Positions 1-64,000 of a DNA stretch of 64,000 bases are shown in pieces. Position 1 is the first letter of the stretch. Every line of letters begins with the position of its first letter. The DNA is from Candidatus Binatia bacterium (lineage in GTDB: Bacteria > Desulfobacterota > Binatia > UBA12015), in NCBI GenBank assembly GCA_029243485.1, contig JAQWRY010000002.1:1-64000 (forward strand), given 5' to 3'. The notes below the pieces were generated by a model. That model was given only the letters and a program-made list of their open reading frames with translations, was not told the DNA's origin and searched no databases. Position numbers and translations under genes: made by a program.

Positions 1-116
1 ACTACTAAAACAATAAAAAAGAAAAACCTTAACTTACAAAAATCTAACAAACAAAAGATTTCAAAGTGGTGGCAACAAATTGCCGAGCTTCCGAGTCCCG
101 TTGTGCGACAACGACG
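1..116. other. AT-rich intergenic segment
   Basis: The first 60 bases are strikingly A-rich and contain almost no G, unlike the rest of the window. No open frame is supportable. A small perfect hairpin (GGCAA, loop CAAA, TTGCC) lies at about 72-85, and the repeat arm begins at 117. The left neighbour lies outside the window, so this may be a gene-end spacer or part of a repeat element. Confidence 0.5.
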
Positions 117-152
117 CGACTAAACAAAAAGGCCGAGACTAACCAACGTCCC
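117..152 (-). repeat. REP-like repeat arm, solo copy
   Basis: These 36 bases match the right arm of the inverted repeat at 58104-58143 exactly (shared core TAAACAAAAAGGCCGAGACT). On the minus strand it starts with GGGACGTTGGTTAG directly at the TAG stop of the P450 gene. So the P450 3' end abuts the same end of the element that flanks two genes at 58 kb. It resembles REP/BIME elements mobilised by RAYT transposases, but no such transposase is in the window. Confidence 0.8.
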
Positions 153-1399
153 TACCCCTCGTTCAGCTTGTAGCGGATGGGGAGGCTTTTTAGGCCGCCT
201 ACGAGGGCGGATTGGAGGCGGACGACGGGGCCGGCGAGTTCGATCTCTTCGATGCGGGGGAGCAGGTAGCGGTAGGCGAACTCCATCTCGAGGCGGGCGA
301 CGTGGGCACCGAGGCAGAAGTGCTCGCCGACACCGAAGGCGAGGTGGCGGTTCGGGTAGCGATCGATCTGGAACTCGAACGGGTTCTCGAAGACGTCTTC
401 GTCACGATTCGCCGAAGGGTAGAAGAGGCCGAGGTGTTGGCCCTTCTCGATCTTGCGGCCGCCGAGCTCGGTATCCTCGCTCGCCGTGCGGCAGAAGTGG
501 ATGATCGGGCTGGTCCAGCGGAGGATCTCCTCGACACCGTTCTTCAAGAGATCGACGTCGCCCTGGATCTTCCGAAGCTGCTCCTGATGCTCAATGAGCG
601 CGAGCATGCCGCCGCTCGTTGCGTTGCGCGTCGTCTCGTTGCCCGCAATCACGATGATGAGGTTCCAGGTGAGGACGTCGACGTCCGGGATCCGCTTCCC
701 GTCGACCTCCATCTCGGCGAAGAATGTGATCAAGTCGTCCTGCGGATTCTTCCGGCGATCCTCGACGAGCCCTGAGAAGTACGTGAACAGCTCCGTCATC
801 GCCTGCAGCGCCGTCTCGCGCCCGGTCATGCCGTCGCCGATGAAGTCGGGGTCGTTCGCGCCTATCGTGCGATTCGTCCAGTCAAAGAGCAGGCGCCAGT
901 CCTCACGCGGCACGCCGAGCAACCACGCGATCACCGCGATGGGCAGCGGTGCCGAGACCTTCTCGACGAAGTCGCACTCGCCCTCGTTCCCCTCGGCGAG
1001 CATCGAATCGATGATCTCCTTGGCGAGCAGTTCGATGTCCCCGTGGAGCTTCCGAAGCCTGCCGGGCGTGAACCGCTTACTCGCGAGTTTGCGATAGTCC
1101 GTGTGTTTCGGCGGATCCATCTGGATCAGCGTCGCCGGGAAATCGGAGTCATTCGCCTGGGTATTGTCTAGGACCAACCGGGGGCCGTTCTGGAACAAAT
1201 CCGGGAGACGGCCCACCGTCTGGATGTCCTCCGACTTGGTGACGGCCCAGAACGAGGGGCCACCATCGGCCTGCTCGTACCAGTGAATCGGGTCGTCTTT
1301 ACGTAGCTGGGTCCAGATCGAGTGCGGATAGCCCTTGGCCGCGTAGTCCGGGCCGGAGACGAGATTGAAATTTTCGCGTGTCAGCGTGTCATCGAACAT
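152..1399 (-). CDS. Cytochrome P450
   Basis: A 415-residue soluble bacterial P450, the normal length for the family, probably a monooxygenase fed by separate ferredoxin and reductase proteins. The I-helix oxygen-activation motif AGNETT is at residues 252-257, the K-helix ExxR at E291-R294, and the haem-binding loop FGVGEHFCLG at 355-364 with C362 as the axial thiolate. There is no N-terminal membrane anchor. Substrate cannot be read from sequence; the nearby Rieske oxygenase and the igr-like operon at 58-63 kb make a steroid or terpenoid substrate possible, but that is inference. It is divergent from the CoA-binding gene. The stop codon abuts the repeat arm at 117-152. Confidence 0.95.
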   Translation of the reverse strand: MFDDTLTRENFNLVSGPDYAAKGYPHSIWTQLRKDDPIHWYEQADGGPSFWAVTKSEDIQTVGRLPDLFQNGPRLVLDNTQANDSDFPATLIQMDPPKHTDYRKLASKRFTPGRLRKLHGDIELLAKEIIDSMLAEGNEGECDFVEKVSAPLPIAVIAWLLGVPREDWRLLFDWTNRTIGANDPDFIGDGMTGRETALQAMTELFTYFSGLVEDRRKNPQDDLITFFAEMEVDGKRIPDVDVLTWNLIIVIAGNETTRNATSGGMLALIEHQEQLRKIQGDVDLLKNGVEEILRWTSPIIHFCRTASEDTELGGRKIEKGQHLGLFYPSANRDEDVFENPFEFQIDRYPNRHLAFGVGEHFCLGAHVARLEMEFAYRYLLPRIEEIELAGPVVRLQSALVGGLKSLPIRYKLNEG

Positions 1400-1475
1400 T
1401 TGGCAAACCTACTGCACCCGGTGCGTCAGAGCCAGCAGCCTGGAATCCGGCCCTTCACCTCCTGTATGAACAAGC

Positions 1476-1913
1476 GTGGCAGTTCGCTTCCAGAACCCGG
1501 CAGACGAGCGAATCCGGGAGATCCTGGGCACCCCGCGTTCGATCGCCGTGGTGGGTTGCTCCGCAGAACCGACTCGTGACAGTCATCGGATCGCACAGCT
1601 TCTGCAAGATCGCGGACATCTGGTCTTTCCCGTGAACCCCCGTGGTGGGGTGATCCTCGAGCGACCCGTGGCTACATCACTTCAAAGCATCCACGAACCC
1701 ATCGAAATGATCGACGTTTTCCGGCGACCCGACGCCGTCGCTCAGATCGTAGACGAGGCACTCGCGATCGGCTCTACGATCTTGTGGCTCCAACTCGGCG
1801 TCGTCGACAAAGCGTCCGCCGAACGTGCAACCGAGGGCGGCATGACCGTCGTAATGGACCGCTGCCCCTCGATCGAGTACCGCCGTCTGTTCCAGAACGA
1901 AGTCCGATCATAG
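1476..1913 (+). CDS. CoA-binding domain protein (YccU-like)
   Basis: A 145-residue single-domain protein with a Rossmann-type CoA-binding fold. The glycine-containing turn SIAVVGCSAEPTRDSHR follows a short helix, then VFPVNPRG and a C-terminal strand with VMDRCPSIEYRR, all typical of the succinyl-CoA-synthetase-alpha-like CoA_binding_2 family. Family members of this size bind CoA; their reaction is generally unknown. The best start is GTG at 1476, because no ATG in frame retains the whole domain. The stop is 11 bases before the acylase ATG, so the two genes may be cotranscribed. Confidence 0.85.
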   Translation: MAVRFQNPADERIREILGTPRSIAVVGCSAEPTRDSHRIAQLLQDRGHLVFPVNPRGGVILERPVATSLQSIHEPIEMIDVFRRPDAVAQIVDEALAIGSTILWLQLGVVDKASAERATEGGMTVVMDRCPSIEYRRLFQNEVRS

Positions 1914-1924
1914 AGAGGATCATT

Positions 1925-4300
1925 ATGCCCAACCGATTTCTTCCCCTTCTCGCCGCGCTCGTCCTCACCGTCTCCAGCTGCTCCGATGCCAACTTGAGCG
2001 ACGGCGGCGGTGGCACCGACGGCGTGAAGCTCGTACGAACGACGTACGGCATTCCCCACATCACGGCCAACAACTTCTACGGACTAGGCCTCGGATACGG
2101 CTACGCCTACTCGGAGGACAACTACTGCGTCCTCATGAAGGAGGTCGTGCGGGCAAACGGCGAGTCTGCGCTCTACCTCGGCGACGACGGTAGCCTGTCC
2201 GACGACTTCGTCTACCGGTTCTACAACACCGACGACTACATCCAGAACGAGTTCACCCCCTCGGCTCCCGAGGAATTGCAGGACCTCGTCGACGGCTACG
2301 CGGCCGGAATGAACCGCTACCTCGCAGACACCGGCGCCGGCGCGCTCGCCGAAGGACCCGAAGGTTGCCGGGACGCCGCCTGGGTCCGCGACGTCACGCC
2401 GTTCGATCTCGCGAAGGTGTTCCGCAAGCTGATCCTCCGCGGTTCGACCGGCCCCCTCGCGCCGGCCATAATCGCCGCGACGCCGCCCTCGCAATCGACG
2501 GCAAAGGCCGGCGAGCGCGCGCCGCAGAGCTTCGAGTTCGCCGCCACCGACATCGGCCTTCCGCCCCCCACCGAGATGGGCAGCAACGCGTACGGCATCG
2601 GTTCGAACGCGTCACAAACTGGCTACGGCATCCTCCTCGGCAACCCACACTTCCCCTGGCAGGGGCCGGAACGTTTCTACATCGCCCACCTGACGATTCC
2701 CGACGTCTACGACGTCATGGGTGCCTCCCTGCACGGCGTTCCGGTCATCAACATCGGCTTCAACGAGGACCTCGCGTGGTCACACACGGTCTCGACCGCC
2801 CGCCGCTTCGGCTTCTTCGAGCTCCAGATCCTCGAAGACGACCCCATGCGCTACCGGTACGACGGCGAGATCCGTCAGATCGAAGCGCATCCCGTCAGCG
2901 CCGAGATCACGCTGGACGATGGCACCGTCGAGACCCGCACCGAGACGATCTACATGAGCCACTTCGGCCCGATCGTGGACATCGGTTCGATCAACGAAAT
3001 CGTCGGCGGATGGCCGACCGCGTTTGGTACTGTCCTCGCTGTGGCCGATGCGAACCTCTTCAACACGCAGGCGCTGTCCCAGTGGCTCGAGATCGGCAAG
3101 TCGAAGAGCATCGCCGAGTTGAAGACCGCCCTCGGACTTCTCGGCGTGCCCTGGGTGAACACGATTGCCGCGGACCGTGCCGGCACCGCGTACTACGCCG
3201 ACATCGGCTCGGTTCCGCACATCAGCGCCGACAAGATCGCCACATGCGGCAACACGCCCCTCACATTCATCCTCACCTCGCAGGGCTTCCCTTCTCTCGA
3301 CGGCTCGCGCAGCGAGTGTGAGTGGGGCACCGACCCGAACACGCGCGAAGGAATCTTCAGCCCAGAAAACCTCCCGTCGCTCGAAACCAAGAGCTACGTC
3401 GCCAATTCCAACGACAGCTACTGGCTGTCGAATCCGAACCAGCTCCTCGAAAACTTCTCTCCCGTCATCGGGCGCGAGCGCGTTCAGCAGTCGCTCCGAA
3501 CGCGGCAAGCATTCGTCCAAGTCGAAGATCGCCTCGCCGGCACCGACGGCCTCGGCGCACCCGGCTTCACGGTCGCGCACGTTCAGGAGCTGCTCTACGG
3601 TAACCGCAACATCGGTGGCGAGCTGATTCGCGCGGACGTGCTCTCGATCTGTGAAGGCGTAGAGGATTGGACACCTTACGCGGGCAACCCCGCCGAGGCA
3701 GCCCAAGCGTGTGCGGTGCTCGGCAGTTGGGACGGCCGCTTCAACACGACGAGCGTAGGTCCGCACATCTGGCAAGAGTTCTGGAGCGAGGTGTCGGGTG
3801 TCGCCAACCTCTGGGCCGTCCCGTTCGACGCGAACGACTCCGTGAACACCCCGCGAGAGCTCAACGTGGGCGACGCGGCGGTCGTCGAGGAGGTCAAGGC
3901 GTCGCTCGGCGCCGCGGTCGACGAGCTCGTGGACGACCGTGGTTTGCCGATGGACCGCCCCTGGGGCCAGGTGCAGTACCGTACCGACGGAGACGAGCGC
4001 ATCCCGATCCACGGCGGCTCGGGCGCCTCAATGTTCAGCGTGATCTCGTCGCGGTACGTCGACGACCAAGGCCTCGGCACCATCCGGGCCGGCAACAGCT
4101 ACATCCACGCCGTCACGTGGGACGAGAGCGAGTGCCCCGACGCCTACGCGGTCCTCACCTACTCGCAATCGACCGATCCGGCATCGCCGCACTACGCCGA
4201 CATGACGCGCGTCTACTCCGCCGAAGAGTGGGTGGACATGCCGTACTGCGCGGACGACATCGAGGCGGAGAAGATCTCCGAGACGACCCTCCAGCCATGA
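1925..4300 (+). CDS. Penicillin acylase family lipoprotein (Ntn hydrolase)
   Basis: A 791-residue precursor of an N-terminal-nucleophile amidohydrolase of the penicillin/AHL/aculeacin acylase family, expected to hydrolyse an amide-linked acyl chain outside the cytoplasm. The ATG at 1925 gives a lipoprotein signal ending in VSSC. The small-subunit region starts with VKLVRTTYGIPHI. The likely autoprocessing site is MG|SNAYGIG, making Ser220 the new N-terminus and nucleophile. Later family signatures include NIGFNEDLAWSHTV and a C-terminal GGSGASMFSV segment. Total length fits the family. The TGA overlaps the ATG of the DUF3604 gene (ATGA), indicating translational coupling. An earlier in-frame start exists upstream, but would lack the signal peptide at the N-terminus. 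Substrate is unknown: quorum-sensing lactones, lipopeptides and antibiotics are all possible. Confidence 0.9.
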   Translation: MPNRFLPLLAALVLTVSSCSDANLSDGGGGTDGVKLVRTTYGIPHITANNFYGLGLGYGYAYSEDNYCVLMKEVVRANGESALYLGDDGSLSDDFVYRFYNTDDYIQNEFTPSAPEELQDLVDGYAAGMNRYLADTGAGALAEGPEGCRDAAWVRDVTPFDLAKVFRKLILRGSTGPLAPAIIAATPPSQSTAKAGERAPQSFEFAATDIGLPPPTEMGSNAYGIGSNASQTGYGILLGNPHFPWQGPERFYIAHLTIPDVYDVMGASLHGVPVINIGFNEDLAWSHTVSTARRFGFFELQILEDDPMRYRYDGEIRQIEAHPVSAEITLDDGTVETRTETIYMSHFGPIVDIGSINEIVGGWPTAFGTVLAVADANLFNTQALSQWLEIGKSKSIAELKTALGLLGVPWVNTIAADRAGTAYYADIGSVPHISADKIATCGNTPLTFILTSQGFPSLDGSRSECEWGTDPNTREGIFSPENLPSLETKSYVANSNDSYWLSNPNQLLENFSPVIGRERVQQSLRTRQAFVQVEDRLAGTDGLGAPGFTVAHVQELLYGNRNIGGELIRADVLSICEGVEDWTPYAGNPAEAAQACAVLGSWDGRFNTTSVGPHIWQEFWSEVSGVANLWAVPFDANDSVNTPRELNVGDAAVVEEVKASLGAAVDELVDDRGLPMDRPWGQVQYRTDGDERIPIHGGSGASMFSVISSRYVDDQGLGTIRAGNSYIHAVTWDESECPDAYAVLTYSQSTDPASPHYADMTRVYSAEEWVDMPYCADDIEAEKISETTLQP

Positions 4301-6567
4301 GTTCTCGCCCCCGGGCACACTTTCTACATCCTCTCGCGGTGGCCGCGCTCTTGATCGGCTGCGATCCCGGACGTCCGAACTGGGATGCACCGATCGAGGG
4401 CCCGGCCCGGCCCGCGGCCGACGTCACGGCGACCGACACCGGTCGGCGCGACGTCGGGCGGGCACTCGGCGAGACTCCGCGCGACGACAAAGTCGTCCTG
4501 TTCGGCGATCTGCACGTTCACACGACGTACTCCTTCGATGCCTACCTCTTCTCGCTGCCCGTGCTGGGCGGCGAAGGCGCACACCCCCCGAACGACGCGT
4601 GCGACTTCGCGCGCTATTGTGCCGACCTCGACTTCTACGCCCTGACCGACCACGCCGAGTCCCTGGTGGAGCAGACGTGGGAGGCCTCGAAGCAGAGCGT
4701 GCGGCAGTGCAACCAGGTCGCGGGCGACCCGACGGATCCCGACGTCGTCGCCTTCATGGGCTTCGAATGGAGCCAGGCCGGCACGACCCCTGAGTCACAC
4801 TACGGACACCGCTGCGTCTTCTTCCGCGACACCGAAGACGACGCGCTTCCCGTCCGCCCGATCGGCTCCCGTGCCGATACCGACATCATGTCGTCAGCAC
4901 GCGACAACATCGGGATGATGCGGATGGTCACGCCGTGGAACTACCAACAGTACGACGACTACATGAAGTACGTGACACGGGTGATCGACCAGCCGCTCTG
5001 TGAAGACGGCGTCCCGGTTCGCGACAATCCCTCCGACTGCAAAGACGTCGCCGAAACCCCCCGGATTCTGCGCGAGAAGCTCGACGACTGGGACTACGAA
5101 GCGCTCGTCATCCCGCACGGCACGGCGTGGGGTGTCTACACGCCCGCAACGACGAAGATCGACAAGCATCTCGACCCCATGCAGTTCGATCCCGAGCGCC
5201 AGCTCCTCGTCGAAATCATGTCGGGCCACGGCAACTCCGAGGAGTACCGCGCCTTCCGCGAATGGGAGACCGACGCCAACGGGAACGTCGTATGCCCCGA
5301 GCCCACCGAAGACTATCTACCGTGCTGCTGGCAGGCGGGTGAGATCATGCGCTCGCGATGCGGCGATCTGCCCGCCGACGAATGCGAACGACGCGTCATC
5401 CAGGCGCGCGCCTTCGCGACCGAAGCCTACACCAAACCTCGGGAGGTCTTCCCGGATGCCCCGTTGGAGGACTGGCTCGACTGCGACCAATGTCGCGACT
5501 GCTTCAAACCCGCGTTCTCGTACCGCCCGCTCGAATCGGTGCAGTACGCGATGACCCTCACGCGCGACGACGCGACCGGGGCCGATGGCAAGCCGCTACG
5601 CTTCCGTTACGGCTTCATCGGCTCGAGCGACGGCCACTCCGGCCGCCCCGGAACCGGCTACAAGCCCGTTGAGCGCGGGATGATGACCGACATCACCGGG
5701 GAACCGAATGGTCTCGTCCTGAAGCTTCAGGACTACCTGGCCCGGATGGACGACCCCCAGCAGCCCGCGCGACCAGCGACCGGGCCCATTCGTCTGTCCG
5801 GCAACGACCTTCGTATCTCGAACTTCTTGTACCCAGGTGGCATCGCAGCCGTACACTCCGAAGGTCGAAGCCGCGAGGAGATCTGGGAAGCGATGCAGCG
5901 TCGTGAGGTCTACGGGACAAGCGGACCGCGGATTCTGCTGTGGTTCGACCTTCTCGACGGCAATGAGCGCTTCCCGATGGGGAGTCAGGTCGAGCGCGAC
6001 GAGGCACCCCGGTTCCAAGTGCGCGCCGCCGGTGCTTCGATTCAGAAAGCCGGCTGCCCCGAGTGGGTCCACCACGGCCTCTCCAAGGATCGTGTCACGC
6101 GCCTTTGTCGAAATGAGTGCAACAACCCGAGTGATGAACGACATCCGATCGCCGCCATCGAGATCATCCGAATTCGAACCCGCAACGATGCAGACGAAGC
6201 GATTGAGCCGCTCATCGAGGATCCCTGGAAGCGATTCGACTGCGACCTCGATCCGGCCGGGTGCGTCGTCGAGTTCGAAGATTCGAGCTTTCCGCAGGAC
6301 GCGCGCGACACGTTGTATTACGCCCGCGCGGTGCAGGTGGAGACCTCCGAGATCAACGGCGCGCAGCTCAAGACCACGTTCGATGAGCAGGGTCGGGCGA
6401 TCGCCATCGACTGGTGTGCGCCGGAAGTCGGGCAGGATTGTCTCGGCCCGAGCCAGGAACGCGCGTGGTCCTCGCCGATCTTCGTCGACTACACGGCGCC
6501 GGAACAACCGGTCGCCGAGCAACCGGAGGCGGAGCGCCCCAAGGCAGCAGAGCAAGCACCCACCTGA
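4297..6567 (+). CDS. DUF3604 lipoprotein, PHP-like putative metallohydrolase (copy 1)
   Basis: A 756-residue protein of the DUF3604 family, which has PHP-phosphoesterase-like metal-binding motifs but no established reaction. A lipoprotein signal ends at LIGC (C22). The metal motifs are GDLHVHTTYS (H73, H75), LTDHAE (D118, H119) and GSSDGHSG (H447). Many cysteine pairs suggest disulfides and an exported location. The ATG at 4297 overlaps the acylase stop by four bases, so the two proteins are probably made together and both anchored to a membrane. A strong intrinsic terminator follows at 6689-6733, closing the transcript. Two further DUF3604 genes are at 9.2 and 36 kb. The protein ends with the same RAWSSPIF/RAWTSPIW-type motif as its paralogues. 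Confidence 0.9.
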   Translation: MSSRPRAHFLHPLAVAALLIGCDPGRPNWDAPIEGPARPAADVTATDTGRRDVGRALGETPRDDKVVLFGDLHVHTTYSFDAYLFSLPVLGGEGAHPPNDACDFARYCADLDFYALTDHAESLVEQTWEASKQSVRQCNQVAGDPTDPDVVAFMGFEWSQAGTTPESHYGHRCVFFRDTEDDALPVRPIGSRADTDIMSSARDNIGMMRMVTPWNYQQYDDYMKYVTRVIDQPLCEDGVPVRDNPSDCKDVAETPRILREKLDDWDYEALVIPHGTAWGVYTPATTKIDKHLDPMQFDPERQLLVEIMSGHGNSEEYRAFREWETDANGNVVCPEPTEDYLPCCWQAGEIMRSRCGDLPADECERRVIQARAFATEAYTKPREVFPDAPLEDWLDCDQCRDCFKPAFSYRPLESVQYAMTLTRDDATGADGKPLRFRYGFIGSSDGHSGRPGTGYKPVERGMMTDITGEPNGLVLKLQDYLARMDDPQQPARPATGPIRLSGNDLRISNFLYPGGIAAVHSEGRSREEIWEAMQRREVYGTSGPRILLWFDLLDGNERFPMGSQVERDEAPRFQVRAAGASIQKAGCPEWVHHGLSKDRVTRLCRNECNNPSDERHPIAAIEIIRIRTRNDADEAIEPLIEDPWKRFDCDLDPAGCVVEFEDSSFPQDARDTLYYARAVQVETSEINGAQLKTTFDEQGRAIAIDWCAPEVGQDCLGPSQERAWSSPIFVDYTAPEQPVAEQPEAERPKAAEQAPT

Positions 6568-6639
6568 CCGGCCGATCGGAGGACCGGAACGCTCGCTTTG
6601 CAAAAGCCGCTGTCCGTGTGGCCACGGGCCTTGATCTAC

Positions 6640-6682
6640 GGCGGACACGCGAGCTTCTACTGATTTCGGCCGGGCGCGGGAG
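6640..6682 (-). repeat. 43-bp dispersed element, copy at DUF3604-1 3' end
   Basis: Read on the minus strand, this matches 35892-35934 at 39 of 43 positions (core ATCAGTAGAAGCTC). It lies about 73 bases beyond the stop of the first DUF3604 gene. The partner lies about 37 bases beyond the stop of the third DUF3604 gene, in the same orientation relative to that gene. Confidence 0.75.
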
Positions 6683-6688
6683 GATCCT

Positions 6689-6733
6689 GCGTGGTGCCCC
6701 GGGTCCCGGGGGGCGGGGCACTACGCAGTTTTT
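6689..6733 (+). terminator. Intrinsic terminator of the acylase-DUF3604 operon
   Basis: A 13-bp stem (6689-6701 with 6714-6726; one G:T pair) very rich in G and C is followed after two bases by TTTTT at 6729-6733. This is a textbook Rho-independent terminator for the plus-strand transcript, placed just before the convergent GST stop at 6747. Confidence 0.8.
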
Positions 6734-6746
6734 CGGTACGTCCGAT

Positions 6747-7364
6747 TCAGGCGCTAGCCACGGCGCTCGGGCGCGCACCCATACGGTCCTGCCACGACGT
6801 CAGCCAAGCACACTTCGGGTCGATGGTCTGACCGACCATCTTGCCGAAATCGGCGAAGGCGAACAGGAACACGTCGGCGAGTGTGAGGCGTGAGCCGGCG
6901 ATCCACTCATTTTTGCCCATGAGGCCGTCCAACCACGCAAGGTTCTCCTGCGCGATCGCTTTCAAGTCGTCGGCGGCATGCGGGATCAGGTGCATACGGC
7001 TCTCGAACAGCCCCTGTCCCTCGGCGAAGCGAAAACCGTTCGTGAGGGGTTCGATGATGTTCAGATCGATCCGGCGAACCCACATCCGGGTCTCGGCGCG
7101 TTCCTCGGCCGTCGTCCCGACCAGAGCCGGTGACGGATTCTTCTCCTCGAGGTACTCGCAGATCGGGATGATCTCCGAGATGAACGTTCCGTCGTCCAGT
7201 TCCAGGCACGGCAGGCGCGCATCCGGGTTCTTCTGCTTGTAGGGCTCCTGACGGTTCTCACCGGCCATCAGGTCGACCTCCACGAGCGGAAGATCCAGGC
7301 CTTTCTCGGCGGCGAACATGCGAACGGTGCGTGGGTTGGGACCCATTCCGGTGTGCAGCTTCAT
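6747..7364 (-). CDS. Glutathione S-transferase family protein
   Basis: A 205-residue protein with the two GST domains. The N-terminal thioredoxin-like domain contains NPRTVRMFAAEKGL, the cis-proline region DARLPCLELDDG and the glutathione-binding turn FISEIIPICEYLEE. The C-terminal helical domain has the usual GSRLTLADVFLFAFADF N-capping segment. The expected role is cytosolic glutathione conjugation or a dehalogenase/isomerase side reaction; the substrate is unknown. An AGGAG ribosome-binding site sits eight bases before the ATG at 7364. It is divergent from the glycosyltransferase gene. Confidence 0.92.
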   Translation of the reverse strand: MKLHTGMGPNPRTVRMFAAEKGLDLPLVEVDLMAGENRQEPYKQKNPDARLPCLELDDGTFISEIIPICEYLEEKNPSPALVGTTAEERAETRMWVRRIDLNIIEPLTNGFRFAEGQGLFESRMHLIPHAADDLKAIAQENLAWLDGLMGKNEWIAGSRLTLADVFLFAFADFGKMVGQTIDPKCAWLTSWQDRMGARPSAVASA

Positions 7365-7474
7365 TTCTCGATGCTCCTCTCGATACGCGTAGTCGTATCC
7401 GTCGAAAACCTACCACCGCGCCCCCTGACCTCGCCACCACTTGACCCGCGGCCGCCCACGGGGGACGTCTCACC

Positions 7475-9205
7475 GTGACCGCACCAAAATCGGGGACGGA
7501 AGGGGTCGCTTTGCGCACTTTCGACGTGGTCGCTTTGCTCGTCCTCGGGATCGTCGCCATGCTCCTTCGCGTCGCGCCGATCGCGGAGATGACGCTGTGG
7601 TGGGACGAGCTGGTTCATCTCAAGACCGCGACGAAGGGCGGCTTCTTCTCGGTGTTCGAAGCCGTGAAGCTCGGCATCCCGCCCGGGTTCGGCAACGCGG
7701 GCGCCGTGCCCGCCGACTACTTGTTGCTCAACGCGTGGCTGCGCTCCGTGCCCGCACCCTCCCTCGAGTGGATCGAGGCGTACTACCGCACGCCGGCCCT
7801 TCTGTGGAGCGTGGTGACCGTTCTCTTCACGTACGTGTACGTGCGACGGTTCTTCGATCGGGGGGTGGCCCTCGTGGCGGCCACAATCCTCGCGATTTCG
7901 GTGTCGCACTCGCTGTATGCGGCGGAGGTTCGGAACTACTCGATGTTCGCGCTGATGGCGGTCGTTAACCTGTACGCCTTCTCGGCTCTCGTGCTCCGCC
8001 GGCGAAGCACGGGCGCCTGGATCGCGTACACTGCCGTCGCCGTCGTCTACTTCTCCACCGGCTTCATGTCGCTCCTCGTGACGCTCGGGCAGTACTTGAT
8101 CCTCGCGGTCCTTCTGCTCATGGACCTCCGCAAACGACCCAAGCAGGTACGAGAATTGGTGCGACTCGCCTTCCCTCTCGCGAGCGGGCTGGCAGTCCTG
8201 AGCGCCGTAGGCGCCTACCTACGTGGGACCTTCCTCGGAGTTCGCTACGGTCGCGCGACCGACGGCATCGACACCTGGGAGCGTACCTACACGGCGTTCG
8301 ACTTCTTTGCCGGAGGGAATCCGCTCTTGCTCGCGGCGTTCTTCGCCGGTCTCGCACTCCTCATCTGGCACGGATGGCAGCAAGGGCGCGACCGGGTCGC
8401 GATTGCCGCCGGCCTCGGGATTTCCTTCTTCGCCATCCCAATCATCGTCGAGATCGAGCGATGGAAAGAGTACTACTTCCACCCGCGCCACTCCTTCTTC
8501 TTGCTTCCGATCTTCGCGATCGTCGCGGCCGGCGGACTGCTAGTCGCCGTGCGCGGCCTGGACCCACTGCGGCGCACCAAGCTACGGCAGGCCACTCGGA
8601 AGGCGATCTACACCGCCCTTGCACTCGTGCTGGTCGTCGGCACGGAGGCGACGCCCGTCGTCCGTCATCTCGACAACCCGAACCCGCGGTTCAAACGATC
8701 GAAGACCGTGCGGCACTTCAAGTCGCTCATGGTGTACCTGCAGGACCAGGTCGCAGCGCTGGAACCCGATCAGGTCTACTTGCTCATCGCCGAGCGCCGC
8801 CGCCCGGGACACATCAGCAACCCCGTCTTGGCGACATACCTGGAATGGTACGGACTCGACGACCGCGTGATCCTGCGGGGCAGCGATCGGCCGATCCAGA
8901 CTCGCCAGACCATCCATCGACTCTGCCCCGAGGGCTGTGTCGGCGAACCCGCGGCCCGCGTGCAGAAGAAGGTGGGCGCGATCGGACCGTTCAACTCCAT
9001 GCGCGAGATGCTCGAGCTCCTCGAGGTGTCCGCTGCGCCCCAGACGGCTGCCCCCGTGGGTCAGATCGGGCTCCTGCACTACTGGCGGCATCAAGTGGAA
9101 CCACCGTCCCGCGCGCCCGGCTTCGTCCTGAGCACGCACGTGGGCATGTCGCTCTTCGAGAAGCCGCTCGCGGCCGCCCCGGACCGACTGGGCAACCAGG
9201 AGTAG
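7475..9205 (+). CDS. GT39/ArnT-like membrane glycosyltransferase
   Basis: A 576-residue polytopic inner-membrane protein. After a first membrane segment (about 18-37) comes an extracytoplasmic loop with WWDEL at about 47-51, the acidic pair expected for polyprenyl-phosphate-sugar-dependent GT-C enzymes. Several further hydrophobic segments run to about residue 385, followed by a soluble C-terminal region. It probably transfers a sugar from a lipid-linked donor on the periplasmic face; acceptor and sugar are unknown. The start is GTG at 7475, with GGGGAC upstream. No other cell-wall sugar genes are adjacent, so it looks like a stand-alone enzyme. Confidence 0.82.
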   Translation: MTAPKSGTEGVALRTFDVVALLVLGIVAMLLRVAPIAEMTLWWDELVHLKTATKGGFFSVFEAVKLGIPPGFGNAGAVPADYLLLNAWLRSVPAPSLEWIEAYYRTPALLWSVVTVLFTYVYVRRFFDRGVALVAATILAISVSHSLYAAEVRNYSMFALMAVVNLYAFSALVLRRRSTGAWIAYTAVAVVYFSTGFMSLLVTLGQYLILAVLLLMDLRKRPKQVRELVRLAFPLASGLAVLSAVGAYLRGTFLGVRYGRATDGIDTWERTYTAFDFFAGGNPLLLAAFFAGLALLIWHGWQQGRDRVAIAAGLGISFFAIPIIVEIERWKEYYFHPRHSFFLLPIFAIVAAGGLLVAVRGLDPLRRTKLRQATRKAIYTALALVLVVGTEATPVVRHLDNPNPRFKRSKTVRHFKSLMVYLQDQVAALEPDQVYLLIAERRRPGHISNPVLATYLEWYGLDDRVILRGSDRPIQTRQTIHRLCPEGCVGEPAARVQKKVGAIGPFNSMREMLELLEVSAAPQTAAPVGQIGLLHYWRHQVEPPSRAPGFVLSTHVGMSLFEKPLAAAPDRLGNQE

Positions 9206-9227
9206 GATTCGTTAGTAACGCGGGTTC

Positions 9228-11447
9228 ATGGTGCCGGCTGACTTCTCGGCGCACAGGGGCCATCTGGCCCGGCTCGCGCTGTTCCTGTGCCTCCTCATCG
9301 TCCCGGTGGGGTGCGTCCTCATCCCGGAGAACCCGGGAAGCGAGGAATGGAGCCCCCCGGGCGATCCGGCGGTGGCCCAGCCCCTCCTCGCCCGTGAACC
9401 CTGCGCGAACCACGACCCCCTGCGCCAACCCTTGTACGGCGACCTCCACGTTCACACCGCCTACTCGATGGATGCGCGAATTCGCGAGACGCTGCTCACC
9501 CCGGACGATGCCTATCGCTATGCGACGGGCCGGCCCGTCGACATCATGCCGACCGGCGACAACGGACTCAGCAGGCGGCAGATCCGAATCGACCGCCCTC
9601 TCGACTTCGCGGCGGTCACCGATCACGCCGAGTGGATGGGCGAAATCAAGATCTGCCTCGACCCGAGGAGTGCGGCGTACGACACCCACAGCTGTCGGAT
9701 CTTCCGCGGCGAGGAAGACTCCTGGCTCGCGTGGCTCTTTGGTGTGACGGGTAGCCACTCACGCATCGTCGGCGTCGTCGGGATCGGTGGTCGAAACAGC
9801 GAGGTCTGCGGCCCCGACTCGAAGGAATGTCGGGCCGCAACCAAGTCTGTCTGGGACGACACACGGGAGTCTGCCGAACGGTTCTACGACCGAAGCGCCG
9901 CCTGCGAATTCACGACCTTCCCGGCGTGGGAGTACAGCCGCAGCCCCGGCCGCTCGAAGATCCATCGCAACGTGATCTTCCGCAACGAGATCGTACCCGA
10001 ACTCCCGATCTCGTGGATAGACACGCAGACCGAGCAAGAGCTTTGGCAGCGCCTGCGAGAACGTTGCCTCGACCCCCAGGTGGGCTGCGACGTCCTTTCG
10101 ATCCCTCACAATCCAAACCTCTCGAACGGCAACATGTTCAACGTCTGGTACCGCGACCGTCCGATCGAAGAGCAGCGGGAGCAGGCCGCCCTTCGCGCGT
10201 CGATGGAGCCGCTCGTCGAGATGATGCAGGTCAAAGGCGAGTCCGAGTGCGCGAACGGCATGCACGGAGTCCTCGGCGGCACCGATGAGTTCTGCGACTT
10301 CGAGAAGGTTCGCGGGATCGGGCCCAACGCGCCGGAGGATTGCGTCGAAGACACCGGCAAAGGTGCGCTCAAGGGTGCCGGCTGCCAGTCCCGACTCGAC
10401 TTCGTCCGATACGCGCTCATCGAGGGCCTCCGAGAGGGCAAGCGAATCGGCGTCAATCCGTTTAAGTTCGGCTTCATCGGGAGCACGGACACCCACAACG
10501 GGAATCCCGGCGGTATAAGTGAGGCCGGCTACCCGGGCTCCGGCGGCGTCGAGGACATGACGGCGGCGCTCCGACTCTCTTCCGCCCCGGCGGGAACCCC
10601 GCAGAACCGGAAGGAAGTGAGTCGGAACCCCGGAGGTCTCGCGGGCGTCTGGGCCGAGGAGAACTCGCGGGATTCGCTGTTCGACGGCATGCGACGGCGC
10701 GAGACGTTCGCGACGAGCGGACCGCGCATAGCGCCGCGCTTCTTCGGCGGCTGGGATCTACCAAGCGATCTCTGTGATCGGGAAGATCTCGTCGAACAGG
10801 GCTACGCGATTGGCGTCCCGATGGGCTCCGATCTTCCGGAGCGGGTGGGACACGGCGCCCCGACGTTCGCTGTGATTGCGGCGCACGACGCGGGGACCCC
10901 TGAGCAACCCGGTGGTCTGCTGCAGCGCGCGCAGATCGTGAAGGGCTGGGTCGGACCGCACGGGCGCTTCTACCAGGCCGTGTACGACGTCGCCGGTACG
11001 GCCGACAACGGCGCGGCTGTCGACCTCGCAACCTGCGAAACTTCGGGCCCCGGCTACGCGAGCCTTTGCGGTGTCTGGCGTGACCCCGACTTCGACGCCG
11101 AGCAAGCCGCCGTATACTACGCGCGCGTGATCGAGAATCCGACCTGTCGCTGGTCGTGGCGGCAATGCCTCGAGTTTGCCGCGGACGACCGGCCCGCCGG
11201 CTGCACCGACGACACCATCCCGCAGGTCATCCACGAACGCGCGTGGACGTCGCCCATCTGGTTCGAACCGCCGGCGGCCTCCTCCTCTAGCCTCGAGAGA
11301 AGTCGATCTGGGTCCGTTTCTCGGAGCCAATCGGTGCGGGTGTCAGTGACGGCGTCTCCCGCGGTCCAATTTCGGATCAACTGCTTCACTCGCGACGCCA
11401 GGCCGCGGGGGTGCCCGGGGCCGGACTCGCGCATGGCTTCGACGTAG
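9228..11447 (+). CDS. DUF3604 lipoprotein (copy 2), tail overlaps dus
   Basis: A 739-codon frame of the DUF3604 family. The lipoprotein signal ends at VPVGC (C29), followed by the metal motif GDLHVHTAYS (H74, H76), VTDHAEW, and GSTDTHNGNPG. The family's usual C-terminus, ERAWTSPIWFEPPA, is reached near 11275, but no stop follows and the frame runs on about 170 bases into the convergent dihydrouridine-synthase gene. A TAG is present in another frame at about 11302, so a one-base indel could have removed the original stop. Closest in the window to copy 3 (37.9-36.0 kb), with shared SIPHNPNLSNG/TIPHNSNLSGG and PLVEMMQ motifs. Function is unknown; it is probably an exported hydrolase. Confidence 0.88.
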   Translation: MVPADFSAHRGHLARLALFLCLLIVPVGCVLIPENPGSEEWSPPGDPAVAQPLLAREPCANHDPLRQPLYGDLHVHTAYSMDARIRETLLTPDDAYRYATGRPVDIMPTGDNGLSRRQIRIDRPLDFAAVTDHAEWMGEIKICLDPRSAAYDTHSCRIFRGEEDSWLAWLFGVTGSHSRIVGVVGIGGRNSEVCGPDSKECRAATKSVWDDTRESAERFYDRSAACEFTTFPAWEYSRSPGRSKIHRNVIFRNEIVPELPISWIDTQTEQELWQRLRERCLDPQVGCDVLSIPHNPNLSNGNMFNVWYRDRPIEEQREQAALRASMEPLVEMMQVKGESECANGMHGVLGGTDEFCDFEKVRGIGPNAPEDCVEDTGKGALKGAGCQSRLDFVRYALIEGLREGKRIGVNPFKFGFIGSTDTHNGNPGGISEAGYPGSGGVEDMTAALRLSSAPAGTPQNRKEVSRNPGGLAGVWAEENSRDSLFDGMRRRETFATSGPRIAPRFFGGWDLPSDLCDREDLVEQGYAIGVPMGSDLPERVGHGAPTFAVIAAHDAGTPEQPGGLLQRAQIVKGWVGPHGRFYQAVYDVAGTADNGAAVDLATCETSGPGYASLCGVWRDPDFDAEQAAVYYARVIENPTCRWSWRQCLEFAADDRPAGCTDDTIPQVIHERAWTSPIWFEPPAASSSSLERSRSGSVSRSQSVRVSVTASPAVQFRINCFTRDARPRGCPGPDSRMAST

Positions 11448-12208
11448 CGGCACAGGAACTGGAAGGACCGGCGGCGGTCTACCTGCTCGCCTGAGAACAC
11501 CCACGGGTCCGCGAGCGCGCCGCGGCCGATCATCGCGTAGCGACATCCAGTCTCGCGGCGCATACGCTCGAGATCCGCATGGGTCTTGATGCTCCCGTTG
11601 CCACAGACGGGAATCGAGACGGCGGACACCGCGCGCGCGATGCGTTCCCAGTAGACCTCTTCCTGGTATTTCTCGGAGCGCGTTCGGCAGTGGATCGTGA
11701 GCATCGCCGCGCCGCCCTGCTCCACCGCTCGAGCCAGGTCTTCGACGTGGTCGGCGTTGTCGAAACCGGCCCGGATCTTCACCGTCACGGGGATCGCCCT
11801 GACCGCGTCCGAGACCTGACGAATGACCGCCTCCATCGAGAGCGGGTCCCGCAGGGCCGCCGACCCAGAGCAGGTCTTCAGAGCACCCTTCGCCGGACAA
11901 CCGAAATTGATATCGAGAACCGGGACGACGCCAAGCGCCTCCACCCGACGTGCGGTTTCCGCCATCGTGTCGGGGTTCGAACCCATGAGTTGCATCCCAA
12001 CCGGCGTCCCGAAGCTATTGCGGCCCAGGTGCTTGCGAAGCACGTGGTCGGGAACCGGCGCATTCCGCGGAACGACGACGAACTCCGTGAAGGCCCCGCC
12101 CAGAACCTCGGGCCGATGAAGCTCTATCACCACCTCACGGAAAGCGGGTTCGGTCACCCCCTCCATCGGAGCGAGCATCCACGGGCCGGTGAACGGGAGT
12201 TCGTGCAC
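11117..12208 (-). CDS. tRNA-dihydrouridine synthase family protein
   Basis: A 363-codon FMN-dependent enzyme of the Dus family, which reduces uridine to dihydrouridine in tRNA. Family motifs: the N-terminal MLAPMEGVTEPAFR, GMQLMGSNPDTMAETAR, the catalytic-cysteine segment LDINFGCPAK, VTVKIRAGFD, TIHCRTR, and the phosphate-binding IPVCGNGSI ... MIGRGALADPW. The core ends near LLSRLEEEA (about 11290). The last roughly 55 codons lie antisense to the tail of the DUF3604 gene and look non-native. Both convergent genes run through their expected ends, so a sequence change near 11275-11305 is likely. The start is GTG at 12208. Dus subfamily cannot be decided here. Confidence 0.88.
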   Translation of the reverse strand: MHELPFTGPWMLAPMEGVTEPAFREVVIELHRPEVLGGAFTEFVVVPRNAPVPDHVLRKHLGRNSFGTPVGMQLMGSNPDTMAETARRVEALGVVPVLDINFGCPAKGALKTCSGSAALRDPLSMEAVIRQVSDAVRAIPVTVKIRAGFDNADHVEDLARAVEQGGAAMLTIHCRTRSEKYQEEVYWERIARAVSAVSIPVCGNGSIKTHADLERMRRETGCRYAMIGRGALADPWVFSGEQVDRRRSFQFLCRYVEAMRESGPGHPRGLASRVKQLIRNWTAGDAVTDTRTDWLRETDPDRLLSRLEEEAAGGSNQMGDVHARSWMTCGMVSSVQPAGRSSAANSRHCRHDQRQVGFSITRA

Positions 12209-12286
12209 GACATCGCTTTACCCGAACGTGGACACACACGCCCACTTCCAGCTTGCCTCCGCGCCATCCGGAAGCGATGAGTACGC

Positions 12287-13267
12287 ATGGAGTTCACCAA
12301 GCTCGGTCGCACCGGCCTCGACGTGTCCCGAATCTGCCTCGGCTGCATGAGCTACGGCACGAAGGATTGGCGGGACTGGGTTCTCGACGAGGACGCCTCC
12401 CGACCGTTCTTCCGGCGCGCCGTCGAGGCGGGCATCAACTTCTTCGACACCGCCGACATGTACTCGCTCGGACGCAGCGAGGAAATCACCGGCAAGATGC
12501 TGCGCGAGTTCGGACGCCCCGACGAGGTCGTCATCGCGACGAAGGTGTTCTTCCCATTCCGACAGGGCCCCAACCAGGGCGGTCTCTCCCGCAAGCACAT
12601 CCAGGAAGCATGCGAAGCAAGCCTGAAGCGGCTCGGCGTCGACGCGATCGATCTCTACCAAATCCATCGCCTCGACAAGTTCACTCCGATGGAGGAAATC
12701 CTCGCCGCCCTCGATTGGCTCGTCCAGCAAGGAAAAGTTCGCTACATCGGCTCGAGCTCGATGTGCGCCTGGGAGTTTCAGAAATGCCTCGGTCTGTCCG
12801 AGCACAACGGCTGGGCGCGCTTCGTGTCGATGCAGAACCACTACAACCTGGTCTACCGCGAAGAAGAACGCGAGATGATTCCGCAGTGCCAAGCGGAGGG
12901 CATCGGCGTGATCCCCTGGTCGCCTCTCGCGCGCGGCATGCTCACCGGCAGCCGCAAGGCTCTAAATGACAAGGACTCCACGACGCGCGCGGGCAGTGAC
13001 GGCCTTGCGAATTTCCTTTACGCGCAGGAGTCCGACTGGAACGTCGTCCAGGCGAACCTCGATGTCGCAAAGGAGCGCAGCGTGCCGCCCGCGCGCACCG
13101 CACTCGCGTGGCTGCTCTCGCGCCCGGGGGTCTCAGCGCCCATCATCGGGGCAACGAAGCTCCCCCATCTCGACGACGCGATCGAAGCCGTGGGACTCGA
13201 ACTCACCGACGATGAGATCCTGAAGCTCGAAGCGGCATACATACCGCACCCCGTTCTCGGGCACTAA
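12287..13267 (+). CDS. Aldo/keto reductase
   Basis: A 326-residue NADPH-dependent oxidoreductase with an AKR (beta/alpha)8 barrel. The catalytic tetrad is visible as D54 (FFDTADMY), Y59, K86 (IATKVFF) and H127 (YQIHRLD). The phosphate-binding C-terminal segment GVSAPIIGATKLPHL is present. The pattern is of the YajO/AKR11-12-like bacterial group that reduces sugars or ketones. No strong ribosome-binding site precedes the ATG at 12287. It is followed 14 bases later by the MFS permease, so cotranscription is likely. Confidence 0.93.
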   Translation: MEFTKLGRTGLDVSRICLGCMSYGTKDWRDWVLDEDASRPFFRRAVEAGINFFDTADMYSLGRSEEITGKMLREFGRPDEVVIATKVFFPFRQGPNQGGLSRKHIQEACEASLKRLGVDAIDLYQIHRLDKFTPMEEILAALDWLVQQGKVRYIGSSSMCAWEFQKCLGLSEHNGWARFVSMQNHYNLVYREEEREMIPQCQAEGIGVIPWSPLARGMLTGSRKALNDKDSTTRAGSDGLANFLYAQESDWNVVQANLDVAKERSVPPARTALAWLLSRPGVSAPIIGATKLPHLDDAIEAVGLELTDDEILKLEAAYIPHPVLGH

Positions 13268-13281
13268 AAGCCTAACCCAAG

Positions 13282-14505
13282 ATGGCTCCTAGACCGCGCC
13301 CAAGAGCGGTCATGCCCGCAGCAACCCCATTCACCAACCTGCTGGGGGGCATGGCCTCGTGGTTCCTCTTCTGGGGGACCAGTCAGGTCATGTTCCAGTG
13401 GCTCGTGGTGGAAGGCCTCGGCGCCCCGGCCACCCTGGTCGGAACGGCGCAGATGGCGATGATGCTTCCGTCGCTCCTCTTCGTGTTGATCGGAGGCGCA
13501 GCCGCCGACCGGCTCGACCCACGCCGCGTGCTGCTCGTGGTCCACTTCCTCACAGCGGCGGTCGCGGGCGCCCTGTGCTTTCTCGTCGTTCGGGACGAGC
13601 TCTCGTACGAGTGGCTGATCGGGTACGCGCTCGCGGTCGGGACGCTGCAGGCCTTCGGGATGCCCGCGCGCGACACGCAGCTCTCCGACGTGGTACGTCA
13701 CGCGGGACTGAGCCGCGCCGTCGCCGGGCTCACGATGGTGCAGCACATGGCGCAGATGTGCGGCGCGTTCATCGGTGGTCTTGCCACGTTCGCCGGCCCC
13801 GGCCCGATCATCGCGTCGCAAGCAGCCTTCCTGCTGGTCGGCACCGGCTTCGTCGCACGACTGCCCGGACGCCCCAAGGCACCCGACGAGCCCCGCAAAC
13901 CGATCCGCCTTCAAGAACTCCGCGAAGGCCTCCTCGAGGTCGTTCGTTCCCCGATCCTTCGCCCCGTCTTCCTGCTCTCGATCACGACCGGGATGTTCTT
14001 CATCGGACCGTTCCTCGTGATCCTTCCGCTCATCGTACGCGACGTCTACGGCGGAGGCGCCGGCGAGATGGGCATCCTGACAGGCATGTTCCCCTTGGGT
14101 GCCGTCGGCGGCGGCGCCGTGATCGTCTCGCGCGGCGGAATCGAACGCAACGGACGGGCGCTCGCGATCGGTCAGATTCTCGGTGCCACGTCGATCGCCT
14201 CAATCGGAATCGGTCTGCCATTCGAGGGAACCGCCCTCAGTGTCCTTTTGTGGGGCGTATCCGGCTCGCTGTTCATCAACACCGGGCGAACTCTGTTCCA
14301 ACAGCACGCTTCGGCGGAGAACCGCGGCCGCGTGCTGTCCGTCTACACGCTCGGTCTGATGGGGGCGAGCCCGTTCGGCAGTGTTCTCTCCGGAGCACTC
14401 GCCGAGCCGCTCGGCCTACACGGCACCCTCGTCTTCTCCGCCGTGACAGCCGGCGCGGCGGCCGCCGTCCTCTGTCTCACGACCCGTCTCTGGTCGCTTC
14501 GCTAG
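13282..14505 (+). CDS. MFS permease
   Basis: A 407-residue inner-membrane transporter with 10-12 hydrophobic segments. It has a family loop motif after the second segment (GGAAADRLDPRR) and a long cytoplasmic middle loop rich in arginine and proline (about 195-220). It resembles the MFS_3/EntS-like exporter group, but the substrate is unknown. The ATG at 13282 is taken as the start; an in-frame ATG at 13312 is an alternative. It is probably cotranscribed with the aldo/keto reductase. Its stop is four bases from the convergent dioxygenase stop, inside a stem-loop. Confidence 0.88.
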   Translation: MAPRPRPRAVMPAATPFTNLLGGMASWFLFWGTSQVMFQWLVVEGLGAPATLVGTAQMAMMLPSLLFVLIGGAAADRLDPRRVLLVVHFLTAAVAGALCFLVVRDELSYEWLIGYALAVGTLQAFGMPARDTQLSDVVRHAGLSRAVAGLTMVQHMAQMCGAFIGGLATFAGPGPIIASQAAFLLVGTGFVARLPGRPKAPDEPRKPIRLQELREGLLEVVRSPILRPVFLLSITTGMFFIGPFLVILPLIVRDVYGGGAGEMGILTGMFPLGAVGGGAVIVSRGGIERNGRALAIGQILGATSIASIGIGLPFEGTALSVLLWGVSGSLFINTGRTLFQQHASAENRGRVLSVYTLGLMGASPFGSVLSGALAEPLGLHGTLVFSAVTAGAAAAVLCLTTRLWSLR

Positions 14506-14529
14506 GGTCCTAGAGCGACAACCAGAGAC
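14486..14529. terminator. Putative bidirectional terminator
   Basis: Nested inverted repeats GTCTCTGG/CCAGAGAC, TCGCT/AGCGA and CTAGG/CCTAG form one long imperfect stem-loop covering the stop codons of both convergent genes. No T-run follows, so termination efficiency is uncertain. Confidence 0.5.
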
Positions 14530-15499
14530 GAAGGAGATGGCGCCGCGCGTCCGGCGTGTCTTCGTAGCCAGTCCGCGCATGGATCACTGTGTGGTTCGAA
14601 ACGAGTTGGATATCCCCCGGCTCGAGATCCATGTCGAGTCGCACGTCCTCGGAGACCGCGATCTCGTCGTAGAGATCCAACAGCTCGAGGTCCGCTCCCT
14701 CGAGGGCAGGGGCATCCGCGTGCCGCGGCGCCGAGCGGAAATAGTCGCTGTGGTAGAACGTCCGCAGCTGGCCGCCCCCGTACCGACACGGCGGTATCGG
14801 AAGCCAACCGGCCATCCCCGAGCGCTCTTCGTTGCGGATGTCGAGCGGGAACGTGTCAAAGAGCCGCGACGCAAGGTCGGGTCGGCGACGAACGACTTCA
14901 TTCCACACGGTCACGGAGCTCGCGATCCGCGAGAGGCCGCCCTCTTTCGCTTTCGTCAGACAGAGAAGCCCGACGACGTCGGCCGCATCGCAGTGGTACG
15001 CGATGTCGGACGAGGTTCGGTACAGCCGCACGAGAGGATTCGCCGCATCCTCTCCCGTGTCGATGACGTGCCCGAGAAGATCACCGTCCGGATTCTGCGC
15101 ACCGGGGCGCCCGAGATGCAGACCGAGACCCCAAAAGAAGATCTGCGCGTCCGCTTCCCCGAAACGCTCGACCGGCACACCGGAGATCAAGACAAACCCG
15201 CGCCCACCATCGAGTGCGTTGCGCCAGGAGACAATCGCGCTGCCAAGAGCCGTCAGCGGAAAGTCCTCCACCGTAAGCTCGCCCGTCGGGCGGCCCGTCC
15301 GTTTCGCCACGCAGAGCGCCGCCTCCAACTCGGCCACGTGCTCTGCGGTCAGCCGAAAGCGCCAACTCACATCCTGCACGAGGTCCGCGCCACGCCAGGC
15401 GGCAGGCACGTCGAGGGGGCTATCGAGGACGCCCTCATTGGACCGATCGAAGTAGTGCACGGTCTGTTCGGCGTATGATCGAAAGTGCTCGTCCACCAC
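14510..15499 (-). CDS. TauD/TfdA-family Fe(II)/2-oxoglutarate dioxygenase
   Basis: A 329-residue oxygenase of the TauD/TfdA fold. The iron-binding triad is readable: the HxD motif H169-C-D171 (DIAYHCDAAD) and the distal histidine H307 in NHTVIHART, followed by the 2-oxoglutarate-binding arginine in RHLLRLW. It should hydroxylate a small substrate with decarboxylation of 2-oxoglutarate; the substrate is unknown, and the sequence looks like the broader TauD-like group rather than true taurine dioxygenase. The start is GTG at 15499. A possible small exported-protein gene ends 38 bases upstream. Confidence 0.9.
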   Translation of the reverse strand: MVDEHFRSYAEQTVHYFDRSNEGVLDSPLDVPAAWRGADLVQDVSWRFRLTAEHVAELEAALCVAKRTGRPTGELTVEDFPLTALGSAIVSWRNALDGGRGFVLISGVPVERFGEADAQIFFWGLGLHLGRPGAQNPDGDLLGHVIDTGEDAANPLVRLYRTSSDIAYHCDAADVVGLLCLTKAKEGGLSRIASSVTVWNEVVRRRPDLASRLFDTFPLDIRNEERSGMAGWLPIPPCRYGGGQLRTFYHSDYFRSAPRHADAPALEGADLELLDLYDEIAVSEDVRLDMDLEPGDIQLVSNHTVIHARTGYEDTPDARRHLLRLWLSL

Positions 15500-15537
15500 G
15501 CAGCCTTACCACGCCGAGCCGACCGCTTAAGACCGAA

Positions 15538-15726
15538 TCAGCGCTCCACCCGGCGCCAACCTTCGCCGAATTTCTCAAACCCTTCGTTCTCGAGACAGTC
15601 CTCCCATTCGAAAATCGAGTCCGAGCAGCCGCGGCGGGCCTGCGAAAACTCGGCCTCCTCACATTCGGCGGCGAGAGCGACTAGGACGACGAGAGCAGAG
15701 ATTTCCGGGGCTATGGTCGCGCGCAC
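15538..15726 (-). CDS. Possible small exported cysteine-containing protein
   Basis: A 62-codon frame starting at GTG (15726). A hydrophobic stretch (ALVVLVALAAEC) resembling a secretion or lipoprotein signal is followed by a short acidic region with two more cysteines. No family is recognised. It lies just upstream of the dioxygenase on the same strand. It could be a chance frame: there is no strong ribosome-binding site. Confidence 0.3.
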   Translation of the reverse strand: MRATIAPEISALVVLVALAAECEEAEFSQARRGCSDSIFEWEDCLENEGFEKFGEGWRRVER

Positions 15727-15791
15727 TCTCGAAGTATCGGACGCGCAGGGGCCTGGACATCAGCTCCCGTCGGAGGCCCCCGGCGCCACGA

Positions 15792-16073
15792 TCAGTCGGT
15801 AGCCGTAATCAACTTCGTCCTTTGCCCGCAGATCCCTGTGGCGATCGGCCTACACGCCACCCGAAGAAGCTCCGTGATGCCGACGATCGGATCCAGCCAA
15901 TGATGCACGGCGACCTGAGGACGCGGGAACGGAAACTTTGGTTCGAGGCTCCGCGGCCTGACGCGTAGAAGCACCTGATCCACACGACGCGGTTCCGCCG
16001 CGCCCTCCGCGATGCCAACCGTGAGGACGATCGATGTCAGGACCCACCAACCGCGCCGCCAAGTGAGTTTCAT
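15792..16073 (-). CDS. Possible small exported protein
   Basis: A 93-codon frame whose first 26 residues look like a Sec signal (MKLTWRRGWWVLTSIVLTVG then AEGAA), beginning 12 bases after the SDR stop on the same strand. No family is recognised; the C-terminal part is basic and may be the remains of a longer gene. The surrounding 15500-16085 stretch contains nothing else that could be supported. Confidence 0.35.
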   Translation of the reverse strand: MKLTWRRGWWVLTSIVLTVGIAEGAAEPRRVDQVLLRVRPRSLEPKFPFPRPQVAVHHWLDPIVGITELLRVACRPIATGICGQRTKLITATD

Positions 16074-16085
16074 CGCGCGAAGCCG

Positions 16086-16862
16086 TCAGTTCTTAATGGT
16101 CATGCCACCGTCGACCGGGAGGGTCACCCCGTTGATGTACGACGCGGCAGGAAGCGCCAGGTTCAGGGTCGCGTGGGCGACCTCCTCAGGGTCCCCGTAC
16201 CGCGCCAGCGGGACACGACGATGGGCGAACTTCTCCTTCGCGTCATCAGGGATGGCCGCGGTCATGCCGGTTCGAATCGGCCCGGGGCAGACACAATTCG
16301 CGGTGATTCCGGTCTTCCCGAGTTCGACGGCGAGCGAGCGCGTGAGACCGATCACTCCGTGCTTCGCCGCCGTATACGGCCCCGCGTACAACTGCGCGCC
16401 GAGGCCTTCACTCGACGCGATGTTGATGATGCGTCCCTCGCCGCTGCGCTGGAGCAACGGTAGGCACGCCCGAACGAGCCGCACCTGCGCGGTCAGCATG
16501 ACCGAGAGCGCGCGGTCCCAATGCGTTTCGTAGTCATCCGCCCCGATCGGCGCACCGATCGAGATGCCCGCATTGTTGACGAGCACGTCGACGCCGCCGA
16601 GGTCACGATCGATCTCGCCGACGACGGCGCGGATCTGCTCACCATCGCTGACATCGAGAGCCCACCCTCGCGCAACACCACCCGCCCCGGTGATTTCGTC
16701 CACGACTTGCCCGACACCTTCCGCGTTCAGGTCCGTCACCGCGACCTTCGCGCCTTCGTCCGCGAAGAGATGCGCCGTCGCTCGGCCCATTCCGCTCGCC
16801 GCTCCCGTGACCAGAACGACCTTTCCCTCGACCGACCGACTTCTCGTACTGAGGCGTGGCAT
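16086..16862 (-). CDS. SDR-family NAD(P)-dependent oxidoreductase
   Basis: A 258-residue classical short-chain dehydrogenase. It has the cofactor motif TGAASGMG near the N-terminus, NNAG in the middle, the catalytic serine region INIASSEG, and YTAAKHG carrying the active-site Tyr and Lys. Asp in VAVTDLN at the end of the second strand suggests NAD(H) preference. The C-terminal PVDGGMT is typical. Substrate is unknown; the family works on hydroxy/keto-acyl or sterol-type substrates. The start lies 28 bases after the truncated cyclase pseudogene on the same strand, so the SDR may have been joined to that promoter by the deletion. Confidence 0.93.
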   Translation of the reverse strand: MPRLSTRSRSVEGKVVLVTGAASGMGRATAHLFADEGAKVAVTDLNAEGVGQVVDEITGAGGVARGWALDVSDGEQIRAVVGEIDRDLGGVDVLVNNAGISIGAPIGADDYETHWDRALSVMLTAQVRLVRACLPLLQRSGEGRIINIASSEGLGAQLYAGPYTAAKHGVIGLTRSLAVELGKTGITANCVCPGPIRTGMTAAIPDDAKEKFAHRRVPLARYGDPEEVAHATLNLALPAASYINGVTLPVDGGMTIKN

Positions 16863-16890
16863 GGCCCCGTCGTAGCCTACCAGGGCACTG

Positions 16891-17780
16891 CTAAGCCACC
16901 GCGCGAATGTTGCCGACGAAGGCGGGCCCGGTCAAAATCCCAACGCCGGCCGACAGGCTCGCGCCGTCGGCCACACGCATTCTCGCGACGCCCTTCACGA
17001 TATCACTCGCGGATCCGACGGCCGCGCGCTCCTTGCTCTCATGCGCCTCCGGCGCACCGAAGACCGTCATCATCCCGTCGCCATTGAACTCCACGACAGT
17101 TCCGCCGCGCTCCTCGAAGAAGAAGCGCTCGACCCAACCCCCGACGCCACCGGGCGCCGGAACGAGCCAGGCCGCGATCGCCATGGATGTGAGCAACTCC
17201 GCCGTAGAACTCTCCCCGAGGCCACCGCCCACAAGGGACAAGACCCGAAGCACGACGAGCACGACGGTCAGCACGAGCAATGCCGACAAGATCGTGAAGG
17301 CGGCGGCCTCGCTGATCAGCCGATCGATGTCGAACAGTTGCGCCGAAACGCGTGCTAAAAAACGCACACGGGAATCGCGAGCGTTGCGATCACGCTCGCC
17401 TCGTAGAGCCACCAGAGGCTCGGATCGACCCCCGCCGAGGCCGCGGCAGCCGGCACCGGGACCGTTCCAAGATAGGGGCCGAGCCCGACCCACTTCACCT
17501 GGCGCCGCCCGTACTTGTCGGCCTGCAGGTACGTGCGCGCCACCACGATCATCGCGGTGAGGATGAAGGCGACGTTCACGGCAAGCGTGCCGCGCATGCC
17601 CGCCTCCGGCCAGAACGCGGAGACCACCGGGCTCGAACCCGCACCGGGCGCCTGGGCGATCACGGGCAACCACCCGAGTTCCCCGTTCATCACCAGCCCC
17701 AGATGCAGCAACAAGCAGATGCACCACAGCGGGAGGACCACGACCAGGGCGGTTAGACCCCGCAGACGGAGCCTTCTCAC
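16891..17780 (-). pseudogene. Degenerate membrane adenylate/guanylate cyclase
   Basis: Two adjacent frames form one broken gene. The N-terminal part (from a GTG at 17780) encodes several membrane segments ending ATLAIPVCVF; the next frame continues SAQLFDIDRLISEAAAF, a motif that normally follows directly. The frame changes at a run of six A/T at 17357-17362, where one extra base restores reading. After WVERFFFEER the protein jumps straight to VVEFNGDGMMTVFGAP, a class III cyclase core, so the central sensor region is missing. Reading stops after VGNIRAV, losing the cyclase C-terminus. It therefore lacks a complete catalytic domain. Either a real pseudogene or partly an assembly artefact. Confidence 0.8.
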
Positions 17781-17873
17781 CTCTGCCGGATCTACCGCAG
17801 AGCCGCGCAAGAGGGAACCGTCGCCGACCTGGGAGTTTCCAAAACGGCCGCCGGACCCGTAGGAAGGAAATTG

Positions 17874-20849
17874 ATGAGTGCTCCCGCCCCGAACCCCGCG
17901 CCGACCACCGAGCGTCCCCAGGCGACTCGGCTCGCGCGTCGATTTCTCGCGGCCGTCCAGAATGGGATCGAGATCGCTCGGTTCGGCGGACTCGGCGAAA
18001 AGCAGGCGTCGCCCTACGAAGTCGTCACGGAAGGGCCCGTGCACCGGCTGCGGCGGTACTTCCCCGACGACGTACCGGCGGGCGCGCCACCCGTACTGCT
18101 GATCCCGCCGCTCATGATGACCGCAGAGGTCTGGGACGTCGCCCCCGAATACAGCGCAGTCCTCGCCCTGCAGGGCCACCAGATGGATCCCTGGGTCGTC
18201 GACTTCGGCTCACCGGAAAAGGAAGAGGGCGGTCTCGAACGAACCCTGAGCGATCACGTCATCGCCGTCTGTAACGCCGTCGAAGACGTCCGCACCGCGA
18301 CCGGCCGGGACGTCCATCTCTCCGGCTATTCCCAAGGCGGGATGTTCGCGTACCAAGCGGCCGCGTATATCCGCTCCGAGGGATTGTCCTCTTTGATCAC
18401 CTTCGGCAGCCCCGTCGATCTACATCGTGCACTGCTAGACATGGTGCCAACCGAGTTCATCCTCGACCTCGTCGAGAAGGTCGGGCGAATCGACTCGTCC
18501 CTCCTCCCCTCCGGGATCCCACGTTGGGCGACGCGGCTCGGCTTCCAGCTGATGGACCCGATTAAGACGGTCCAACAGCGCATCGAATTCGCGAAGCGCC
18601 TCTACGATCGCGAAGCGCTTCTCGAGCGCGAGGGCATGCGCCGCTTCATGGATGACGAGGCGTGGACCGCATTCCCCGGGCCCGCTCTTCGCGACGCAAT
18701 CCAACAGCTCGTGGCGCACAACCGACTCCTGCGCGGCGGTGTCGTCATCGGCGACCGCACCGTGACGCTGGCGGACATCACCTGCCCGATCCTCGCCTTC
18801 ACCGGCGACACGGATTCCATCGCGCCCGCGCCTACGGTCCGCGCGATCCACTCCGCCGCGCCGCGAGCCGAATCCTACGAGGTGAGCCTCAACGCCGGTC
18901 ACTTCGGCCTGGTCGCAGGCAGCCGCGCGATCGAAGAGACCTGGCCGACCGTCGCGCAGTGGATTCGCTGGCGCGAAGAGAAAGGGCCACGCCCTCTGGC
19001 CGCTCGTGCGCTGTCGTCCACCATCATCGAGGACGCACCACAGCACACGGTCATGGACGATCTGGTGGGCGGCGCCGAAACGGCGTGGCACATCGGCAAG
19101 GAACTCGCGTCGGGCGCGGCCGAAATGGTCGGTGGGAGAATGGGCACACTCGGCCGGATGCTCGAGGCCGTTGCACCACAGCTGCCCCGGCTCTCGAGAC
19201 TCGCGTCGATCCGCAGCGATACACCGATCAGCCCCGGGCAGGCGCTCCAGGAAAAAGCGGACGAATCCGGCGACGACACATTCTTCTTGTTCGAGGGTCG
19301 AGCGTACAACTACGGCGAAGCGAACGTCCGCATCGACAACATCGTGCTCGGCTTGCTCTCGTGCGGCGTACGCCACGGCGATCACGTCGGACTTCTGATG
19401 GAGACCCGGCCCAGCGCCGTCGCCGCCGCGGTCGCACTCTCTCGACTCGGCGCCGTCATCGTTCTCCTGCGCCCCGACGTCTCTCTAAAGAAGCAACTCG
19501 AACTCACGCCCATCGGTCATCTCCTGACCGACCCGGAGCTCGGAGAAGCGGCCTACAAGGCGCACCGCCGCAAGGTCCTCGTACTCGGCGGCGGCGGTGA
19601 CCCCCGATCGCTCGCCGACGGATTGATCGACATGGAGGCGATCGATCCTTCGGAGGTGACGCCCCCGGATTGGTACCGACCGAACCCGGGACGCGCCGGA
19701 GAGCTCGCCATGGTCTTCATCACCGGAGACGGCCACAGGCTCGGCATGAGTCGCGTCACCAATCGTCGCTGGGCCACGTCCGCATACGGGACCTCTTCGG
19801 CGACCGCACTCACGTCCCGCGATACGGTCTACTGCGTCTCACCCACGCATCACGCGACCGGCATGCTCGTCTGTGTTGGCGGAGCGCTCGTGAGCGGGGC
19901 GCGCCTCGCGATGACGCGCGGCTTCGAACTCGAAACGTTCTGGGACGACATCCGACGCTACGGAGTCAACGTCGTCTTCTACAGCGGCACCCTCTGTCGC
20001 GCGCTCGTGAACGCCCCACGCAATCCGGCCGAACGCGATCACCCCATCCGCTTGTTCGCCGGCAGCGGCATGCCCGCCGGCATCTGGCAGCGATTGATCG
20101 ACCGCTTTCGCCCGGCGCTGGCGATCGAGTTCTTCGCCTCGACCGAGGGCAACGCGGTGCTCGTGAATCTGACCGGCGAGAAGGTCGGCTCCGTCGGCCG
20201 GCCGCTTCCCGGTGGAGCCGAACTCGCGCTCGCCGCGTGGGATCTCGACCGCAGCGGGCTCGTCGAGCGCGGCAACGGCTTTGCCGAGCGCTGCAAGCGT
20301 GGTGCGGTAGGCCTCCTCCTCGCTCGCGCGGCCCCGGAACGTGGAGAGGTCGAGGGACGACCGCTGCGGGGTGTGTTCAACCCCGGCGACGCCTGGCTCG
20401 ACACCGGCGATCTCGTACGGCGCGATCCCGACGGCGACTACTGGCTCGTGGATCACGTGTCCGACGTCATCCACACCAAGGGCCGCGCGATCGCCACGAT
20501 TCCGATTGAGGACCTGCTCGCCACCGAGCTGGAGTTCGTCGATCTCTGCGCCGTATACGGCGTCGTCCTCCCGGGCGACGACGACGAATCGGTAGCAGCC
20601 GCAATCACTCTCCGGCCGGGCCACAAGTTCGACGCCGAGGCCTTCCGCCAGACCGCGGACGCGCTTTTACTTACGGAGCAGCGCCCTGCCCTCGTCCGCG
20701 TCCTCGACGATCTCCCGATGACGTCGGGCCAGCGCGTGCGCAAACAGCCGCTCCGCGCCGAAGGCTGCAAGAAAGGGTCGGGCAAGCGCTACCGGCTCGA
20801 CCCGACCCTGCCCATCTACACCCGCATCAAGAAAAGCGAGCGGTACTGA
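17874..20849 (+). CDS. PhaC-like alpha/beta hydrolase fused to acyl-CoA-synthetase-like domain
   Basis: A 991-residue two-domain protein. Residues about 40-370 resemble a polyhydroxyalkanoate-synthase-type alpha/beta hydrolase: PVLLIPPLMM oxyanion region, nucleophile elbow GYSQGG with S153 (PHA synthases usually have Cys), acid in FTGDTDSIAP and histidine in NAGHFGL. Residues about 460-990 resemble an ANL adenylate-forming enzyme of the FadD/FATP type: FFASTEGN (about 752-759), DTGDL (about 843-847) and a C-terminal RVRK lysine region. However, the ATP-loop motif that should read SGTTGxPK is instead FITGDGHRLGMS (about 612-625), so adenylation may be altered or lost. AGGAAGGA six bases upstream supports the ATG at 17874. 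Confidence 0.85.
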   Translation: MSAPAPNPAPTTERPQATRLARRFLAAVQNGIEIARFGGLGEKQASPYEVVTEGPVHRLRRYFPDDVPAGAPPVLLIPPLMMTAEVWDVAPEYSAVLALQGHQMDPWVVDFGSPEKEEGGLERTLSDHVIAVCNAVEDVRTATGRDVHLSGYSQGGMFAYQAAAYIRSEGLSSLITFGSPVDLHRALLDMVPTEFILDLVEKVGRIDSSLLPSGIPRWATRLGFQLMDPIKTVQQRIEFAKRLYDREALLEREGMRRFMDDEAWTAFPGPALRDAIQQLVAHNRLLRGGVVIGDRTVTLADITCPILAFTGDTDSIAPAPTVRAIHSAAPRAESYEVSLNAGHFGLVAGSRAIEETWPTVAQWIRWREEKGPRPLAARALSSTIIEDAPQHTVMDDLVGGAETAWHIGKELASGAAEMVGGRMGTLGRMLEAVAPQLPRLSRLASIRSDTPISPGQALQEKADESGDDTFFLFEGRAYNYGEANVRIDNIVLGLLSCGVRHGDHVGLLMETRPSAVAAAVALSRLGAVIVLLRPDVSLKKQLELTPIGHLLTDPELGEAAYKAHRRKVLVLGGGGDPRSLADGLIDMEAIDPSEVTPPDWYRPNPGRAGELAMVFITGDGHRLGMSRVTNRRWATSAYGTSSATALTSRDTVYCVSPTHHATGMLVCVGGALVSGARLAMTRGFELETFWDDIRRYGVNVVFYSGTLCRALVNAPRNPAERDHPIRLFAGSGMPAGIWQRLIDRFRPALAIEFFASTEGNAVLVNLTGEKVGSVGRPLPGGAELALAAWDLDRSGLVERGNGFAERCKRGAVGLLLARAAPERGEVEGRPLRGVFNPGDAWLDTGDLVRRDPDGDYWLVDHVSDVIHTKGRAIATIPIEDLLATELEFVDLCAVYGVVLPGDDDESVAAAITLRPGHKFDAEAFRQTADALLLTEQRPALVRVLDDLPMTSGQRVRKQPLRAEGCKKGSGKRYRLDPTLPIYTRIKKSERY

Positions 20850-20855
20850 GCCGCC

Positions 20856-21656
20856 TCAGACCGCGATCTCGATGCCGTCGCCGGACGTATCGTCGTAGCG
20901 CTGGTGCAGGAAGGGGAGCAGCCAGTCTCCCGGCACGGCCCGCAGCACCGTTCCGTTGCTCTCCGAGTTTCCCTCTTCGTACTCGACCCGCACCAGGCGC
21001 TTGATCGGAACGTCGGCCACCGGATCCATCGGCGAGTCGCCCAGAACGAGCTCCGCACCGTCGACCTCGTGAACGGCCTTGTGTTTGTGCCGCCACTCGA
21101 GTCGTACCAAGAGCGGATCGGCATCGAAAGCCCGGCCCTGCTCGCACGAGGGCATCGCCTTGAAGCAATAGGCGTACTGCGTGAACTCACGCGGGCCGAG
21201 GTCCTTTCCGACCTTGCCCTTCACGGAGAGATACGTCATCCCCATGCGGGACACGCTCGAGGAAAGAGCGTCACCGTCCCTCTTGAAGTCGATCTCTGCG
21301 ATCTTCTTCGGCTCGCCAAACGTCTCGCGTCCGGGGACGACGGCTTGCTCCGTCGTCATGGGCATCGTGACGAGGTAGTCGCCCTCGACGCCTTCGAAGG
21401 TCGCGGCGACGCCGAACACCGCGGAGCCGATCTCGAACGTGAACTCGGGCGTGATGTGCATCGCCACATGCGAAAACGTGACGTTGATCTCCGGGCGCGC
21501 GAGCTCGAGCGGCTGCGGGAGCAGAGCACGCGCGATCGCCTCGTTCGTCTCATAGACACAACGAATCGAGCGAACCGTGCTGTCCATGAACTCCGGGTTT
21601 TCTTCCTGCCCTTTTTTCACCTGCTCATCGGTCTTCACGTAGCGAAGCTTGGCCAT
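20856..21656 (-). CDS. Acetoacetate decarboxylase family protein
   Basis: A 266-residue protein of the ADC superfamily. The segment PGRETFGEPKKIAEI carries the Lys pair (K117-K118) that in true acetoacetate decarboxylase forms the Schiff base, so a decarboxylase or other imine-based carbon-carbon chemistry is plausible. Length and the EVDGAELVLGDSP region fit the family. It is the last gene of the TetR-Rieske-amidohydrolase-ADC operon, 45 bases after the amidohydrolase stop. The ATG at 21656 has AAGGAAAGGA upstream. Substrate is probably a product of the oxygenase and amidohydrolase, which is inference. Confidence 0.82.
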   Translation of the reverse strand: MAKLRYVKTDEQVKKGQEENPEFMDSTVRSIRCVYETNEAIARALLPQPLELARPEINVTFSHVAMHITPEFTFEIGSAVFGVAATFEGVEGDYLVTMPMTTEQAVVPGRETFGEPKKIAEIDFKRDGDALSSSVSRMGMTYLSVKGKVGKDLGPREFTQYAYCFKAMPSCEQGRAFDADPLLVRLEWRHKHKAVHEVDGAELVLGDSPMDPVADVPIKRLVRVEYEEGNSESNGTVLRAVPGDWLLPFLHQRYDDTSGDGIEIAV

Positions 21657-21701
21657 GTCATTTCCTTTCCTTTTCGCTTTCGCCTGCGATCGTTAACTGC
21701 T

Positions 21702-22922
21702 TCAGACGGCGGCGGCTTCGTCGAAGTCGCCCTTCTTCGGGCCGACCCGATCGACGACCGGCGCGAGGCGCTCGGCGTCGAAGCCGTAGAAGCGGGCCGC
21801 GTTTCCACCGAGGATCGCCGCGACGTCGCCCTCGGGAAGACCGCGAAGGGAGTCGCACCGATGGCTCTTCGTAAACGGCCACGTGCCCTCGGGATGCGGG
21901 TAGTCGCTACCCCACATGATGTTCTTCACGCCAATGTCGTTGCGCATCGCGGCTTCGCGACTCGAGAGGCACGAGGCGCCGAGACCCACGTTCCGGGCAA
22001 AGTACTCGCTCGGCTTCATCTTCAAGTGGCTGTGGTAGTCGCCGAGTTTCGCGGACTGATGCGTGTCGGTGTACCGGTGATCCATGAGTGCCAGGTACTC
22101 GGGCACCCACACGACCGTGCCCTCCGTGATCGACACCTTGATGCGCGGAAAGCGCTCGAACACGCCGCCCCACATCAGAAACGTGAGCGGCCGGACGTTG
22201 TACCAACAGACCTCGGACACGTAGATACCCATCCCGCCGGGCAGCTTCTCGGCACCCGGATCGGTCAGGTCGCCGAAGTAATCACCCATCGGCGCCGGCC
22301 CCGAATGGAAGTGCACGACGACGTCGTTGTCCTGGCACGCCGCCCAGAGCGGGTCGTACTTGGGATGGTGATACGGCGCGTGCGAGCCCCACTGACACGG
22401 GAGCAATGCTCCGGAAAGACCGTTCTTGCGCGCCCACACGACTTCGCGAACCGCTTCGTCGACATCCCACAGAGCGGGGACCAACGCGACTCCCACGTGC
22501 CGGTCGGGCGCCTGCGAAACGAACTCGGCGAGCCAGCGATTGTGCGCACGCGCACCGGCCCATTGCAGCTCGGGGACGATCCCGCCTTCCGTCGGAAGGC
22601 TGAGCCCCGCACCGAAGGGCGGCATGTTCATCTCGGTGATGCCGTCGGGGAAGATCACTTCGCCGGCAATGCCGTCGCCGTCGAGCACTTTGATTCGCTC
22701 GTCGTGATCCCACGCGCCCGAGAGCTCGGCGTCGCGGCCTTTACGCCACTCCTCGTTGATCTCCGCGACGAGGAACTGGTCCGACATCCGCTTCACCTGC
22801 TCGAGTTGAATCGGCAGCGCGACATCGAAGGTCTCACGGTACTGCGGATCGAGGTAGTCGCGGTACTTCTCCGGCGGCAAGCCGGCGTGGCAATCGGACG
22901 AAATGACGAGGTAGCGGTCCAT
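21702..22922 (-). CDS. Amidohydrolase-2 family metal-dependent hydrolase/decarboxylase
   Basis: A 406-residue TIM-barrel protein of the amidohydrolase-related family that includes ACMSD and 5-carboxyvanillate decarboxylase. The N-terminal SSDCHAG corresponds to the metal-binding strand; further signatures are VVVHFHSG and MWGSDYPHPEGTWPFT with the conserved Asp. Hydrolysis or non-oxidative decarboxylation of an aromatic or ring-cleavage product is expected. The start at 22922 overlaps the Rieske stop (TGATG) and has AGGAG seven bases before it, showing translational coupling. The frame extends upstream inside the Rieske gene, but that part is not homologous. Confidence 0.88.
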   Translation of the reverse strand: MDRYLVISSDCHAGLPPEKYRDYLDPQYRETFDVALPIQLEQVKRMSDQFLVAEINEEWRKGRDAELSGAWDHDERIKVLDGDGIAGEVIFPDGITEMNMPPFGAGLSLPTEGGIVPELQWAGARAHNRWLAEFVSQAPDRHVGVALVPALWDVDEAVREVVWARKNGLSGALLPCQWGSHAPYHHPKYDPLWAACQDNDVVVHFHSGPAPMGDYFGDLTDPGAEKLPGGMGIYVSEVCWYNVRPLTFLMWGGVFERFPRIKVSITEGTVVWVPEYLALMDHRYTDTHQSAKLGDYHSHLKMKPSEYFARNVGLGASCLSSREAAMRNDIGVKNIMWGSDYPHPEGTWPFTKSHRCDSLRGLPEGDVAAILGGNAARFYGFDAERLAPVVDRVGPKKGDFDEAAAV

Positions 22923-23911
22923 CAATTTTCTCCTGCGGCGCGCAGCGGAGCCGGGTCGGTGTAGAACTGCTTCACCCAACGCCGATACTCGGCGATATAC
23001 TTGTCCCCCTTGCACAGAAGGGGCTTCGCGCGGTGGACCTTGTTGGCCCAGATCGGCTGATCTTGCTCCACGCCCTGAACGAGGCGGTGTAGGAAGTCGT
23101 CGCCGGCATGATCGATCATATTGTTCGACGCGCTGAGGACCCACCGAGAAATCGTGTGCGCCGGATCGAGATCGATCGGCGTCGTCGAGGAGTAGAGCAG
23201 CATGCCCGCCTCGGGAATCCCCTCGAGACGAACGGCGCTCATGCCGATCCCCCACGAGTCACGAACCAACGAGGTCTCGAACGAACCGATGGCGGTGTCC
23301 ATCGTCTGCTGGTTCGTCATGCGGTAGTGACGGCCGTCGTCGCTGTACGTGATCTCGCCCGGGAACTCCTGGCCCGCCATGTTGTGCACGAACTGGAAGT
23401 GGACCGGGTCGTTGTTGTTCTCGTGCATGTCCTGCACATGCGCGTGGACGGACAACTCGAAGATCTTCGGTTCGGACCATTCCTCATCGCCGAGCTCCGG
23501 CAATTGCGGAAAGTCCCACAAGGGAGGCTTCTTCTCCGCGTGGTACCAGACGAAGATCATCTCGTTCTTCTCCTGGGTGTGCCACACGCCGACCTTCGCC
23601 CCCTTCGGGATCGTGTCGCAGTACGGAATCTTCACGCAGCTGCCGTTCTCACCGTCGTACTGCCAGCCATGAAACGGGCAGCGCACCGTCTCGCCGATCA
23701 CTCGACCGCCGTGTCCGATGTGCGCGCCGAGGTGTGGACAGAACGCATCGAGCACCCGCGCCTCGCCGGAGCGCGTGCGGAACAGCACCATGTCTTCGCC
23801 GAAGTAGTGGATCGGCTGAACGGCTCCCTTGATGAGATCTTTGCTGAACGCGACCGCGTACCAACCATTCGGCACGGGCAGACTCACATGTTCGGCTTCG
23901 CGAAAAGCCAT
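22922..23911 (-). CDS. Rieske oxygenase, KshA-like
   Basis: A 329-residue terminal oxygenase component. The Rieske [2Fe-2S] cluster is C58-x-H60 (CPHLGAHIGHGG) with C78 and H81 (CPFHGW). The mononuclear iron motif is D168-x2-H171-x4-H176 (NNDPVHFQFVH). Size and motifs fit the single-component oxygenases such as 3-ketosteroid 9-alpha-hydroxylase (KshA); no reductase gene is nearby, so a shared one must supply electrons. A strong AGGAGG lies eight bases before the ATG. It sits in a four-gene operon between TetR and an amidohydrolase. A steroid or aromatic substrate is inferred, not shown. Confidence 0.92.
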   Translation of the reverse strand: MAFREAEHVSLPVPNGWYAVAFSKDLIKGAVQPIHYFGEDMVLFRTRSGEARVLDAFCPHLGAHIGHGGRVIGETVRCPFHGWQYDGENGSCVKIPYCDTIPKGAKVGVWHTQEKNEMIFVWYHAEKKPPLWDFPQLPELGDEEWSEPKIFELSVHAHVQDMHENNNDPVHFQFVHNMAGQEFPGEITYSDDGRHYRMTNQQTMDTAIGSFETSLVRDSWGIGMSAVRLEGIPEAGMLLYSSTTPIDLDPAHTISRWVLSASNNMIDHAGDDFLHRLVQGVEQDQPIWANKVHRAKPLLCKGDKYIAEYRRWVKQFYTDPAPLRAAGEN

Positions 23912-23914
23912 GAT

Positions 23915-24559
23915 TCAATCCTCCTGCTCCCCCGGTGCGATCGTATCACCGAGAAGCTGCGCCATGGCGCGGGCCTGCTCGCGTACCGGGTAGTCGTCCA
24001 GGTTCGTCCAGCTGAACATCAGCGCGTAGAACGCGCCAAGAATCAGCTCCGTCAGAGTCTCGGGGCTGTGCTTGATCGTGACCTCGCCGGCGGCGACGCC
24101 GTCGCGAACGATCGCGCCCATTGCGTCATGGAGTTGGCGTGCCCGCTTGTCCTTCTCACCCTCGCTGCTCGCCGCGTGGATGATCTCCGTCAGCACCTCG
24201 CGGTGCTTGGGTCCGACGTCGGTCGCCCCTGCCCCGATCATGTCGAAGAAGTGGACCAGGCGCTCCCGGGTCGACATGACGCCGGCGCGCAGGGCCTCGA
24301 TGTCCACGAGGAAGCCCTCGATGGCCTGATGGGCGAGTTCGCGGACGAGGTGCTGCTTGGTCGGAAAATAGTTGAAGAAGGTCTTTGTGGCGACGTCCGC
24401 CCGATCGCAGATCTCGGCCACGGTGGTCGCCTGATACCCCTGCTCCTCAAAGAGTTCGGCCGCCGCGTCCACCATTCGACCGCGCACTTCGAGCTTACGC
24501 CGCTCCCGTCGGGTGACGGGCTCCGCGTCGGCGAGAATTGCGGCTCGTACGTCGTTCAC
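23915..24559 (-). CDS. TetR-family transcriptional regulator
   Basis: A 214-residue regulator. The N-terminal helix-turn-helix (about residues 28-72) reads MVDAAAELFEEQGYQATTVA ... VATKTFFNYFPTKQHLV, a clear TetR DNA-binding domain; the rest is an all-helical ligand-binding domain. It is the first gene of the operon with the Rieske oxygenase, which starts three bases after its stop, and is divergent from an LLM oxidoreductase across a 162-bp region containing several palindromes. It probably represses both transcripts and responds to a pathway substrate or acyl-CoA. Confidence 0.93.
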   Translation of the reverse strand: MNDVRAAILADAEPVTRRERRKLEVRGRMVDAAAELFEEQGYQATTVAEICDRADVATKTFFNYFPTKQHLVRELAHQAIEGFLVDIEALRAGVMSTRERLVHFFDMIGAGATDVGPKHREVLTEIIHAASSEGEKDKRARQLHDAMGAIVRDGVAAGEVTIKHSPETLTELILGAFYALMFSWTNLDDYPVREQARAMAQLLGDTIAPGEQED

Positions 24560-24721
24560 GGGTGGATCCTGCGTGAACTTACACTCTCATGCAAGTTTAC
24601 TTCGCAATAGATTTTGTAAAACGAAGGTTCGATGTCGAACACTTGCCAAATATGATCGATTCATCATATTCGAGAAATCGATCAGTTAGACCGGCCAACT
24701 CCAGAGAAGAGGTAGCCACTG
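24560..24721. promoter_or_regulatory. Divergent promoter region with operator-like palindromes
   Basis: This AT-rich gap between the TetR and LLM genes holds the perfect inverted repeat GTTCGA-TG-TCGAAC at 24627-24640 and a nine-base inverted repeat TGATCGATT (24653-24661) with AATCGATCA (24676-24684). Inside and across the latter, ATATGAT and ATCATAT form another palindrome. Such symmetry is expected of TetR binding sites. The LLM ribosome-binding site (AGAAGAGG) is at the right edge. Confidence 0.6.
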
Positions 24722-25570
24722 ATGAAGTACGGCGTCTGCATGTTCCCGACCGACTACGCGATGAATCCCGCGGAACTCGGGCCCAAACTCGAAGAGCGCG
24801 GCTTCGAATCCTTGTGGGTCGCCGAGCACACCCACATTCCGTGCTCCCGCGAGTCGCCGTGGCCCGGCGGGGCCGAGCTACCCAAGATGTACTACGACTG
24901 CTTCGCGCCGCTCCTGACGCTGGCCGCGGTCGGCGCCACGACGAAGACGCTGAAGCTCGGTACCGGCATCCAACTCGTCGCGCAGCACGACCCGATCACC
25001 CTCGCGAAGGAGATCGCCACCCTCGACCAGATGACGGGCGGTCGGTTCCTCTTCGGGGTCGGCGGCGGGTGGAACCGCGAAGAGCTTGCGAACCACTACG
25101 ACTTCCCCTTCGAACGACGCTGGAAAGTCATGCGGGAACGTATCGAGGCCATGAAGGCCATCTGGACCCAGGACAAAGCCGCCTACCACGGCGAATTCGT
25201 GAACTTCGACGAGATCTTCTCTTGGCCCAAGCCGGTGCAGAAGCCGAATCCACCGATCCACGTCGGAGGCGCAGCTCCGTGGGGTATCAAGCGAGCCCTG
25301 CGGTACGGAGACGGCTGGATTCCCCTCTCCGGACGAGGTGACTCGGATCCGATCTCGGACATGAAGCAGTTCCGGACGATGGCCAAGGAAGCCGGCCGGG
25401 ACCCCGACTCCATGGAGGTCTCCCTCTACGTGGCCCCGACCGACGAAACCGAGCTCTCCAAGCTCAGCGATGCGGGCTACTCCCGGGTTCTGTTCATCGC
25501 GCTTCCCCTGGCCGGAGACGATATGACGAAGATGCTCGACACGTACGCGGAGGCGGGCCAGAAGATTTGA
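24722..25570 (+). CDS. LLM-class F420-dependent oxidoreductase
   Basis: A 282-residue luciferase-like (beta/alpha)8-barrel oxidoreductase. It starts MKYGVCMFPTDYAMNP, with ESLWVAEHTHIP, LGTGIQLVAQHDPI, RFLFGVGGGWNREE and PPIHVGGAAPWGIKR, all characteristic of the F420-dependent subgroup (TIGR03619-like) rather than FMN-dependent luciferases. It is divergent from the TetR operon and probably controlled by that regulator. The substrate is unknown; a reduction or dehydrogenation in the same pathway as the Rieske operon is possible. Confidence 0.9.
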   Translation: MKYGVCMFPTDYAMNPAELGPKLEERGFESLWVAEHTHIPCSRESPWPGGAELPKMYYDCFAPLLTLAAVGATTKTLKLGTGIQLVAQHDPITLAKEIATLDQMTGGRFLFGVGGGWNREELANHYDFPFERRWKVMRERIEAMKAIWTQDKAAYHGEFVNFDEIFSWPKPVQKPNPPIHVGGAAPWGIKRALRYGDGWIPLSGRGDSDPISDMKQFRTMAKEAGRDPDSMEVSLYVAPTDETELSKLSDAGYSRVLFIALPLAGDDMTKMLDTYAEAGQKI

Positions 25571-25855
25571 GCGCCGGCCACGAACCGTTTGACGCAAATG
25601 CCGGCGCCGTTGGATGGGTGGTTCCCCAAGACGATCACGATTGGCACCGCTCTCGCCCTCGGGTTGGCCCTCATCGCTGCTCCCGTCCAGGCCGGCGCAA
25701 ACCAGGTGAGGTCGCTAGCCACAGCGCCAAGCGCGCCGGCAAGAAGATCGCAGAATAGCCCGATCCCAAAGCTTGGTCCTGGTTCTCAAGGGCGCGGTTC
25801 TGGTCGCGTCAGCGATCGTTTCGATCCCGTAGATCCGCGCAGGCGATGCGTCTTC
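25571..25855. other. Intergenic region without a convincing gene
   Basis: Between the LLM stop and the hairpin at 25856. One short plus-strand frame (from about 25598) begins with a signal-peptide-like stretch, then becomes low-complexity and antisense to the DUF1501 tail; it is not supported as a gene. It may be the remnant of a small exported protein. Confidence 0.4.
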
Positions 25856-25885
25856 GGGGGCTCCGGGCGTGTGCCCGGAGCCCCC
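25856..25885. terminator. Perfect 13-bp stem-loop between convergent genes
   Basis: GGGGGCTCCGGGC (25856-25868) pairs perfectly with 25873-25885 around a GTGT loop, nine bases beyond the DUF1501 stop. No T-run follows on either strand, so it may be a terminator of low slippage or an mRNA-stabilising end. Confidence 0.55.
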
Positions 25886-25893
25886 GTCGGCGT

Positions 25894-27300
25894 TCAGGGC
25901 AAGAAGAGGTCGAGGTCGAAGTCCTCGACCGTCCAGTAGTTCGAGGCGGGAGCCGCCGTGTCGAGCGGCATCATCGTGAGAATGTCGTTGTGGGGCATTC
26001 CCGCCCACTGCTTCAGGACCGAGCCGTAGATGTCGCGGAAGTCCGTCGAACGGAACGGATCGGTCGCAGACTGCGAGTAGACGGTGTTGCCGTTGTTGTT
26101 GAGTGCAACGTCATTGATGTTCGGATGGTTCCCGAAGACCCCACCTTTGACGTCACCCCCGAGGAGCAACATCGGCCCCTGTGAGCCGTGATCCGTCCCG
26201 TTCGAGTTCTGCTGGATGCGACGGCTGAACTCACTCCAGACGAGAATCGCGACGTCATCGATGACGCCCATGTCCTCGAGGTCTTCATAAAAGACCTTGA
26301 GCGAATCACCGACCTCCGCGTGGAGCTCGCCGTGACGGCCCCCTGGCTCGTCTGCACCCTGTCCCGAGTGCGTATCGTAGCCGCCGTTGTTGCACTCGAA
26401 GTATCTGGCGTTGACGTCGGGGACGCCCTGCTCGACGCCGTAAATCATCTTAGCCACTTCGCGAAGATCTTCCGCGAAACTACGACCGATCGCCGAGTAC
26501 TGCGCACTCCACGCGGCGCGGTCGGTCTCGTACAGGTCGTGCAGGGGCGGATAGGCTTCGCTGGAAACCAGCGTCGCCGCACCGCTGTTTCCGATGAAGT
26601 CGAACTGGCTCTGCGCGCTTCCGCTCGCTGCGGAGTAAATCGCATCGAAAGCGGCGCGCTTCGCCGCGACATCACCGCCGTCGTAGTAGTCATACGGGAA
26701 GCCGAAGTCCTCGAGCTTCTTGATCGCGAGGACACTCGTCGTGGTCTGCCGGAAATCTCCGGGCAGGCCGTAGTCTACCACAACCGCCGGCACGTCCGTG
26801 GGGCCGTAGCAGCCCGCCAAGTGCCGCCCGACCCAACCGCCCACGAGGGGCACACCGAGCGGGTTCGCAGTCTCCCAGATGGATCGCGAGACGTCGTGCG
26901 AGAGACTTGCGTCCGGATATCCGCAGCCCTGAATGAAGGCCACGGTGCCCTTCGACGTGTGCAGATCGTGGAGCCCCTGCAACGACGGGTGCAACCCGAG
27001 GCTGGCCCCGCTGTTCGGGTCAGCACCGACCGGGAGCAGGTTGCCCGAAGGCAAGTTCACACCGCCATTGCCCGTATTGCGATGGGCGTCGTACGCCTGC
27101 CGCAACGTCGCGGCTCCGTCATCGATCGGCGTGATCGTATTCAAGCCGTCGTTTCCTCCGTCGAGGAGGACTACGACGAGATATCGATTGCCGATGGTGT
27201 TCGCCAGCGACTTCCGGACCAGTGCGTGATTGAAGAGAGTTGGGCCGAGAACCGCGCCTGCGGTCGCGCCTTGGAGGAACCTTCTGCGTGAGACCTTCAT
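25894..27300 (-). CDS. DUF1501 family exported protein
   Basis: A 468-residue protein of the DUF1501 family (alkaline-phosphatase/sulfatase-superfamily-like fold; reaction unknown). A twin-arginine signal is clear: MKVSRRRFLQGATAGAV, so it is exported folded. Family motifs include VVVLLDGGNDGLNT near the N-terminus and GGYDTHSGQ plus WSEFSRR later. DUF1501 genes almost always pair with DUF1800 genes, as here; the pair is common in Planctomycetes and Deltaproteobacteria. The stop of DUF1800 is 12 bases upstream, so the two form an operon. Confidence 0.92.
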   Translation of the reverse strand: MKVSRRRFLQGATAGAVLGPTLFNHALVRKSLANTIGNRYLVVVLLDGGNDGLNTITPIDDGAATLRQAYDAHRNTGNGGVNLPSGNLLPVGADPNSGASLGLHPSLQGLHDLHTSKGTVAFIQGCGYPDASLSHDVSRSIWETANPLGVPLVGGWVGRHLAGCYGPTDVPAVVVDYGLPGDFRQTTTSVLAIKKLEDFGFPYDYYDGGDVAAKRAAFDAIYSAASGSAQSQFDFIGNSGAATLVSSEAYPPLHDLYETDRAAWSAQYSAIGRSFAEDLREVAKMIYGVEQGVPDVNARYFECNNGGYDTHSGQGADEPGGRHGELHAEVGDSLKVFYEDLEDMGVIDDVAILVWSEFSRRIQQNSNGTDHGSQGPMLLLGGDVKGGVFGNHPNINDVALNNNGNTVYSQSATDPFRSTDFRDIYGSVLKQWAGMPHNDILTMMPLDTAAPASNYWTVEDFDLDLFLP

Positions 27301-27312
27301 CGTTCCCCTCCC

Positions 27313-28809
27313 CTAGTGCAGCTGGTAGGCCGGCGATTGCATGACCAGCGCATACAAACCGTGCAGTTTCGTGTTGAGAACGTCGTCGTCGTCCAGGTCG
27401 ATCGTCGGATTGGCGCCGTTGTCCGTCAGGTAGTCGATGTAGACCTGACGCTCCGCCACCGTCACCTGGTCGGGTACTCCGAGGGAGTCGGACACGGCGT
27501 CCACGATCTCGCCCGGGTCTGTCAGGTCGGTGTCGATGAGCTTGTCCGGCCGAAACGCGCCCGCGTCCCGCGCCGCCACGATGTCGCGTGCGAATCGGTA
27601 CCGCGCCAGCAACGTCGAGCTACTGATCCAGGCCGTGTCCCAGTCCCACCCGAAGACGCTGGGGGGCTCGAGGAGAACCTGACCCATCTGCGTCAGGTGG
27701 TCGAACGCACCGTCGTAGGCCCCACCGAAGATCCGCCTGTCGCGGGACTTGAGCTTCATGCCCGTCAGGCGCAGCGTCGAGATGAAGTAGTCGACCGGCC
27801 ACTTGATGGCCTTCTTGGTGCCGGCCCCGTAGGGCGCGGTTCCGGAGGTCTCGAAGAACACGTCGTGAACGAAGATCGTGCGATAGAGCGCCTGCAGGTC
27901 CCACGTGTTCGTGAAGTTCGCGTCCGAAATGATCTGGTCGATGGTGGCGATCTCCGCAGCCCCAGGACTCGCATAGTCCTCGTGGCAGAAGAAGCGCAAC
28001 AGACGGCGCGTGATCCGGCGTGCGACGGTGTTCTCGCCGTCGGTGTCCGTGTGATCGAAGAGGATGTCGGTGACCGTGTCGACCTCCGCCTCGCCTTCAC
28101 CCCCGGCCGTGAAGTCGCGACCCGCCGGACCGAACCCGCCCGTGGTCTGAAAGATCACCTTCGGACCCCGCAACGGGAAATCGGCTTCGTAATCGTGATC
28201 GTCGGTGTCGAGATCCGGCGTTCCCTTCGGGTAGTCGTAGTCCCAGCCCGTGAAGGCACGAGCGATCTGGCTGACGTCCGCCTGCGTGTAATTGGGATTG
28301 CCGGCGAGATCGTCGACCCCAAGGGAGAAGAGCTCTTGCAACTCCCGGGAGTAGTTCTCGTTCGGGATGGCCTTCTTGTTCCGAACCGTGTCGAGCATCT
28401 CCATCATGGCCGCGTCGAGGTTGACCTCTTTGACCAGAGTTCTGAAGTTGCCTTTCGCGTGCTCGTGCAACATCCGAATCTGACGAGCGAGCAGTTTCGT
28501 ATCTCCGACCGCTGAGGCCTGCGTCGCGAAGTGATCGTGCCAGAACAAGACCAGCTTCGACTGCAGCGGGGATTTGGGCTTCTGCAGGTAGCTAATCCAC
28601 TTGTTGTGGGCGGTGTACGGATCTTTGCCGCCCGGCTTGTAGAGCTTCGGCTTGTAGCCCAGAAGCTCGTCCGCAAGGTTCCCACGCGTGGGCGCATCGT
28701 TGACGGCCTTGAGGAGCTTCCCCAGATCTTTCGGTGGCGCGCCAAATCCGGTCCGGCGCATCACGTGCCGCACCTCGTTTACGGACAGGGCCGTGTTCTC
28801 ATCACCCAT
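27313..28809 (-). CDS. DUF1800 family protein
   Basis: A 498-residue protein of the DUF1800 family, of unknown function. It begins VRHVMRRTGFGAPPK and includes KLVLFWHDHFATQ, NENYSRELQELFSLGV and ARAFTGWDY, the hallmark family motifs. There is no clear signal peptide, although its partner DUF1501 protein is Tat-exported; members of this family may be co-exported. AAGGGGGAG six bases before the ATG gives a strong start. First gene of the two-gene operon. Confidence 0.92.
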   Translation of the reverse strand: MGDENTALSVNEVRHVMRRTGFGAPPKDLGKLLKAVNDAPTRGNLADELLGYKPKLYKPGGKDPYTAHNKWISYLQKPKSPLQSKLVLFWHDHFATQASAVGDTKLLARQIRMLHEHAKGNFRTLVKEVNLDAAMMEMLDTVRNKKAIPNENYSRELQELFSLGVDDLAGNPNYTQADVSQIARAFTGWDYDYPKGTPDLDTDDHDYEADFPLRGPKVIFQTTGGFGPAGRDFTAGGEGEAEVDTVTDILFDHTDTDGENTVARRITRRLLRFFCHEDYASPGAAEIATIDQIISDANFTNTWDLQALYRTIFVHDVFFETSGTAPYGAGTKKAIKWPVDYFISTLRLTGMKLKSRDRRIFGGAYDGAFDHLTQMGQVLLEPPSVFGWDWDTAWISSSTLLARYRFARDIVAARDAGAFRPDKLIDTDLTDPGEIVDAVSDSLGVPDQVTVAERQVYIDYLTDNGANPTIDLDDDDVLNTKLHGLYALVMQSPAYQLH

Positions 28810-28912
28810 CCCAACTCCCCCTTCTCGGTTTTCACAGTGTCAGAGCATGTACAGCCTCCAAGGAGCACTACGTCGACGGAAGGCAAAGTCAACTTTTGCC
28901 CAAATCCCTGGC

Positions 28913-28937
28913 ACATTCGACGGACCGTTCCGAATGT
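28913..28937. promoter_or_regulatory. Operator-like palindrome
   Basis: ACATTCG at 28913-28919 and CGAATGT at 28931-28937 form a perfect seven-base inverted repeat separated by 11 bases, in the divergent gap between DUF1800 and the SDR gene. The position suits a regulator binding site, but no cognate regulator is adjacent. Confidence 0.35.
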
Positions 28938-28970
28938 GAACGGATCGCACGTGCGCGCTAAGAAACCCTC

Positions 28971-29750
28971 ATGATTCTCCAGGGGAAAACGATCGTGGTG
29001 ATGGGTGTGGGAGACGGCCTCGGCCGGGAAGTCGCCGAGAAGGCCGCTCGCGACGGCGCGAACGTCGTACTCGCCGCGCGGACCGAGGCCCAACTCGAAG
29101 CCGTGGGGAAGGCGATCGACCCGAGCGGAGATCGGGTCGCCTGGCTCCCGACGGACCTCGCCGACGACAATCAGGTACAAGCGCTCGTCGAACTCGCAGT
29201 TTCCCGCTTCGGGCGGCTCGACGGACTCGCGCAGGTAGCGGCGCTCGCGTCACTCCACGGCTCCTTCGAAGAATCCGATCTCGGCGACTGGGAACGCGCC
29301 TACCAGGTGAACGTGGCGGGCACGGTGCGCACCTCGCGCGCGGCTCTACCCCATATGCGCAAGGCGGGCGGTGGGTCGATCGTGCTGGTCGGATCGCAAG
29401 CGGCCTCCCTCCCCACGACCGCGCAGATCGCGTACGCGGCGTCGAAGGGCGCGCTCCGCTCGGCGATGTACTACATGGCCAAGGAACTCGGCCCCGACAA
29501 GATCCGCGTCAACACTGTGGTCCCGACGTGGATGTGGGGTCCACCCGTGCAGAAGTTCGTTGCTATTCAGGCCGAGGCGCGTGGGGTCGACGAGAGCGTC
29601 GTCGTCGCGGAGATCGCAAGTCAGATGCCGCTCGGAGAGATCCCCGAGGACGGCGACGTCGCCGAGGCGATCGTGTTCCTGTGTTCGGATCGCGCCCGCA
29701 TGATCACCGGACAGTGGCTTCAGGTAAACGCCGGGCAGTCGATGGTCTGA
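28971..29750 (+). CDS. SDR-family oxidoreductase
   Basis: A 259-residue short-chain dehydrogenase. The cofactor turn is VVMGVGDGLGRE (TGxxxGxG-like), the active-site serine is in IVLVGSQAAS and the catalytic Tyr/Lys in YAASKGALR. The usual NNAG is replaced by AQVAA, as seen in atypical SDRs. AARTEAQ at the second strand end suggests NADP(H). The substrate is unknown. It is convergent with the Gfo/Idh gene, whose stop is three bases away. Confidence 0.9.
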   Translation: MILQGKTIVVMGVGDGLGREVAEKAARDGANVVLAARTEAQLEAVGKAIDPSGDRVAWLPTDLADDNQVQALVELAVSRFGRLDGLAQVAALASLHGSFEESDLGDWERAYQVNVAGTVRTSRAALPHMRKAGGGSIVLVGSQAASLPTTAQIAYAASKGALRSAMYYMAKELGPDKIRVNTVVPTWMWGPPVQKFVAIQAEARGVDESVVVAEIASQMPLGEIPEDGDVAEAIVFLCSDRARMITGQWLQVNAGQSMV

Positions 29751-29753
29751 ACG

Positions 29754-30818
29754 CTAGACCTCGGACAGGTGGACCGGACGGCCCTCGGCGATCGAGAGCT
29801 CTGCCGCGGTGCCGATCGCAACGGCGCGTAAGCCTTCACGAATTCCGACGGCGGGCTTCGTCCCGCTCCGAATCGCGTCGAGGAACGCCAGATGCTCGTA
29901 GTAGGTCGAGCCGTGGTGGAACCCCGCCTTGAGCGCAGTCGGGTCCACCTCGACCTTCGTCGTCTCGAGAGACTCGGACTTGTACATCGACCGCCGACCG
30001 ACGGTGAGCGTCGACTTCGGAATGAAGCACTCGACCTTCCCCGCATCCCCGGTCGCCGCGATCTCCTCCTGGTTGGTCGACGCTTCTGCGAACATGCAGA
30101 GATCGAGCAAGGCCCGCGTGCCGTCGTCGTAGTCCACGATGACGTAGGCGTTGTCGAGAATGTCAGGCGTTTCCCCGTCGTAACTCTCGTCCAGGTGGTT
30201 CACGTCCTGCGCACCCGAGGCGTAAACGCGGACCGCATTGGCGCCCGTGATGAAGTTCATCAGATCGAAGAAGTGGCAGCACTTCTCCACGAGCGTCCCG
30301 CCCGTATTGCGGGCGAACCGGTTCCAATCACCCACCTTCGGCAGGAACGGGAAGCGGTGCTCCCGAATCGCGAGCATGCGGAGACGGCCTACCGTCCCGC
30401 TGTGCACCTCTTCGATCAGACGCGCGACCGGCGGCATGTAGCGATACTCCATCCCGACCCACACAACGCCCGCGTGCTTCTCGGCGAGGCGCTCGACTTC
30501 CCGGCAGTCGTCCATCGTCGTGCACAGGGGCTTCTCGATCAGCAGGTGCGTCTCCGTGCCCAAGCAGTCCCGGAGCACGTCGATGTGCGTGTAGTTCGGC
30601 GTCGAAATTATGACGGCGTCGAGCGCCGCCTTGTCGAGCATCTCGCGATAGTCGGCGTAGACCGCGGGCGCCGGCACACCCAGATCGACGGCGAATCCCC
30701 GCTGCTTCTCGTCGGGATCGGCCGCCGCAACCAACTCGGCGCCGTCGAGCACCGCCAGGTTCTGGAGATGCTCGAGTGCCATCATGCCGAACCCGATGAT
30801 TCCGTATCGAACCGCCAT
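29754..30818 (-). CDS. Gfo/Idh/MocA-family oxidoreductase
   Basis: A 354-residue NAD(P)-dependent oxidoreductase. It starts [18 protein letters not shown] (Rossmann GxGxxA/G type); the diagnostic EKPLC motif lies at about residue 98 in HLLIEKPLCTTMDDC. The C-terminal alpha/beta domain has the GGTLVEKCCHFFDLMNFITG segment with the catalytic His. Substrates in the family are usually sugars, inositols or related polyols. The ATG at 30818 overlaps the stop of the LLM gene (TGATG), so it is translationally coupled. The frame continues upstream without homology. Confidence 0.9.
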   Translation of the reverse strand: MAVRYGIIGFGMMALEHLQNLAVLDGAELVAAADPDEKQRGFAVDLGVPAPAVYADYREMLDKAALDAVIISTPNYTHIDVLRDCLGTETHLLIEKPLCTTMDDCREVERLAEKHAGVVWVGMEYRYMPPVARLIEEVHSGTVGRLRMLAIREHRFPFLPKVGDWNRFARNTGGTLVEKCCHFFDLMNFITGANAVRVYASGAQDVNHLDESYDGETPDILDNAYVIVDYDDGTRALLDLCMFAEASTNQEEIAATGDAGKVECFIPKSTLTVGRRSMYKSESLETTKVEVDPTALKAGFHHGSTYYEHLAFLDAIRSGTKPAVGIREGLRAVAIGTAAELSIAEGRPVHLSEV

Positions 30819-31960
30819 CAGCGTCGCGCCTCCGTAGTAAGGGGGGTCACGGGAAGGCCCTTCGGGAGGCGGCCCTGCACGTCGGCTAGCCGACACCGGG
30901 GGAGTCGCGGCAGCACATCGCGCGCGAAGAGCCCGCACTCCTCGATGTGCGGATACCCCGAGAGAATGAACGCGCGAATCCCCATGTCCATGTAGCGCTC
31001 GAGCTTGGCGACGATCTGATCGGGATTCCCGACGAGCGCACTGCCGCACCCGGAGCGCGCACGCCCGATGCCACTCCACACCAGCGGCTCGATGTAATCG
31101 TCATCGCTCGCCCCGCGGAGATCGTCTTGCCGCTGCACACCGGCCGAACGGGAGTCTTGCGCTCGGTGCTTGATCTCGTCGCCGCGGGTCAGATCGAGCT
31201 GCGATAGGAGGTGCCCCGCCGCACGGCGCGCCTTGTCCTCCGTCTCACGAACGACGACGTGGATCCGCAGCCCGTAGTCGAGCACGCGCCCGACGGCCGC
31301 GGCGCGAGACGCCAGATCGTCCATAGTGCTCTGAAGTCCCTCTTCCGTGTCCGGCCACATCAGGTAGACGTCGCACGCCGCGGCGCACAGACGTCGCGCA
31401 TCCTCGGAGTACCCACCGAAATACAGAAGCGGTCCGCCGTTCTGCTGGTACGGCCGGACCGGATCGACGGCGAGCTCGACATCGTAGAACTCACCGTGGA
31501 ACGAGATCTCGGGCTGGGTCCAGGCTTGTTTGAGGATCTGGATGACCTCACTAGAGCGCCGGTAACGCGCCGGCGAGTCGAGCACCGCGCCAGGGAGGTC
31601 CGACGAAATGATGTTGATCGTGAGACGACCCTGAAGGAGATGATCAAGGGTCGAAAGGGCACGCGCGAGCATGGGCGGATGCACCTCGCCGCACCGAATC
31701 GCGACGAGAAGCGACATCTGCTTGAGCATCGGACCGACCGCGCCCGCAAAAGTCAGGGGATCCTGCCCCACCTGATAGGAACTCGGGAGGAGGATGTTGT
31801 CGAAGCCGAGTCGATCTGCGCCGACCACGATGTCCCGGCAATGCTCGAAGCTACTCCGAAGCTCGCCGGTCGGCACGCCGAGCAGCTCATAGTCGTCGTT
31901 GCACAGCGCACTGAACCACGAAACTTCAGCCGCCCGGGCTTCGGTTCTAACCTTTGCCAC
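30818..31960 (-). CDS. LLM flavin-dependent monooxygenase, SsuD-like
   Basis: A 380-residue luciferase-family protein of the alkanesulfonate-monooxygenase group: [55 protein letters not shown] and [18 protein letters not shown] are all characteristic. An FMNH2-dependent oxygenase is expected. The start is GTG at 31960, with GGAGG eight bases before it, only four bases after the stop of the TonB-receptor remnant; its own stop overlaps the Gfo/Idh start. The three genes thus form one tightly packed transcript, and uptake of a sulfonate-like or other organic substrate through the receptor is a reasonable inference. Confidence 0.9.
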
Positions 31961-31964
31961 GGTA

Positions 31965-32735
31965 TCAGCCTCCAAACCGGTAGCTGAGCTCCGCACCGAA
32001 CGTCCGCGGCGCACCGTGGTAGCGCACCACGTGTCCGAAGAGAGAGGCGAGGGGAGCCACGAAGGTGGTGTACTTTGGGCCCGTCAGGTTCCGGTCCCAC
32101 AGCGCGACGCTCGCGTCGATCGGGAGATTGAACATGATCCGCGCATCGACCGTGCCGAGGTTGCCCGGGCGAACCATCGCGAACGCTTCCAACTCTTCGT
32201 GCGGCTTGATGCTCGTGATGTTGACGGCGCCGCGGATGTTGTTTTTTCCAAGCAGCGTCCCCTGCGCTCCGCGCAGTACTTCGACCTGCTGGACGTCGAC
32301 GACATCTAGGATTCCGCCCTGCGCGCGCGGGAGAAAGACCCCATCGATGTAGAATCCGACGCCGGGCTCGAAATCCGCGCCGAGCGTGGCGGTCCCGATG
32401 CCGCGAATGAGCAGCTGCTGCTCCTGCCCGCTGCCGCCCACGACGAACGTGAGATTCGGCACCAACTCCTGGATCTGGTCGATCTGTGTGACGTTGGCCT
32501 CGCGCAGCGTGCTCTCGGACAGCGCGGTCACCGCGACCGGCGTGTCTTCCAGAAGCTCGGCGCGCTTGCGCGCTTGCACGACGCTCTCTTCGACCTGCGC
32601 CGTCGCGCGCCCAGAGAGGCCCGGTGCGGTGTCATCCGCCGCCTCCGCGGCAGGACCCTCCTGGGCGAAACCCAGGACCGGCAAGACCGCGGAAAGGGGC
32701 AGCGCCCTGAGGGCAGCAACTAGCTTGTTTGGCAT
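31965..32735 (-). pseudogene. TonB-dependent receptor with in-frame loss of the barrel
   Basis: A 256-codon frame against a usual 700-900. It has a signal peptide (start ATG 32735 with GGAGG nine bases before), a Ton-box-like VEESVVQARKRAE, and a complete plug domain (SESTLREANVTQIDQIQELV, LLIRGIGTATLGADFEPG, VEVLRGAQGTLLGKN). At about residue 208 it jumps to the last barrel strands ([13 protein letters not shown] at the C-terminus). About 500 residues of beta-barrel are missing, yet the frame is intact. It cannot form a channel. It is the first gene of the operon with the LLM and Gfo/Idh enzymes. An assembly collapse is an alternative. Confidence 0.8.
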
Positions 32736-32841
32736 GGCGGAAAACCTCCGACAAAGAAGAGCCGCACGAATCACGCCCCTTGGAGCGGGTCAACCCGAGG
32801 CGTTTCGGCCGGCGGCCGGTCTCTGGTAGCGAAAAGCCGTG

Positions 32842-33369
32842 ATGATTGCTCGACGCATGCACGGAACATCGATCGCCCTCGTGGCGATCTTCCTTCTCGC
32901 CATCGGCTGCGGCGGCCCCAAGACCGAGGTTCGGGACAACTACGACCCGGACACCGACTGGAACCGGGTCGAGACGTTCATCTGGTTCGGGATCCAGGCC
33001 CAACGCGGCGTCAACGAGTTCAACGTAAAGCGGCTCGCAAACGCGATCCGGGACGAGCTTCAACGCAAGGGACTCGACATCGTCGGCGACCGAACCTTCG
33101 CGGACGTCGGGGTGGCCGCCTACCTGGGCGTGCTACCGAAGGCCATCGATACCTGGAAGAGCACCGGTGGCGTCCTATGGGCCAAGGACAAGGAGCTCGT
33201 CTCCGCCGGGGCCCTCGTCATCGAGATGGTGGACCTGAAGACTGGCAAGCTCGTTTGGCAGGGCTCGGCCGAACGGCAGCTGGCGGACGACCCCACGCCC
33301 GCCCAGACCGAGAAGACCATCAAAGAAGTCGTGAAGAAGCTCTTCGCCGACTTCCCGCCCTCGCCGTGA
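32842..33369 (+). CDS. DUF4136 lipoprotein
   Basis: A 175-residue protein. The lipoprotein signal ends LLAIGCGG, then comes the DUF4136 pattern: DPDTDWNRVETFIW near the N-terminus, LANAIRDELQRKGL in the middle, and LVWQGSAERQL ... TIKEVVKKLFADFPP at the end. Members are small outer-membrane or periplasmic lipoproteins without known activity. Divergent from the TonB-receptor remnant. The start at 32842 is taken rather than the GTG one codon earlier. Confidence 0.88.
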   Translation: MIARRMHGTSIALVAIFLLAIGCGGPKTEVRDNYDPDTDWNRVETFIWFGIQAQRGVNEFNVKRLANAIRDELQRKGLDIVGDRTFADVGVAAYLGVLPKAIDTWKSTGGVLWAKDKELVSAGALVIEMVDLKTGKLVWQGSAERQLADDPTPAQTEKTIKEVVKKLFADFPPSP

Positions 33370-33380
33370 CCTGAGCCCCA

Positions 33381-33464
33381 CCGCAACTCGGCCCGCCCGG
33401 TTCCGGGACGCGGGCTGATCTGCACGAATGGGGCTCGGCCGAGATCAGAAAGAGCTCCCGTGCC
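33381..33464 (+). repeat. Composite intergenic repeat, copy A
   Basis: Two modules lie side by side. Module 1 (33381-33434) begins CGCAACTCGGCCCG and ends GATCTGCACGAATGGGGC; it matches 35700-35757 in beginning and end. Module 2 (33434-33464) contains CCGAGATCAG and AGCTCCCGTGCC, a degenerate version of the 43-bp element at 6640-6682 and 35892-35934. It fills the gap between the DUF4136 gene and the deacylase. Confidence 0.55.
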
Positions 33465-33511
33465 GGGCGGGGTTGCCCCTCCGCCCAGCCTCCCTGCTAT
33501 GGATGGAATCC

Positions 33512-35158
33512 ATGGCTGAGATTTTGATTCGCGGAGGGACGGTGATCGACGGAACGGGCGCACCCGGCCAAGAAGCCGACGTGTTGATCCGAGACGGTAA
33601 GATCGCCGAAATCGGCACGGGGCTGCGCGCAAAGGAAGAGATCGACGCGGGCGGCTGCGTCGTGACGCCAGGCTTCATCGACATCCACACCCACTACGAT
33701 GCGCAGGTCTTCTGGGACCCGGCGCTCACCCCGTCTTGCTTCCACGGCGTAACGACGGTGGTCGTCGGCAACTGCGGTTTCTCGATCGCGCCCACGCGCC
33801 CCGAGCACCGCGAGACCATCGCGCTCACGCTCGAGAGCGTCGAGGACATGAACCCCGCGACGCTCGCAGCCGGCATTCCGTGGGACTTCGAAACGTTCCC
33901 CGAATACCTCGCATCTGTTGCCAAGCGCGGCACGATGTTGAACTTCGCCGCTTACGTCGGACACACCGCGCTGCGCCTGTACCACATGGGCGACGAAGCC
34001 TACGAGCGCACCGCCACCGAAGACGAAGTCGCCGCGATGGCGCGCTCCGTCGGCGAAGCGATGGATGCCGGCGCTGCCGGACTCGCCACCAGCTTCGCGC
34101 CCACGCACCTCGGCGTCGCGGGCAAGCCCGTGCCCAGCCGCCTCGCCGAACTGAGCGAGTTCGAAACCATGGCGGCCGAGCTCGGCAAGCGCAAACGTGG
34201 TGTGATCGAAGCGACGCTCGGGGCGGGGTTCGCGTTCGACGAACTCTACGACTTCCAGCGCCGCGTGGGCGTGCCTCTCACCTACACTGCCCTCTTGGCG
34301 ATCCCGGGCTTCTGGCAGTACGGCTCGGAACTCCACGCAAAGGAGGTCGCAAAGGGAACCGGCGTCTGGCCCCAGATCTCCTGTCGCAAGATCACGATGC
34401 AGATGCAGCTCGCCGACCCGTTCCCATTCGACATGGCACCGTGCTTCGCGGAGCTGCGCGCGGAAGCACCGGAAGTACGCGAGCAACGCTACCGCGATCC
34501 GCAGTGGCGCGTTCGTGCGCTCGAGGAGCTCGGCCAAACCCCACTCCCCACCCGGTGGGAGAATTTTGAGATCGCCGAAAGCGACGTGCATGCGGGTCTG
34601 ATCGATCGGGCGCTCATCGATGTCGCGAAGGAGCGAAACCAGATTCCCTTCGAGCTGATGATGGAGTTGTCGCTCAGCGAAAACCTTCTGACCCGCTTCC
34701 GCTACGTCCAGTCCAACGACGACGAGGAAGGCGTGGAGCACCTGCTCCAACAGGACCACATGGTGATGGGACTCTCCGACGCGGGCGCCCACGTCGGCAT
34801 GCTGTGCGACGCACCCCTTCCGACCGACCTCCTCGGCAACTGGGTACGCGAGCGCGGCGTGATTCCGTTGGAGACAGCCGTTCACAAGCTCACCGGACAA
34901 CCGGCGAGCATCTTCAATTTCATCGACCGCGGCGTTCTGCGCCCGGGCGCCCACGCCGACGTGGCCGTGTTCGATCCCGCAACCGTCGCTCCCGGCCCCA
35001 TTCGCCGCGTGCGCGATTTCCCGGCAAACGCGGAGCGGCTCACCGCGGACCAGCCCGAGGGGATGCGCCACGTCCTGGTGAACGGCACACCGATCCGAAT
35101 CGACGGCGAGTCGACGTCTCCCGAAAACCGTCCGGGCCATATGGCCCGGCTCGGCTAG
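33512..35158 (+). CDS. N-acyl-D-amino-acid deacylase/D-aminoacylase family amidohydrolase
   Basis: A 548-residue metal-dependent amidohydrolase. The N-terminal beta-sandwich strand reads ILIRGGTVIDGTGAPGQEAD, followed by the metal-binding HxH in FIDIHTHYDAQ, the GNCGF motif, SDAGAHVGMLCD with the conserved Asp, and the C-terminal LRPGAHADVAVFDP. These are signatures of the D-aminoacylase/dihydroorotase-like group. It should cleave an N-acyl amide or related bond; the substrate is unknown. The start at 33512 (MAEILIRGG) is chosen over in-frame codons just upstream. A DDN-like gene follows 28 bases later and is probably cotranscribed. Confidence 0.9.
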   Translation: MAEILIRGGTVIDGTGAPGQEADVLIRDGKIAEIGTGLRAKEEIDAGGCVVTPGFIDIHTHYDAQVFWDPALTPSCFHGVTTVVVGNCGFSIAPTRPEHRETIALTLESVEDMNPATLAAGIPWDFETFPEYLASVAKRGTMLNFAAYVGHTALRLYHMGDEAYERTATEDEVAAMARSVGEAMDAGAAGLATSFAPTHLGVAGKPVPSRLAELSEFETMAAELGKRKRGVIEATLGAGFAFDELYDFQRRVGVPLTYTALLAIPGFWQYGSELHAKEVAKGTGVWPQISCRKITMQMQLADPFPFDMAPCFAELRAEAPEVREQRYRDPQWRVRALEELGQTPLPTRWENFEIAESDVHAGLIDRALIDVAKERNQIPFELMMELSLSENLLTRFRYVQSNDDEEGVEHLLQQDHMVMGLSDAGAHVGMLCDAPLPTDLLGNWVRERGVIPLETAVHKLTGQPASIFNFIDRGVLRPGAHADVAVFDPATVAPGPIRRVRDFPANAERLTADQPEGMRHVLVNGTPIRIDGESTSPENRPGHMARLG

Positions 35159-35186
35159 GGACCGACCAGAATAGAAAGGACTACCG

Positions 35187-35627
35187 ATGAACTTCGGCGA
35201 GATTCCCTGGATCAAAGACCACACCGAGCTCTACCGAAGCGACCCCGAGAAGGCGCACATGTGGGACTCCTCGGTCGCAGGTGGCCCCGGCCCCCTACCT
35301 ACCCTTCTCCTCACGACGACCGGCCGAAAGTCCGGTGAGCCGCGCGCCCTCCCGCTCATCTACGGCACGCACGGCAGCAGCTACGTGATCATCGCGTCCA
35401 AGGGCGGCTGGCCGTCCCATCCCGCGTGGCACCTGAACCTCCAGGCGAAGCCCGAGTGCGACCTCATGGTGGGACCGAAGAACGTGTCCGCCCGCGCACG
35501 CGTCGCAGAAGGCGACGAGCGCGCACAGCTCTGGAAGGAAATGGCGGCGATCTACCCGCCGTACGACGAGTACCAGGAGAAGACCGAACGGCAGATCCCG
35601 GTCATCGTGCTCGACCCGATCGCCTGA
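35187..35627 (+). CDS. F420-dependent nitroreductase-fold protein (DDN/DUF385)
   Basis: A 146-residue split-barrel protein of the deazaflavin-dependent nitroreductase family. The diagnostic segment LLLTTTGRKSGEPRALPLIYG is followed by YVIIASKGGWPSHPAWHLNL, which forms the F420 pocket. Together with the LLM enzymes it argues that this organism makes F420. The natural substrate is unknown; relatives reduce quinones and activated enones. An AAAGGA ribosome-binding site precedes the ATG. Confidence 0.9.
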   Translation: MNFGEIPWIKDHTELYRSDPEKAHMWDSSVAGGPGPLPTLLLTTTGRKSGEPRALPLIYGTHGSSYVIIASKGGWPSHPAWHLNLQAKPECDLMVGPKNVSARARVAEGDERAQLWKEMAAIYPPYDEYQEKTERQIPVIVLDPIA

Positions 35628-35699
35628 CCTGGAAGCGGCCTGATCTAAACGCGGAGGGCGCGGGGTCAATCTCGCACCCTCCCCGCCCTGCTCGGCCCT

Positions 35700-35757
35700 C
35701 CGCAACTCGGCGGGCTCTGCGGCGAGGCGCGGGCTTGATGTGCACGATCGGGGCACG
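35700..35757 (+). repeat. Composite repeat module 1, copy B
   Basis: It starts CCGCAACTCGGCGGG and ends GATGTGCACGATCGGGGC, matching the two ends of 33381-33434; the middle differs. Both copies are intergenic. Confidence 0.5.
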
Positions 35758-35864
35758 GGAGGCACTACCGCGCCCAGTCAGCCTCCAGACCGGGATTGAA
35801 GAGCACCGCCCCAAGAAGAGCGGCCCTTGCGGACACCCGTGGCCCCGACGACCAACCGTAGGGT

Positions 35865-35898
35865 GCGGGAGTCGCTGTCGGGTCGGAGCGACTCCCGC
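35865..35898. terminator. Stem-loop, possible terminator of convergent genes
   Basis: GCGGGAGTCGCT and AGCGACTCCCGC pair perfectly around a ten-base loop, between the DDN-like gene and DUF3604 copy 3. No T-run is present; it could equally be the folding core of the adjacent repeat. Confidence 0.4.
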
Positions 35899-35934
35899 GC
35901 CCGACCGAGATCAGTAGAAGCTCCCGTGCCCGCC
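35892..35934 (+). repeat. 43-bp dispersed element, copy at DUF3604-3 3' end
   Basis: It matches the minus strand of 6640-6682 at 39 of 43 positions. It is 37 bases from the stop of the third DUF3604 gene, oriented toward that gene exactly as the first copy is oriented toward the first DUF3604 gene. Confidence 0.75.
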
Positions 35935-35971
35935 AGAGATCTAGACGAACCACCGAAGGCCCCCGCCGGTG

Positions 35972-37909
35972 CTACGAGGCCGGCGAGTACCAGATCGGCG
36001 ACGTCCAGGCGCGCTCCTGGATGACGGGGCGATGCTCCTCTGCGCAACACTTCGCGAGTCCTTCGGGGATGGACGCCGGGTCCCCGCAATCGACGTTCTG
36101 CTCGTTGCAGAAGTACTGACTCCAGCGACACGTCGGATTCTCGAGGACGCGCACGTAGTAGAAGGCACGCTGGAGCGGATCGAAGTCCGGATCGGTCCAG
36201 ACCGAGCACAGGTTCTGTGCCCCTTCCCCGCGACGCTCGCACGTCGCGAGGTCGACACCGGCCCCGTTCGGCCCGCCGGCAACGTCGATGACGCGCTCGT
36301 GAAGCTCGCGACCGTCGACCCAACCCTTCACGATCTGGATCCGCTGGAGCGGTGTCGTCTCACCATCCCACGTACCCGGGTCCTGTGCGGCCCACGCGAC
36401 GAAGCGGGGTGCCCGCGCCTCACCGTCCGGCGGCGCCGAGAGGTCTCCGCCCATGGGCACGCCGCCCGCATACCCCTTCGCGACGAGAAGCGGATCCGTG
36501 CACAGCGTGTCGGGGTAGTCCCACCCGCCGAAGAAGCGGACGACCGGCCGCGTTCCGCTCGTTCCGTACGCCTCGCGGCGCTGCATGGCGGCGAACAGCG
36601 AGTCGCGCGTGTTCTCTTCGGCCCAGAGAACCGCGAGTCCGCCAGGGCTGAACTCGAAGTCGTCAGGGAACTCATCCGCCGCTTCCGCACCGCCGCCCTT
36701 GCCGGCCCCACCGTGTCCAGGGTGGTTCTTCTCAGCGACGAGCCCGGGCGCTGCGATATGCGTGTCGGTGGACGCGATGACGCCGTACTTGAGTGGGTTG
36801 GCTCCGAGCTCACCCTCGTACCGCAGCCCCTGTTTAAGAGCATCGCGTACGAAGTTGGACGGAGCGGCCTGCTGCCATGTCGCCCAGGACGACTGCGTCG
36901 CACCGAATCGATCGTAGTGGAGCTTCTCGAACCCGCACGCTTCGTCGTCCGCCCAGATCGAGCCCGCGAGCGGATCACATTCGGAATCCCCCTTGTGCTG
37001 CATCATCTCGACGAGCGGTTCCCAACGGGATCGGAGTTTCGCCTCTTCCCGGTCGACGGCTCCAGGGATCGCATCTTCGGACACCTTCGCGGTCTGGAAC
37101 ATCAAGCCACCGCTCAAGTTGGAGTTGTGGGGAATCGTGAGGGCGTCGCATCCTTCGATGCCATCTACGCACTCTTCTTGAAGATGGCTCCAGAGGTCCA
37201 TGGCCGACGGGGTCTCGATCCAGCTCACGGGCAGGTCGGGCACTTGATCGTTCCGAAAGACGACGTTTCGATGAAGGTTACTTCCCTCGCCCACGCTCGC
37301 CGTCCACTCGTACCCGACGAAGCTCGTGAACGCGCACGCCTCGCTGCGATCGTACGCTTCTTCGGCGGCGTCTCGAATCTCCGACCAGACGTCCCGCGCG
37401 GTGTCGAAGCAGCTCTGGTTCTCGTCGCCACAGATGCCCCAGCGACGCTTCAGGACGAGACCGTAAGCCGCCAACATGAATTTGTTACCGGAGTCGGAAT
37501 TGCGGTGCGCGATGCAGACCGGATGCCAGTAGCTCCACGTACCCGGGGTACGACAGATCCGGACCTCGCCGAGGAACTCGGCGTGATCGCTGAGCATCGT
37601 CCAATCGAGCGGCCGGTCGATCCGAATGGTCCGAGTCGGTTCGCCCTTCTCGTCGTAGGGCTGGATGCCCATCGGCGCACCCTTGGCAAAGCGGTACGCA
37701 TCGCGAGGCGTGTTGCGCGTGTCCTGCGCCCGCGCGTCGAACGAGTACGCAGTATGAACGTGCGTGTCGCCGAAGAACGGCCGGCGGAGCGCATCGAAGT
37801 CTGCACAGTCGGCGCGCTCTTCGGTCACCTCGTAGGGACGATCGGGCACGGCCACCGAGGCGGTCGGGAGGCAGAGAACGAGACCAGCGAGAAGAACGGC
37901 GCGGCGCAT
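35972..37909 (-). CDS. DUF3604 exported protein, PHP-like putative metallohydrolase (copy 3)
   Basis: A 645-residue DUF3604 protein with a cleavable Sec signal (MRRAVLLAGLVLCLPTASVA) in place of the lipobox of the other two copies. Metal motifs are GDTHVHTAYS (H50, H52), LSDHAEF and ASTDTHIAAPG. It also has TIPHNSNLSGG, PLVEMMQHKGDSEC and the C-terminal RAWTSPIW, which place it closest to copy 2. The start at 37909 is chosen because upstream codons give no homologous sequence. The substrate is unknown. A 43-bp repeat lies just beyond its stop. Confidence 0.9.
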   Translation of the reverse strand: MRRAVLLAGLVLCLPTASVAVPDRPYEVTEERADCADFDALRRPFFGDTHVHTAYSFDARAQDTRNTPRDAYRFAKGAPMGIQPYDEKGEPTRTIRIDRPLDWTMLSDHAEFLGEVRICRTPGTWSYWHPVCIAHRNSDSGNKFMLAAYGLVLKRRWGICGDENQSCFDTARDVWSEIRDAAEEAYDRSEACAFTSFVGYEWTASVGEGSNLHRNVVFRNDQVPDLPVSWIETPSAMDLWSHLQEECVDGIEGCDALTIPHNSNLSGGLMFQTAKVSEDAIPGAVDREEAKLRSRWEPLVEMMQHKGDSECDPLAGSIWADDEACGFEKLHYDRFGATQSSWATWQQAAPSNFVRDALKQGLRYEGELGANPLKYGVIASTDTHIAAPGLVAEKNHPGHGGAGKGGGAEAADEFPDDFEFSPGGLAVLWAEENTRDSLFAAMQRREAYGTSGTRPVVRFFGGWDYPDTLCTDPLLVAKGYAGGVPMGGDLSAPPDGEARAPRFVAWAAQDPGTWDGETTPLQRIQIVKGWVDGRELHERVIDVAGGPNGAGVDLATCERRGEGAQNLCSVWTDPDFDPLQRAFYYVRVLENPTCRWSQYFCNEQNVDCGDPASIPEGLAKCCAEEHRPVIQERAWTSPIWYSPAS

Positions 37910-37981
37910 CCTGCAGGCATAGAGTAAGGGCACGAGGCGCTTCAACCCCGAACTCGCCCCACCCTGTGGTATGCCCACGTC

Positions 37982-40120
37982 ATGCTCGAACACCTTCTCT
38001 CGCCGACCAAGATCGGAAACGTAGAGCTGAGGAATCGCATCGCGATGGCCCCCATGGGCGTCGAGATCGTCGAATCCGACGGGTCGATCCGCGAACCGGT
38101 GCTCCGATACTACGAAGAACGTGCGCGGGGCGGCGCCGGACTGCTCATCACCGAGAATACCGCGGCGTGCTATCCGCGCGGTGCCAACACCGCCAACGAG
38201 ATCGCCGTCTCCGACGATCGCTACCTGCCCGGCCTCACGGCCCTCGCCAACACGGCACACGAGCACGGCGCGAAAATCGCGATTCAGCTCGCGCATCACG
38301 GCAAGGTCGGGCGCTTCGACACGCGCGAAGGCCGTCCCCTCCTCATGCCGTCCGAGCCGGAGCACGCAGGCTTTCCGAAGGGCCCGCTCGATCTCACGAT
38401 GGACGAGATGACCCAGATGGGCCGCGCCGCCGGGGGCCAACCGACGATTCACGTGGCCACTTCCGAAGATCTCGACCAACTCGTCGCAGACTTTGCCGAC
38501 GCCGCAGAACGGGCGCGCCGCGCCGGCTTCGACGCGGTCGAGTTACACGGGGCCCACGGATACATCTTTTCCGAGTTTCTCTCGCCCGCGTGGAATTTCC
38601 GCGACGACAAGTGGGGCGGATCCATCGAGAACCGCGCTCGGCTCCTCTGCGATACGCTGCGCGCTTGCAAGGAGCGCGCGGGGCAGGACTTCACCGTCTG
38701 GTGCCGCATCGACGCCACGGAGTTCGGCGTCGAGAACGGAATCCGGTTCGAAGAAGCGATGTGCACAGCCGAGCTTGCCGCCGAAGCCGGAGCCGACGCC
38801 ATTCACGTGAGTGCGTATTCCGACCCGATCGGCGCCGGCTTCACGCTCGGCCCCATCGTGCACGAGCCGTCGGGCTATGCGGACTTCGCAGCCCAGATCA
38901 AGAAACGGGTCGACGTCCCGGTGATCGCCGTGGGCCGCATCGAGCCCGAAGCCGGCGACCGTCTCATCGCGGAAGGGAAGGCCGACGTCGTCTCCATGGG
39001 TCGCAAGCTTCTCGCCGACCCGGAGCTCCCGGCAAAGCTCACCGCCGGTCGCCCACAGGACATCCGCCCCTGCATCTATTGCTACGTCTGCGTCGCGCAG
39101 CCCTTCTTCGACAAACGCGTGCGCTGCGCCGTGAACCCGATCACCGGGCTCGAACTCGAACGCGCAGAGCCCGCCCGCACGAGCGCCACTACGAAGAAGC
39201 GCGTCCTCGTCGTCGGTGGCGGCCCTGCCGGCATGGAGGCCGCGCGAGTCGCCGCGCTCCGCGGCCACGACGTCGTTCTCTACGAGAAATCGTCCCACCT
39301 AGGTGGGACCCTCCGATTTGCCGCATTGGTGTACGAACCCAATGAACGGCTGCTGCGCTGGTTCGAGGAGCAGATGCGGACGCTCGAGATCGACGTCCAT
39401 CTCGACGAAGAGGCGACGGCCGATACCATTCGAGCGTGGCGAGCCGACGTCGTCATCTCCGCCGCGGGCGCACGGCGCGCGAAACCCGAGATCCCCGGCG
39501 TCGATCAGACCCACGTCTTCGACGGCAATGACCTGCGCGCCCTTCTCACCGGCGACGGCAGCGATGAGGCAGCAAACAAACTCTCCTTCACCGGCCGTCT
39601 TGCCGTCCGCGCCGGCCGTATGACCGGGATCTCGAGCGATCCGGCCAAGCTCCGCGAAGCGTCACGAGCGTACATGCCGGTCGGGAAGCGCGTCGTCGTG
39701 GTCGGCGGCGGCCTGGTCGGCGCGGAGATCGCCGACTTCTTCGCAGAGCGCGGCCGCGAGGTCGTCGTTCTCGAGGAGGGGCCGGTAATCGCAACGGAGA
39801 TGGCCCACCCCCGGCGCTGGCGCGTGCTCTACGAACTCCGCGAAGCCGGCGTCCAGCTCGTGACCGACGCAACCGTTGTGGAGATCGGTGAAGACAAGGT
39901 GACGTTCCGTGCCCCCATCGAACCTGGGCATGAAGCCACCCAACAGCAGGCTCCCGCCGACACCGTGGTTCTCGCAAAAGGGCTGGATGCCAACCCCGCG
40001 GCCACGTCGGCCCTCGAATCGGCGGGCGTACCCGTCGTGTCGGTCGGCGACGTCAACGGCGTGAGCTACCTCGAAGGAGCCATCCACGACGGCTTCCGCG
40101 CCGCGTTGGAGATCGGTTAG
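37982..40120 (+). CDS. OYE-type NADH:flavin oxidoreductase/2,4-dienoyl-CoA-reductase-like
   Basis: A 712-residue three-domain enzyme. The N-terminal old-yellow-enzyme barrel (1-360) starts MLEHLLSPTKIGNVELRNRI and has QLAHHGKVGRF and ELHGAHGYIFSEFLSP. A [4Fe-4S] cluster is ligated by C364, C367, C370 and C382. Then follow an FAD-binding Rossmann unit (VLVVGGGPAGMEAAR) and an NAD(P)H-binding one (VVVVGGGLVGAEIADFF). This is the FadH/enoate-reductase/BaiCD architecture, which reduces enoyl or dienoyl substrates using NAD(P)H. The exact substrate is unknown. It overlaps the sulfotransferase stop by three bases. Confidence 0.92.
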   Translation: MLEHLLSPTKIGNVELRNRIAMAPMGVEIVESDGSIREPVLRYYEERARGGAGLLITENTAACYPRGANTANEIAVSDDRYLPGLTALANTAHEHGAKIAIQLAHHGKVGRFDTREGRPLLMPSEPEHAGFPKGPLDLTMDEMTQMGRAAGGQPTIHVATSEDLDQLVADFADAAERARRAGFDAVELHGAHGYIFSEFLSPAWNFRDDKWGGSIENRARLLCDTLRACKERAGQDFTVWCRIDATEFGVENGIRFEEAMCTAELAAEAGADAIHVSAYSDPIGAGFTLGPIVHEPSGYADFAAQIKKRVDVPVIAVGRIEPEAGDRLIAEGKADVVSMGRKLLADPELPAKLTAGRPQDIRPCIYCYVCVAQPFFDKRVRCAVNPITGLELERAEPARTSATTKKRVLVVGGGPAGMEAARVAALRGHDVVLYEKSSHLGGTLRFAALVYEPNERLLRWFEEQMRTLEIDVHLDEEATADTIRAWRADVVISAAGARRAKPEIPGVDQTHVFDGNDLRALLTGDGSDEAANKLSFTGRLAVRAGRMTGISSDPAKLREASRAYMPVGKRVVVVGGGLVGAEIADFFAERGREVVVLEEGPVIATEMAHPRRWRVLYELREAGVQLVTDATVVEIGEDKVTFRAPIEPGHEATQQQAPADTVVLAKGLDANPAATSALESAGVPVVSVGDVNGVSYLEGAIHDGFRAALEIG

Positions 40121-41367
40121 CGCTCGCGCTTCACCGGGAACGCGTCGAAGTAGAACGAGAAGCGCTCGCGCAACTCCTCGGGATCCACACCGAAGTCGTC
40201 CTTGAGGGCGTAGATCACGCGCCCGTACTTTCCGCGCGGGTGATTGTCGATGAAGCCGCGCAGCTCAGCACGCGTCGTGTCTGTCATCACTTCTCCCGCC
40301 TTCTCGTAAATCCTCTCGACCATGGCCATGTCGTCGGCCATGAACTCGTGGAACGGGATGTCGATGCTCTGGGCTTCCGGCAACGCATCACGGTCGCGGA
40401 CGCACGCCCGCAGGAGATGCTCCACGCGGTCGCTCCAATACTCGACGAGCGCCTTCACCTGGACCTTCTTCCGCCCGTTGCGTTGCCCGTAGGCCAGCAT
40501 CGTCACCGCGGATTGGATGACAGACACCGGGTCGCGATGCGTGACCGCGAACGTCGCATCCGGGAAGGTCGCGCGCAGGACCGGCAGTTGCTCCAGATGC
40601 TGCGGACACTTCAGCACCCAGCGCCCCGGCCCGCGCCGCGACTGCAGGATCTTGAGCACCGTCTTCATGTACTCGTAGTGGGGCGTCTGATCGTGTGCGT
40701 AGTAATCATCCCGCCAGCGCGGCGACATCGCGAGCCACTCGAAATTGTACGATGCAAAGTTCGGGCCCATGAGCTCGAGCTCTTCGTGAATGTGATCCGG
40801 ATCGAGCGGATGCATCGCCGGCAAAAGCGGCGACGACTTCTGAATAGCATCCCACTGCGCCGCGCAGCGCGCGTACCGCGGGTCTATGCCGTCTTCGCCG
40901 GCTTCTTCGTTCGGCATCGGGAGAGGCTCGTATGACTCCCACAGGGGCAACGAGTGCTTCTGTGAGTCCGCCGCCATCAGATTCAGGAGGTGGGTCGTTC
41001 CGGACCGCGGCAGACCGGCAACGATGATCGGCCGCTCGATCTCGACGTCGTGGACCTCCGGGTGCGCCTTCAGATAGTCGAGGATCACCAAGCGGCTTCG
41101 CGCGAACAGGGTGAGCTTGTTCCAGAGCGTGAGCTTCCCGATGCCCGTAAGACCATCGTCGGCCGACCACTCGTCGACGAGGAGACCGAGGCGTTCCAGG
41201 TAGTCATCCGGCCCGAAATCGTCGAGCCCGGTGGCCGCGCGCGCCTGCGCGAGAATCCCGTCGACGGTGAAATCGAGTTCGAGGGTGTCGCCGTAGGCCC
41301 GCACCGCCTTCTGGAAGTCGTTCAGAACAGGGTCGACGAGATCGGTGATGCGAATGTCTTCGGGCAT
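40117..41367 (-). CDS. Sulfotransferase family protein
   Basis: A 416-residue protein with the PAPS 5'-phosphosulfate loop GLPRSGTTH at residues 118-126 (strand-loop-helix) and a 3'-phosphate region containing VTHRDPVSVIQSAV. It belongs to the Sulfotransfer_3-like group frequent in uncultured Proteobacteria and Actinobacteria and should transfer sulfate from PAPS to a hydroxyl of a lipid, sterol or carbohydrate. The start follows the alkylsulfatase-like gene's stop by nine bases, so the pair forms an operon that could both add and remove sulfate esters. Confidence 0.9.
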   Translation of the reverse strand: MPEDIRITDLVDPVLNDFQKAVRAYGDTLELDFTVDGILAQARAATGLDDFGPDDYLERLGLLVDEWSADDGLTGIGKLTLWNKLTLFARSRLVILDYLKAHPEVHDVEIERPIIVAGLPRSGTTHLLNLMAADSQKHSLPLWESYEPLPMPNEEAGEDGIDPRYARCAAQWDAIQKSSPLLPAMHPLDPDHIHEELELMGPNFASYNFEWLAMSPRWRDDYYAHDQTPHYEYMKTVLKILQSRRGPGRWVLKCPQHLEQLPVLRATFPDATFAVTHRDPVSVIQSAVTMLAYGQRNGRKKVQVKALVEYWSDRVEHLLRACVRDRDALPEAQSIDIPFHEFMADDMAMVERIYEKAGEVMTDTTRAELRGFIDNHPRGKYGRVIYALKDDFGVDPEELRERFSFYFDAFPVKRER

Positions 41368-41376
41368 CGTGGCTCC

Positions 41377-42627
41377 CTAGCCGAGCTTCTTTTCGGTCTG
41401 GGTAATCTGTTGGCGAAGCCACTTCGTCTCCCAGAAGTTCACACTCTTCTCTTCGAGCTGACAATGGGCGTCGCGGCTCGCGCGAAGCGCGGTCGCATTG
41501 GCGTCGTCTGCCGCGAGGGCGATCTCCGCGAGGTGAATGGCAGCGACAGGATCTCCGGCGGCGACCTTTGCCGCGGCGCCCGAGGCCACACGCTCGGCGC
41601 CGCCTGCTAGCTCCACGAGGTCTTCGTAAACGGTCGACACGGGCTCGGGATAGAGCTCGGTCGTCGAGGAGGCGTGAAACCAACCTGCGTAGAGTTCCCA
41701 AATCGCCCGGACATCCCAGCTGACCTTGCCGTACCCCTGGCCAACCTCGAGTTCGGGAGGAAGCTCAATCTCGCGCATCAGCTGGTGCACAGTCTTTTGC
41801 GCATTCATCCCCTTCACGACTTCGGCCTGGAGGTAGAGGACGGCACCCCGCACGCGTTCGATCTCTTCGCGGATTCGTTCGGCCCCGTGGATCGGGCCAC
41901 CATGTCCCACCAAGAGAACTTCGGGCTCGAGGTCGCGGACGCGTTCGATCGACTCCACGAACTCCATCGGGTCCCGATACCGATCGCCCCGGATCGTGAC
42001 GAGATTCGGAATGTGTCCGAAGAGAGCGCTGAAGAGATTCCCGACGAAGCAGATTCGGTGTTGGGGAAGCCACGCGATCAACGAGTCTCTTGTCTCGCCG
42101 CCCGGCGTGGCGAACAATTCGATCTCGAGCCCGCCGAGCTCCAGTCGGTGATGGTCGTCGAACAGGATCGTCGGAGTCGGAATCGATTGCTTGGCCGGCT
42201 TCTTCGCACCGGGCATGCGCCCCGCCGCCGTGATTGCTTCCGCGAAGGCGAAGAAGCTTCGCATCGTCCGGAACGTCTGGATCCGAGCGTCGTACTCCTG
42301 GTGCTCGGGATTGTTCGCCTGCGCGACGACGTCCGTCCCGTCTTCTCGAAAGTGATCGACCCCGCCGACGTGGTCGACGTGCCCCTGCGTGAGCAAGATG
42401 TAGCGCGTCGCCGACGAGTCCGCCTTGTCGTACACATCCTTGTGGACCGGGGCTTCGAAGCCCATCCCGGTGTTGATCACGATGCGACCTTCGGATGTCG
42501 AGATCATGTAGCTGTTCGACAGCCCCTCCGAGAGGTGGATAAAGTCGTTCACCTTCTGCGTCTCGGTCTGGGACGCGGGCTTGATGTCGAACGCGTTCGG
42601 ACGGGCGCGGTATATCGGCGCACTCAT
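41377..42627 (-). CDS. MBL-fold alkylsulfatase-like hydrolase without SCP2 domain
   Basis: A 416-residue protein. A metallo-beta-lactamase domain (about 30-270) is followed by the alkylsulfatase dimerisation region (GWFHASSTTELYPEP ... VELAGGAERVASGAAAK). The C-terminal SCP2-like domain of SdsA1-type enzymes is absent. The metal motif reads TQGHVDH (residues 80-86): the first histidine of HxHxDH is Gln81, so one zinc site may be altered. Sulfate-ester hydrolysis is the family expectation but is not assured. The ATG at 42627 has GGAGG ten bases upstream. Operon partner of the sulfotransferase. Confidence 0.85.
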   Translation of the reverse strand: MSAPIYRARPNAFDIKPASQTETQKVNDFIHLSEGLSNSYMISTSEGRIVINTGMGFEAPVHKDVYDKADSSATRYILLTQGHVDHVGGVDHFREDGTDVVAQANNPEHQEYDARIQTFRTMRSFFAFAEAITAAGRMPGAKKPAKQSIPTPTILFDDHHRLELGGLEIELFATPGGETRDSLIAWLPQHRICFVGNLFSALFGHIPNLVTIRGDRYRDPMEFVESIERVRDLEPEVLLVGHGGPIHGAERIREEIERVRGAVLYLQAEVVKGMNAQKTVHQLMREIELPPELEVGQGYGKVSWDVRAIWELYAGWFHASSTTELYPEPVSTVYEDLVELAGGAERVASGAAAKVAAGDPVAAIHLAEIALAADDANATALRASRDAHCQLEEKSVNFWETKWLRQQITQTEKKLG

Positions 42628-42746
42628 AGGGAATATTCCTCCGTCTCTCCTCTCCCTCGCCCGACCGAGCGAAGCAACCTTGCGGCCGCCCGAGTGGCCG
42701 CCTAGCCTCTGTGGCGAACCCAGCACGGAACCGTTCAGGAGAAACC

Positions 42747-43358
42747 TTGATCCACAGCTACAAAATCGCGCTGGCCGCCGTTGGGGTGGCGCTTGCGCTG
42801 CACGCCTCGCCCACCCTAGCGTCACCCCAGACCGAAGTGGTCGAGCAATTCAATGGAACGCTCCTGAGCCTATTCGAGGGTGGGGGCGACTTCCAGAGCC
42901 GGTTCGACACGACCGAACCCGCCGTGAAGAAGGCCTTCGACCTCGGATTCATGGCGAGCAAGGTGCTCGGCCGCCGCGGGAAGGACCTCACACCGGAGCA
43001 AAAAGCCGAGTGGCTGGCTACCTTCACACGCCTCACCGCGTCGAACTACGCCGGACGGTTCGTGGGAGAGAAGGGGCCCTCGTTCGAAACCCTCGGCGAA
43101 GAAGACGGCACCCACGACACGGTCGTCGTCCGGACCCAGATCGTGACCCCCGGCAAGGACAACACCCTGCTGACCTACCGCCTGCGCGAGACGCCGAACG
43201 GGTGGAAGGTGATCGACTGCTACTTGAACGGAACCGTGAGCGAGATCGCACTGCGGAGGTCCGAGTACGGAGCGGTCCTGCGGCGCGATGGCTTCGAGGC
43301 TCTGGTGAAGGCCGTCAACTCGAAGTCTGAACAGCTGGCTGCGGGTCCGCCGGAGTAG
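42747..43358 (+). CDS. HpnM/MlaC-family periplasmic phospholipid-binding protein
   Basis: A 203-residue protein with a Sec signal (IALAAVGVALALHASPTLA) and the MlaC/Ttg2D fold: VEQFNGTLLSLF, FDLGFMASKVLG, LTPEQKAEWLATFTRLTASNYAGRF, and YRLRETPNGWKVIDCYLNG. It carries lipids across the periplasm. The best start is TTG at 42747, five bases after AGGAG; the GTG upstream lacks a ribosome-binding site. In hopanoid producers the homologue HpnM is next to an RND transporter HpnN, as here. Its end overlaps the convergent mlaA by 44 bases. Confidence 0.87.
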   Translation: MIHSYKIALAAVGVALALHASPTLASPQTEVVEQFNGTLLSLFEGGGDFQSRFDTTEPAVKKAFDLGFMASKVLGRRGKDLTPEQKAEWLATFTRLTASNYAGRFVGEKGPSFETLGEEDGTHDTVVVRTQIVTPGKDNTLLTYRLRETPNGWKVIDCYLNGTVSEIALRRSEYGAVLRRDGFEALVKAVNSKSEQLAAGPPE

Positions 43359-44184
43359 CCGCCCCCTCCTCGACCTCCTCGTCCTCGAGGTGATGCTCGC
43401 GTCGATCCCAGATCTCGGCTTCGCGATTCTGCGAATACGCGCTTCGTAGCGCCGAGTAGTAATCGATCGAAGACTCCCGCAAGATCTTCAGCTGATCGTA
43501 GTACTCCTCGCGCGTGGTCAGCCCGAAGCCACCGCCCTGGATCGTCGTGAACACCAACTGATCGGCGAGCGGGACGACGAACGTCGACGGGCGGAACATG
43601 ACGTCGACGGCGAGGCCAAATCCGTCGCGTAAGGTCGACGGACCGACGACGGGAAGTACCATGTACGGCCCCGGCCCAATCCCGGCGAGAGCCATGGTCT
43701 GACCGAAGTCGGATTCGTGCGGCTCGAGCCCGAGGGAACTCGCTGGATCGAACAACCCACCGATGCCGAACGTCGAGTTCACGACCAGCCGCGTGAGGGC
43801 GACCGCCGCGTCGTCCCACTCGCGTTGGAGCAGGTCGTTCACCATCGTCGTCGGCTCGCTCAGATTCCAGAAGAAGTTCCGCATCGATCTTCGGAACATC
43901 TTCGGCGTGACCTTGCGGTACGTCCACGTGATGGGGTCGAGGACCCAGCGATCGATCTCCTCGTTCACGCGGTGCGTACCGCGATTCACGCCCTCGAACG
44001 GGTCGGCCGGCCGGGGCGGCCCGACGTCGAAGTCGTCGAAATCATCGTCAAACAGGGGATCCGGGGACTCCGCAGCGACGGGGTCGGACTCCGACTCGGC
44101 CCAGCCGGCGGATGCGACGCACAACACTGCCGATGCAACCGCTCCTCCGAAAAGCAGGCACCCTAAACCAACCCGAGACAGCAC
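43315..44184 (-). CDS. mlaA: MlaA/VacJ-family outer-membrane lipid-asymmetry protein
   Basis: A 289-residue protein with the VacJ pattern: DPFEGVNRGTHRVNEEIDRW, NFFWNLSEPTTMVNDLLQ, RLVVNSTFGIGGLFDPAS, and VLPVVGPSTLRDGFGLAVD. It removes phospholipid from the outer leaflet and hands it to periplasmic MlaC. The signal appears to be Sec-type (LCVASAGWA) with no convincing lipobox, unlike most family members. The start is GTG at 44184. It is divergent from the RND transporter and convergent with the MlaC homologue; the three genes probably serve one lipid-transport task. Confidence 0.88.
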   Translation of the reverse strand: MLSRVGLGCLLFGGAVASAVLCVASAGWAESESDPVAAESPDPLFDDDFDDFDVGPPRPADPFEGVNRGTHRVNEEIDRWVLDPITWTYRKVTPKMFRRSMRNFFWNLSEPTTMVNDLLQREWDDAAVALTRLVVNSTFGIGGLFDPASSLGLEPHESDFGQTMALAGIGPGPYMVLPVVGPSTLRDGFGLAVDVMFRPSTFVVPLADQLVFTTIQGGGFGLTTREEYYDQLKILRESSIDYYSALRSAYSQNREAEIWDRREHHLEDEEVEEGAATPADPQPAVQTSS

Positions 44185-44307
44185 CCCGTCAGGGTAGTGC
44201 AGGACTGCCGATGAGTCGAGGCGGGGCGGCCGGGGCGCAAATACTGGCGCACTCGCCAGCCCGTCACCCGGTCCTGACATCTGACAGCTCCACCAGACCT
44301 TGCTATC

Positions 44308-46977
44308 GTGCTCTCGAGGGTGGGGAGGATCGAGGAGGCAGTACGGGGCGCGCTCGGCGATTGGGTGGAGTTCGTCGCTCGACGCGCATCGGCGGTGGTC
44401 GCGGTGGAAGCCATCGTGACGCTCGCGCTCGCTCTCTTCACCGTCACGCACCTCGGCGTGAATGCAGACAACAAGCGCTTGCTGTCTCCCGATCTTCCCT
44501 TCCAGCGGGATGCGGCCGCTTTCCAGGAGCACTTCTCTTCGTTGGACGACTCGATCCTGATCGTGATCGACGCCGGCAGCCCGGAGATCGCTCGCGAAGC
44601 CGCAACGGAGCTGGCCGCGCGGCTCCGCGAAGAACCCGAGAAATTCAAAGCAGTGAACGTGCCCGGGGGCGACCCGTTCTTCGAGCAGAACGGCCTTCTC
44701 CTTCTCTCGGTCGAGGAACTCGAGGAGCTGACCGATGGCTTCGTCCGCATGCAGCCGGTGATCGCCGATCTCACGCGCGACGGCAGCATCGCGAACCTGA
44801 GTCGCCTCCTCCGCATGGGCCTCGACGAGACGAGCGGCGAGGAGAGAGCGCGCTTCGCGCCGATCTTCGAACGACTCGGAGATGCGACCACGCGCGTCTA
44901 CGAAGAGTTCCCGATCGAGATCTCGTGGGAAGCACTGATGCTGGAGGGCTCGGCAATCGACCCGGGCACGCGGCAGGTCATCATCGTCGAGCCGGTGCTC
45001 TCGTTCGATGCGCTTCTCCCCGCCGGTCCGGCGATGTGGAAGATCCGAGAGCTGGCGGACGCCGCGGGTCTTGGGCCCGAACGCGGCGTCCGTGTCCGGA
45101 TCACCGGCAACCCCGCGCTCAACCACGAGGAGATGCTCGGCCTCGCGGTGGACGTCGGCCTCTCGGGGATCGGATCCTTCCTCCTCGTCGCGATCGTTCT
45201 CCAGATGGCCTTCCGCTCCGGGCGCATGGTTGGAGCGGCCGCCGGAACACTTCTCGTCGGCCTCATCTGGACGGCCGCGTTCGCCGCCGCCGTGGTCGGG
45301 CAGCTGAATCTGATTTCGATTGCATTCGGGGTTCTGTTCATCGGGCTCGGGGTCGACTTCTCGATCCACCTCGGCATGCACTTCCAGGAAGAGATGCGGC
45401 ACGGCACCGATCCGATCCGTGCGCTGCGGTCCGCGATCGACGAGGTCGGGACCTCGCTCCTGATCTGCACTTTCACCACGTCGATCGGCTTCTACGCCTT
45501 CGTCCCGACGGACTACCTCGGCGTCGCGGAGCTCGGGCTGATCTCGGGCACAGGGATGTTCGTCATCCTCTTCCAAAATCTCACCCTGCTGCCAGTGCTG
45601 CTCTTCTGGAGGCGGCCCACGGATGAACCGCTCGCGACTCCGGCGGGCCCCCAGCACTCGTGGATCGCCACGCCCGCCGCGCTGGAACGCCACCCGCGCG
45701 TTGTGGTGGGCATCGGCGTCGCGCTCGCTCTGGTCGCCGTCAGCCTCTATCCGCGCGCGTGGTTCGACAGCGACGTCGTCGCGATGCGGGACCCGAACAC
45801 GGAGTCGGTGGAGGCCTTTCAGGACCTCCTAAAGCAGAGCGACACGTCTCCGTGGTACGCCGACGTCCTCGCTCCGGACCTCACGACCGCCGAGAGCGTG
45901 CAGAAGCGGCTCGATGAACTCGAGCTCGTCGAATCAACGCGCACGGTGAACTACTGGGTCCCATCCGATCAGGACGACAAAGTCGAGATCCTGGCCGACG
46001 CCGCGTTTTTTCTCGACACGCCGGAGGCCCCCCCGAGCGATCGAGCGCCTCCCACCGTCGCCGAGCAGATCGAAGCCCTCCGCGACCTACGCTCACTCCT
46101 CGATGACCCCGACCTCGCGAGCGACGAAGGACTTCTCTATCAGAGCGTGAGGGGGCTCCGAACGAGACTCGACACGTTCCTCGCCAGGCTAGAGGCGGAT
46201 CAGGATCCGGCCGCGTCTCTTGCTACCCTCGAGCAGGTCCTGCTCGGCAATCTCCCCGCGCAGATCGACCGCATGCGCATGGCCCTCGCGGCCGAGCCGT
46301 TCGGGCTCGACGACCTCCCACCGGGTCTCCGCGGAGAGATGCTCGCAACAACGGGCGAAGCCCGCGTGCAGGTCTTCCCCAGAGCCGACCTTTCGGAGGA
46401 AGGTGCCCGCGAAGAGTTCGTGGACGCCGTACGCAGCATCGCGCCCCACGCCACGGGAGTCTCGGTAAACCTGATCGAGTTTGGCCGCGCGACCGCACGC
46501 TCGCTCCGCCAGGCGTTGGCCTTCGCCCTCATCTCTATCGCGATTCTCCTCTTCGTCCTCACGCGGAGCCTGCGCAACGTTCTTCTGATTCTCTCGCCAC
46601 TGGTCCTCGCGGGGGCCTGGACGTTCGGCGGCATGGCGTTGATCCGGATGCCCTTCAACTTCGCGAACGTGATCGTCCTCCCGCTTCTTCTCGGCATCGG
46701 CGTCGATAGCGGCGTCCATCTCGTTCGGCGCTCACACGACGCGCTCGCATCGGGAAAGCAACTCCTCGGAACCACCACCGCCCGGGCCGTCTTCTGGAGT
46801 GCGATCACGACGATCGCGAGCTTCGGGAGCCTCGCACTCTCTCGTCACCAGGGAATCGCGACCATGGGGGAGGTCCTGGTCTTTGGGATGCTCTTCACCC
46901 TCGCGGCGAACCTCGTCGTTCTCCCAGCCCTTATCGAGCTGGCCCGCCGGCAGCAAGGGGTACAAGGGCGCGAATGA
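44308..46977 (+). CDS. RND/MMPL-family transporter, HpnN-like
   Basis: An 889-residue inner-membrane protein with the duplicated RND layout: one TM segment and a periplasmic domain, then a five-helix block (LLVAIVLQMAFRSG ... FGVLFIGLGVDFSIHLGMHF), then a second periplasmic domain and second block (ALISIAILLFVLTRSLRNV ... VLPLLLGIGVDSGVHLVRR). GVDFSIH and GVDSGVH carry the proton-relay Asp residues. The size fits HpnN, which moves hopanoids to the outer membrane. Adjacent MlaC and MlaA homologues strengthen a lipid-transport role. No squalene-hopene cyclase is in the window. The start is GTG at 44308. Confidence 0.88.
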   Translation: MLSRVGRIEEAVRGALGDWVEFVARRASAVVAVEAIVTLALALFTVTHLGVNADNKRLLSPDLPFQRDAAAFQEHFSSLDDSILIVIDAGSPEIAREAATELAARLREEPEKFKAVNVPGGDPFFEQNGLLLLSVEELEELTDGFVRMQPVIADLTRDGSIANLSRLLRMGLDETSGEERARFAPIFERLGDATTRVYEEFPIEISWEALMLEGSAIDPGTRQVIIVEPVLSFDALLPAGPAMWKIRELADAAGLGPERGVRVRITGNPALNHEEMLGLAVDVGLSGIGSFLLVAIVLQMAFRSGRMVGAAAGTLLVGLIWTAAFAAAVVGQLNLISIAFGVLFIGLGVDFSIHLGMHFQEEMRHGTDPIRALRSAIDEVGTSLLICTFTTSIGFYAFVPTDYLGVAELGLISGTGMFVILFQNLTLLPVLLFWRRPTDEPLATPAGPQHSWIATPAALERHPRVVVGIGVALALVAVSLYPRAWFDSDVVAMRDPNTESVEAFQDLLKQSDTSPWYADVLAPDLTTAESVQKRLDELELVESTRTVNYWVPSDQDDKVEILADAAFFLDTPEAPPSDRAPPTVAEQIEALRDLRSLLDDPDLASDEGLLYQSVRGLRTRLDTFLARLEADQDPAASLATLEQVLLGNLPAQIDRMRMALAAEPFGLDDLPPGLRGEMLATTGEARVQVFPRADLSEEGAREEFVDAVRSIAPHATGVSVNLIEFGRATARSLRQALAFALISIAILLFVLTRSLRNVLLILSPLVLAGAWTFGGMALIRMPFNFANVIVLPLLLGIGVDSGVHLVRRSHDALASGKQLLGTTTARAVFWSAITTIASFGSLALSRHQGIATMGEVLVFGMLFTLAANLVVLPALIELARRQQGVQGRE

Positions 46978-47514
46978 CGCCTTCGACCCGGATCCGAAGA
47001 GAACGTGCAAGAGCGTTCTCATCAAGGAGAAGGTGATCAAAGCGGTCGGCAAGGGACCTGCCGTGAGTCTCACCACGCCGTTCGCCGGCACGTAAGGCAT
47101 CTCGCTCGCGCTTCCGGCCACGGCATCGACGTCGACTTACTGCACCGAGTTCGGCGGCACCGAGAAGAAGAACGATGAGAAGGGCACCACGGGAGCCAAC
47201 ACGGCACAGGGCGGCGACACCGCGTACAAGCAGGCCTTCGGCCTCGGCACCAACATCCTCGGGTTCTCCCCGGAACCGATTTCGCGACCGACAACGCGAC
47301 CGGGGTCGCCGAAGTACTCACGATCGACATGGCGAACACAAATTCGCCTCCCACTTTCTCCGCCCCCTCGGCCGCACTCGCAACCTTCGAGGGCGCCGTA
47401 GTGATGAACGAGTTTCTGAATGCTGGCGTCGCCGACCTCGTGCTGTTCCCCCTTGGCGACCAGGCACTCATCCTCGGCGCGCTGGAAACGCTGAGCTGCG
47501 ACGCCTTGCTCTAA
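46978..47514 (+). pseudogene. Decayed secreted-protein fragments
   Basis: No intact gene. A reading from about 46955 gives SKGYKGANDAFDP ... CKSVLIKEKVIKAVGKG, an in-frame stop at 47093-47095, then TYCTEFGGTEKKNDEKGTTG, resembling the repeated C-terminal module of secreted deltaproteobacterial proteins. A second fragment in another frame, VAEVLTIDMANTNSPPTF to the stop at 47514, looks like the end of a different protein. Frames change near 47275. The region appears to be rubble from at least one larger exported gene. Confidence 0.55.
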
Positions 47515-47522
47515 GCCACTCG

Positions 47523-47870
47523 GTGCTGCGCGCTCTCGCACGTCGGCTCGTTCTCGTCCCGTTCTTCCTCATCGGCACGATCGCTGGTGCGGCCGAAGTC
47601 GAGCTACGCCTCCTCGACGAGACGGGCCAAGCGACGTCCGCACAACTGAGCGTGATCGACGACAAGGGGCGAGCGCACATCGCGACGAACGCCCTCCCCG
47701 TGGGAAGGTGGCCCGGCTCCGTAACGCAGAACGTCGACATCATCGTCGACTTCCCGGCAGCAGTGCCAGCCAGGCCTTCCTCCCGCCGAGAGAAGACCTG
47801 TTCTGAAGATGAAGCGCGAGGACACGCTCAGGACCTTCAGCCGATGATGCCCTCGTCGCGCATCTTCTGA
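47523..47870 (+). pseudogene. Truncated exported protein, N-terminal fragment
   Basis: A GTG-initiated frame of 115 codons. The first 25 residues form a Sec signal (RRLVLVPFFLIGTIAGAAEV), followed by a beta-rich start VELRLLDETGQATSAQLS like the N-termini of exported hydrolases. After about residue 85 the sequence loses protein character and its end is antisense to the CoA-transferase tail. Probably a gene whose 3' part has been deleted; the family is not recognised. Confidence 0.45.
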
Positions 47871-49009
47871 ATCTCGTCCGACGCGATTCCGGCTTCGGCG
47901 AGCAGTTCGTCGGTGTTGGTCTTGCTCCAGTCGGGGACCGGAACCGGCTCCGTCGGTCGATCCATGCCCGCGAGCGCCGGGGCGACCTGACGAAACTTGC
48001 CGTGCTCGGGGTGCACGGCCTCGGTGAAGATGCCGCGGGCCTGAAACTGCGGATCCTCTACGAGCTCGTCGATGGAGTAGACCGGCGCCACGCACGTGTT
48101 CGCCGGCGGAAGCTCGGCCGCCCACTCGTCGCGCGGTCGCTTCGCAATCGCGGCCTTGAAGTCAGCGCGGATCTGATCCTGCACGGCGTCGTCGTACTGA
48201 CTCTCGATCCACTGTTCGCACCCGAGGAGGCGACAGAGATTCGCGTAGAAATGTCCTTCGATGGCACCGACCGCGAGCCACTTGCCGTCGCTGCAGCCGT
48301 AGATGTCGTAGCAGGCGTACCGTCCGGTCAGAACGTCGTGCCCCGGCCCCGGAGAGTCACCCGTGGCCAGATACTGATCGACGTACAGCGAGGTGAGCCA
48401 CAGCACGCCTTCGACCACGCAGACATCGAGGTACTCGCCCTCCCCCGTTCGTTCACGCCGCATCAGCGCCGCGAAGATCGAGAGCGCGGCGTGCATGCCG
48501 CCGGCCGCGCTATCGGCGACGGTCGCTCCCGGGATCGGCGGACCGCCGTCCTCGCGACGGTTGCTGGTGTGCATGTAGCCGCCGACGGCCAGGTAGTTGA
48601 TGTCGTGGCCGGCCTGCAAGGAAGCGGGTCCATCCTGCCCGAACCCGCTGGTCGAGCAAGCGATGATCCGCGGATTCTGCGCCTTCAATTCTTCGTACGA
48701 CAGGCCCAGCTTCTTCATCACACCGGGGCGGTAGCTTTCGATTACAACGTCGGCGGTCTTCGCGAGGGCGAGGAACGCGGCCTTCCCCTCGGGTGCCTTC
48801 AGATCGATGCGGACCTGCTCGAGCCCGCGGTTCGCGGAGTAGCTCCAGAACGCAGGCTGCGTCTGCAGACCCATCTTCTTCGGCGGAACGCCGACCTTGA
48901 TGACTCGTGCGCCGTAGTCGGCCAGGATCCGCGCGCAGCGCGTGGCCGGCCCGACCGTAGAGAAGTCGAGGATCGTGATTCCTTCAAGCGCCGCAGGTCG
49001 ATTCGCCAT
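47837..49009 (-). CDS. CaiB/BaiF CoA-transferase (family III)
   Basis: A 390-residue family III CoA-transferase or acyl-CoA racemase. Signatures: LEGITILDFSTVGPATRCARILADYG, VVIESYRPGVMKKLGLSYEEL, CSTSGFGQDGP, and GEYLDVCVVEG with the catalytic-region Asp. It moves CoA between carboxylates or epimerises 2-methylacyl-CoA; the latter (AMACR-like) would suit sterol side-chain degradation but cannot be told apart by eye. The start at 49009 (MANRPAALEG) is preferred; a longer frame begins at 49066. It is divergent from the LLM gene. Confidence 0.9.
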   Translation of the reverse strand: MANRPAALEGITILDFSTVGPATRCARILADYGARVIKVGVPPKKMGLQTQPAFWSYSANRGLEQVRIDLKAPEGKAAFLALAKTADVVIESYRPGVMKKLGLSYEELKAQNPRIIACSTSGFGQDGPASLQAGHDINYLAVGGYMHTSNRREDGGPPIPGATVADSAAGGMHAALSIFAALMRRERTGEGEYLDVCVVEGVLWLTSLYVDQYLATGDSPGPGHDVLTGRYACYDIYGCSDGKWLAVGAIEGHFYANLCRLLGCEQWIESQYDDAVQDQIRADFKAAIAKRPRDEWAAELPPANTCVAPVYSIDELVEDPQFQARGIFTEAVHPEHGKFRQVAPALAGMDRPTEPVPVPDWSKTNTDELLAEAGIASDEIQKMRDEGIIG

Positions 49010-49074
49010 GCGCACGTGGATACGGGTCGCTCTCGGATTTGACAACGCCGCCGGTGCGCGGCTCATAGACAGCC

Positions 49075-50061
49075 ATGAAGCGGGTCATCACCTTCGACAT
49101 GCGCGCCCCGGAGTTTGGTGCGCCCGCCCGAGAACTCTACGCCGCCGCCCTCGACCAGGTCGCGTGGGCCGACGATCTCGGATTCGAGAGCGTCGGTCTC
49201 GGCGAACACCACGGCTCCCCGGACGGCTACAACCCGTCGCCGATTCCGCTCGCCGCCGCGATGGGGGCGCGGAGCAAGCGCATCCTCCTGCGGACGTCGG
49301 TGATCCTCGCCCCGTTCTACGACACAGTCCGACTCGCCGAGGACGCCGCGGTAACGCAGCTCGCCACAAACGGGCGACTCATCCTCGGGATCGGAGGCGG
49401 CTACCGACCATCCGAGTTCGAGATGTACGGACGCCGCTTGGAGGACCGGTGGAAGACCGTCGGCGAGACGATCAAGTTCCTCCGACTCGCCTGGACCGGA
49501 GAACCGTTCGAGTGGAAAGGCCGGCGTTGCCACGTCACGCCGAAGCCAGATCCGGCACCTCCCATCATTCTTGGCGGCGGCACCAAGGCTTCGGCTCGAC
49601 GCGCGGCGCGCATCGCCGACGGCTGGTTTCCTCCGTTGGATCCCCGGCTCTGGACGCCCTACCGCGAAGAGTGCGTGAAGCTCGGGAAGCCCGACCCCGG
49701 CATCTATCCGCCACACGGCCCGATCTTCCTGTGGGTCTCGAAGGAACCCGAGCGCGCCTGGGAGCGGCTCCTCCCGCACGTCCTGCATCAGCTTCGCTCC
49801 TACAGCGAGTGGACAGTCCAAGCGTACGGCCGCCCGCTGGGGCCCTACGCGGAGGACATCACCGCCGAGACCGCAAAGCAGAGCAGCGCGTACCAGGTGC
49901 TTCGGCCCGAGGAAGCGATCGCACTCGGCGAGAGCCTCGGAGAGGACGGCGTCCTGTATTTGAGCCCGCTGCTCGCCGGGATCGACCCCGCCTACGCGTG
50001 GGAGATGCTGCGTCTGTATGAGCGGGAAGTTGCGCCGTTTCTGCGCGACACCACCAGCTGA
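49075..50061 (+). CDS. LLM-class flavin/F420-dependent oxidoreductase
   Basis: A 328-residue luciferase-like barrel. It starts MKRVITFDMRAPEFGAP, with DDLGFESVGLGEHHGSPDGY, LRTSVILAPFYDTVRLAED, RLILGIGGGYRPSEFE and PPIILGGGTKASARRAARI. It fits the LLM family that uses FMN or F420. The substrate is unknown. It is followed 16 bases later by the SGNH hydrolase and is divergent from the CoA-transferase. Confidence 0.9.
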   Translation: MKRVITFDMRAPEFGAPARELYAAALDQVAWADDLGFESVGLGEHHGSPDGYNPSPIPLAAAMGARSKRILLRTSVILAPFYDTVRLAEDAAVTQLATNGRLILGIGGGYRPSEFEMYGRRLEDRWKTVGETIKFLRLAWTGEPFEWKGRRCHVTPKPDPAPPIILGGGTKASARRAARIADGWFPPLDPRLWTPYREECVKLGKPDPGIYPPHGPIFLWVSKEPERAWERLLPHVLHQLRSYSEWTVQAYGRPLGPYAEDITAETAKQSSAYQVLRPEEAIALGESLGEDGVLYLSPLLAGIDPAYAWEMLRLYEREVAPFLRDTTS

Positions 50062-50076
50062 TACCCGTCGATCTCG

Positions 50077-50739
50077 ATGAAACGGTTGCTGATCGGCCTC
50101 TCCGTCCTCTTCAACGTGATCACCGTCGCCGGCGTGGGCGGGCTCTACTACATCACCGATGGGTTCGCATTCATCCGTATGCAGCAGGAACGGTTGCGGT
50201 CCCTATACGAAACGCTTCCGATCGAAGAAGGAGACGTCGTCTTCTTAGGCGACTCTATCACCGAGGGCGGTGCGTGGGACGAGCTCTTCCCGGGCATACC
50301 CGCGAAGAACCGCGGCATCGGCGGAGATACGAGCGAGGGCGTTCTCGACCGCCTCGAGACAATCACGCGCGGCAAGCCCTCGAAGGTGTTCCTCAAGATC
50401 GGCACCAACGATCTCGCCATGACGATCTCTGCAGAGGATATCTCGACGAACGTCGGTACGATCCTCGACCGGATCCACCGGGAGTCTCCCGGGACCCAGG
50501 TCTACGTCCAAAGCGTCCTCCCGCGCGACAGCTGGTTTACTCCGGGCGTTCAGGAGCTGAACCGCCTGCTGGAGAAGGTGGCTGTGGCGCACGATGCGAC
50601 CTGGATCGACGTCTTTCCGCTGTTCGTCGATGCGGACGGCGGCGCCATCCGCAGCGAGTACGCGAACGACCGGCTTCACTTGATGGGACCGGCCTACGTC
50701 GTTTGGCGCGACGCGCTCGATCCGTACGTGCGGAACTAG
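50077..50739 (+). CDS. SGNH/GDSL-family esterase with N-terminal membrane anchor
   Basis: A 220-residue hydrolase. Block I FLGDSITEGG carries nucleophile S60, block II RGIGGD the oxyanion Gly, block III IGTND the oxyanion Asn (N111), and block V NDRLHL the Asp-His pair (D198, H201). Residues 1-25 form a hydrophobic signal or anchor, so it acts in the periplasm or on the membrane. It resembles platelet-activating-factor-acetylhydrolase/TesA-like lipases. Substrate is probably an acyl ester. Confidence 0.92.
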   Translation: MKRLLIGLSVLFNVITVAGVGGLYYITDGFAFIRMQQERLRSLYETLPIEEGDVVFLGDSITEGGAWDELFPGIPAKNRGIGGDTSEGVLDRLETITRGKPSKVFLKIGTNDLAMTISAEDISTNVGTILDRIHRESPGTQVYVQSVLPRDSWFTPGVQELNRLLEKVAVAHDATWIDVFPLFVDADGGAIRSEYANDRLHLMGPAYVVWRDALDPYVRN

Positions 50740-50818
50740 GGCACCGCAGTTCGACGGGGGGTCCATGCCTCGCCGCTGGTCGACGGCAATCCATGAGCCC
50801 GGTCTCGGCGACGCCGGC

Positions 50819-51112
50819 CTAGAACCCAGTCGTCTCCTCGACCTCGAAGGCCACCGGATCAAACTCCTCATCGGCGCGAGCCGTGATAACGCCGAGAAGC
50901 CCTCCGCACCGCACGATGTCGCCGGAATGGACGTAGTAGTGCCGCACGAAGCCCGACGTAGAGGCCTCGATCTCCAGTTCGGACTTGTCCGCTTCGATGA
51001 TCACGAGCGGGCGGCCCTTCTCGACCCAAGCGCCCAGCATATGCGACCAGGCGACGATCTTCCCCTCCTGCATGCCCTCGCTGAAAGCTGGCATTCGGAT
51101 TGGAATGGGCAT
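50819..51112 (-). CDS. Stand-alone lipoyl (biotinyl/lipoyl) carrier domain
   Basis: A 97-residue single lipoyl-type domain: MPIPIRMPAFSEGMQEGKIV at the start and IIEADKSELEIEA with the modified lysine K43. It resembles the first 80 residues of 2-oxoacid-dehydrogenase E2 subunits, but no catalytic E2 or peripheral-subunit domain follows and no E1/E3 gene is nearby. It follows the MaoC hydratase on the same strand after eight bases. It may serve an acyltransferase or dehydrogenase elsewhere, or be the remains of an E2 gene. Confidence 0.82.
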   Translation of the reverse strand: MPIPIRMPAFSEGMQEGKIVAWSHMLGAWVEKGRPLVIIEADKSELEIEASTSGFVRHYYVHSGDIVRCGGLLGVITARADEEFDPVAFEVEETTGF

Positions 51113-51120
51113 CGGCGCGC

Positions 51121-51975
51121 CTACGACCGGACCGTCACCACCGCGTTGGAGATGATGACCGCGTCACGCTCCTTCGACTTCGCCTCGACCAGGATTGTGT
51201 CGCCTTCCTTCCAGAACGACGTGAGGTACGTCTCACCCGGGAACGCAATCCCGCGGAAACGCGCGGAGTACTTCGCGACCTTCGTCGGATCGCCACCGAG
51301 AACGCCATCGACAACCGCCTTGCAGACGATGCCGTACGAGCAGAGCCCGTGGATGATCGGACGATCGAAGCCGCCCTTCGCTGCGAAGTCAGGATCGCAG
51401 TGGAGTGGGTTCTTGTCGCCGTTCAAGCGATAGAGCAGCGCCTGCTGGGGGAGCGTCGTCGACTCCACCACACCGTCGGGCGCGCGGTCCGGCTTCGCGT
51501 TCGAAACCTCGGGCCCCTTCGGTCCGCCGAAGCCGCCCTCGCCGCGAAGAAAGAGCGACATGCGATTCGTGTAGAGCGCGTCGCCGGCCTCATCCGTGAC
51601 AGCGGTCTCGAGCAACAGAAGCGCCGCCTTCCCCTTGTCGTAGATGTCCGCGACCTTCGTCTTCCCGCGCAACTTCGTCTCCGGCGGCAGCGGCTTGTGG
51701 ATCTCCACCTCTTGCTCGCCGTGAAGCATCATCGCCCGGTTGAACTCGAGTCCCGGAATGCTGAAGATTTTGGCGGAAGCACCGGAGTTCGCGACCGTGG
51801 TGAAGCTCGGAAGAACCTTCAGCCTCTTCTCGTAGGTGTACTCAAGCTCGCTCGCGTCCGTCGCGGGCACGCCCGCTCCCACGCCGAGGTGGTAAAGGAT
51901 GACGTTGTCCTTCGAGTAGCCGCCGTCCCCCGCTTCAAACTCGTGGGCGAGCGCTTTGTCTCTATCGATCGGCAT
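51121..51975 (-). CDS. MaoC-family hydratase, double hot-dog (type 2 enoyl-CoA hydratase)
   Basis: A 284-residue double hot-dog protein like the hydratase-2 part of peroxisomal multifunctional enzyme 2. The catalytic motif YRLNGDKNPLHCDP carries D187 and H192, in the C-terminal hot-dog unit; the PIIHGLCSYGIV helix follows. It should hydrate trans-2-enoyl-CoA to (R)-3-hydroxyacyl-CoA, including branched or steroid side chains. Its start lies inside the ADH 3' end (14-base overlap), so it is coupled to it. Confidence 0.92.
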   Translation of the reverse strand: MPIDRDKALAHEFEAGDGGYSKDNVILYHLGVGAGVPATDASELEYTYEKRLKVLPSFTTVANSGASAKIFSIPGLEFNRAMMLHGEQEVEIHKPLPPETKLRGKTKVADIYDKGKAALLLLETAVTDEAGDALYTNRMSLFLRGEGGFGGPKGPEVSNAKPDRAPDGVVESTTLPQQALLYRLNGDKNPLHCDPDFAAKGGFDRPIIHGLCSYGIVCKAVVDGVLGGDPTKVAKYSARFRGIAFPGETYLTSFWKEGDTILVEAKSKERDAVIISNAVVTVRS

Positions 51976-52981
51976 TCGGGTTCACCTCGATCATGACCTT
52001 GGCACCGGCGTTCGAGTCGTTCGCGACCGCGAAGGCGTCGCCGAACTCGTCGAGCGGAAAGCGGTGCGTGATGATGGGAGTGAGATCGACCTTGGTGAGC
52101 ATGTCGATCATCGTGGTGTAGTCCTCCGGGTAACAAATCGACCCAGCGAGGGTCAGCTGCTTCGACATGACGAGCAGGAAGCTCACCGGAATGGGCTCGC
52201 GGTGGAGTGCGACTATCGACACACGCGCATCCGACTTCGCGTTCTCGATGATCTGCGTGAGCACCGGAGCCGCGCCCGATGCCTCGATGTAAGCATCGCT
52301 TCCCGGCATCTCCATGCCGAGCCACGGACCCGTTCCGTGCAGTTCGGTGAGACGCTTCCATGTCTCTTCTTTTCCCGGGTTCACGGTTTCACGCGCGCCC
52401 ATGGTGCGAGCGACCTCGAGCCTCGTGTCCGAGTAGTCCAGCATGACGACGTCATCGATGCCGCGGAAGCGAAGCGTTGCGAGCGACATCAACCCGATCG
52501 GGCCGGCACCGAAAATCGCGACCTTGTCGCCTTTCGACACCTCGGCCCGGTTCACGGCCTGCATTCCGACACCGAGCGGCTCCGCGAGAGCCGCCGCCGC
52601 AAACGAGAGCGAATCCGGAATCGGAAAGAGCGTACCGCCGTCGGCCGCGTTCGGGACGAGGAGCTCCGGAGTGAAGCCGCCCTGCGCCGAGCCGTTTCCG
52701 ATCGAATTCCCGGCGCCCATCGGGTTCAGCACCACCCGCGTTCCCGGGGCAAGCTCGGTGACCTCGCTCCCGACGCGGAGGATCACTCCGGAGAGCTCGT
52801 GTCCCAGAGGAACCGGCTCCGGCGAGGGCCCCGCGACGCCGCCCAACCTCACGTACCCCAGATCGCTGCCGCAGATCCCGCACGCCGCGACCTGCACGAC
52901 GGCATCCCGGGGACCGGGCTGGATCGGCTCGATGTCGTCGACCCGCACGTCGCCCGGGCCGTGAATGCGAACTTGCTTCAT
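51962..52981 (-). CDS. Zinc-binding alcohol dehydrogenase (MDR family)
   Basis: A 339-residue medium-chain dehydrogenase. Catalytic-zinc ligands are in CGICGSD (C34-D40) and GHELSG (H61, E62); the cofactor turn is FGAGPIGLMS. The four-cysteine structural-zinc lobe is absent, as in some sorbitol- and L-threonine-dehydrogenase-like branches. The reaction is oxidation of a secondary or primary alcohol; the substrate is unknown. First gene of an operon with the MaoC hydratase and lipoyl protein. Confidence 0.9.
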   Translation of the reverse strand: MKQVRIHGPGDVRVDDIEPIQPGPRDAVVQVAACGICGSDLGYVRLGGVAGPSPEPVPLGHELSGVILRVGSEVTELAPGTRVVLNPMGAGNSIGNGSAQGGFTPELLVPNAADGGTLFPIPDSLSFAAAALAEPLGVGMQAVNRAEVSKGDKVAIFGAGPIGLMSLATLRFRGIDDVVMLDYSDTRLEVARTMGARETVNPGKEETWKRLTELHGTGPWLGMEMPGSDAYIEASGAAPVLTQIIENAKSDARVSIVALHREPIPVSFLLVMSKQLTLAGSICYPEDYTTMIDMLTKVDLTPIITHRFPLDEFGDAFAVANDSNAGAKVMIEVNPNADR

Positions 52982-53052
52982 GCAGATGCTCTACGGGCCG
53001 CGTTTCCGCAGGTCAAAGGTCCCATTCTCTGCTAAGATTCGAAGCCGAACGA

Positions 53053-53721
53053 ATGTCGACCCCACTTCCCCGCATCGCGTTTCTCCACACCGCGAAGATC
53101 CACATCGAGACCTTCGACCGGCTCCTCGCCGAACATGTCGGCCAGGTCGAGCTCCAGCACACGGTCCGGCCCGATTGGCTCGAACGTGCGCAGCGAGAAG
53201 GGCTCTCGGGAGATCTCCGCACCGCCGTCTCTCGCCACCTCGAAGAGATGAGCACGCATGCCGCCGTAGTCGTCTGCACGTGCTCGACGTTGGGACCGAT
53301 CGCGGACGAGATCGCGGCGGCGGGCGCGCCCGTGTTTCGCATCGATCGCCCCATGATCGAGGCCGCGGTCCGCTGCGACGGAACCTGCGTCGTCGCGGTC
53401 TGTCTGGAGAGCACGATCGATCCGACCTCGCAGCTGCTCGAGGACGCGTATCGCGAGGCCGGACGAAAAGCGGACTACGAGATCACACCGTGCTTGGACG
53501 CTTGGCCGCATTTCGAAGCCGGCGATCTCGATGCGTTCGCCGCGGCGATCGCCAACTCCCTGCGGGTCCGCCTCGGCCGCGGAGACCGCGTGGGCTGCAT
53601 CGTTCTCGCCCAGGCTTCGATGGCTCGCGCCGAACCGCTTCTCGCGGAGGTGGGCGTGCCGGTGCTGTCCTCACCGGCGCTCGCGGCTACCGAGGCGCTG
53701 GCCCGCTCGCTGGCCCGCTAA
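53053..53721 (+). CDS. Aspartate/glutamate-racemase-like protein lacking the second Cys
   Basis: A 222-residue protein of the Asp/Glu racemase/hydantoin racemase/maleate isomerase superfamily. The first catalytic region, VVVCTCSTLGPIAD, has a cysteine at the expected place (C77). The second, which should read LAQCS(M), is LAQASM with Ala188. A two-base racemase is therefore unlikely; one-cysteine members work as decarboxylases or isomerases, or are non-catalytic. It is divergent from the ADH operon. Confidence 0.8.
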   Translation: MSTPLPRIAFLHTAKIHIETFDRLLAEHVGQVELQHTVRPDWLERAQREGLSGDLRTAVSRHLEEMSTHAAVVVCTCSTLGPIADEIAAAGAPVFRIDRPMIEAAVRCDGTCVVAVCLESTIDPTSQLLEDAYREAGRKADYEITPCLDAWPHFEAGDLDAFAAAIANSLRVRLGRGDRVGCIVLAQASMARAEPLLAEVGVPVLSSPALAATEALARSLAR

Positions 53722-53727
53722 GGCGTC

Positions 53728-54111
53728 CTACTTCCCGCCCCACTGGCGGATGTCCTCCAAGAGCTTCTGCCCTTGGGGAGACTCGATCTTCGCCTTGCAC
53801 TCTTCTTCCGAGAACCCGCTGCGCAGATTCCTGACGCGGGCGGACCCGTCGTCGAAGATCTTCGAGAGGATCTCCAGGTGCTGCTGCGAGACGCCCTGGT
53901 GCTGCGCGTACTTGAGGAATGCCGTCCGGACCGAATAGGGCGGATCCATCTTGCAGGTGACGAAGCGCTGGCTGATCTTACCGTACTCCACCGCCCCCTC
54001 TTTCAACTCTTCGAAGATGATGACGTCGATCGCGCGGGCCGGCGCCACAAGGGCCAGGCCGCAGACCGTAGCAAGGAGGATCCCGACAAAGAACTTGCTG
54101 GCTCGTGACAT
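53728..54111 (-). CDS. Exported hypothetical protein
   Basis: A 127-residue protein with a clear Sec signal (FFVGILLATVCGLALVAPARA) and a mostly helical, charged mature part with two cysteines (TCKMDPP, EEECKAK). An AAGAAAGGA ribosome-binding site precedes the ATG at 54111. No family is recognised. It converges with the racemase-like gene, the stops being seven bases apart. Confidence 0.75.
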   Translation of the reverse strand: MSRASKFFVGILLATVCGLALVAPARAIDVIIFEELKEGAVEYGKISQRFVTCKMDPPYSVRTAFLKYAQHQGVSQQHLEILSKIFDDGSARVRNLRSGFSEEECKAKIESPQGQKLLEDIRQWGGK

Positions 54112-54204
54112 GATCCTTTCTTCTTACGGGATCGCTGCGCCTGCAGACAAGCACGGTTTCGAGGGGCGCTTGGCAGCTTCGGGCGGCCGCATTATGAAGT
54201 TTGG

Positions 54205-54857
54205 ATGGACGCTGTGCGCAGGATCGCCACCGCTGGAACTCTGGCCATGCTCGTCGCCCTCACCAGTTGTGGGGATGGCGCCACCCGCACCGTCCAAGCC
54301 GCGAGCCAGACGGAGTTCGATCAACTCGGTCCGTTCGGGGTCGCCGCCTTCGACCTGATCTACGCCGACACCAGTCGCTCGACCCGAGCAAACGGCAATT
54401 TTCCGGGTCTGCCGAGAGAAACCTGCCAGTCCGTATCTAGTAGCCGTTCGTGCTTAGCGACCCGGGCGGCAGCGAGAATCCCGCCCCGGCGCCCGGTTCT
54501 TTCCCGCTCTCGAACAGCGCCGCACCGGGCAGCCCGACCGCAGGCCACATCACCGTGGGCTGTGCCGCCGTTCAAGGCGAGGTCGACGAAGAGGACGAGG
54601 GCTCCTTCGCCGAATCGGAGGCTCTAATGACCAACGGTGTGCCCGGAGACGTGTACCGTCGCGACGACTGCGACCTCGAACGGTTCTGCAACAACGGCTA
54701 CGTGCAAACGATGTCTGCAGACCGACAGCTCCAGTTGGTCCGGATCGCAACGCTCGCGCACTTCGAGGCGAATCTTCGCGGGCGCGCGGACGCCGCGGCG
54801 TTTATCGAGAGATCGCTGGAGGTAGGCAACGCCGACACGGGCGTCCAGACCAAGTAA
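54205..54857 (+). pseudogene. Decayed alpha/beta-hydrolase-like lipoprotein gene
   Basis: Starts well: a lipoprotein signal MLVALTSCGDG and then LGPFGVAAFDLIYADTSRST ... NFPGLP, the usual N-terminus of exported dienelactone-hydrolase-like lipoproteins. Soon after (about 54425) the frame fails. The next frame reads to a stop at 54857 and ends DRQLQLVRIATLAHFEANLR ... NADTGVQTK, similar to the end of that family. The central catalytic part is absent and unrelated sequence (SDPGGSENPAPAPG) lies between. Confidence 0.6.
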
Positions 54858-54867
54858 CAGCGGTGGG

Positions 54868-55322
54868 CTAGTCGCCCGAGTGCGGTTCAAGCTTCACCAT
54901 CAGAACGTGACAGGGTGCCTTGCGGAGCACCTTCTCGACGACCGAACCCAAGAGCCCGATATCGAGCGCGCTGCGACCGACGCTCCCCATCACGATTACA
55001 TCGGCGTTCGATTCGGCGGCCGTTGCGAGAATCACCTTCGCCGGTTCCCGACGAGCACCATGGTATCCATGTCGACGGCGGGATCTCGGTGTCGGTCCGC
55101 CAGCGCTTCGAAATCCTTCCGGATCTGCTCGGAGATCACGTCGGAGATCCCGACGTCGGAAAGCGCACGGTAGACCTCCGTGTACGGAAAGGTGTCCTCC
55201 ACCACAGACAGCAGCTTGAACTTCGCCTCGAACGGATCGGCGAGTTACACGGCCGCGCTGACGACCTCCTCGGAATGGTCCGGAAGGTCGGTCGGGCAGA
55301 GAATCTGGCTGAGATTGATCAC
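54868..55322 (-). pseudogene. Universal stress protein with stop and frameshift
   Basis: The N-terminus (GTG at 55322) reads INLSQILCPTDLPDHSEEVV, then meets TAA at 55245-55247. Reading on in the same frame gives ADPFEAKFKLLSVVEDTFPY, normal USP sequence. At about 55047 the frame shifts at a run of three C/G; one added base restores VGEPAKVILATAAESNADVI. The end, GSVGRSALDIGLLGSVVEKV, is the ATP-binding USP C-terminus. Two independent lesions make a real pseudogene more likely than one sequencing error. Confidence 0.85.
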
Positions 55323-55455
55323 TGGTCGCTCCGCTGGCCTGGAAGATGGCGGGCGGGCTGACCGAAGGGAAAGGAGAGCCGCAAACACTATCACGCAATG
55401 ATGTTTGTTCGGTGTTTGGCCTCTGCGGCTCAACCGTGCCCCGCGCTAGAATGAG

Positions 55456-55906
55456 TTGATCCTCTACCGAGGAGAGCGCACGTCTGCGGCCATTCGACGG
55501 ATCGTTTCGCTCGTCATCACGGGCTCACTTGCGGGAGCCGCGTGGGTGCAGACGGCGAGTGAAGAAGGGGCTCTCCGCAGAGATACTCAACCTTCGCACC
55601 GACACCATCGACCTGGACGACGCCGGCAGCCAGATCTTCAGCGCGTGGACACCGATGGGCAGTCTCGCTCTGTTGATGGAGGGACTCCGGGCGCAGGGAT
55701 CCGTGGGCATCCTCGATACGCGCTACGACAGCTTCGACGGCGTGAACTCCGGCGACGACCGAACGCAGATCGCCCTCTGCGGCCAGAACCTGGCCGACGA
55801 GGCCTGCTTTACCTTCGGGTCGGGGCTCGCCAACACCTTCGGAATCGCAGCGCGGTTCTACGGACCTCCCCGCACCTGGGGGCCGGAGCTGAGTCACCGC
55901 TTCTAA
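55456..55906 (+). pseudogene. TonB-dependent receptor remnant, both ends joined
   Basis: A TTG-initiated signal-like start (IRRIVSLVITGSLAGAAW) is followed after a frame change near 55565 by a segment ending FTFGSGLANTFGIAARFYG then PRTWGPELSHRF and stop. The C-terminal sequence is the typical last strand of a TonB-dependent receptor. The plug and nearly the whole barrel are gone; only about 130 codons remain. Confidence 0.6.
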
Positions 55907-55927
55907 GGGCAGCGAGGAGGACGTACT

Positions 55928-56422
55928 TCAGTGCGTCCCCTTCTCCTTGCAGTGCATCAAAGCATCCCGAACCGCCTTACAAACCAGCGCCCCATCCTGA
56001 TTGAACGCCCGATGCTCGAACGTCACCACCCCTTGGGTCGGCCGTGACTTCGACGCACGCGCAGCCATCACCTCGCTCTCGACACGAATCGTGTCGCCGT
56101 GGAACAGAGGCGCAGGAAAAATGATCGACTGAAACCCGAGGTTCGCGACGGTCGTACCGAGCGTCGTCTCATGCACGCTGATTCCGATGACGGTGGCCAG
56201 CGTGAGCATCGAGTTCACTAGCGGCTTGCCGAACTCCGTTTCGTTCGTCGCGTAGTCGAAGTCGAGATGAAGCCAGGCCGGGTTCATCGTCATCGACGTG
56301 AAGAGAACGTTGTCGGACTCGGTGAGCGTCCGCCGGATGGCGTGCTGGACGACGACTCCGGGGGTCAGCTCCTCGAACCACATTCCCCGGACCGGCCGGG
56401 CTGGGGCATCCTTCTGCGTCAT
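55928..56422 (-). CDS. MaoC-family dehydratase/hydratase
   Basis: A 164-residue single hot-dog protein: MWFEELTPGVVVQHAIRRTL, ESDNVLFTSMTMNPAWLHLD and NSMLTLATVIGISVHETTLG. This is the mesaconyl-CoA-hydratase/acyl-dehydratase branch, whose Asp/His catalytic motif is partly replaced here (DNVLFTSMTMNPAWLH keeps D and H). GGAGGAGA precedes the ATG at 56422. It follows the acyl-CoA dehydrogenase gene by 28 bases on the same strand. Confidence 0.88.
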   Translation of the reverse strand: MTQKDAPARPVRGMWFEELTPGVVVQHAIRRTLTESDNVLFTSMTMNPAWLHLDFDYATNETEFGKPLVNSMLTLATVIGISVHETTLGTTVANLGFQSIIFPAPLFHGDTIRVESEVMAARASKSRPTQGVVTFEHRAFNQDGALVCKAVRDALMHCKEKGTH

Positions 56423-56450
56423 TCGTTCTCTCCTCCGCTGCCGGGTCCGA

Positions 56451-57605
56451 TCACCCTCCGACGATGGATCGCTTGGCCACCTCTTCGAGCATGACCTCGG
56501 TCGCTCCGCCACCGATCGTCAACACCCGAGCATCGCGATACATGCGCTCCACGGCCGATTCGCGCATGAAGCCCATACCGCCGTGGAACTGGGTGCACTC
56601 ATACATCACTTGGTTCACGACTTCCGCACCCCAAGCTTTCACGCCCGACATCTCCTTCACGTTGTCCGTTCCCTGCTCCCCGAGCCACGCCGCGTGGTAC
56701 ATCGAAGCCCGGACCGCGTCGACCTTGGCCTGCGCGAGAGCCAGTCTCTGTCGGATCGCGCCGAGGTCGTAGAGCCGCCCACCGAAGGCCGGCCGGTCCT
56801 GCGTGTATTTCAGCGTGAGATCGATGGCCTTCTGCGCCGCCCCGACACCCATTCCCACGAGGACCATGCGCTCGTTCTGGAAGTTACGCATCGTCTCGTA
56901 GAAGCCTCGGTGCGGCGTACCGAGGAGCTGATCGTCGGGGACGAATACGTCCTCGAGAACCAGCTCGGCAGTGTCCGAGCAGCGCCAGCCGTGCTTGTCC
57001 AACTGACTCGCGACCTCGAAACCCGGCGTGCCCTTCGGAACCAGGAACATGGAGATGCCGTACTTGTCGTCTGGATTCGTACGAGCCGCGACGATCGTGA
57101 GATCGCCGTAGACGCCGTTGGTGATGAACGTCTTGCGTCCGTTCAGGATCCAACCATCGCCATCACGCCGCGCCGTCGCTCGAATTCCGGCGACGTCGGA
57201 GCCCGCATCGGGTTCGGTCACCGCGATCGCGAGGATGACCTCTCCGGCGAGGACATCACCCATCCACCGCTCGTGCTGCGCCGGCGAACCGGAACTCACC
57301 AGATGTGGACCGGCCATGTCCGTGTGCACGAGCACAGTCACGTCGAACCCGCCGAACGACGACGAACCGAGCGCCTCGGAGAACACGGCGGATGCGACCG
57401 GACCGAGCCCAACCCCGCCAAGAGATTCAGGAACGCGAAGACCCAGCATCCCGAGTTCGCCCATCTTCTGCAGAATCTCCCGCGGAACCTTGCCGTCCTC
57501 CTCCCACGCAGCGCCCTGCGGCTCGACCTCCCGCGCCACGAAGTCGAGGGTCTGCTGGTAGATCGCCTCCAGCTCGTCGGTCATCCACGCGTTGCGTCGG
57601 CCCAT
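56451..57605 (-). CDS. Acyl-CoA dehydrogenase
   Basis: A 384-residue flavoprotein of the ACAD superfamily: ILAIAVTEPDAGSDVAGIRA (flavin and substrate loop), GWILNGRKTFITNG, YTQDRPAFGGRL, and QFHGGMGFMRESAVERMYRD followed by LTIGGGATEVM. It oxidises an acyl-CoA to the enoyl form and passes electrons to ETF. Chain-length preference cannot be read. The start at 57605 is one choice; an ATG at 57584 would give a more typical N-terminus. The downstream MaoC hydratase could act on its product. Confidence 0.92.
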   Translation of the reverse strand: MGRRNAWMTDELEAIYQQTLDFVAREVEPQGAAWEEDGKVPREILQKMGELGMLGLRVPESLGGVGLGPVASAVFSEALGSSSFGGFDVTVLVHTDMAGPHLVSSGSPAQHERWMGDVLAGEVILAIAVTEPDAGSDVAGIRATARRDGDGWILNGRKTFITNGVYGDLTIVAARTNPDDKYGISMFLVPKGTPGFEVASQLDKHGWRCSDTAELVLEDVFVPDDQLLGTPHRGFYETMRNFQNERMVLVGMGVGAAQKAIDLTLKYTQDRPAFGGRLYDLGAIRQRLALAQAKVDAVRASMYHAAWLGEQGTDNVKEMSGVKAWGAEVVNQVMYECTQFHGGMGFMRESAVERMYRDARVLTIGGGATEVMLEEVAKRSIVGG

Positions 57606-57657
57606 GAGATCCAACTTAGCGCGTGTCGGGCCGCGCGTATAAGGCTAAGAAAACGGC

Positions 57658-58026
57658 ATGGCCATCAAGCTCGTCTTCTGCTGCCGCCGCCGTCCGGAGC
57701 TCTCCCTCGAAGAGTTCCTCGAGACCTGGCTCAACGACCACGGCCCCCTAGTGAGGCGCGTCCGCGAGAATCTCCCGCAGATGACGCGCTACGTGCAGAG
57801 CCACCTTATCCCCGGCCCCGGCACAGACGGGCTCCGCTCCTCACGCGGCTCCGCCGAACCCTACGACGGCATCACCGAAGTCTGGTTCGACTCCCTTGAA
57901 TCCGTAGGCGCCGCCACCACCGAAGAAGCCCTCGCCGCCGGCCGCGCCCTCCTAAAAGACGAAGCCCGCTTCCTAGACCTCCCCAACTGCTCCCTCTTCC
58001 TCACCGAAGAACACGAGATCTTCTGA
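57658..58026 (+). CDS. EthD-domain protein
   Basis: A 122-residue dimeric alpha-beta-barrel-like protein: KLVFCCRRRPELSLEEFLET followed by WLNDHGPLVR and MTRYVQSHLI are the EthD signature. Relatives are small proteins associated with ether or steroid degradation of uncertain activity. The stop is four bases before the left arm of the inverted repeat at 58031. It is divergent from the acyl-CoA dehydrogenase. Confidence 0.88.
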   Translation: MAIKLVFCCRRRPELSLEEFLETWLNDHGPLVRRVRENLPQMTRYVQSHLIPGPGTDGLRSSRGSAEPYDGITEVWFDSLESVGAATTEEALAAGRALLKDEARFLDLPNCSLFLTEEHEIF

Positions 58027-58030
58027 GCGA

Positions 58031-58143
58031 GGGGACGTTGGTTAGTCTCGACCTTTTTGTTTAGTCGTCGCGCACTTTAGGTGAGGGCTGATGCTTGGGG
58101 AGTCGACGACTAAACAAAAAGGCCGAGACTAACCAACGTCCCC
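58031..58143. repeat. REP/BIME-like inverted repeat pair
   Basis: Two 40-base arms, 58031-58070 and 58104-58143, are inverted copies with one mismatch. Each arm begins GGGGACGTTGGTTAGTCTCG from its outer end. The 33-base centre is unrelated. The right arm reaches 14 bases into the CoA-transferase gene and supplies its TAG stop; the left arm starts four bases after the EthD stop. A solo copy is at 117-152. The structure is that of a REP pair (BIME). Confidence 0.9.
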
Positions 58144-59376
58144 TCCGAACACTCCGGCTTTGCGGAGGGTGGCTATGTCTTCGGGGGTTTTGTTGAGGAC
58201 TTTGGAGAGGACCTCGTCGGTGTTTTGGCCGACGGTGGGGGCCATGGTGGGGGTTGGGAGGGGCTTGTTGTCGACGTAGACTGGGAGGGGGAGCTGTTCG
58301 CAGCCGACGGCGTCGATGGGGAGAAAGGGCATGCGGTGTTGGAACTGGGGATCGTCGCCGACGTTCTTCGTCGTGTTGATCGGGGCGATCGTCGTGTTTT
58401 TCTCCGACGCGAACGTGAGCCAATCTTTCACCGTGCGGGTGCGGAAGATGTCGCGTAACTCCGTCTGGAGTTCCTTGTTGCCGCGCGCATGGTCGGCGTA
58501 CTTCGAGCCGGGCCACTTTTCGAAGAGGTCCATACGGTCGAGGCCTGCGCAGAAGTTCTTCCAGAACGCCTGCTCCGAAGCCATGAACAAGATGTGGCCG
58601 TCCTTGGCCTCGTAGGCCTGGTAGCGAACGCCTTCCCACATCCCCGCGAGCCCGGCGGGGCGTCGGACGTAGTCGTCCGAAGGATTCCCCGTGACCTCGT
58701 CCTCCGGCCGCAGGTACGCCCTCTCGGTCTCGATGCGATACCAGTCCATGTACGCGGACGCGTCGGACTGGGCCATCTCCATCTCACAGCCCTCGCCCGT
58801 CTCGCGGGCCTTGATGACTCCCGCGAGAATCGCCATCGCGGCCATCATAGGTCCGACGTTGATGCCCACGTTCGGCATGTCCCGCGGGATGTGACAGAAG
58901 CCCTCGTCGTCGACGACGGGCTGCACAATCCCCGACCACGTGTCGTAAGCAATCCCGTGACTCGGCATGTTCTGGTACGGCCCGGTCGCGCCGTAACCTG
59001 AAAGAGTGGCGAATACGATCTTCGGGTTCACCTTCTTCAAGTCGTCGTAGCCGAGCCCCAGCTTCGCCATCGAACCAGGACGCAACGCCTCCACCACGAC
59101 GTCCGCGGTGGCGACGAGATCCTTGTAGAGCTGCACACCCTCGGGATTCTTCAGGTTCAGCGTGATGCTCTTCTTCCCACGGTGCGTGTGCAGGTGGAGG
59201 AGAGAAACGCCGTCCACGATCGGCCACGTCATCTGACGGATGTAGTCACCCGAAGGCGGCTCTACCTTGATGACGTCGGCGCCCATGTCGGCGAAGAAAG
59301 TCGCCACGTGCCCCGGGCCGAGGAGACTCGACTCGATCACGCGCACACCAAAGAGAAGCTGCTTGGAATCTTTCAC
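58129..59376 (-). CDS. CaiB/BaiF CoA-transferase (family III)
   Basis: A 415-residue enzyme: LFGVRVIESSLLGPGHVATF, DMGADVIKVEPPSGDYIRQM, ITLNLKNPEGVQLYKDLV, VVVEALRPGSMAKLGLGYDD and GEGCEMEMAQSDAS with the catalytic-region Asp. A GTG start at 59376 has AGAAGG nine bases upstream, and the MaoC stop is 14 bases away. It is the last gene of the six-gene operon. It probably activates an acid by CoA transfer or epimerises a 2-methylacyl-CoA. Its last codons and stop lie in the repeat. Confidence 0.92.
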   Translation of the reverse strand: MKDSKQLLFGVRVIESSLLGPGHVATFFADMGADVIKVEPPSGDYIRQMTWPIVDGVSLLHLHTHRGKKSITLNLKNPEGVQLYKDLVATADVVVEALRPGSMAKLGLGYDDLKKVNPKIVFATLSGYGATGPYQNMPSHGIAYDTWSGIVQPVVDDEGFCHIPRDMPNVGINVGPMMAAMAILAGVIKARETGEGCEMEMAQSDASAYMDWYRIETERAYLRPEDEVTGNPSDDYVRRPAGLAGMWEGVRYQAYEAKDGHILFMASEQAFWKNFCAGLDRMDLFEKWPGSKYADHARGNKELQTELRDIFRTRTVKDWLTFASEKNTTIAPINTTKNVGDDPQFQHRMPFLPIDAVGCEQLPLPVYVDNKPLPTPTMAPTVGQNTDEVLSKVLNKTPEDIATLRKAGVFGGDVG

Positions 59377-59390
59377 GGAGAAATCCTTCT

Positions 59391-59873
59391 TCAAGGCTGC
59401 CAGTCGTCGCCCTTGCGGGCCCACGGATTGTCTTCGGGGTTCGTCGGGACTGCGAAGCGCGCGGCGCAGGAGGTCATCGTGTTGCCTTCGACGTCCACGT
59501 TGACGTCGATCGAGACCCAGCCGCACCCCTTGTCGTCTGTCGAGACGTCGGTGACCTTCCCCGTGAAGACCATGCGGTCTCCACAGAAGACCGATCCCTT
59601 CATGCGGAACTGCATCCGTCCGGGGCGGCCCTTCGGTCCGGTCCAGTCCGTGAGATACTTCTCGAACCAATGCGCCAGATTCGGCGTGTTCAGGAAGATG
59701 TCCTTCACGCCGTTGCGGTTCTGGGCGAAATCCTTGTCGTGGTGCATCGGACGGATGTCGCGCGTCGCGATCGCACCGAAGGCGACCGTGGTCGCGGTCA
59801 CGTCGTACGGAAGATCCGGCAGGGTTTCGCCCACCTTCACCTGATCGAGCGTCAGATTCTTCGTCGCGCTCAT
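59391..59873 (-). CDS. MaoC-like hydratase subunit
   Basis: A 160-residue hot-dog protein: TTVAFGAIATRDIRPMHHDK, with the Asp and His of the MaoC motif (RDIRPMHHD), then FLNTPNLAHWFEKYL. The start overlaps the stop of the neighbouring hot-dog gene (ATGA), so the two are probably subunits of one heteromeric enoyl-CoA hydratase, as in the mycobacterial ChsH1-ChsH2 pair. Here this would be the catalytic subunit. Confidence 0.88.
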   Translation of the reverse strand: MSATKNLTLDQVKVGETLPDLPYDVTATTVAFGAIATRDIRPMHHDKDFAQNRNGVKDIFLNTPNLAHWFEKYLTDWTGPKGRPGRMQFRMKGSVFCGDRMVFTGKVTDVSTDDKGCGWVSIDVNVDVEGNTMTSCAARFAVPTNPEDNPWARKGDDWQP

Positions 59874-60382
59874 TTCGCTTCCTTTTTGTAGCCGAACCCG
59901 GCGATCTCCTCGCGTACGAGAAGGTCGCCCTTCATGTTCTCGTAGTTCACTTCGATGTTCCAAAAGCGGCCGGTCCCGAGCTTGGTCGTCTTGGGTCCCG
60001 TCACCGAACGAAGGATCTGATACTGCTTCACCCGCTCCCCCATCCGCACCGGTTCGAAGAAGATGAGCTCATCGGCGGACATGATCGCCTCGGGGCAGTC
60101 GAGCTCGATCTTCAGGTCGAAGTGCGTCCGGAGAGCGAGCCCCTCTTCGTCCCGGTAGGGCGCCCAAAAGTGGGGGCGACACCACACCGAGATCATCGTC
60201 GGCGGCGCAATCCAGCCTCCCGTGACGTCCTTCGCGACGTCTTCATCCCAATACAGCGGGTTTCCGTTCTCGACCGACGAGCAGCCCGTCAGAACGAAGC
60301 CGCGCTCCACATCGAACTCGCCGTCCTCTTCGTGACGACGCTGGCCGATCCACGACTCAACGATTTCCGGTAGATCCGACAT
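59870..60382 (-). CDS. FAS1-like dehydratase/hot-dog partner subunit
   Basis: A 170-residue hot-dog protein of the MaoC N-terminal (FAS1-like dehydratase) type: NPLYWDEDVAKDVTGGWIAP then PTMISVWCRPHFWAP and FFEPVRMGERVKQYQ. These lack an obvious catalytic His/Asp set and act as a structural or substrate-binding partner of a MaoC subunit. The ATG at 60382 follows GAGGGGGA; it is translationally coupled to the MaoC gene. Confidence 0.85.
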   Translation of the reverse strand: MSDLPEIVESWIGQRRHEEDGEFDVERGFVLTGCSSVENGNPLYWDEDVAKDVTGGWIAPPTMISVWCRPHFWAPYRDEEGLALRTHFDLKIELDCPEAIMSADELIFFEPVRMGERVKQYQILRSVTGPKTTKLGTGRFWNIEVNYENMKGDLLVREEIAGFGYKKEAK

Positions 60383-60395
60383 CCGCAGGTCCCCC

Positions 60396-61514
60396 TCAGG
60401 AATCCAGCACGTCGACTGCGACGAGCTCTTCCAAGTACGGCGTGTCCCACCACGAAAGCTGCAGCTGCTTCGATCGGCGGAAGTAGAGCTGCACGTCGTA
60501 CTCCAACGTGAAGCCGACACCGCCCCAGAGCTGCTCACACATACGCGTGGCGTCCGCGTAGGTCTCGCAGCAGAACAGCTTCGCCATCGGCGCGAGACGT
60601 CGGATCGAACGGCCATTGGCTCGACTCCACGCGGCTTCGTGCACAAGAACCCGGCCGCCGTCGATGCGAGTCGACGCATCGGCGAGATAGTGTGCCAATG
60701 CCTGGAAGGCTCCGAGAGGCTTATCGAACTGCGTCCGGATCTTGCAGTAGTCCGCCGTGATGTCGAGAGCCTTGTTCGCCCCACCCACCGCCTGCGCTGC
60801 GAGCAGAACGATGCCGTCGTACATCGCGGTCTCGAACGTGGCCCAGCCCGAACCAGCTGCGCTGATTCGATCGTCTGCCGAAACCTTCACGTTGCTGAAC
60901 GTCACGCGATACTGCGCGTCGGCCGACTGCGAGAGAATCTGCCGCATCTCGACGCCACCCGCCTTCGGATCGACCAGGAACAGATCGATGCCCGCATCCG
61001 TGCGGGCAAGAACGATCAGCCGATCCGCGGAGCTGGCGAAGTAGACGTGCTGCTTCGTGCCGTTCAGCACGAAGCCGTCGCCGTCCGCTTTCGCGGCGAG
61101 TTGGACGCCGACCGGTCCGTAGCCCCGATCCGGCTCGAGCCAGGCGGGCGTCAGAATCGCTTCACCCGTAGCGATCTTCGGCAGCCACGCGCCCTTCTGC
61201 GCATCATTCCCCGCCTCGGTGAGCATGCCCCCACTCATGATCGCGGAGACGAAGTGCGGCACGGATGCGAGTGCGCGACCGAGCTCTTCGTAAACCAGGG
61301 CCGCCTCGAGCAGGCTCTGCCCGCCACCGCCGTGCTCGGCCGGGATCGTCAGGCCGAGAAGGCCGGATTCCGCCATCTGCTTCCACAGTCCGTCGGAGTA
61401 GCCCTTCGGGTCGTCCTCCAGCTTGCGGACGGCATCCATGTCCGAGTGCTCCTCGAACATCGCGCGGGCCATGTCCGTGATCATCTGTTGTTCTTCGCTA
61501 AAATCGAGATTCAT
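60396..61514 (-). CDS. Acyl-CoA dehydrogenase, FadE28-like partner subunit
   Basis: A 372-residue ACAD-fold protein: MNLDFSEEQQMITDMARAMF, LGLTIPAEHGGGGQSLLEAA, IRTQFDKPLGAFQALAHYLA and QLWGGVGFTLEYDVQLYFRR. It lacks the full flavin-loop and catalytic-Glu signature of its neighbour and resembles FadE28-type subunits, which work only in alpha2beta2 complexes with a FadE29-type partner encoded next door. It follows that gene by 30 bases. Expected substrate: a branched or steroid-linked side-chain acyl-CoA (inference). Confidence 0.88.
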   Translation of the reverse strand: MNLDFSEEQQMITDMARAMFEEHSDMDAVRKLEDDPKGYSDGLWKQMAESGLLGLTIPAEHGGGGQSLLEAALVYEELGRALASVPHFVSAIMSGGMLTEAGNDAQKGAWLPKIATGEAILTPAWLEPDRGYGPVGVQLAAKADGDGFVLNGTKQHVYFASSADRLIVLARTDAGIDLFLVDPKAGGVEMRQILSQSADAQYRVTFSNVKVSADDRISAAGSGWATFETAMYDGIVLLAAQAVGGANKALDITADYCKIRTQFDKPLGAFQALAHYLADASTRIDGGRVLVHEAAWSRANGRSIRRLAPMAKLFCCETYADATRMCEQLWGGVGFTLEYDVQLYFRRSKQLQLSWWDTPYLEELVAVDVLDS

Positions 61515-61544
61515 CGTCGTATCCTCAGTCCGTTCGAGTCGCGT

Positions 61545-62726
61545 TCAGAAATTCTTGGGCAACCCGAGATGGCGCCTGGCGATGATGTTCTTTTGAATCT
61601 CCGACGAGCCACCGCCGATGGTCTCCACGACCGTCGCGCGATAGGCGCCTTCGAAGCGGCCGCGAATTGGACCTTCGTCCTGCCCTTCGCGGATCTGACC
61701 GGCGGCACCCTGGATGTCCAGCGCGTCCTTACAGACGCGCTGCGACAGGGCCGTGGCGAAGAGCTTGTACTGCGACGACTGGATCGTCGGCGGCTTCCCG
61801 CCCTTCCGCGCCGCACACACAAAGCGCACGCTGAGCCCCTTCGCGACAGCCTGATCGGTCACGATGCGCGCAATCAACCGGCGCACGTTCGGGTCGTCCT
61901 TGATCTGGCGATCGTCCCGCTTCGCTTCCTTCGCCCACTCGATGAGCAGCCGCGCACGCTCGGTGCTCGGCGAGAGCGTGAACATCGTGAAGCGCTCGAG
62001 ATCGAGAGCTTCGGAGATGTACTGGAAGCCCATGCCCGGAGTTCCAACCATGTACTCGTCGGGAACGAAGACGTCGTTGAAGAAGACTTGGTTCGTCGTG
62101 TCCTTGCCGATCGTGGGCAGACTCACGACTTCGAGGCCTTTGTCCTTCATCGGAATCAGGAACAGACTGAGCCCGGTGTGCTTCGACGCGTCCTGATCGG
62201 TCCGTGCGCCGACCCAGTACCAATCGGCGAAGTGCGCCGAGGTGGTCCAGATCTTCTGACCGTTCAGGTTCCAGCCGCCCTCGACCTTGTCGGCCTTGAG
62301 CTGCATGTTCGCCGCGTCGGATCCGGCCTGCGGCTCGCTGTACCCGACCGCGAACTCGACCTCGGCATTCAGAATCTTGGGGAGGAACTCCTTCTTGAGG
62401 AAATCACTCCCGTGACGGATCAACGTCTTGCCTATGATCCCGACGCCCTTGCCGATCTGCGGCGCCGAGTGCTTCGCGAGTGCCTCGTTCAGGATGTACT
62501 CGTAAACGCCCTCGATCTCCTGACCGCCGTACTCCTTCGGCCACGACATCCCGAGCCAACGCTGGGCAGCGAGCTTCTTCATGAACGCACGACGCTCCGG
62601 CGTGTCCGCGAGCTGCGTGAAGTTCTCCCGCGTCGGGTCCATCACGACCGGGTCGTGATTGTCGACCAACCACTTGTCGACCTTGTCGGCGAAAGCCTGT
62701 TCCTCAGGTGTAAAATCGAAGTCCAC
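61545..62726 (-). CDS. Acyl-CoA dehydrogenase, FadE29-like
   Basis: A 393-residue ACAD: FAVGYSEPQAGSDAANMQLK, GWNLNGQKIWTTSAHFADWY, LDIQGAAGQI and VETIGGGSSEIQKNIIARRH. It is likely the flavin-binding partner of the adjacent FadE28-like subunit in a heterotetrameric dehydrogenase. A GTG start at 62726 has a strong AAGGAGG seven bases before it. It is the first enzyme gene after the TetR regulator on the same strand. Confidence 0.9.
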   Translation of the reverse strand: MDFDFTPEEQAFADKVDKWLVDNHDPVVMDPTRENFTQLADTPERRAFMKKLAAQRWLGMSWPKEYGGQEIEGVYEYILNEALAKHSAPQIGKGVGIIGKTLIRHGSDFLKKEFLPKILNAEVEFAVGYSEPQAGSDAANMQLKADKVEGGWNLNGQKIWTTSAHFADWYWVGARTDQDASKHTGLSLFLIPMKDKGLEVVSLPTIGKDTTNQVFFNDVFVPDEYMVGTPGMGFQYISEALDLERFTMFTLSPSTERARLLIEWAKEAKRDDRQIKDDPNVRRLIARIVTDQAVAKGLSVRFVCAARKGGKPPTIQSSQYKLFATALSQRVCKDALDIQGAAGQIREGQDEGPIRGRFEGAYRATVVETIGGGSSEIQKNIIARRHLGLPKNF

Positions 62727-62806
62727 GGTGCGCCCTCCTTGGTGAAGTGAAACGAGCGGGAATTGTCAGTCGAAGCGGGAAGCCCGCCTCGTAGTTCGTC
62801 AGTGCG

Positions 62807-63406
62807 TCAGCTCCGTGCCCGGATGCCATCGAGAAAGACGTCTCCGAGGCACTCGATCGCGCGTCGGCGGCCGCGACGAGGAGCGGCCGGGCCGAGGAGC
62901 GTTCCAAAAAAAGTCGTCGCGAAAAGGCCGGTGATCTCTTCTGCGGAGAGGTCCTTGCGAATCTCGCCGCGCTCCTGAAAGTGCGCCACCCAGCGAGTGA
63001 TCGGCGCGAAGTACGGGTTCTCGTTCCAGTCGTATTCGGGCTGATTCCGGAAGGCCAAGGCGACCAACTCCCGCGCGCTCGTCGCGTTGCCCCGCGTCGA
63101 GAGGAGCGCATCGGTCACGAGACGGACGAGGTCCTTGGCCGAGCGCGGGCGCGGGAGCCCGTCGAGGCGGTCGCGAATCTGCTCTTCGACCGTGCCGCGG
63201 AAGGCATTGAGCAGGTCTTCCTTGTTCTGGAAGTGGAGATAGAAAGTGCCGCGCGCGACACCCGCGGCACGAACGATGTCCTCGACCTGCACGGCGTCGA
63301 AGCCCCGTTCCCGGAATTCGGCCAGAGCCGTGTCATATAGGCGCTGGCGCGTTTCCAGGCGCTGACGGTCCCGGGTGGTCATCCGGGCGGTTTCGGCGGC
63401 CGACAT
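62807..63406 (-). CDS. TetR-family transcriptional regulator
   Basis: About 199 residues. The N-terminal DNA-binding region reads LYDTALAEFRERGFDAVQVE and VARGTFYLHFQNKEDLLNAF, a clear TetR helix-turn-helix. The C-terminal domain is helical. The ATG at 63406 is chosen; the AGGGGGA before it is very close, and a TTG at 63424 or an ATG at 63382 are alternatives. It heads the ACAD-MaoC-CaiB operon and should control it, probably in response to an acyl-CoA. Tandem repeats just upstream look like its site. Confidence 0.9.
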   Translation of the reverse strand: MSAAETARMTTRDRQRLETRQRLYDTALAEFRERGFDAVQVEDIVRAAGVARGTFYLHFQNKEDLLNAFRGTVEEQIRDRLDGLPRPRSAKDLVRLVTDALLSTRGNATSARELVALAFRNQPEYDWNENPYFAPITRWVAHFQERGEIRKDLSAEEITGLFATTFFGTLLGPAAPRRGRRRAIECLGDVFLDGIRARS

Positions 63407-63423
63407 TCCCCCTTTTTCTGCCA

Positions 63424-63460
63424 AATGACGTGTGTCCTGTCAATGACGCTTGTCTATTGA
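63424..63460. promoter_or_regulatory. Tandem operator-like repeats upstream of TetR
   Basis: Two 19-base units, starting AATGACGTGTGTC (63424-63442) and AATGACGCTTGTC (63442-63460), share the pattern AATGACG-xTGTC with an 18-base period. The first is also an imperfect inverted repeat (TGAC...GTCA). The position, directly before the regulator gene and in the divergent gap to the DUF4920 gene, suits an autoregulatory TetR site. Confidence 0.55.
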
Positions 63461-63551
63461 ATGGCGGAGCGTCAGTGAAAGCCTCCCTCCGCCCGCAGCA
63501 GCGCTTTCCCGGGAGTGCCCGAAGCAGATAGAACTCGTCTCGAGGAGATCG

Positions 63552-64000
63552 ATGTCCATGAAGACTCTCACAGGGCTTTTCACGGCGACGCTTTTGACGG
63601 TGTTCGCGGTCGCAGCACCGGCTCAGGATTTCGGCGCGACGCTGCAGCTCGTCGACGAGACCCCCCTGCCGCAGGTCGTGCAGCAGGCGGCGGAGCTGGG
63701 GAAGAAACCGGTCCTGGTCCGCGGCACCGTCGCCGACGTCTGCCAACGCAAGGGCTGCTGGACGGTGCTGCAGAGCGGCGAAACCCATGTCCGGGTGCGC
63801 TTCAAGGACTACGGCTTCTTCGTGCCGACCGACTGCAGTGGTCGGCAGGCGCTCGTCGAAGGCGTGGTCGAGGTGAAAACGCTCTCCGAGGACATGGCTC
63901 GACACTACGAGGAAGAGGCTCGAAACGGCTCGCCCGGCGAGGTCGACGGCCCACGCCAGGAAGTCTCGATGATCGCAACCGGCGTCCGACTGCTGCCGAT
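63552..64000 (+). CDS. DUF4920 exported protein (partial, runs off the window)
   Basis: At least 149 residues before the window ends; no stop is seen. It has a Sec signal (LFTATLLTVFAVAAPAQ), then the DUF4920 pattern VLVRGTVADVCQRKGCWTVL with its two cysteines, VRVRFKDYGFFVPTDCSG and ALVEGVVEV. The family is periplasmic, OB-fold-like, and possibly binds metal or nucleic-acid-like ligands; its function is unknown. GAGGAG lies four bases before the ATG at 63552; an ATG at 63558 is also possible. Confidence 0.85.
   Translation, partial: MSMKTLTGLFTATLLTVFAVAAPAQDFGATLQLVDETPLPQVVQQAAELGKKPVLVRGTVADVCQRKGCWTVLQSGETHVRVRFKDYGFFVPTDCSGRQALVEGVVEVKTLSEDMARHYEEEARNGSPGEVDGPRQEVSMIATGVRLLP

Follow-up and report, generated by a model that had tools for sequence, protein, structure and literature searches.

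A conserved TetR-linked operon pairing a Rieske oxygenase with a predicted dinuclear PF04909 oxygenase and an ADC-fold enzyme in Candidatus Binatia

The Pfam family PF04909 comprises more than 100,000 proteins (PMC10811679), of which many are annotated as "amidohydrolase" and only a handful are proven oxygenases (ARO, for amidohydrolase-related dinuclear oxygenase). Described AibG/SfbO operons pair an ARO with a small Rieske ferredoxin, and the proximity of such a ferredoxin has been a criterion for discovering AROs rather than for defining them (PMC10811679). In AibH2, the metal ligands are D25, H27, H211, E265, D337 and H340, while an acidic residue two positions after the last histidine (D342 in AibH2, E313 in PtmU3) is reported only in binuclear members (PMC7782822). 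Among the characterised AROs, LynB7 catalyses an oxidative decarboxylation (PMC10127204).

Here we describe an operon found in a window of 64,000 nucleotides (the whole stretch of DNA analysed, positions 1 to 64,000 of contig JAQWRY010000002.1 of a Candidatus Binatia bacterium). Its PF04909 protein shares the fold, the six predicted metal ligands and the extra acidic residue with PtmU3, AibH2, SfbO and, by structure, DitZ, but is only 20–28% identical to known AROs; moreover, in contrast to the AibG/SfbO operons, its partner is a complete Rieske oxygenase of 329 aa with the iron site intact. The Rieske protein has the domain architecture, Rieske motif and 2-His-1-carboxylate iron-site residues of KshA (3-ketosteroid 9alpha-hydroxylase oxygenase). 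Finally, the last enzyme of the operon shares the fold and the Schiff-base lysine of the ADC superfamily (clostridial ADC, Swit_4259, MppR), albeit at 14–21% identity and in a context other than acetone formation. Each enzyme comes from a known family, and no description of their combination was found in the open-access papers searched, none of which brings 'acetoacetate decarboxylase', 'amidohydrolase' and 'Rieske' together; an earlier note on this DNA had likewise matched the genes to no known pathway.

Operon layout and the KshA-type Rieske oxygenase

The operon consists of four coupled genes on the minus strand, with exactly the junctions reported in the earlier note: a 3-base gap, a TGATG in which the stop of the Rieske gene and the start of the PF04909 gene have one base in common, and a 45-base gap. 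A TetR-family repressor (24559–23915, GTG start; PF00440, 59.4 bits) comes first, followed by the Rieske non-heme oxygenase of KshA_C type (23911–22922; PF00355 and KshA_C PF19298), the 406-aa PF04909 protein (22922–21702) and the ADC-fold enzyme (21656–20856; PF06314, 120.7 bits for a cut-off of 29.8). A convergent acyl-CoA synthetase gene (17871–20849, plus strand) comes to within 6 bases of the ADC stop. The operon itself encodes neither a ferredoxin nor a reductase.

In the Rieske protein, the ligands of the [2Fe-2S] cluster (C58, H60, C78, H81) and the candidate iron-site residues (H171, H176 and D284, with D168) are invariant across 21 orthologs. As a complete oxygenase, the protein is more than a ferredoxin serving the ARO, although the two could still exchange electrons. 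Its closest sequences in the PDB are those of KshA (4qdf/4qdc/2zyl), which, along with the KshA_C domain, could be taken to mean that the Rieske protein is the KshA of the 9,10-seco steroid ring pathway and that the remaining genes are accessory. Other observations lean the same way: an HsaA-like gene is found on the same contig, 14 kb beyond the end of the window, and HsaA-, HsaC- and HsaD-like genes adjoin the module in some Gammaproteobacteria (loci L149–L152). Three of these loci (L149, L151, L152) have an HsaA-like monooxygenase, an HsaD/BphD-like hydrolase and an SDR alongside the ARO and Rieske genes, L151 has an HsaC/BphC-like extradiol dioxygenase and L149 its homolog, both with an ADC gene nearby, while L152 has candidate lower meta-cleavage genes, as judged from N-termini only.

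However, such HsaA-HsaC-HsaD meta-cleavage clusters do not belong to the module in the window's group. HsaC gives no match at 1e-30 in the window genome (G000) and, within that genome's class, is missing from each of the 17 genomes that have a close Rieske homolog, versus a presence in 50 of 131 other genomes, a contrast that follows taxonomic families (HsaC being mostly in other families) and does not amount to a test on independent samples. Moreover, the Rieske protein receives no NCBIfam KshA equivalog call, it is tied to an ARO and an ADC-fold enzyme, and the operon holds no other steroid-ring gene. The seco pathway was rejected on the lack of HsaC in the operon-bearing genomes of the class, and we regard it as unlikely. 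The gammaproteobacterial neighbours tie the module to ring breakdown in those loci and point to the catabolism of a bulky cyclic substrate. A catabolic role of the module is probable, although the lack of HsaC in the window genome counts against it.

The PF04909 protein, a predicted dinuclear oxygenase

The best PDB sequence match of the PF04909 protein is the nonheme diiron monooxygenase PtmU3, followed by DitZ, a protein for which no paper was found in the open-access literature. In a family-profile search, both (E 8e-36 and 6e-30, respectively) come far ahead of the first decarboxylase (1e-17). The AlphaFold2 model (pLDDT 88.6) yields a similar picture, with PtmU3 and DitZ at the top of the fold ranking by Z (35.2 and 33.7), then SfbO and related proteins, AibH1H2 and map2389c; the 12 best structures (Z 35.2 to 31.6) are all oxygenases of the ARO class or the uncharacterised map2389c, and decarboxylases appear at 31.4 and below, a gap of only a few Z units. 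Foldseek with the same model places DitZ, PtmU3 and SfbO on top.

With ligand positions transferred from AibH2 and PtmU3 (PMC7782822; PMC10811679), the predicted site is made of D10, H12, H206, E267, D340 and H343, plus the acidic E345, and all seven residues are invariant in 24 orthologs (48–86% identity). The HMM alignment to PtmU3 and DitZ starts at residue 69 and covers H206, E267, D340 and H343, while D10 and H12 are assigned by the DxH motif only.

The earlier note had considered this protein a possible hydrolase or decarboxylase. On this reading, it would be a mononuclear-metal enzyme akin to LigW, ACMSD or gamma-resorcylate decarboxylase that takes over what the Rieske enzyme produces. 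In its favour, these enzymes belong to the same Pfam family, and the alignments with decarboxylases extend over most of the model (Z about 29–31). Yet, beyond the ranking of the sequence profile, E267 and H343, the predicted ligands of the second metal, have no counterpart in the decarboxylase 4icm in the same profile alignment, nor does the acidic E345, whereas every metal ligand of the dinuclear class is invariant here. Ligands and nearest structures together led us to discard the hydrolase/decarboxylase reading, which is quite improbable, and to consider an oxygenase highly likely on sequence and model. Because the protein is nearest to PtmU3 and DitZ and keeps its seven site residues, the operon most likely encodes two O2-activating enzymes. 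Oxidative decarboxylation by the PF04909 protein would also be possible, since LynB7 does so. A different contig of the window genome carries a paralogous TetR-ARO-SDR cluster, and the ARO in it also keeps all seven ligands.

The ADC-fold enzyme and a proposed reaction sequence

All significant fold matches of the ADC-fold model are ADC-superfamily structures, and K117, which aligns with the Schiff-base lysine K115 of clostridial ADC, is invariant in 22 of 22 sequences. Two subfamilies, only 20–25% identical to each other, occupy this slot of the gene set, both with K117; one gammaproteobacterial locus (L153) has the subfamily that was otherwise encountered in the window's group. The recruitment of two distant subfamilies to one slot suggests that imine chemistry may be required by the pathway. 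At the position of the general-acid glutamate of the clostridial enzyme (E76), the alignment is shifted by two residues in window-type sequences and gapped in the other subfamily.

A fifth partner, an SDR of a single family (adh_short), joins the operon in 10 genomes of the window's wider group, either directly after the ADC gene (fam4; G007, G008, L080, L081, L082, L084, L086) or in its place (L090–L092). No SDR adjoins the operon in the window and its own genus, where homologs at no more than 44% identity are located elsewhere in the genome.

Altogether, we lean towards an oxidative module that is conserved, under TetR control and most likely catabolic, and that would operate as follows. The two oxygenases, the PF04909 enzyme with a predicted Fe2 or Mn/Fe site, would hydroxylate or oxidise a bulky cyclic compound, be it terpenoid, steroid-like or an alkylated aromatic, at unactivated C–H positions or at methyl groups; a terpenoid or steroid-like substrate is our tentative choice. 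The SDR would turn the resulting alcohol into a ketone, a step for which only paralogs encoded elsewhere could serve in the window genome. The ADC-fold enzyme would then form an imine with the ketone through K117, and CO2 would be lost from a beta-keto acid; alternatively, it may break a C–C bond in retro-aldol fashion. That this enzyme decarboxylates a beta-keto acid is plausible, if a little short of an even bet. The enzyme classes in the scheme come from the data, while we infer the order of the steps, the substrate and the carbon removed. The sequence 'oxygenate, then cleave or decarboxylate' of the earlier note is most likely to be recast as two predicted oxygenases and a putative decarboxylase/lyase. 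A more specific version, a widespread catabolic module for oxidative demethylation or carbon removal in which two unrelated non-heme oxygenases, the Rieske enzyme of KshA type and the PtmU3-like dinuclear one, act in sequence on a single bulky cyclic substrate before ADC and SDR remove an oxidised carbon as CO2, is more speculative.

Much of this chemistry would also suit the biosynthetic C-4 demethylation of sterols or hopanoids, where the Rieske enzyme would make a 4-carboxyl group and the 3-keto acid would then be decarboxylated: Rieske, SDR and ADC-fold enzymes fit chemically, and the Rieske protein matches the bacterial 4beta-methylsterol monooxygenase model (SdmA, NF052579). This match is weak, however (61.1 bits, far under the cut-off of 600), and a squalene epoxidase domain is absent from the window genome, which led to the rejection of sterol biosynthesis; C-4 demethylation is very doubtful. 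The operon sets apart a consistent group of probable oxygenases, together with their genetic partners and a testable regulator, and it invites the question of what brings two different oxygenases together with a putative imine-forming decarboxylase.

Conservation and predicted regulation of the gene set

A Rieske-protein search followed by neighbourhood reading, with genes in high-GC loci called by a hexamer-scored ORF caller, revealed 19 genomes within the wider group of the window (Deltaproteobacteria or Myxococcota MAGs by their public names) in which Rieske and PF04909 genes are adjacent. TetR is immediately upstream in 13 of them, ADC downstream in 15 and the SDR present in the 10 mentioned above. 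In 12 genomes besides that of the window, a TetR homolog (42–88% identity) immediately precedes the Rieske gene, and the gene order persists in other genera and families, where the proteins are about 48–70% identical. About 14 gammaproteobacterial loci also have the Rieske and PF04909 genes side by side, mostly accompanied by TetR, ADC and SDR genes. There, the gene set is conserved but rearranged, the common order being a divergent TetR followed by ARO-Rieske-SDR-ADC (L142, L143, L145, L148), or the same without the SDR (L146, L147), and most of these loci continue with an MFS gene; L141 and L144 have both ARO types side by side. In one sampled gammaproteobacterial order (that of one gammaproteobacterial MAG), 25 of 244 genomes (about 10%) encode a close relative of the operon's PF04909 protein at E 1e-80 or better. 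The set is not invariably complete: L083 and L044 have TetR and Rieske genes without the PF04909 gene, and G104–G106 have the operon without ADC.

Chance neighbourhood is excluded because the order is conserved across genera and families and, in rearranged form, in Gammaproteobacteria; the claim of the earlier note, which a lack of conserved order in relatives would have refuted, withstands this test. That the genes encode independent enzymes brought together by accident is scarcely credible, for while ADC, SDR or TetR is absent in some relatives, the set is conserved over distant groups, the genes overlap, and ARO and Rieske divergences are correlated (Spearman 0.75 over 190 pairs, a correlation that shared ancestry alone would also give). 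Several bacterial groups have co-inherited a Rieske oxygenase that is complete, a PF04909 protein that has every residue of a dinuclear oxygenase site and a K117-bearing ADC-fold enzyme, and the four genes very probably form one functional unit, which bears out the proposed linkage of an oxygenase with an imine-capable enzyme. The F420-dependent LLM oxidoreductase gene opposite the operon (24722–25570, plus strand; TIGR03619, 251 bits for a cut-off of 166.9) is indeed divergent, as previously stated, but it is not a conserved member: it adjoins the operon only in the window and its nearest relative (L034/L094, about 90% identity), is missing from the other loci, and was rejected as a partner.

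Regarding regulation, a predicted TetR operator (ACTTRCA-N6-TRTAAGT, ACTTGCATGAGAGTGTAAGT; 24577–24596) forms a near-palindrome that starts 37 bases before the TetR start. It is the single site in the window at one mismatch or fewer (0.01 expected), and it recurs exactly in the nearest relative and L037 and with 1–2 mismatches in L036 and L035; as the pattern was derived from the same upstream regions, these match counts are no independent tests. Bound to this palindrome, TetR would repress the operon until the substrate or an intermediate binds, and the TetR inducer offers a direct route to the substrate. The predicted operator is absent near the paralogous TetR-ARO-SDR cluster of the window genome. 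The divergent intergenic region also has a second, perfect inverted repeat (AATATGATGAATCGATCATATT; 24649–24670), for which no conservation was found in the nearest relative. Finally, a plasmid search returned PF04909 homologs at no more than 33% identity among the matches listed, and one plasmid homolog (R. gordoniae) adjoins an HsaA-like gene.

A second predicted ARO cluster and the divergent intergenic region

The genome carries a paralogous cluster on its contig C1 (L165:6460-9219), composed of an SDR, a second ARO (the predicted amidohydrolase-related dinuclear oxygenase) and a TetR. This second ARO scores 43% to that of the window in sequence comparison and holds all seven predicted ligands (7/7), while the two TetR proteins share 42% identity. 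According to profile alignment with the window ARO family, the oxygenase-type E and DxxHxE motifs also occur in PDB 4dzi (map2389c of Mycobacterium avium), an uncharacterised structural-genomics "hydrolase". Between the divergent TetR and LLM genes of the window operon lies a perfect inverted repeat, AATATGATGAATCGATCATATT (24649-24670), distinct from the predicted TetR site.

Candidate degradation genes

An HsaA-like flavin monooxygenase gene and the TetR gene that follows it (L164:14411-16215) lie 14 kb past the window end on the same contig (C2), and HsaC had no match in the genome. Within the window, acyl-CoA dehydrogenases, among them a PimC/PimD-like pair, form a series at 56451-62726 together with dehydratase-like proteins and a CoA-transferase, a grouping suggestive of side-chain or ring acyl-CoA degradation.

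Other genes of the window

The 256-aa ORF at 31968-32735, whose sole domain is a TonB-receptor plug, looks like a receptor fragment. Two DUF3604 proteins (4339-6567 and 9228-11447) lie close to a penicillin-amidase family protein.
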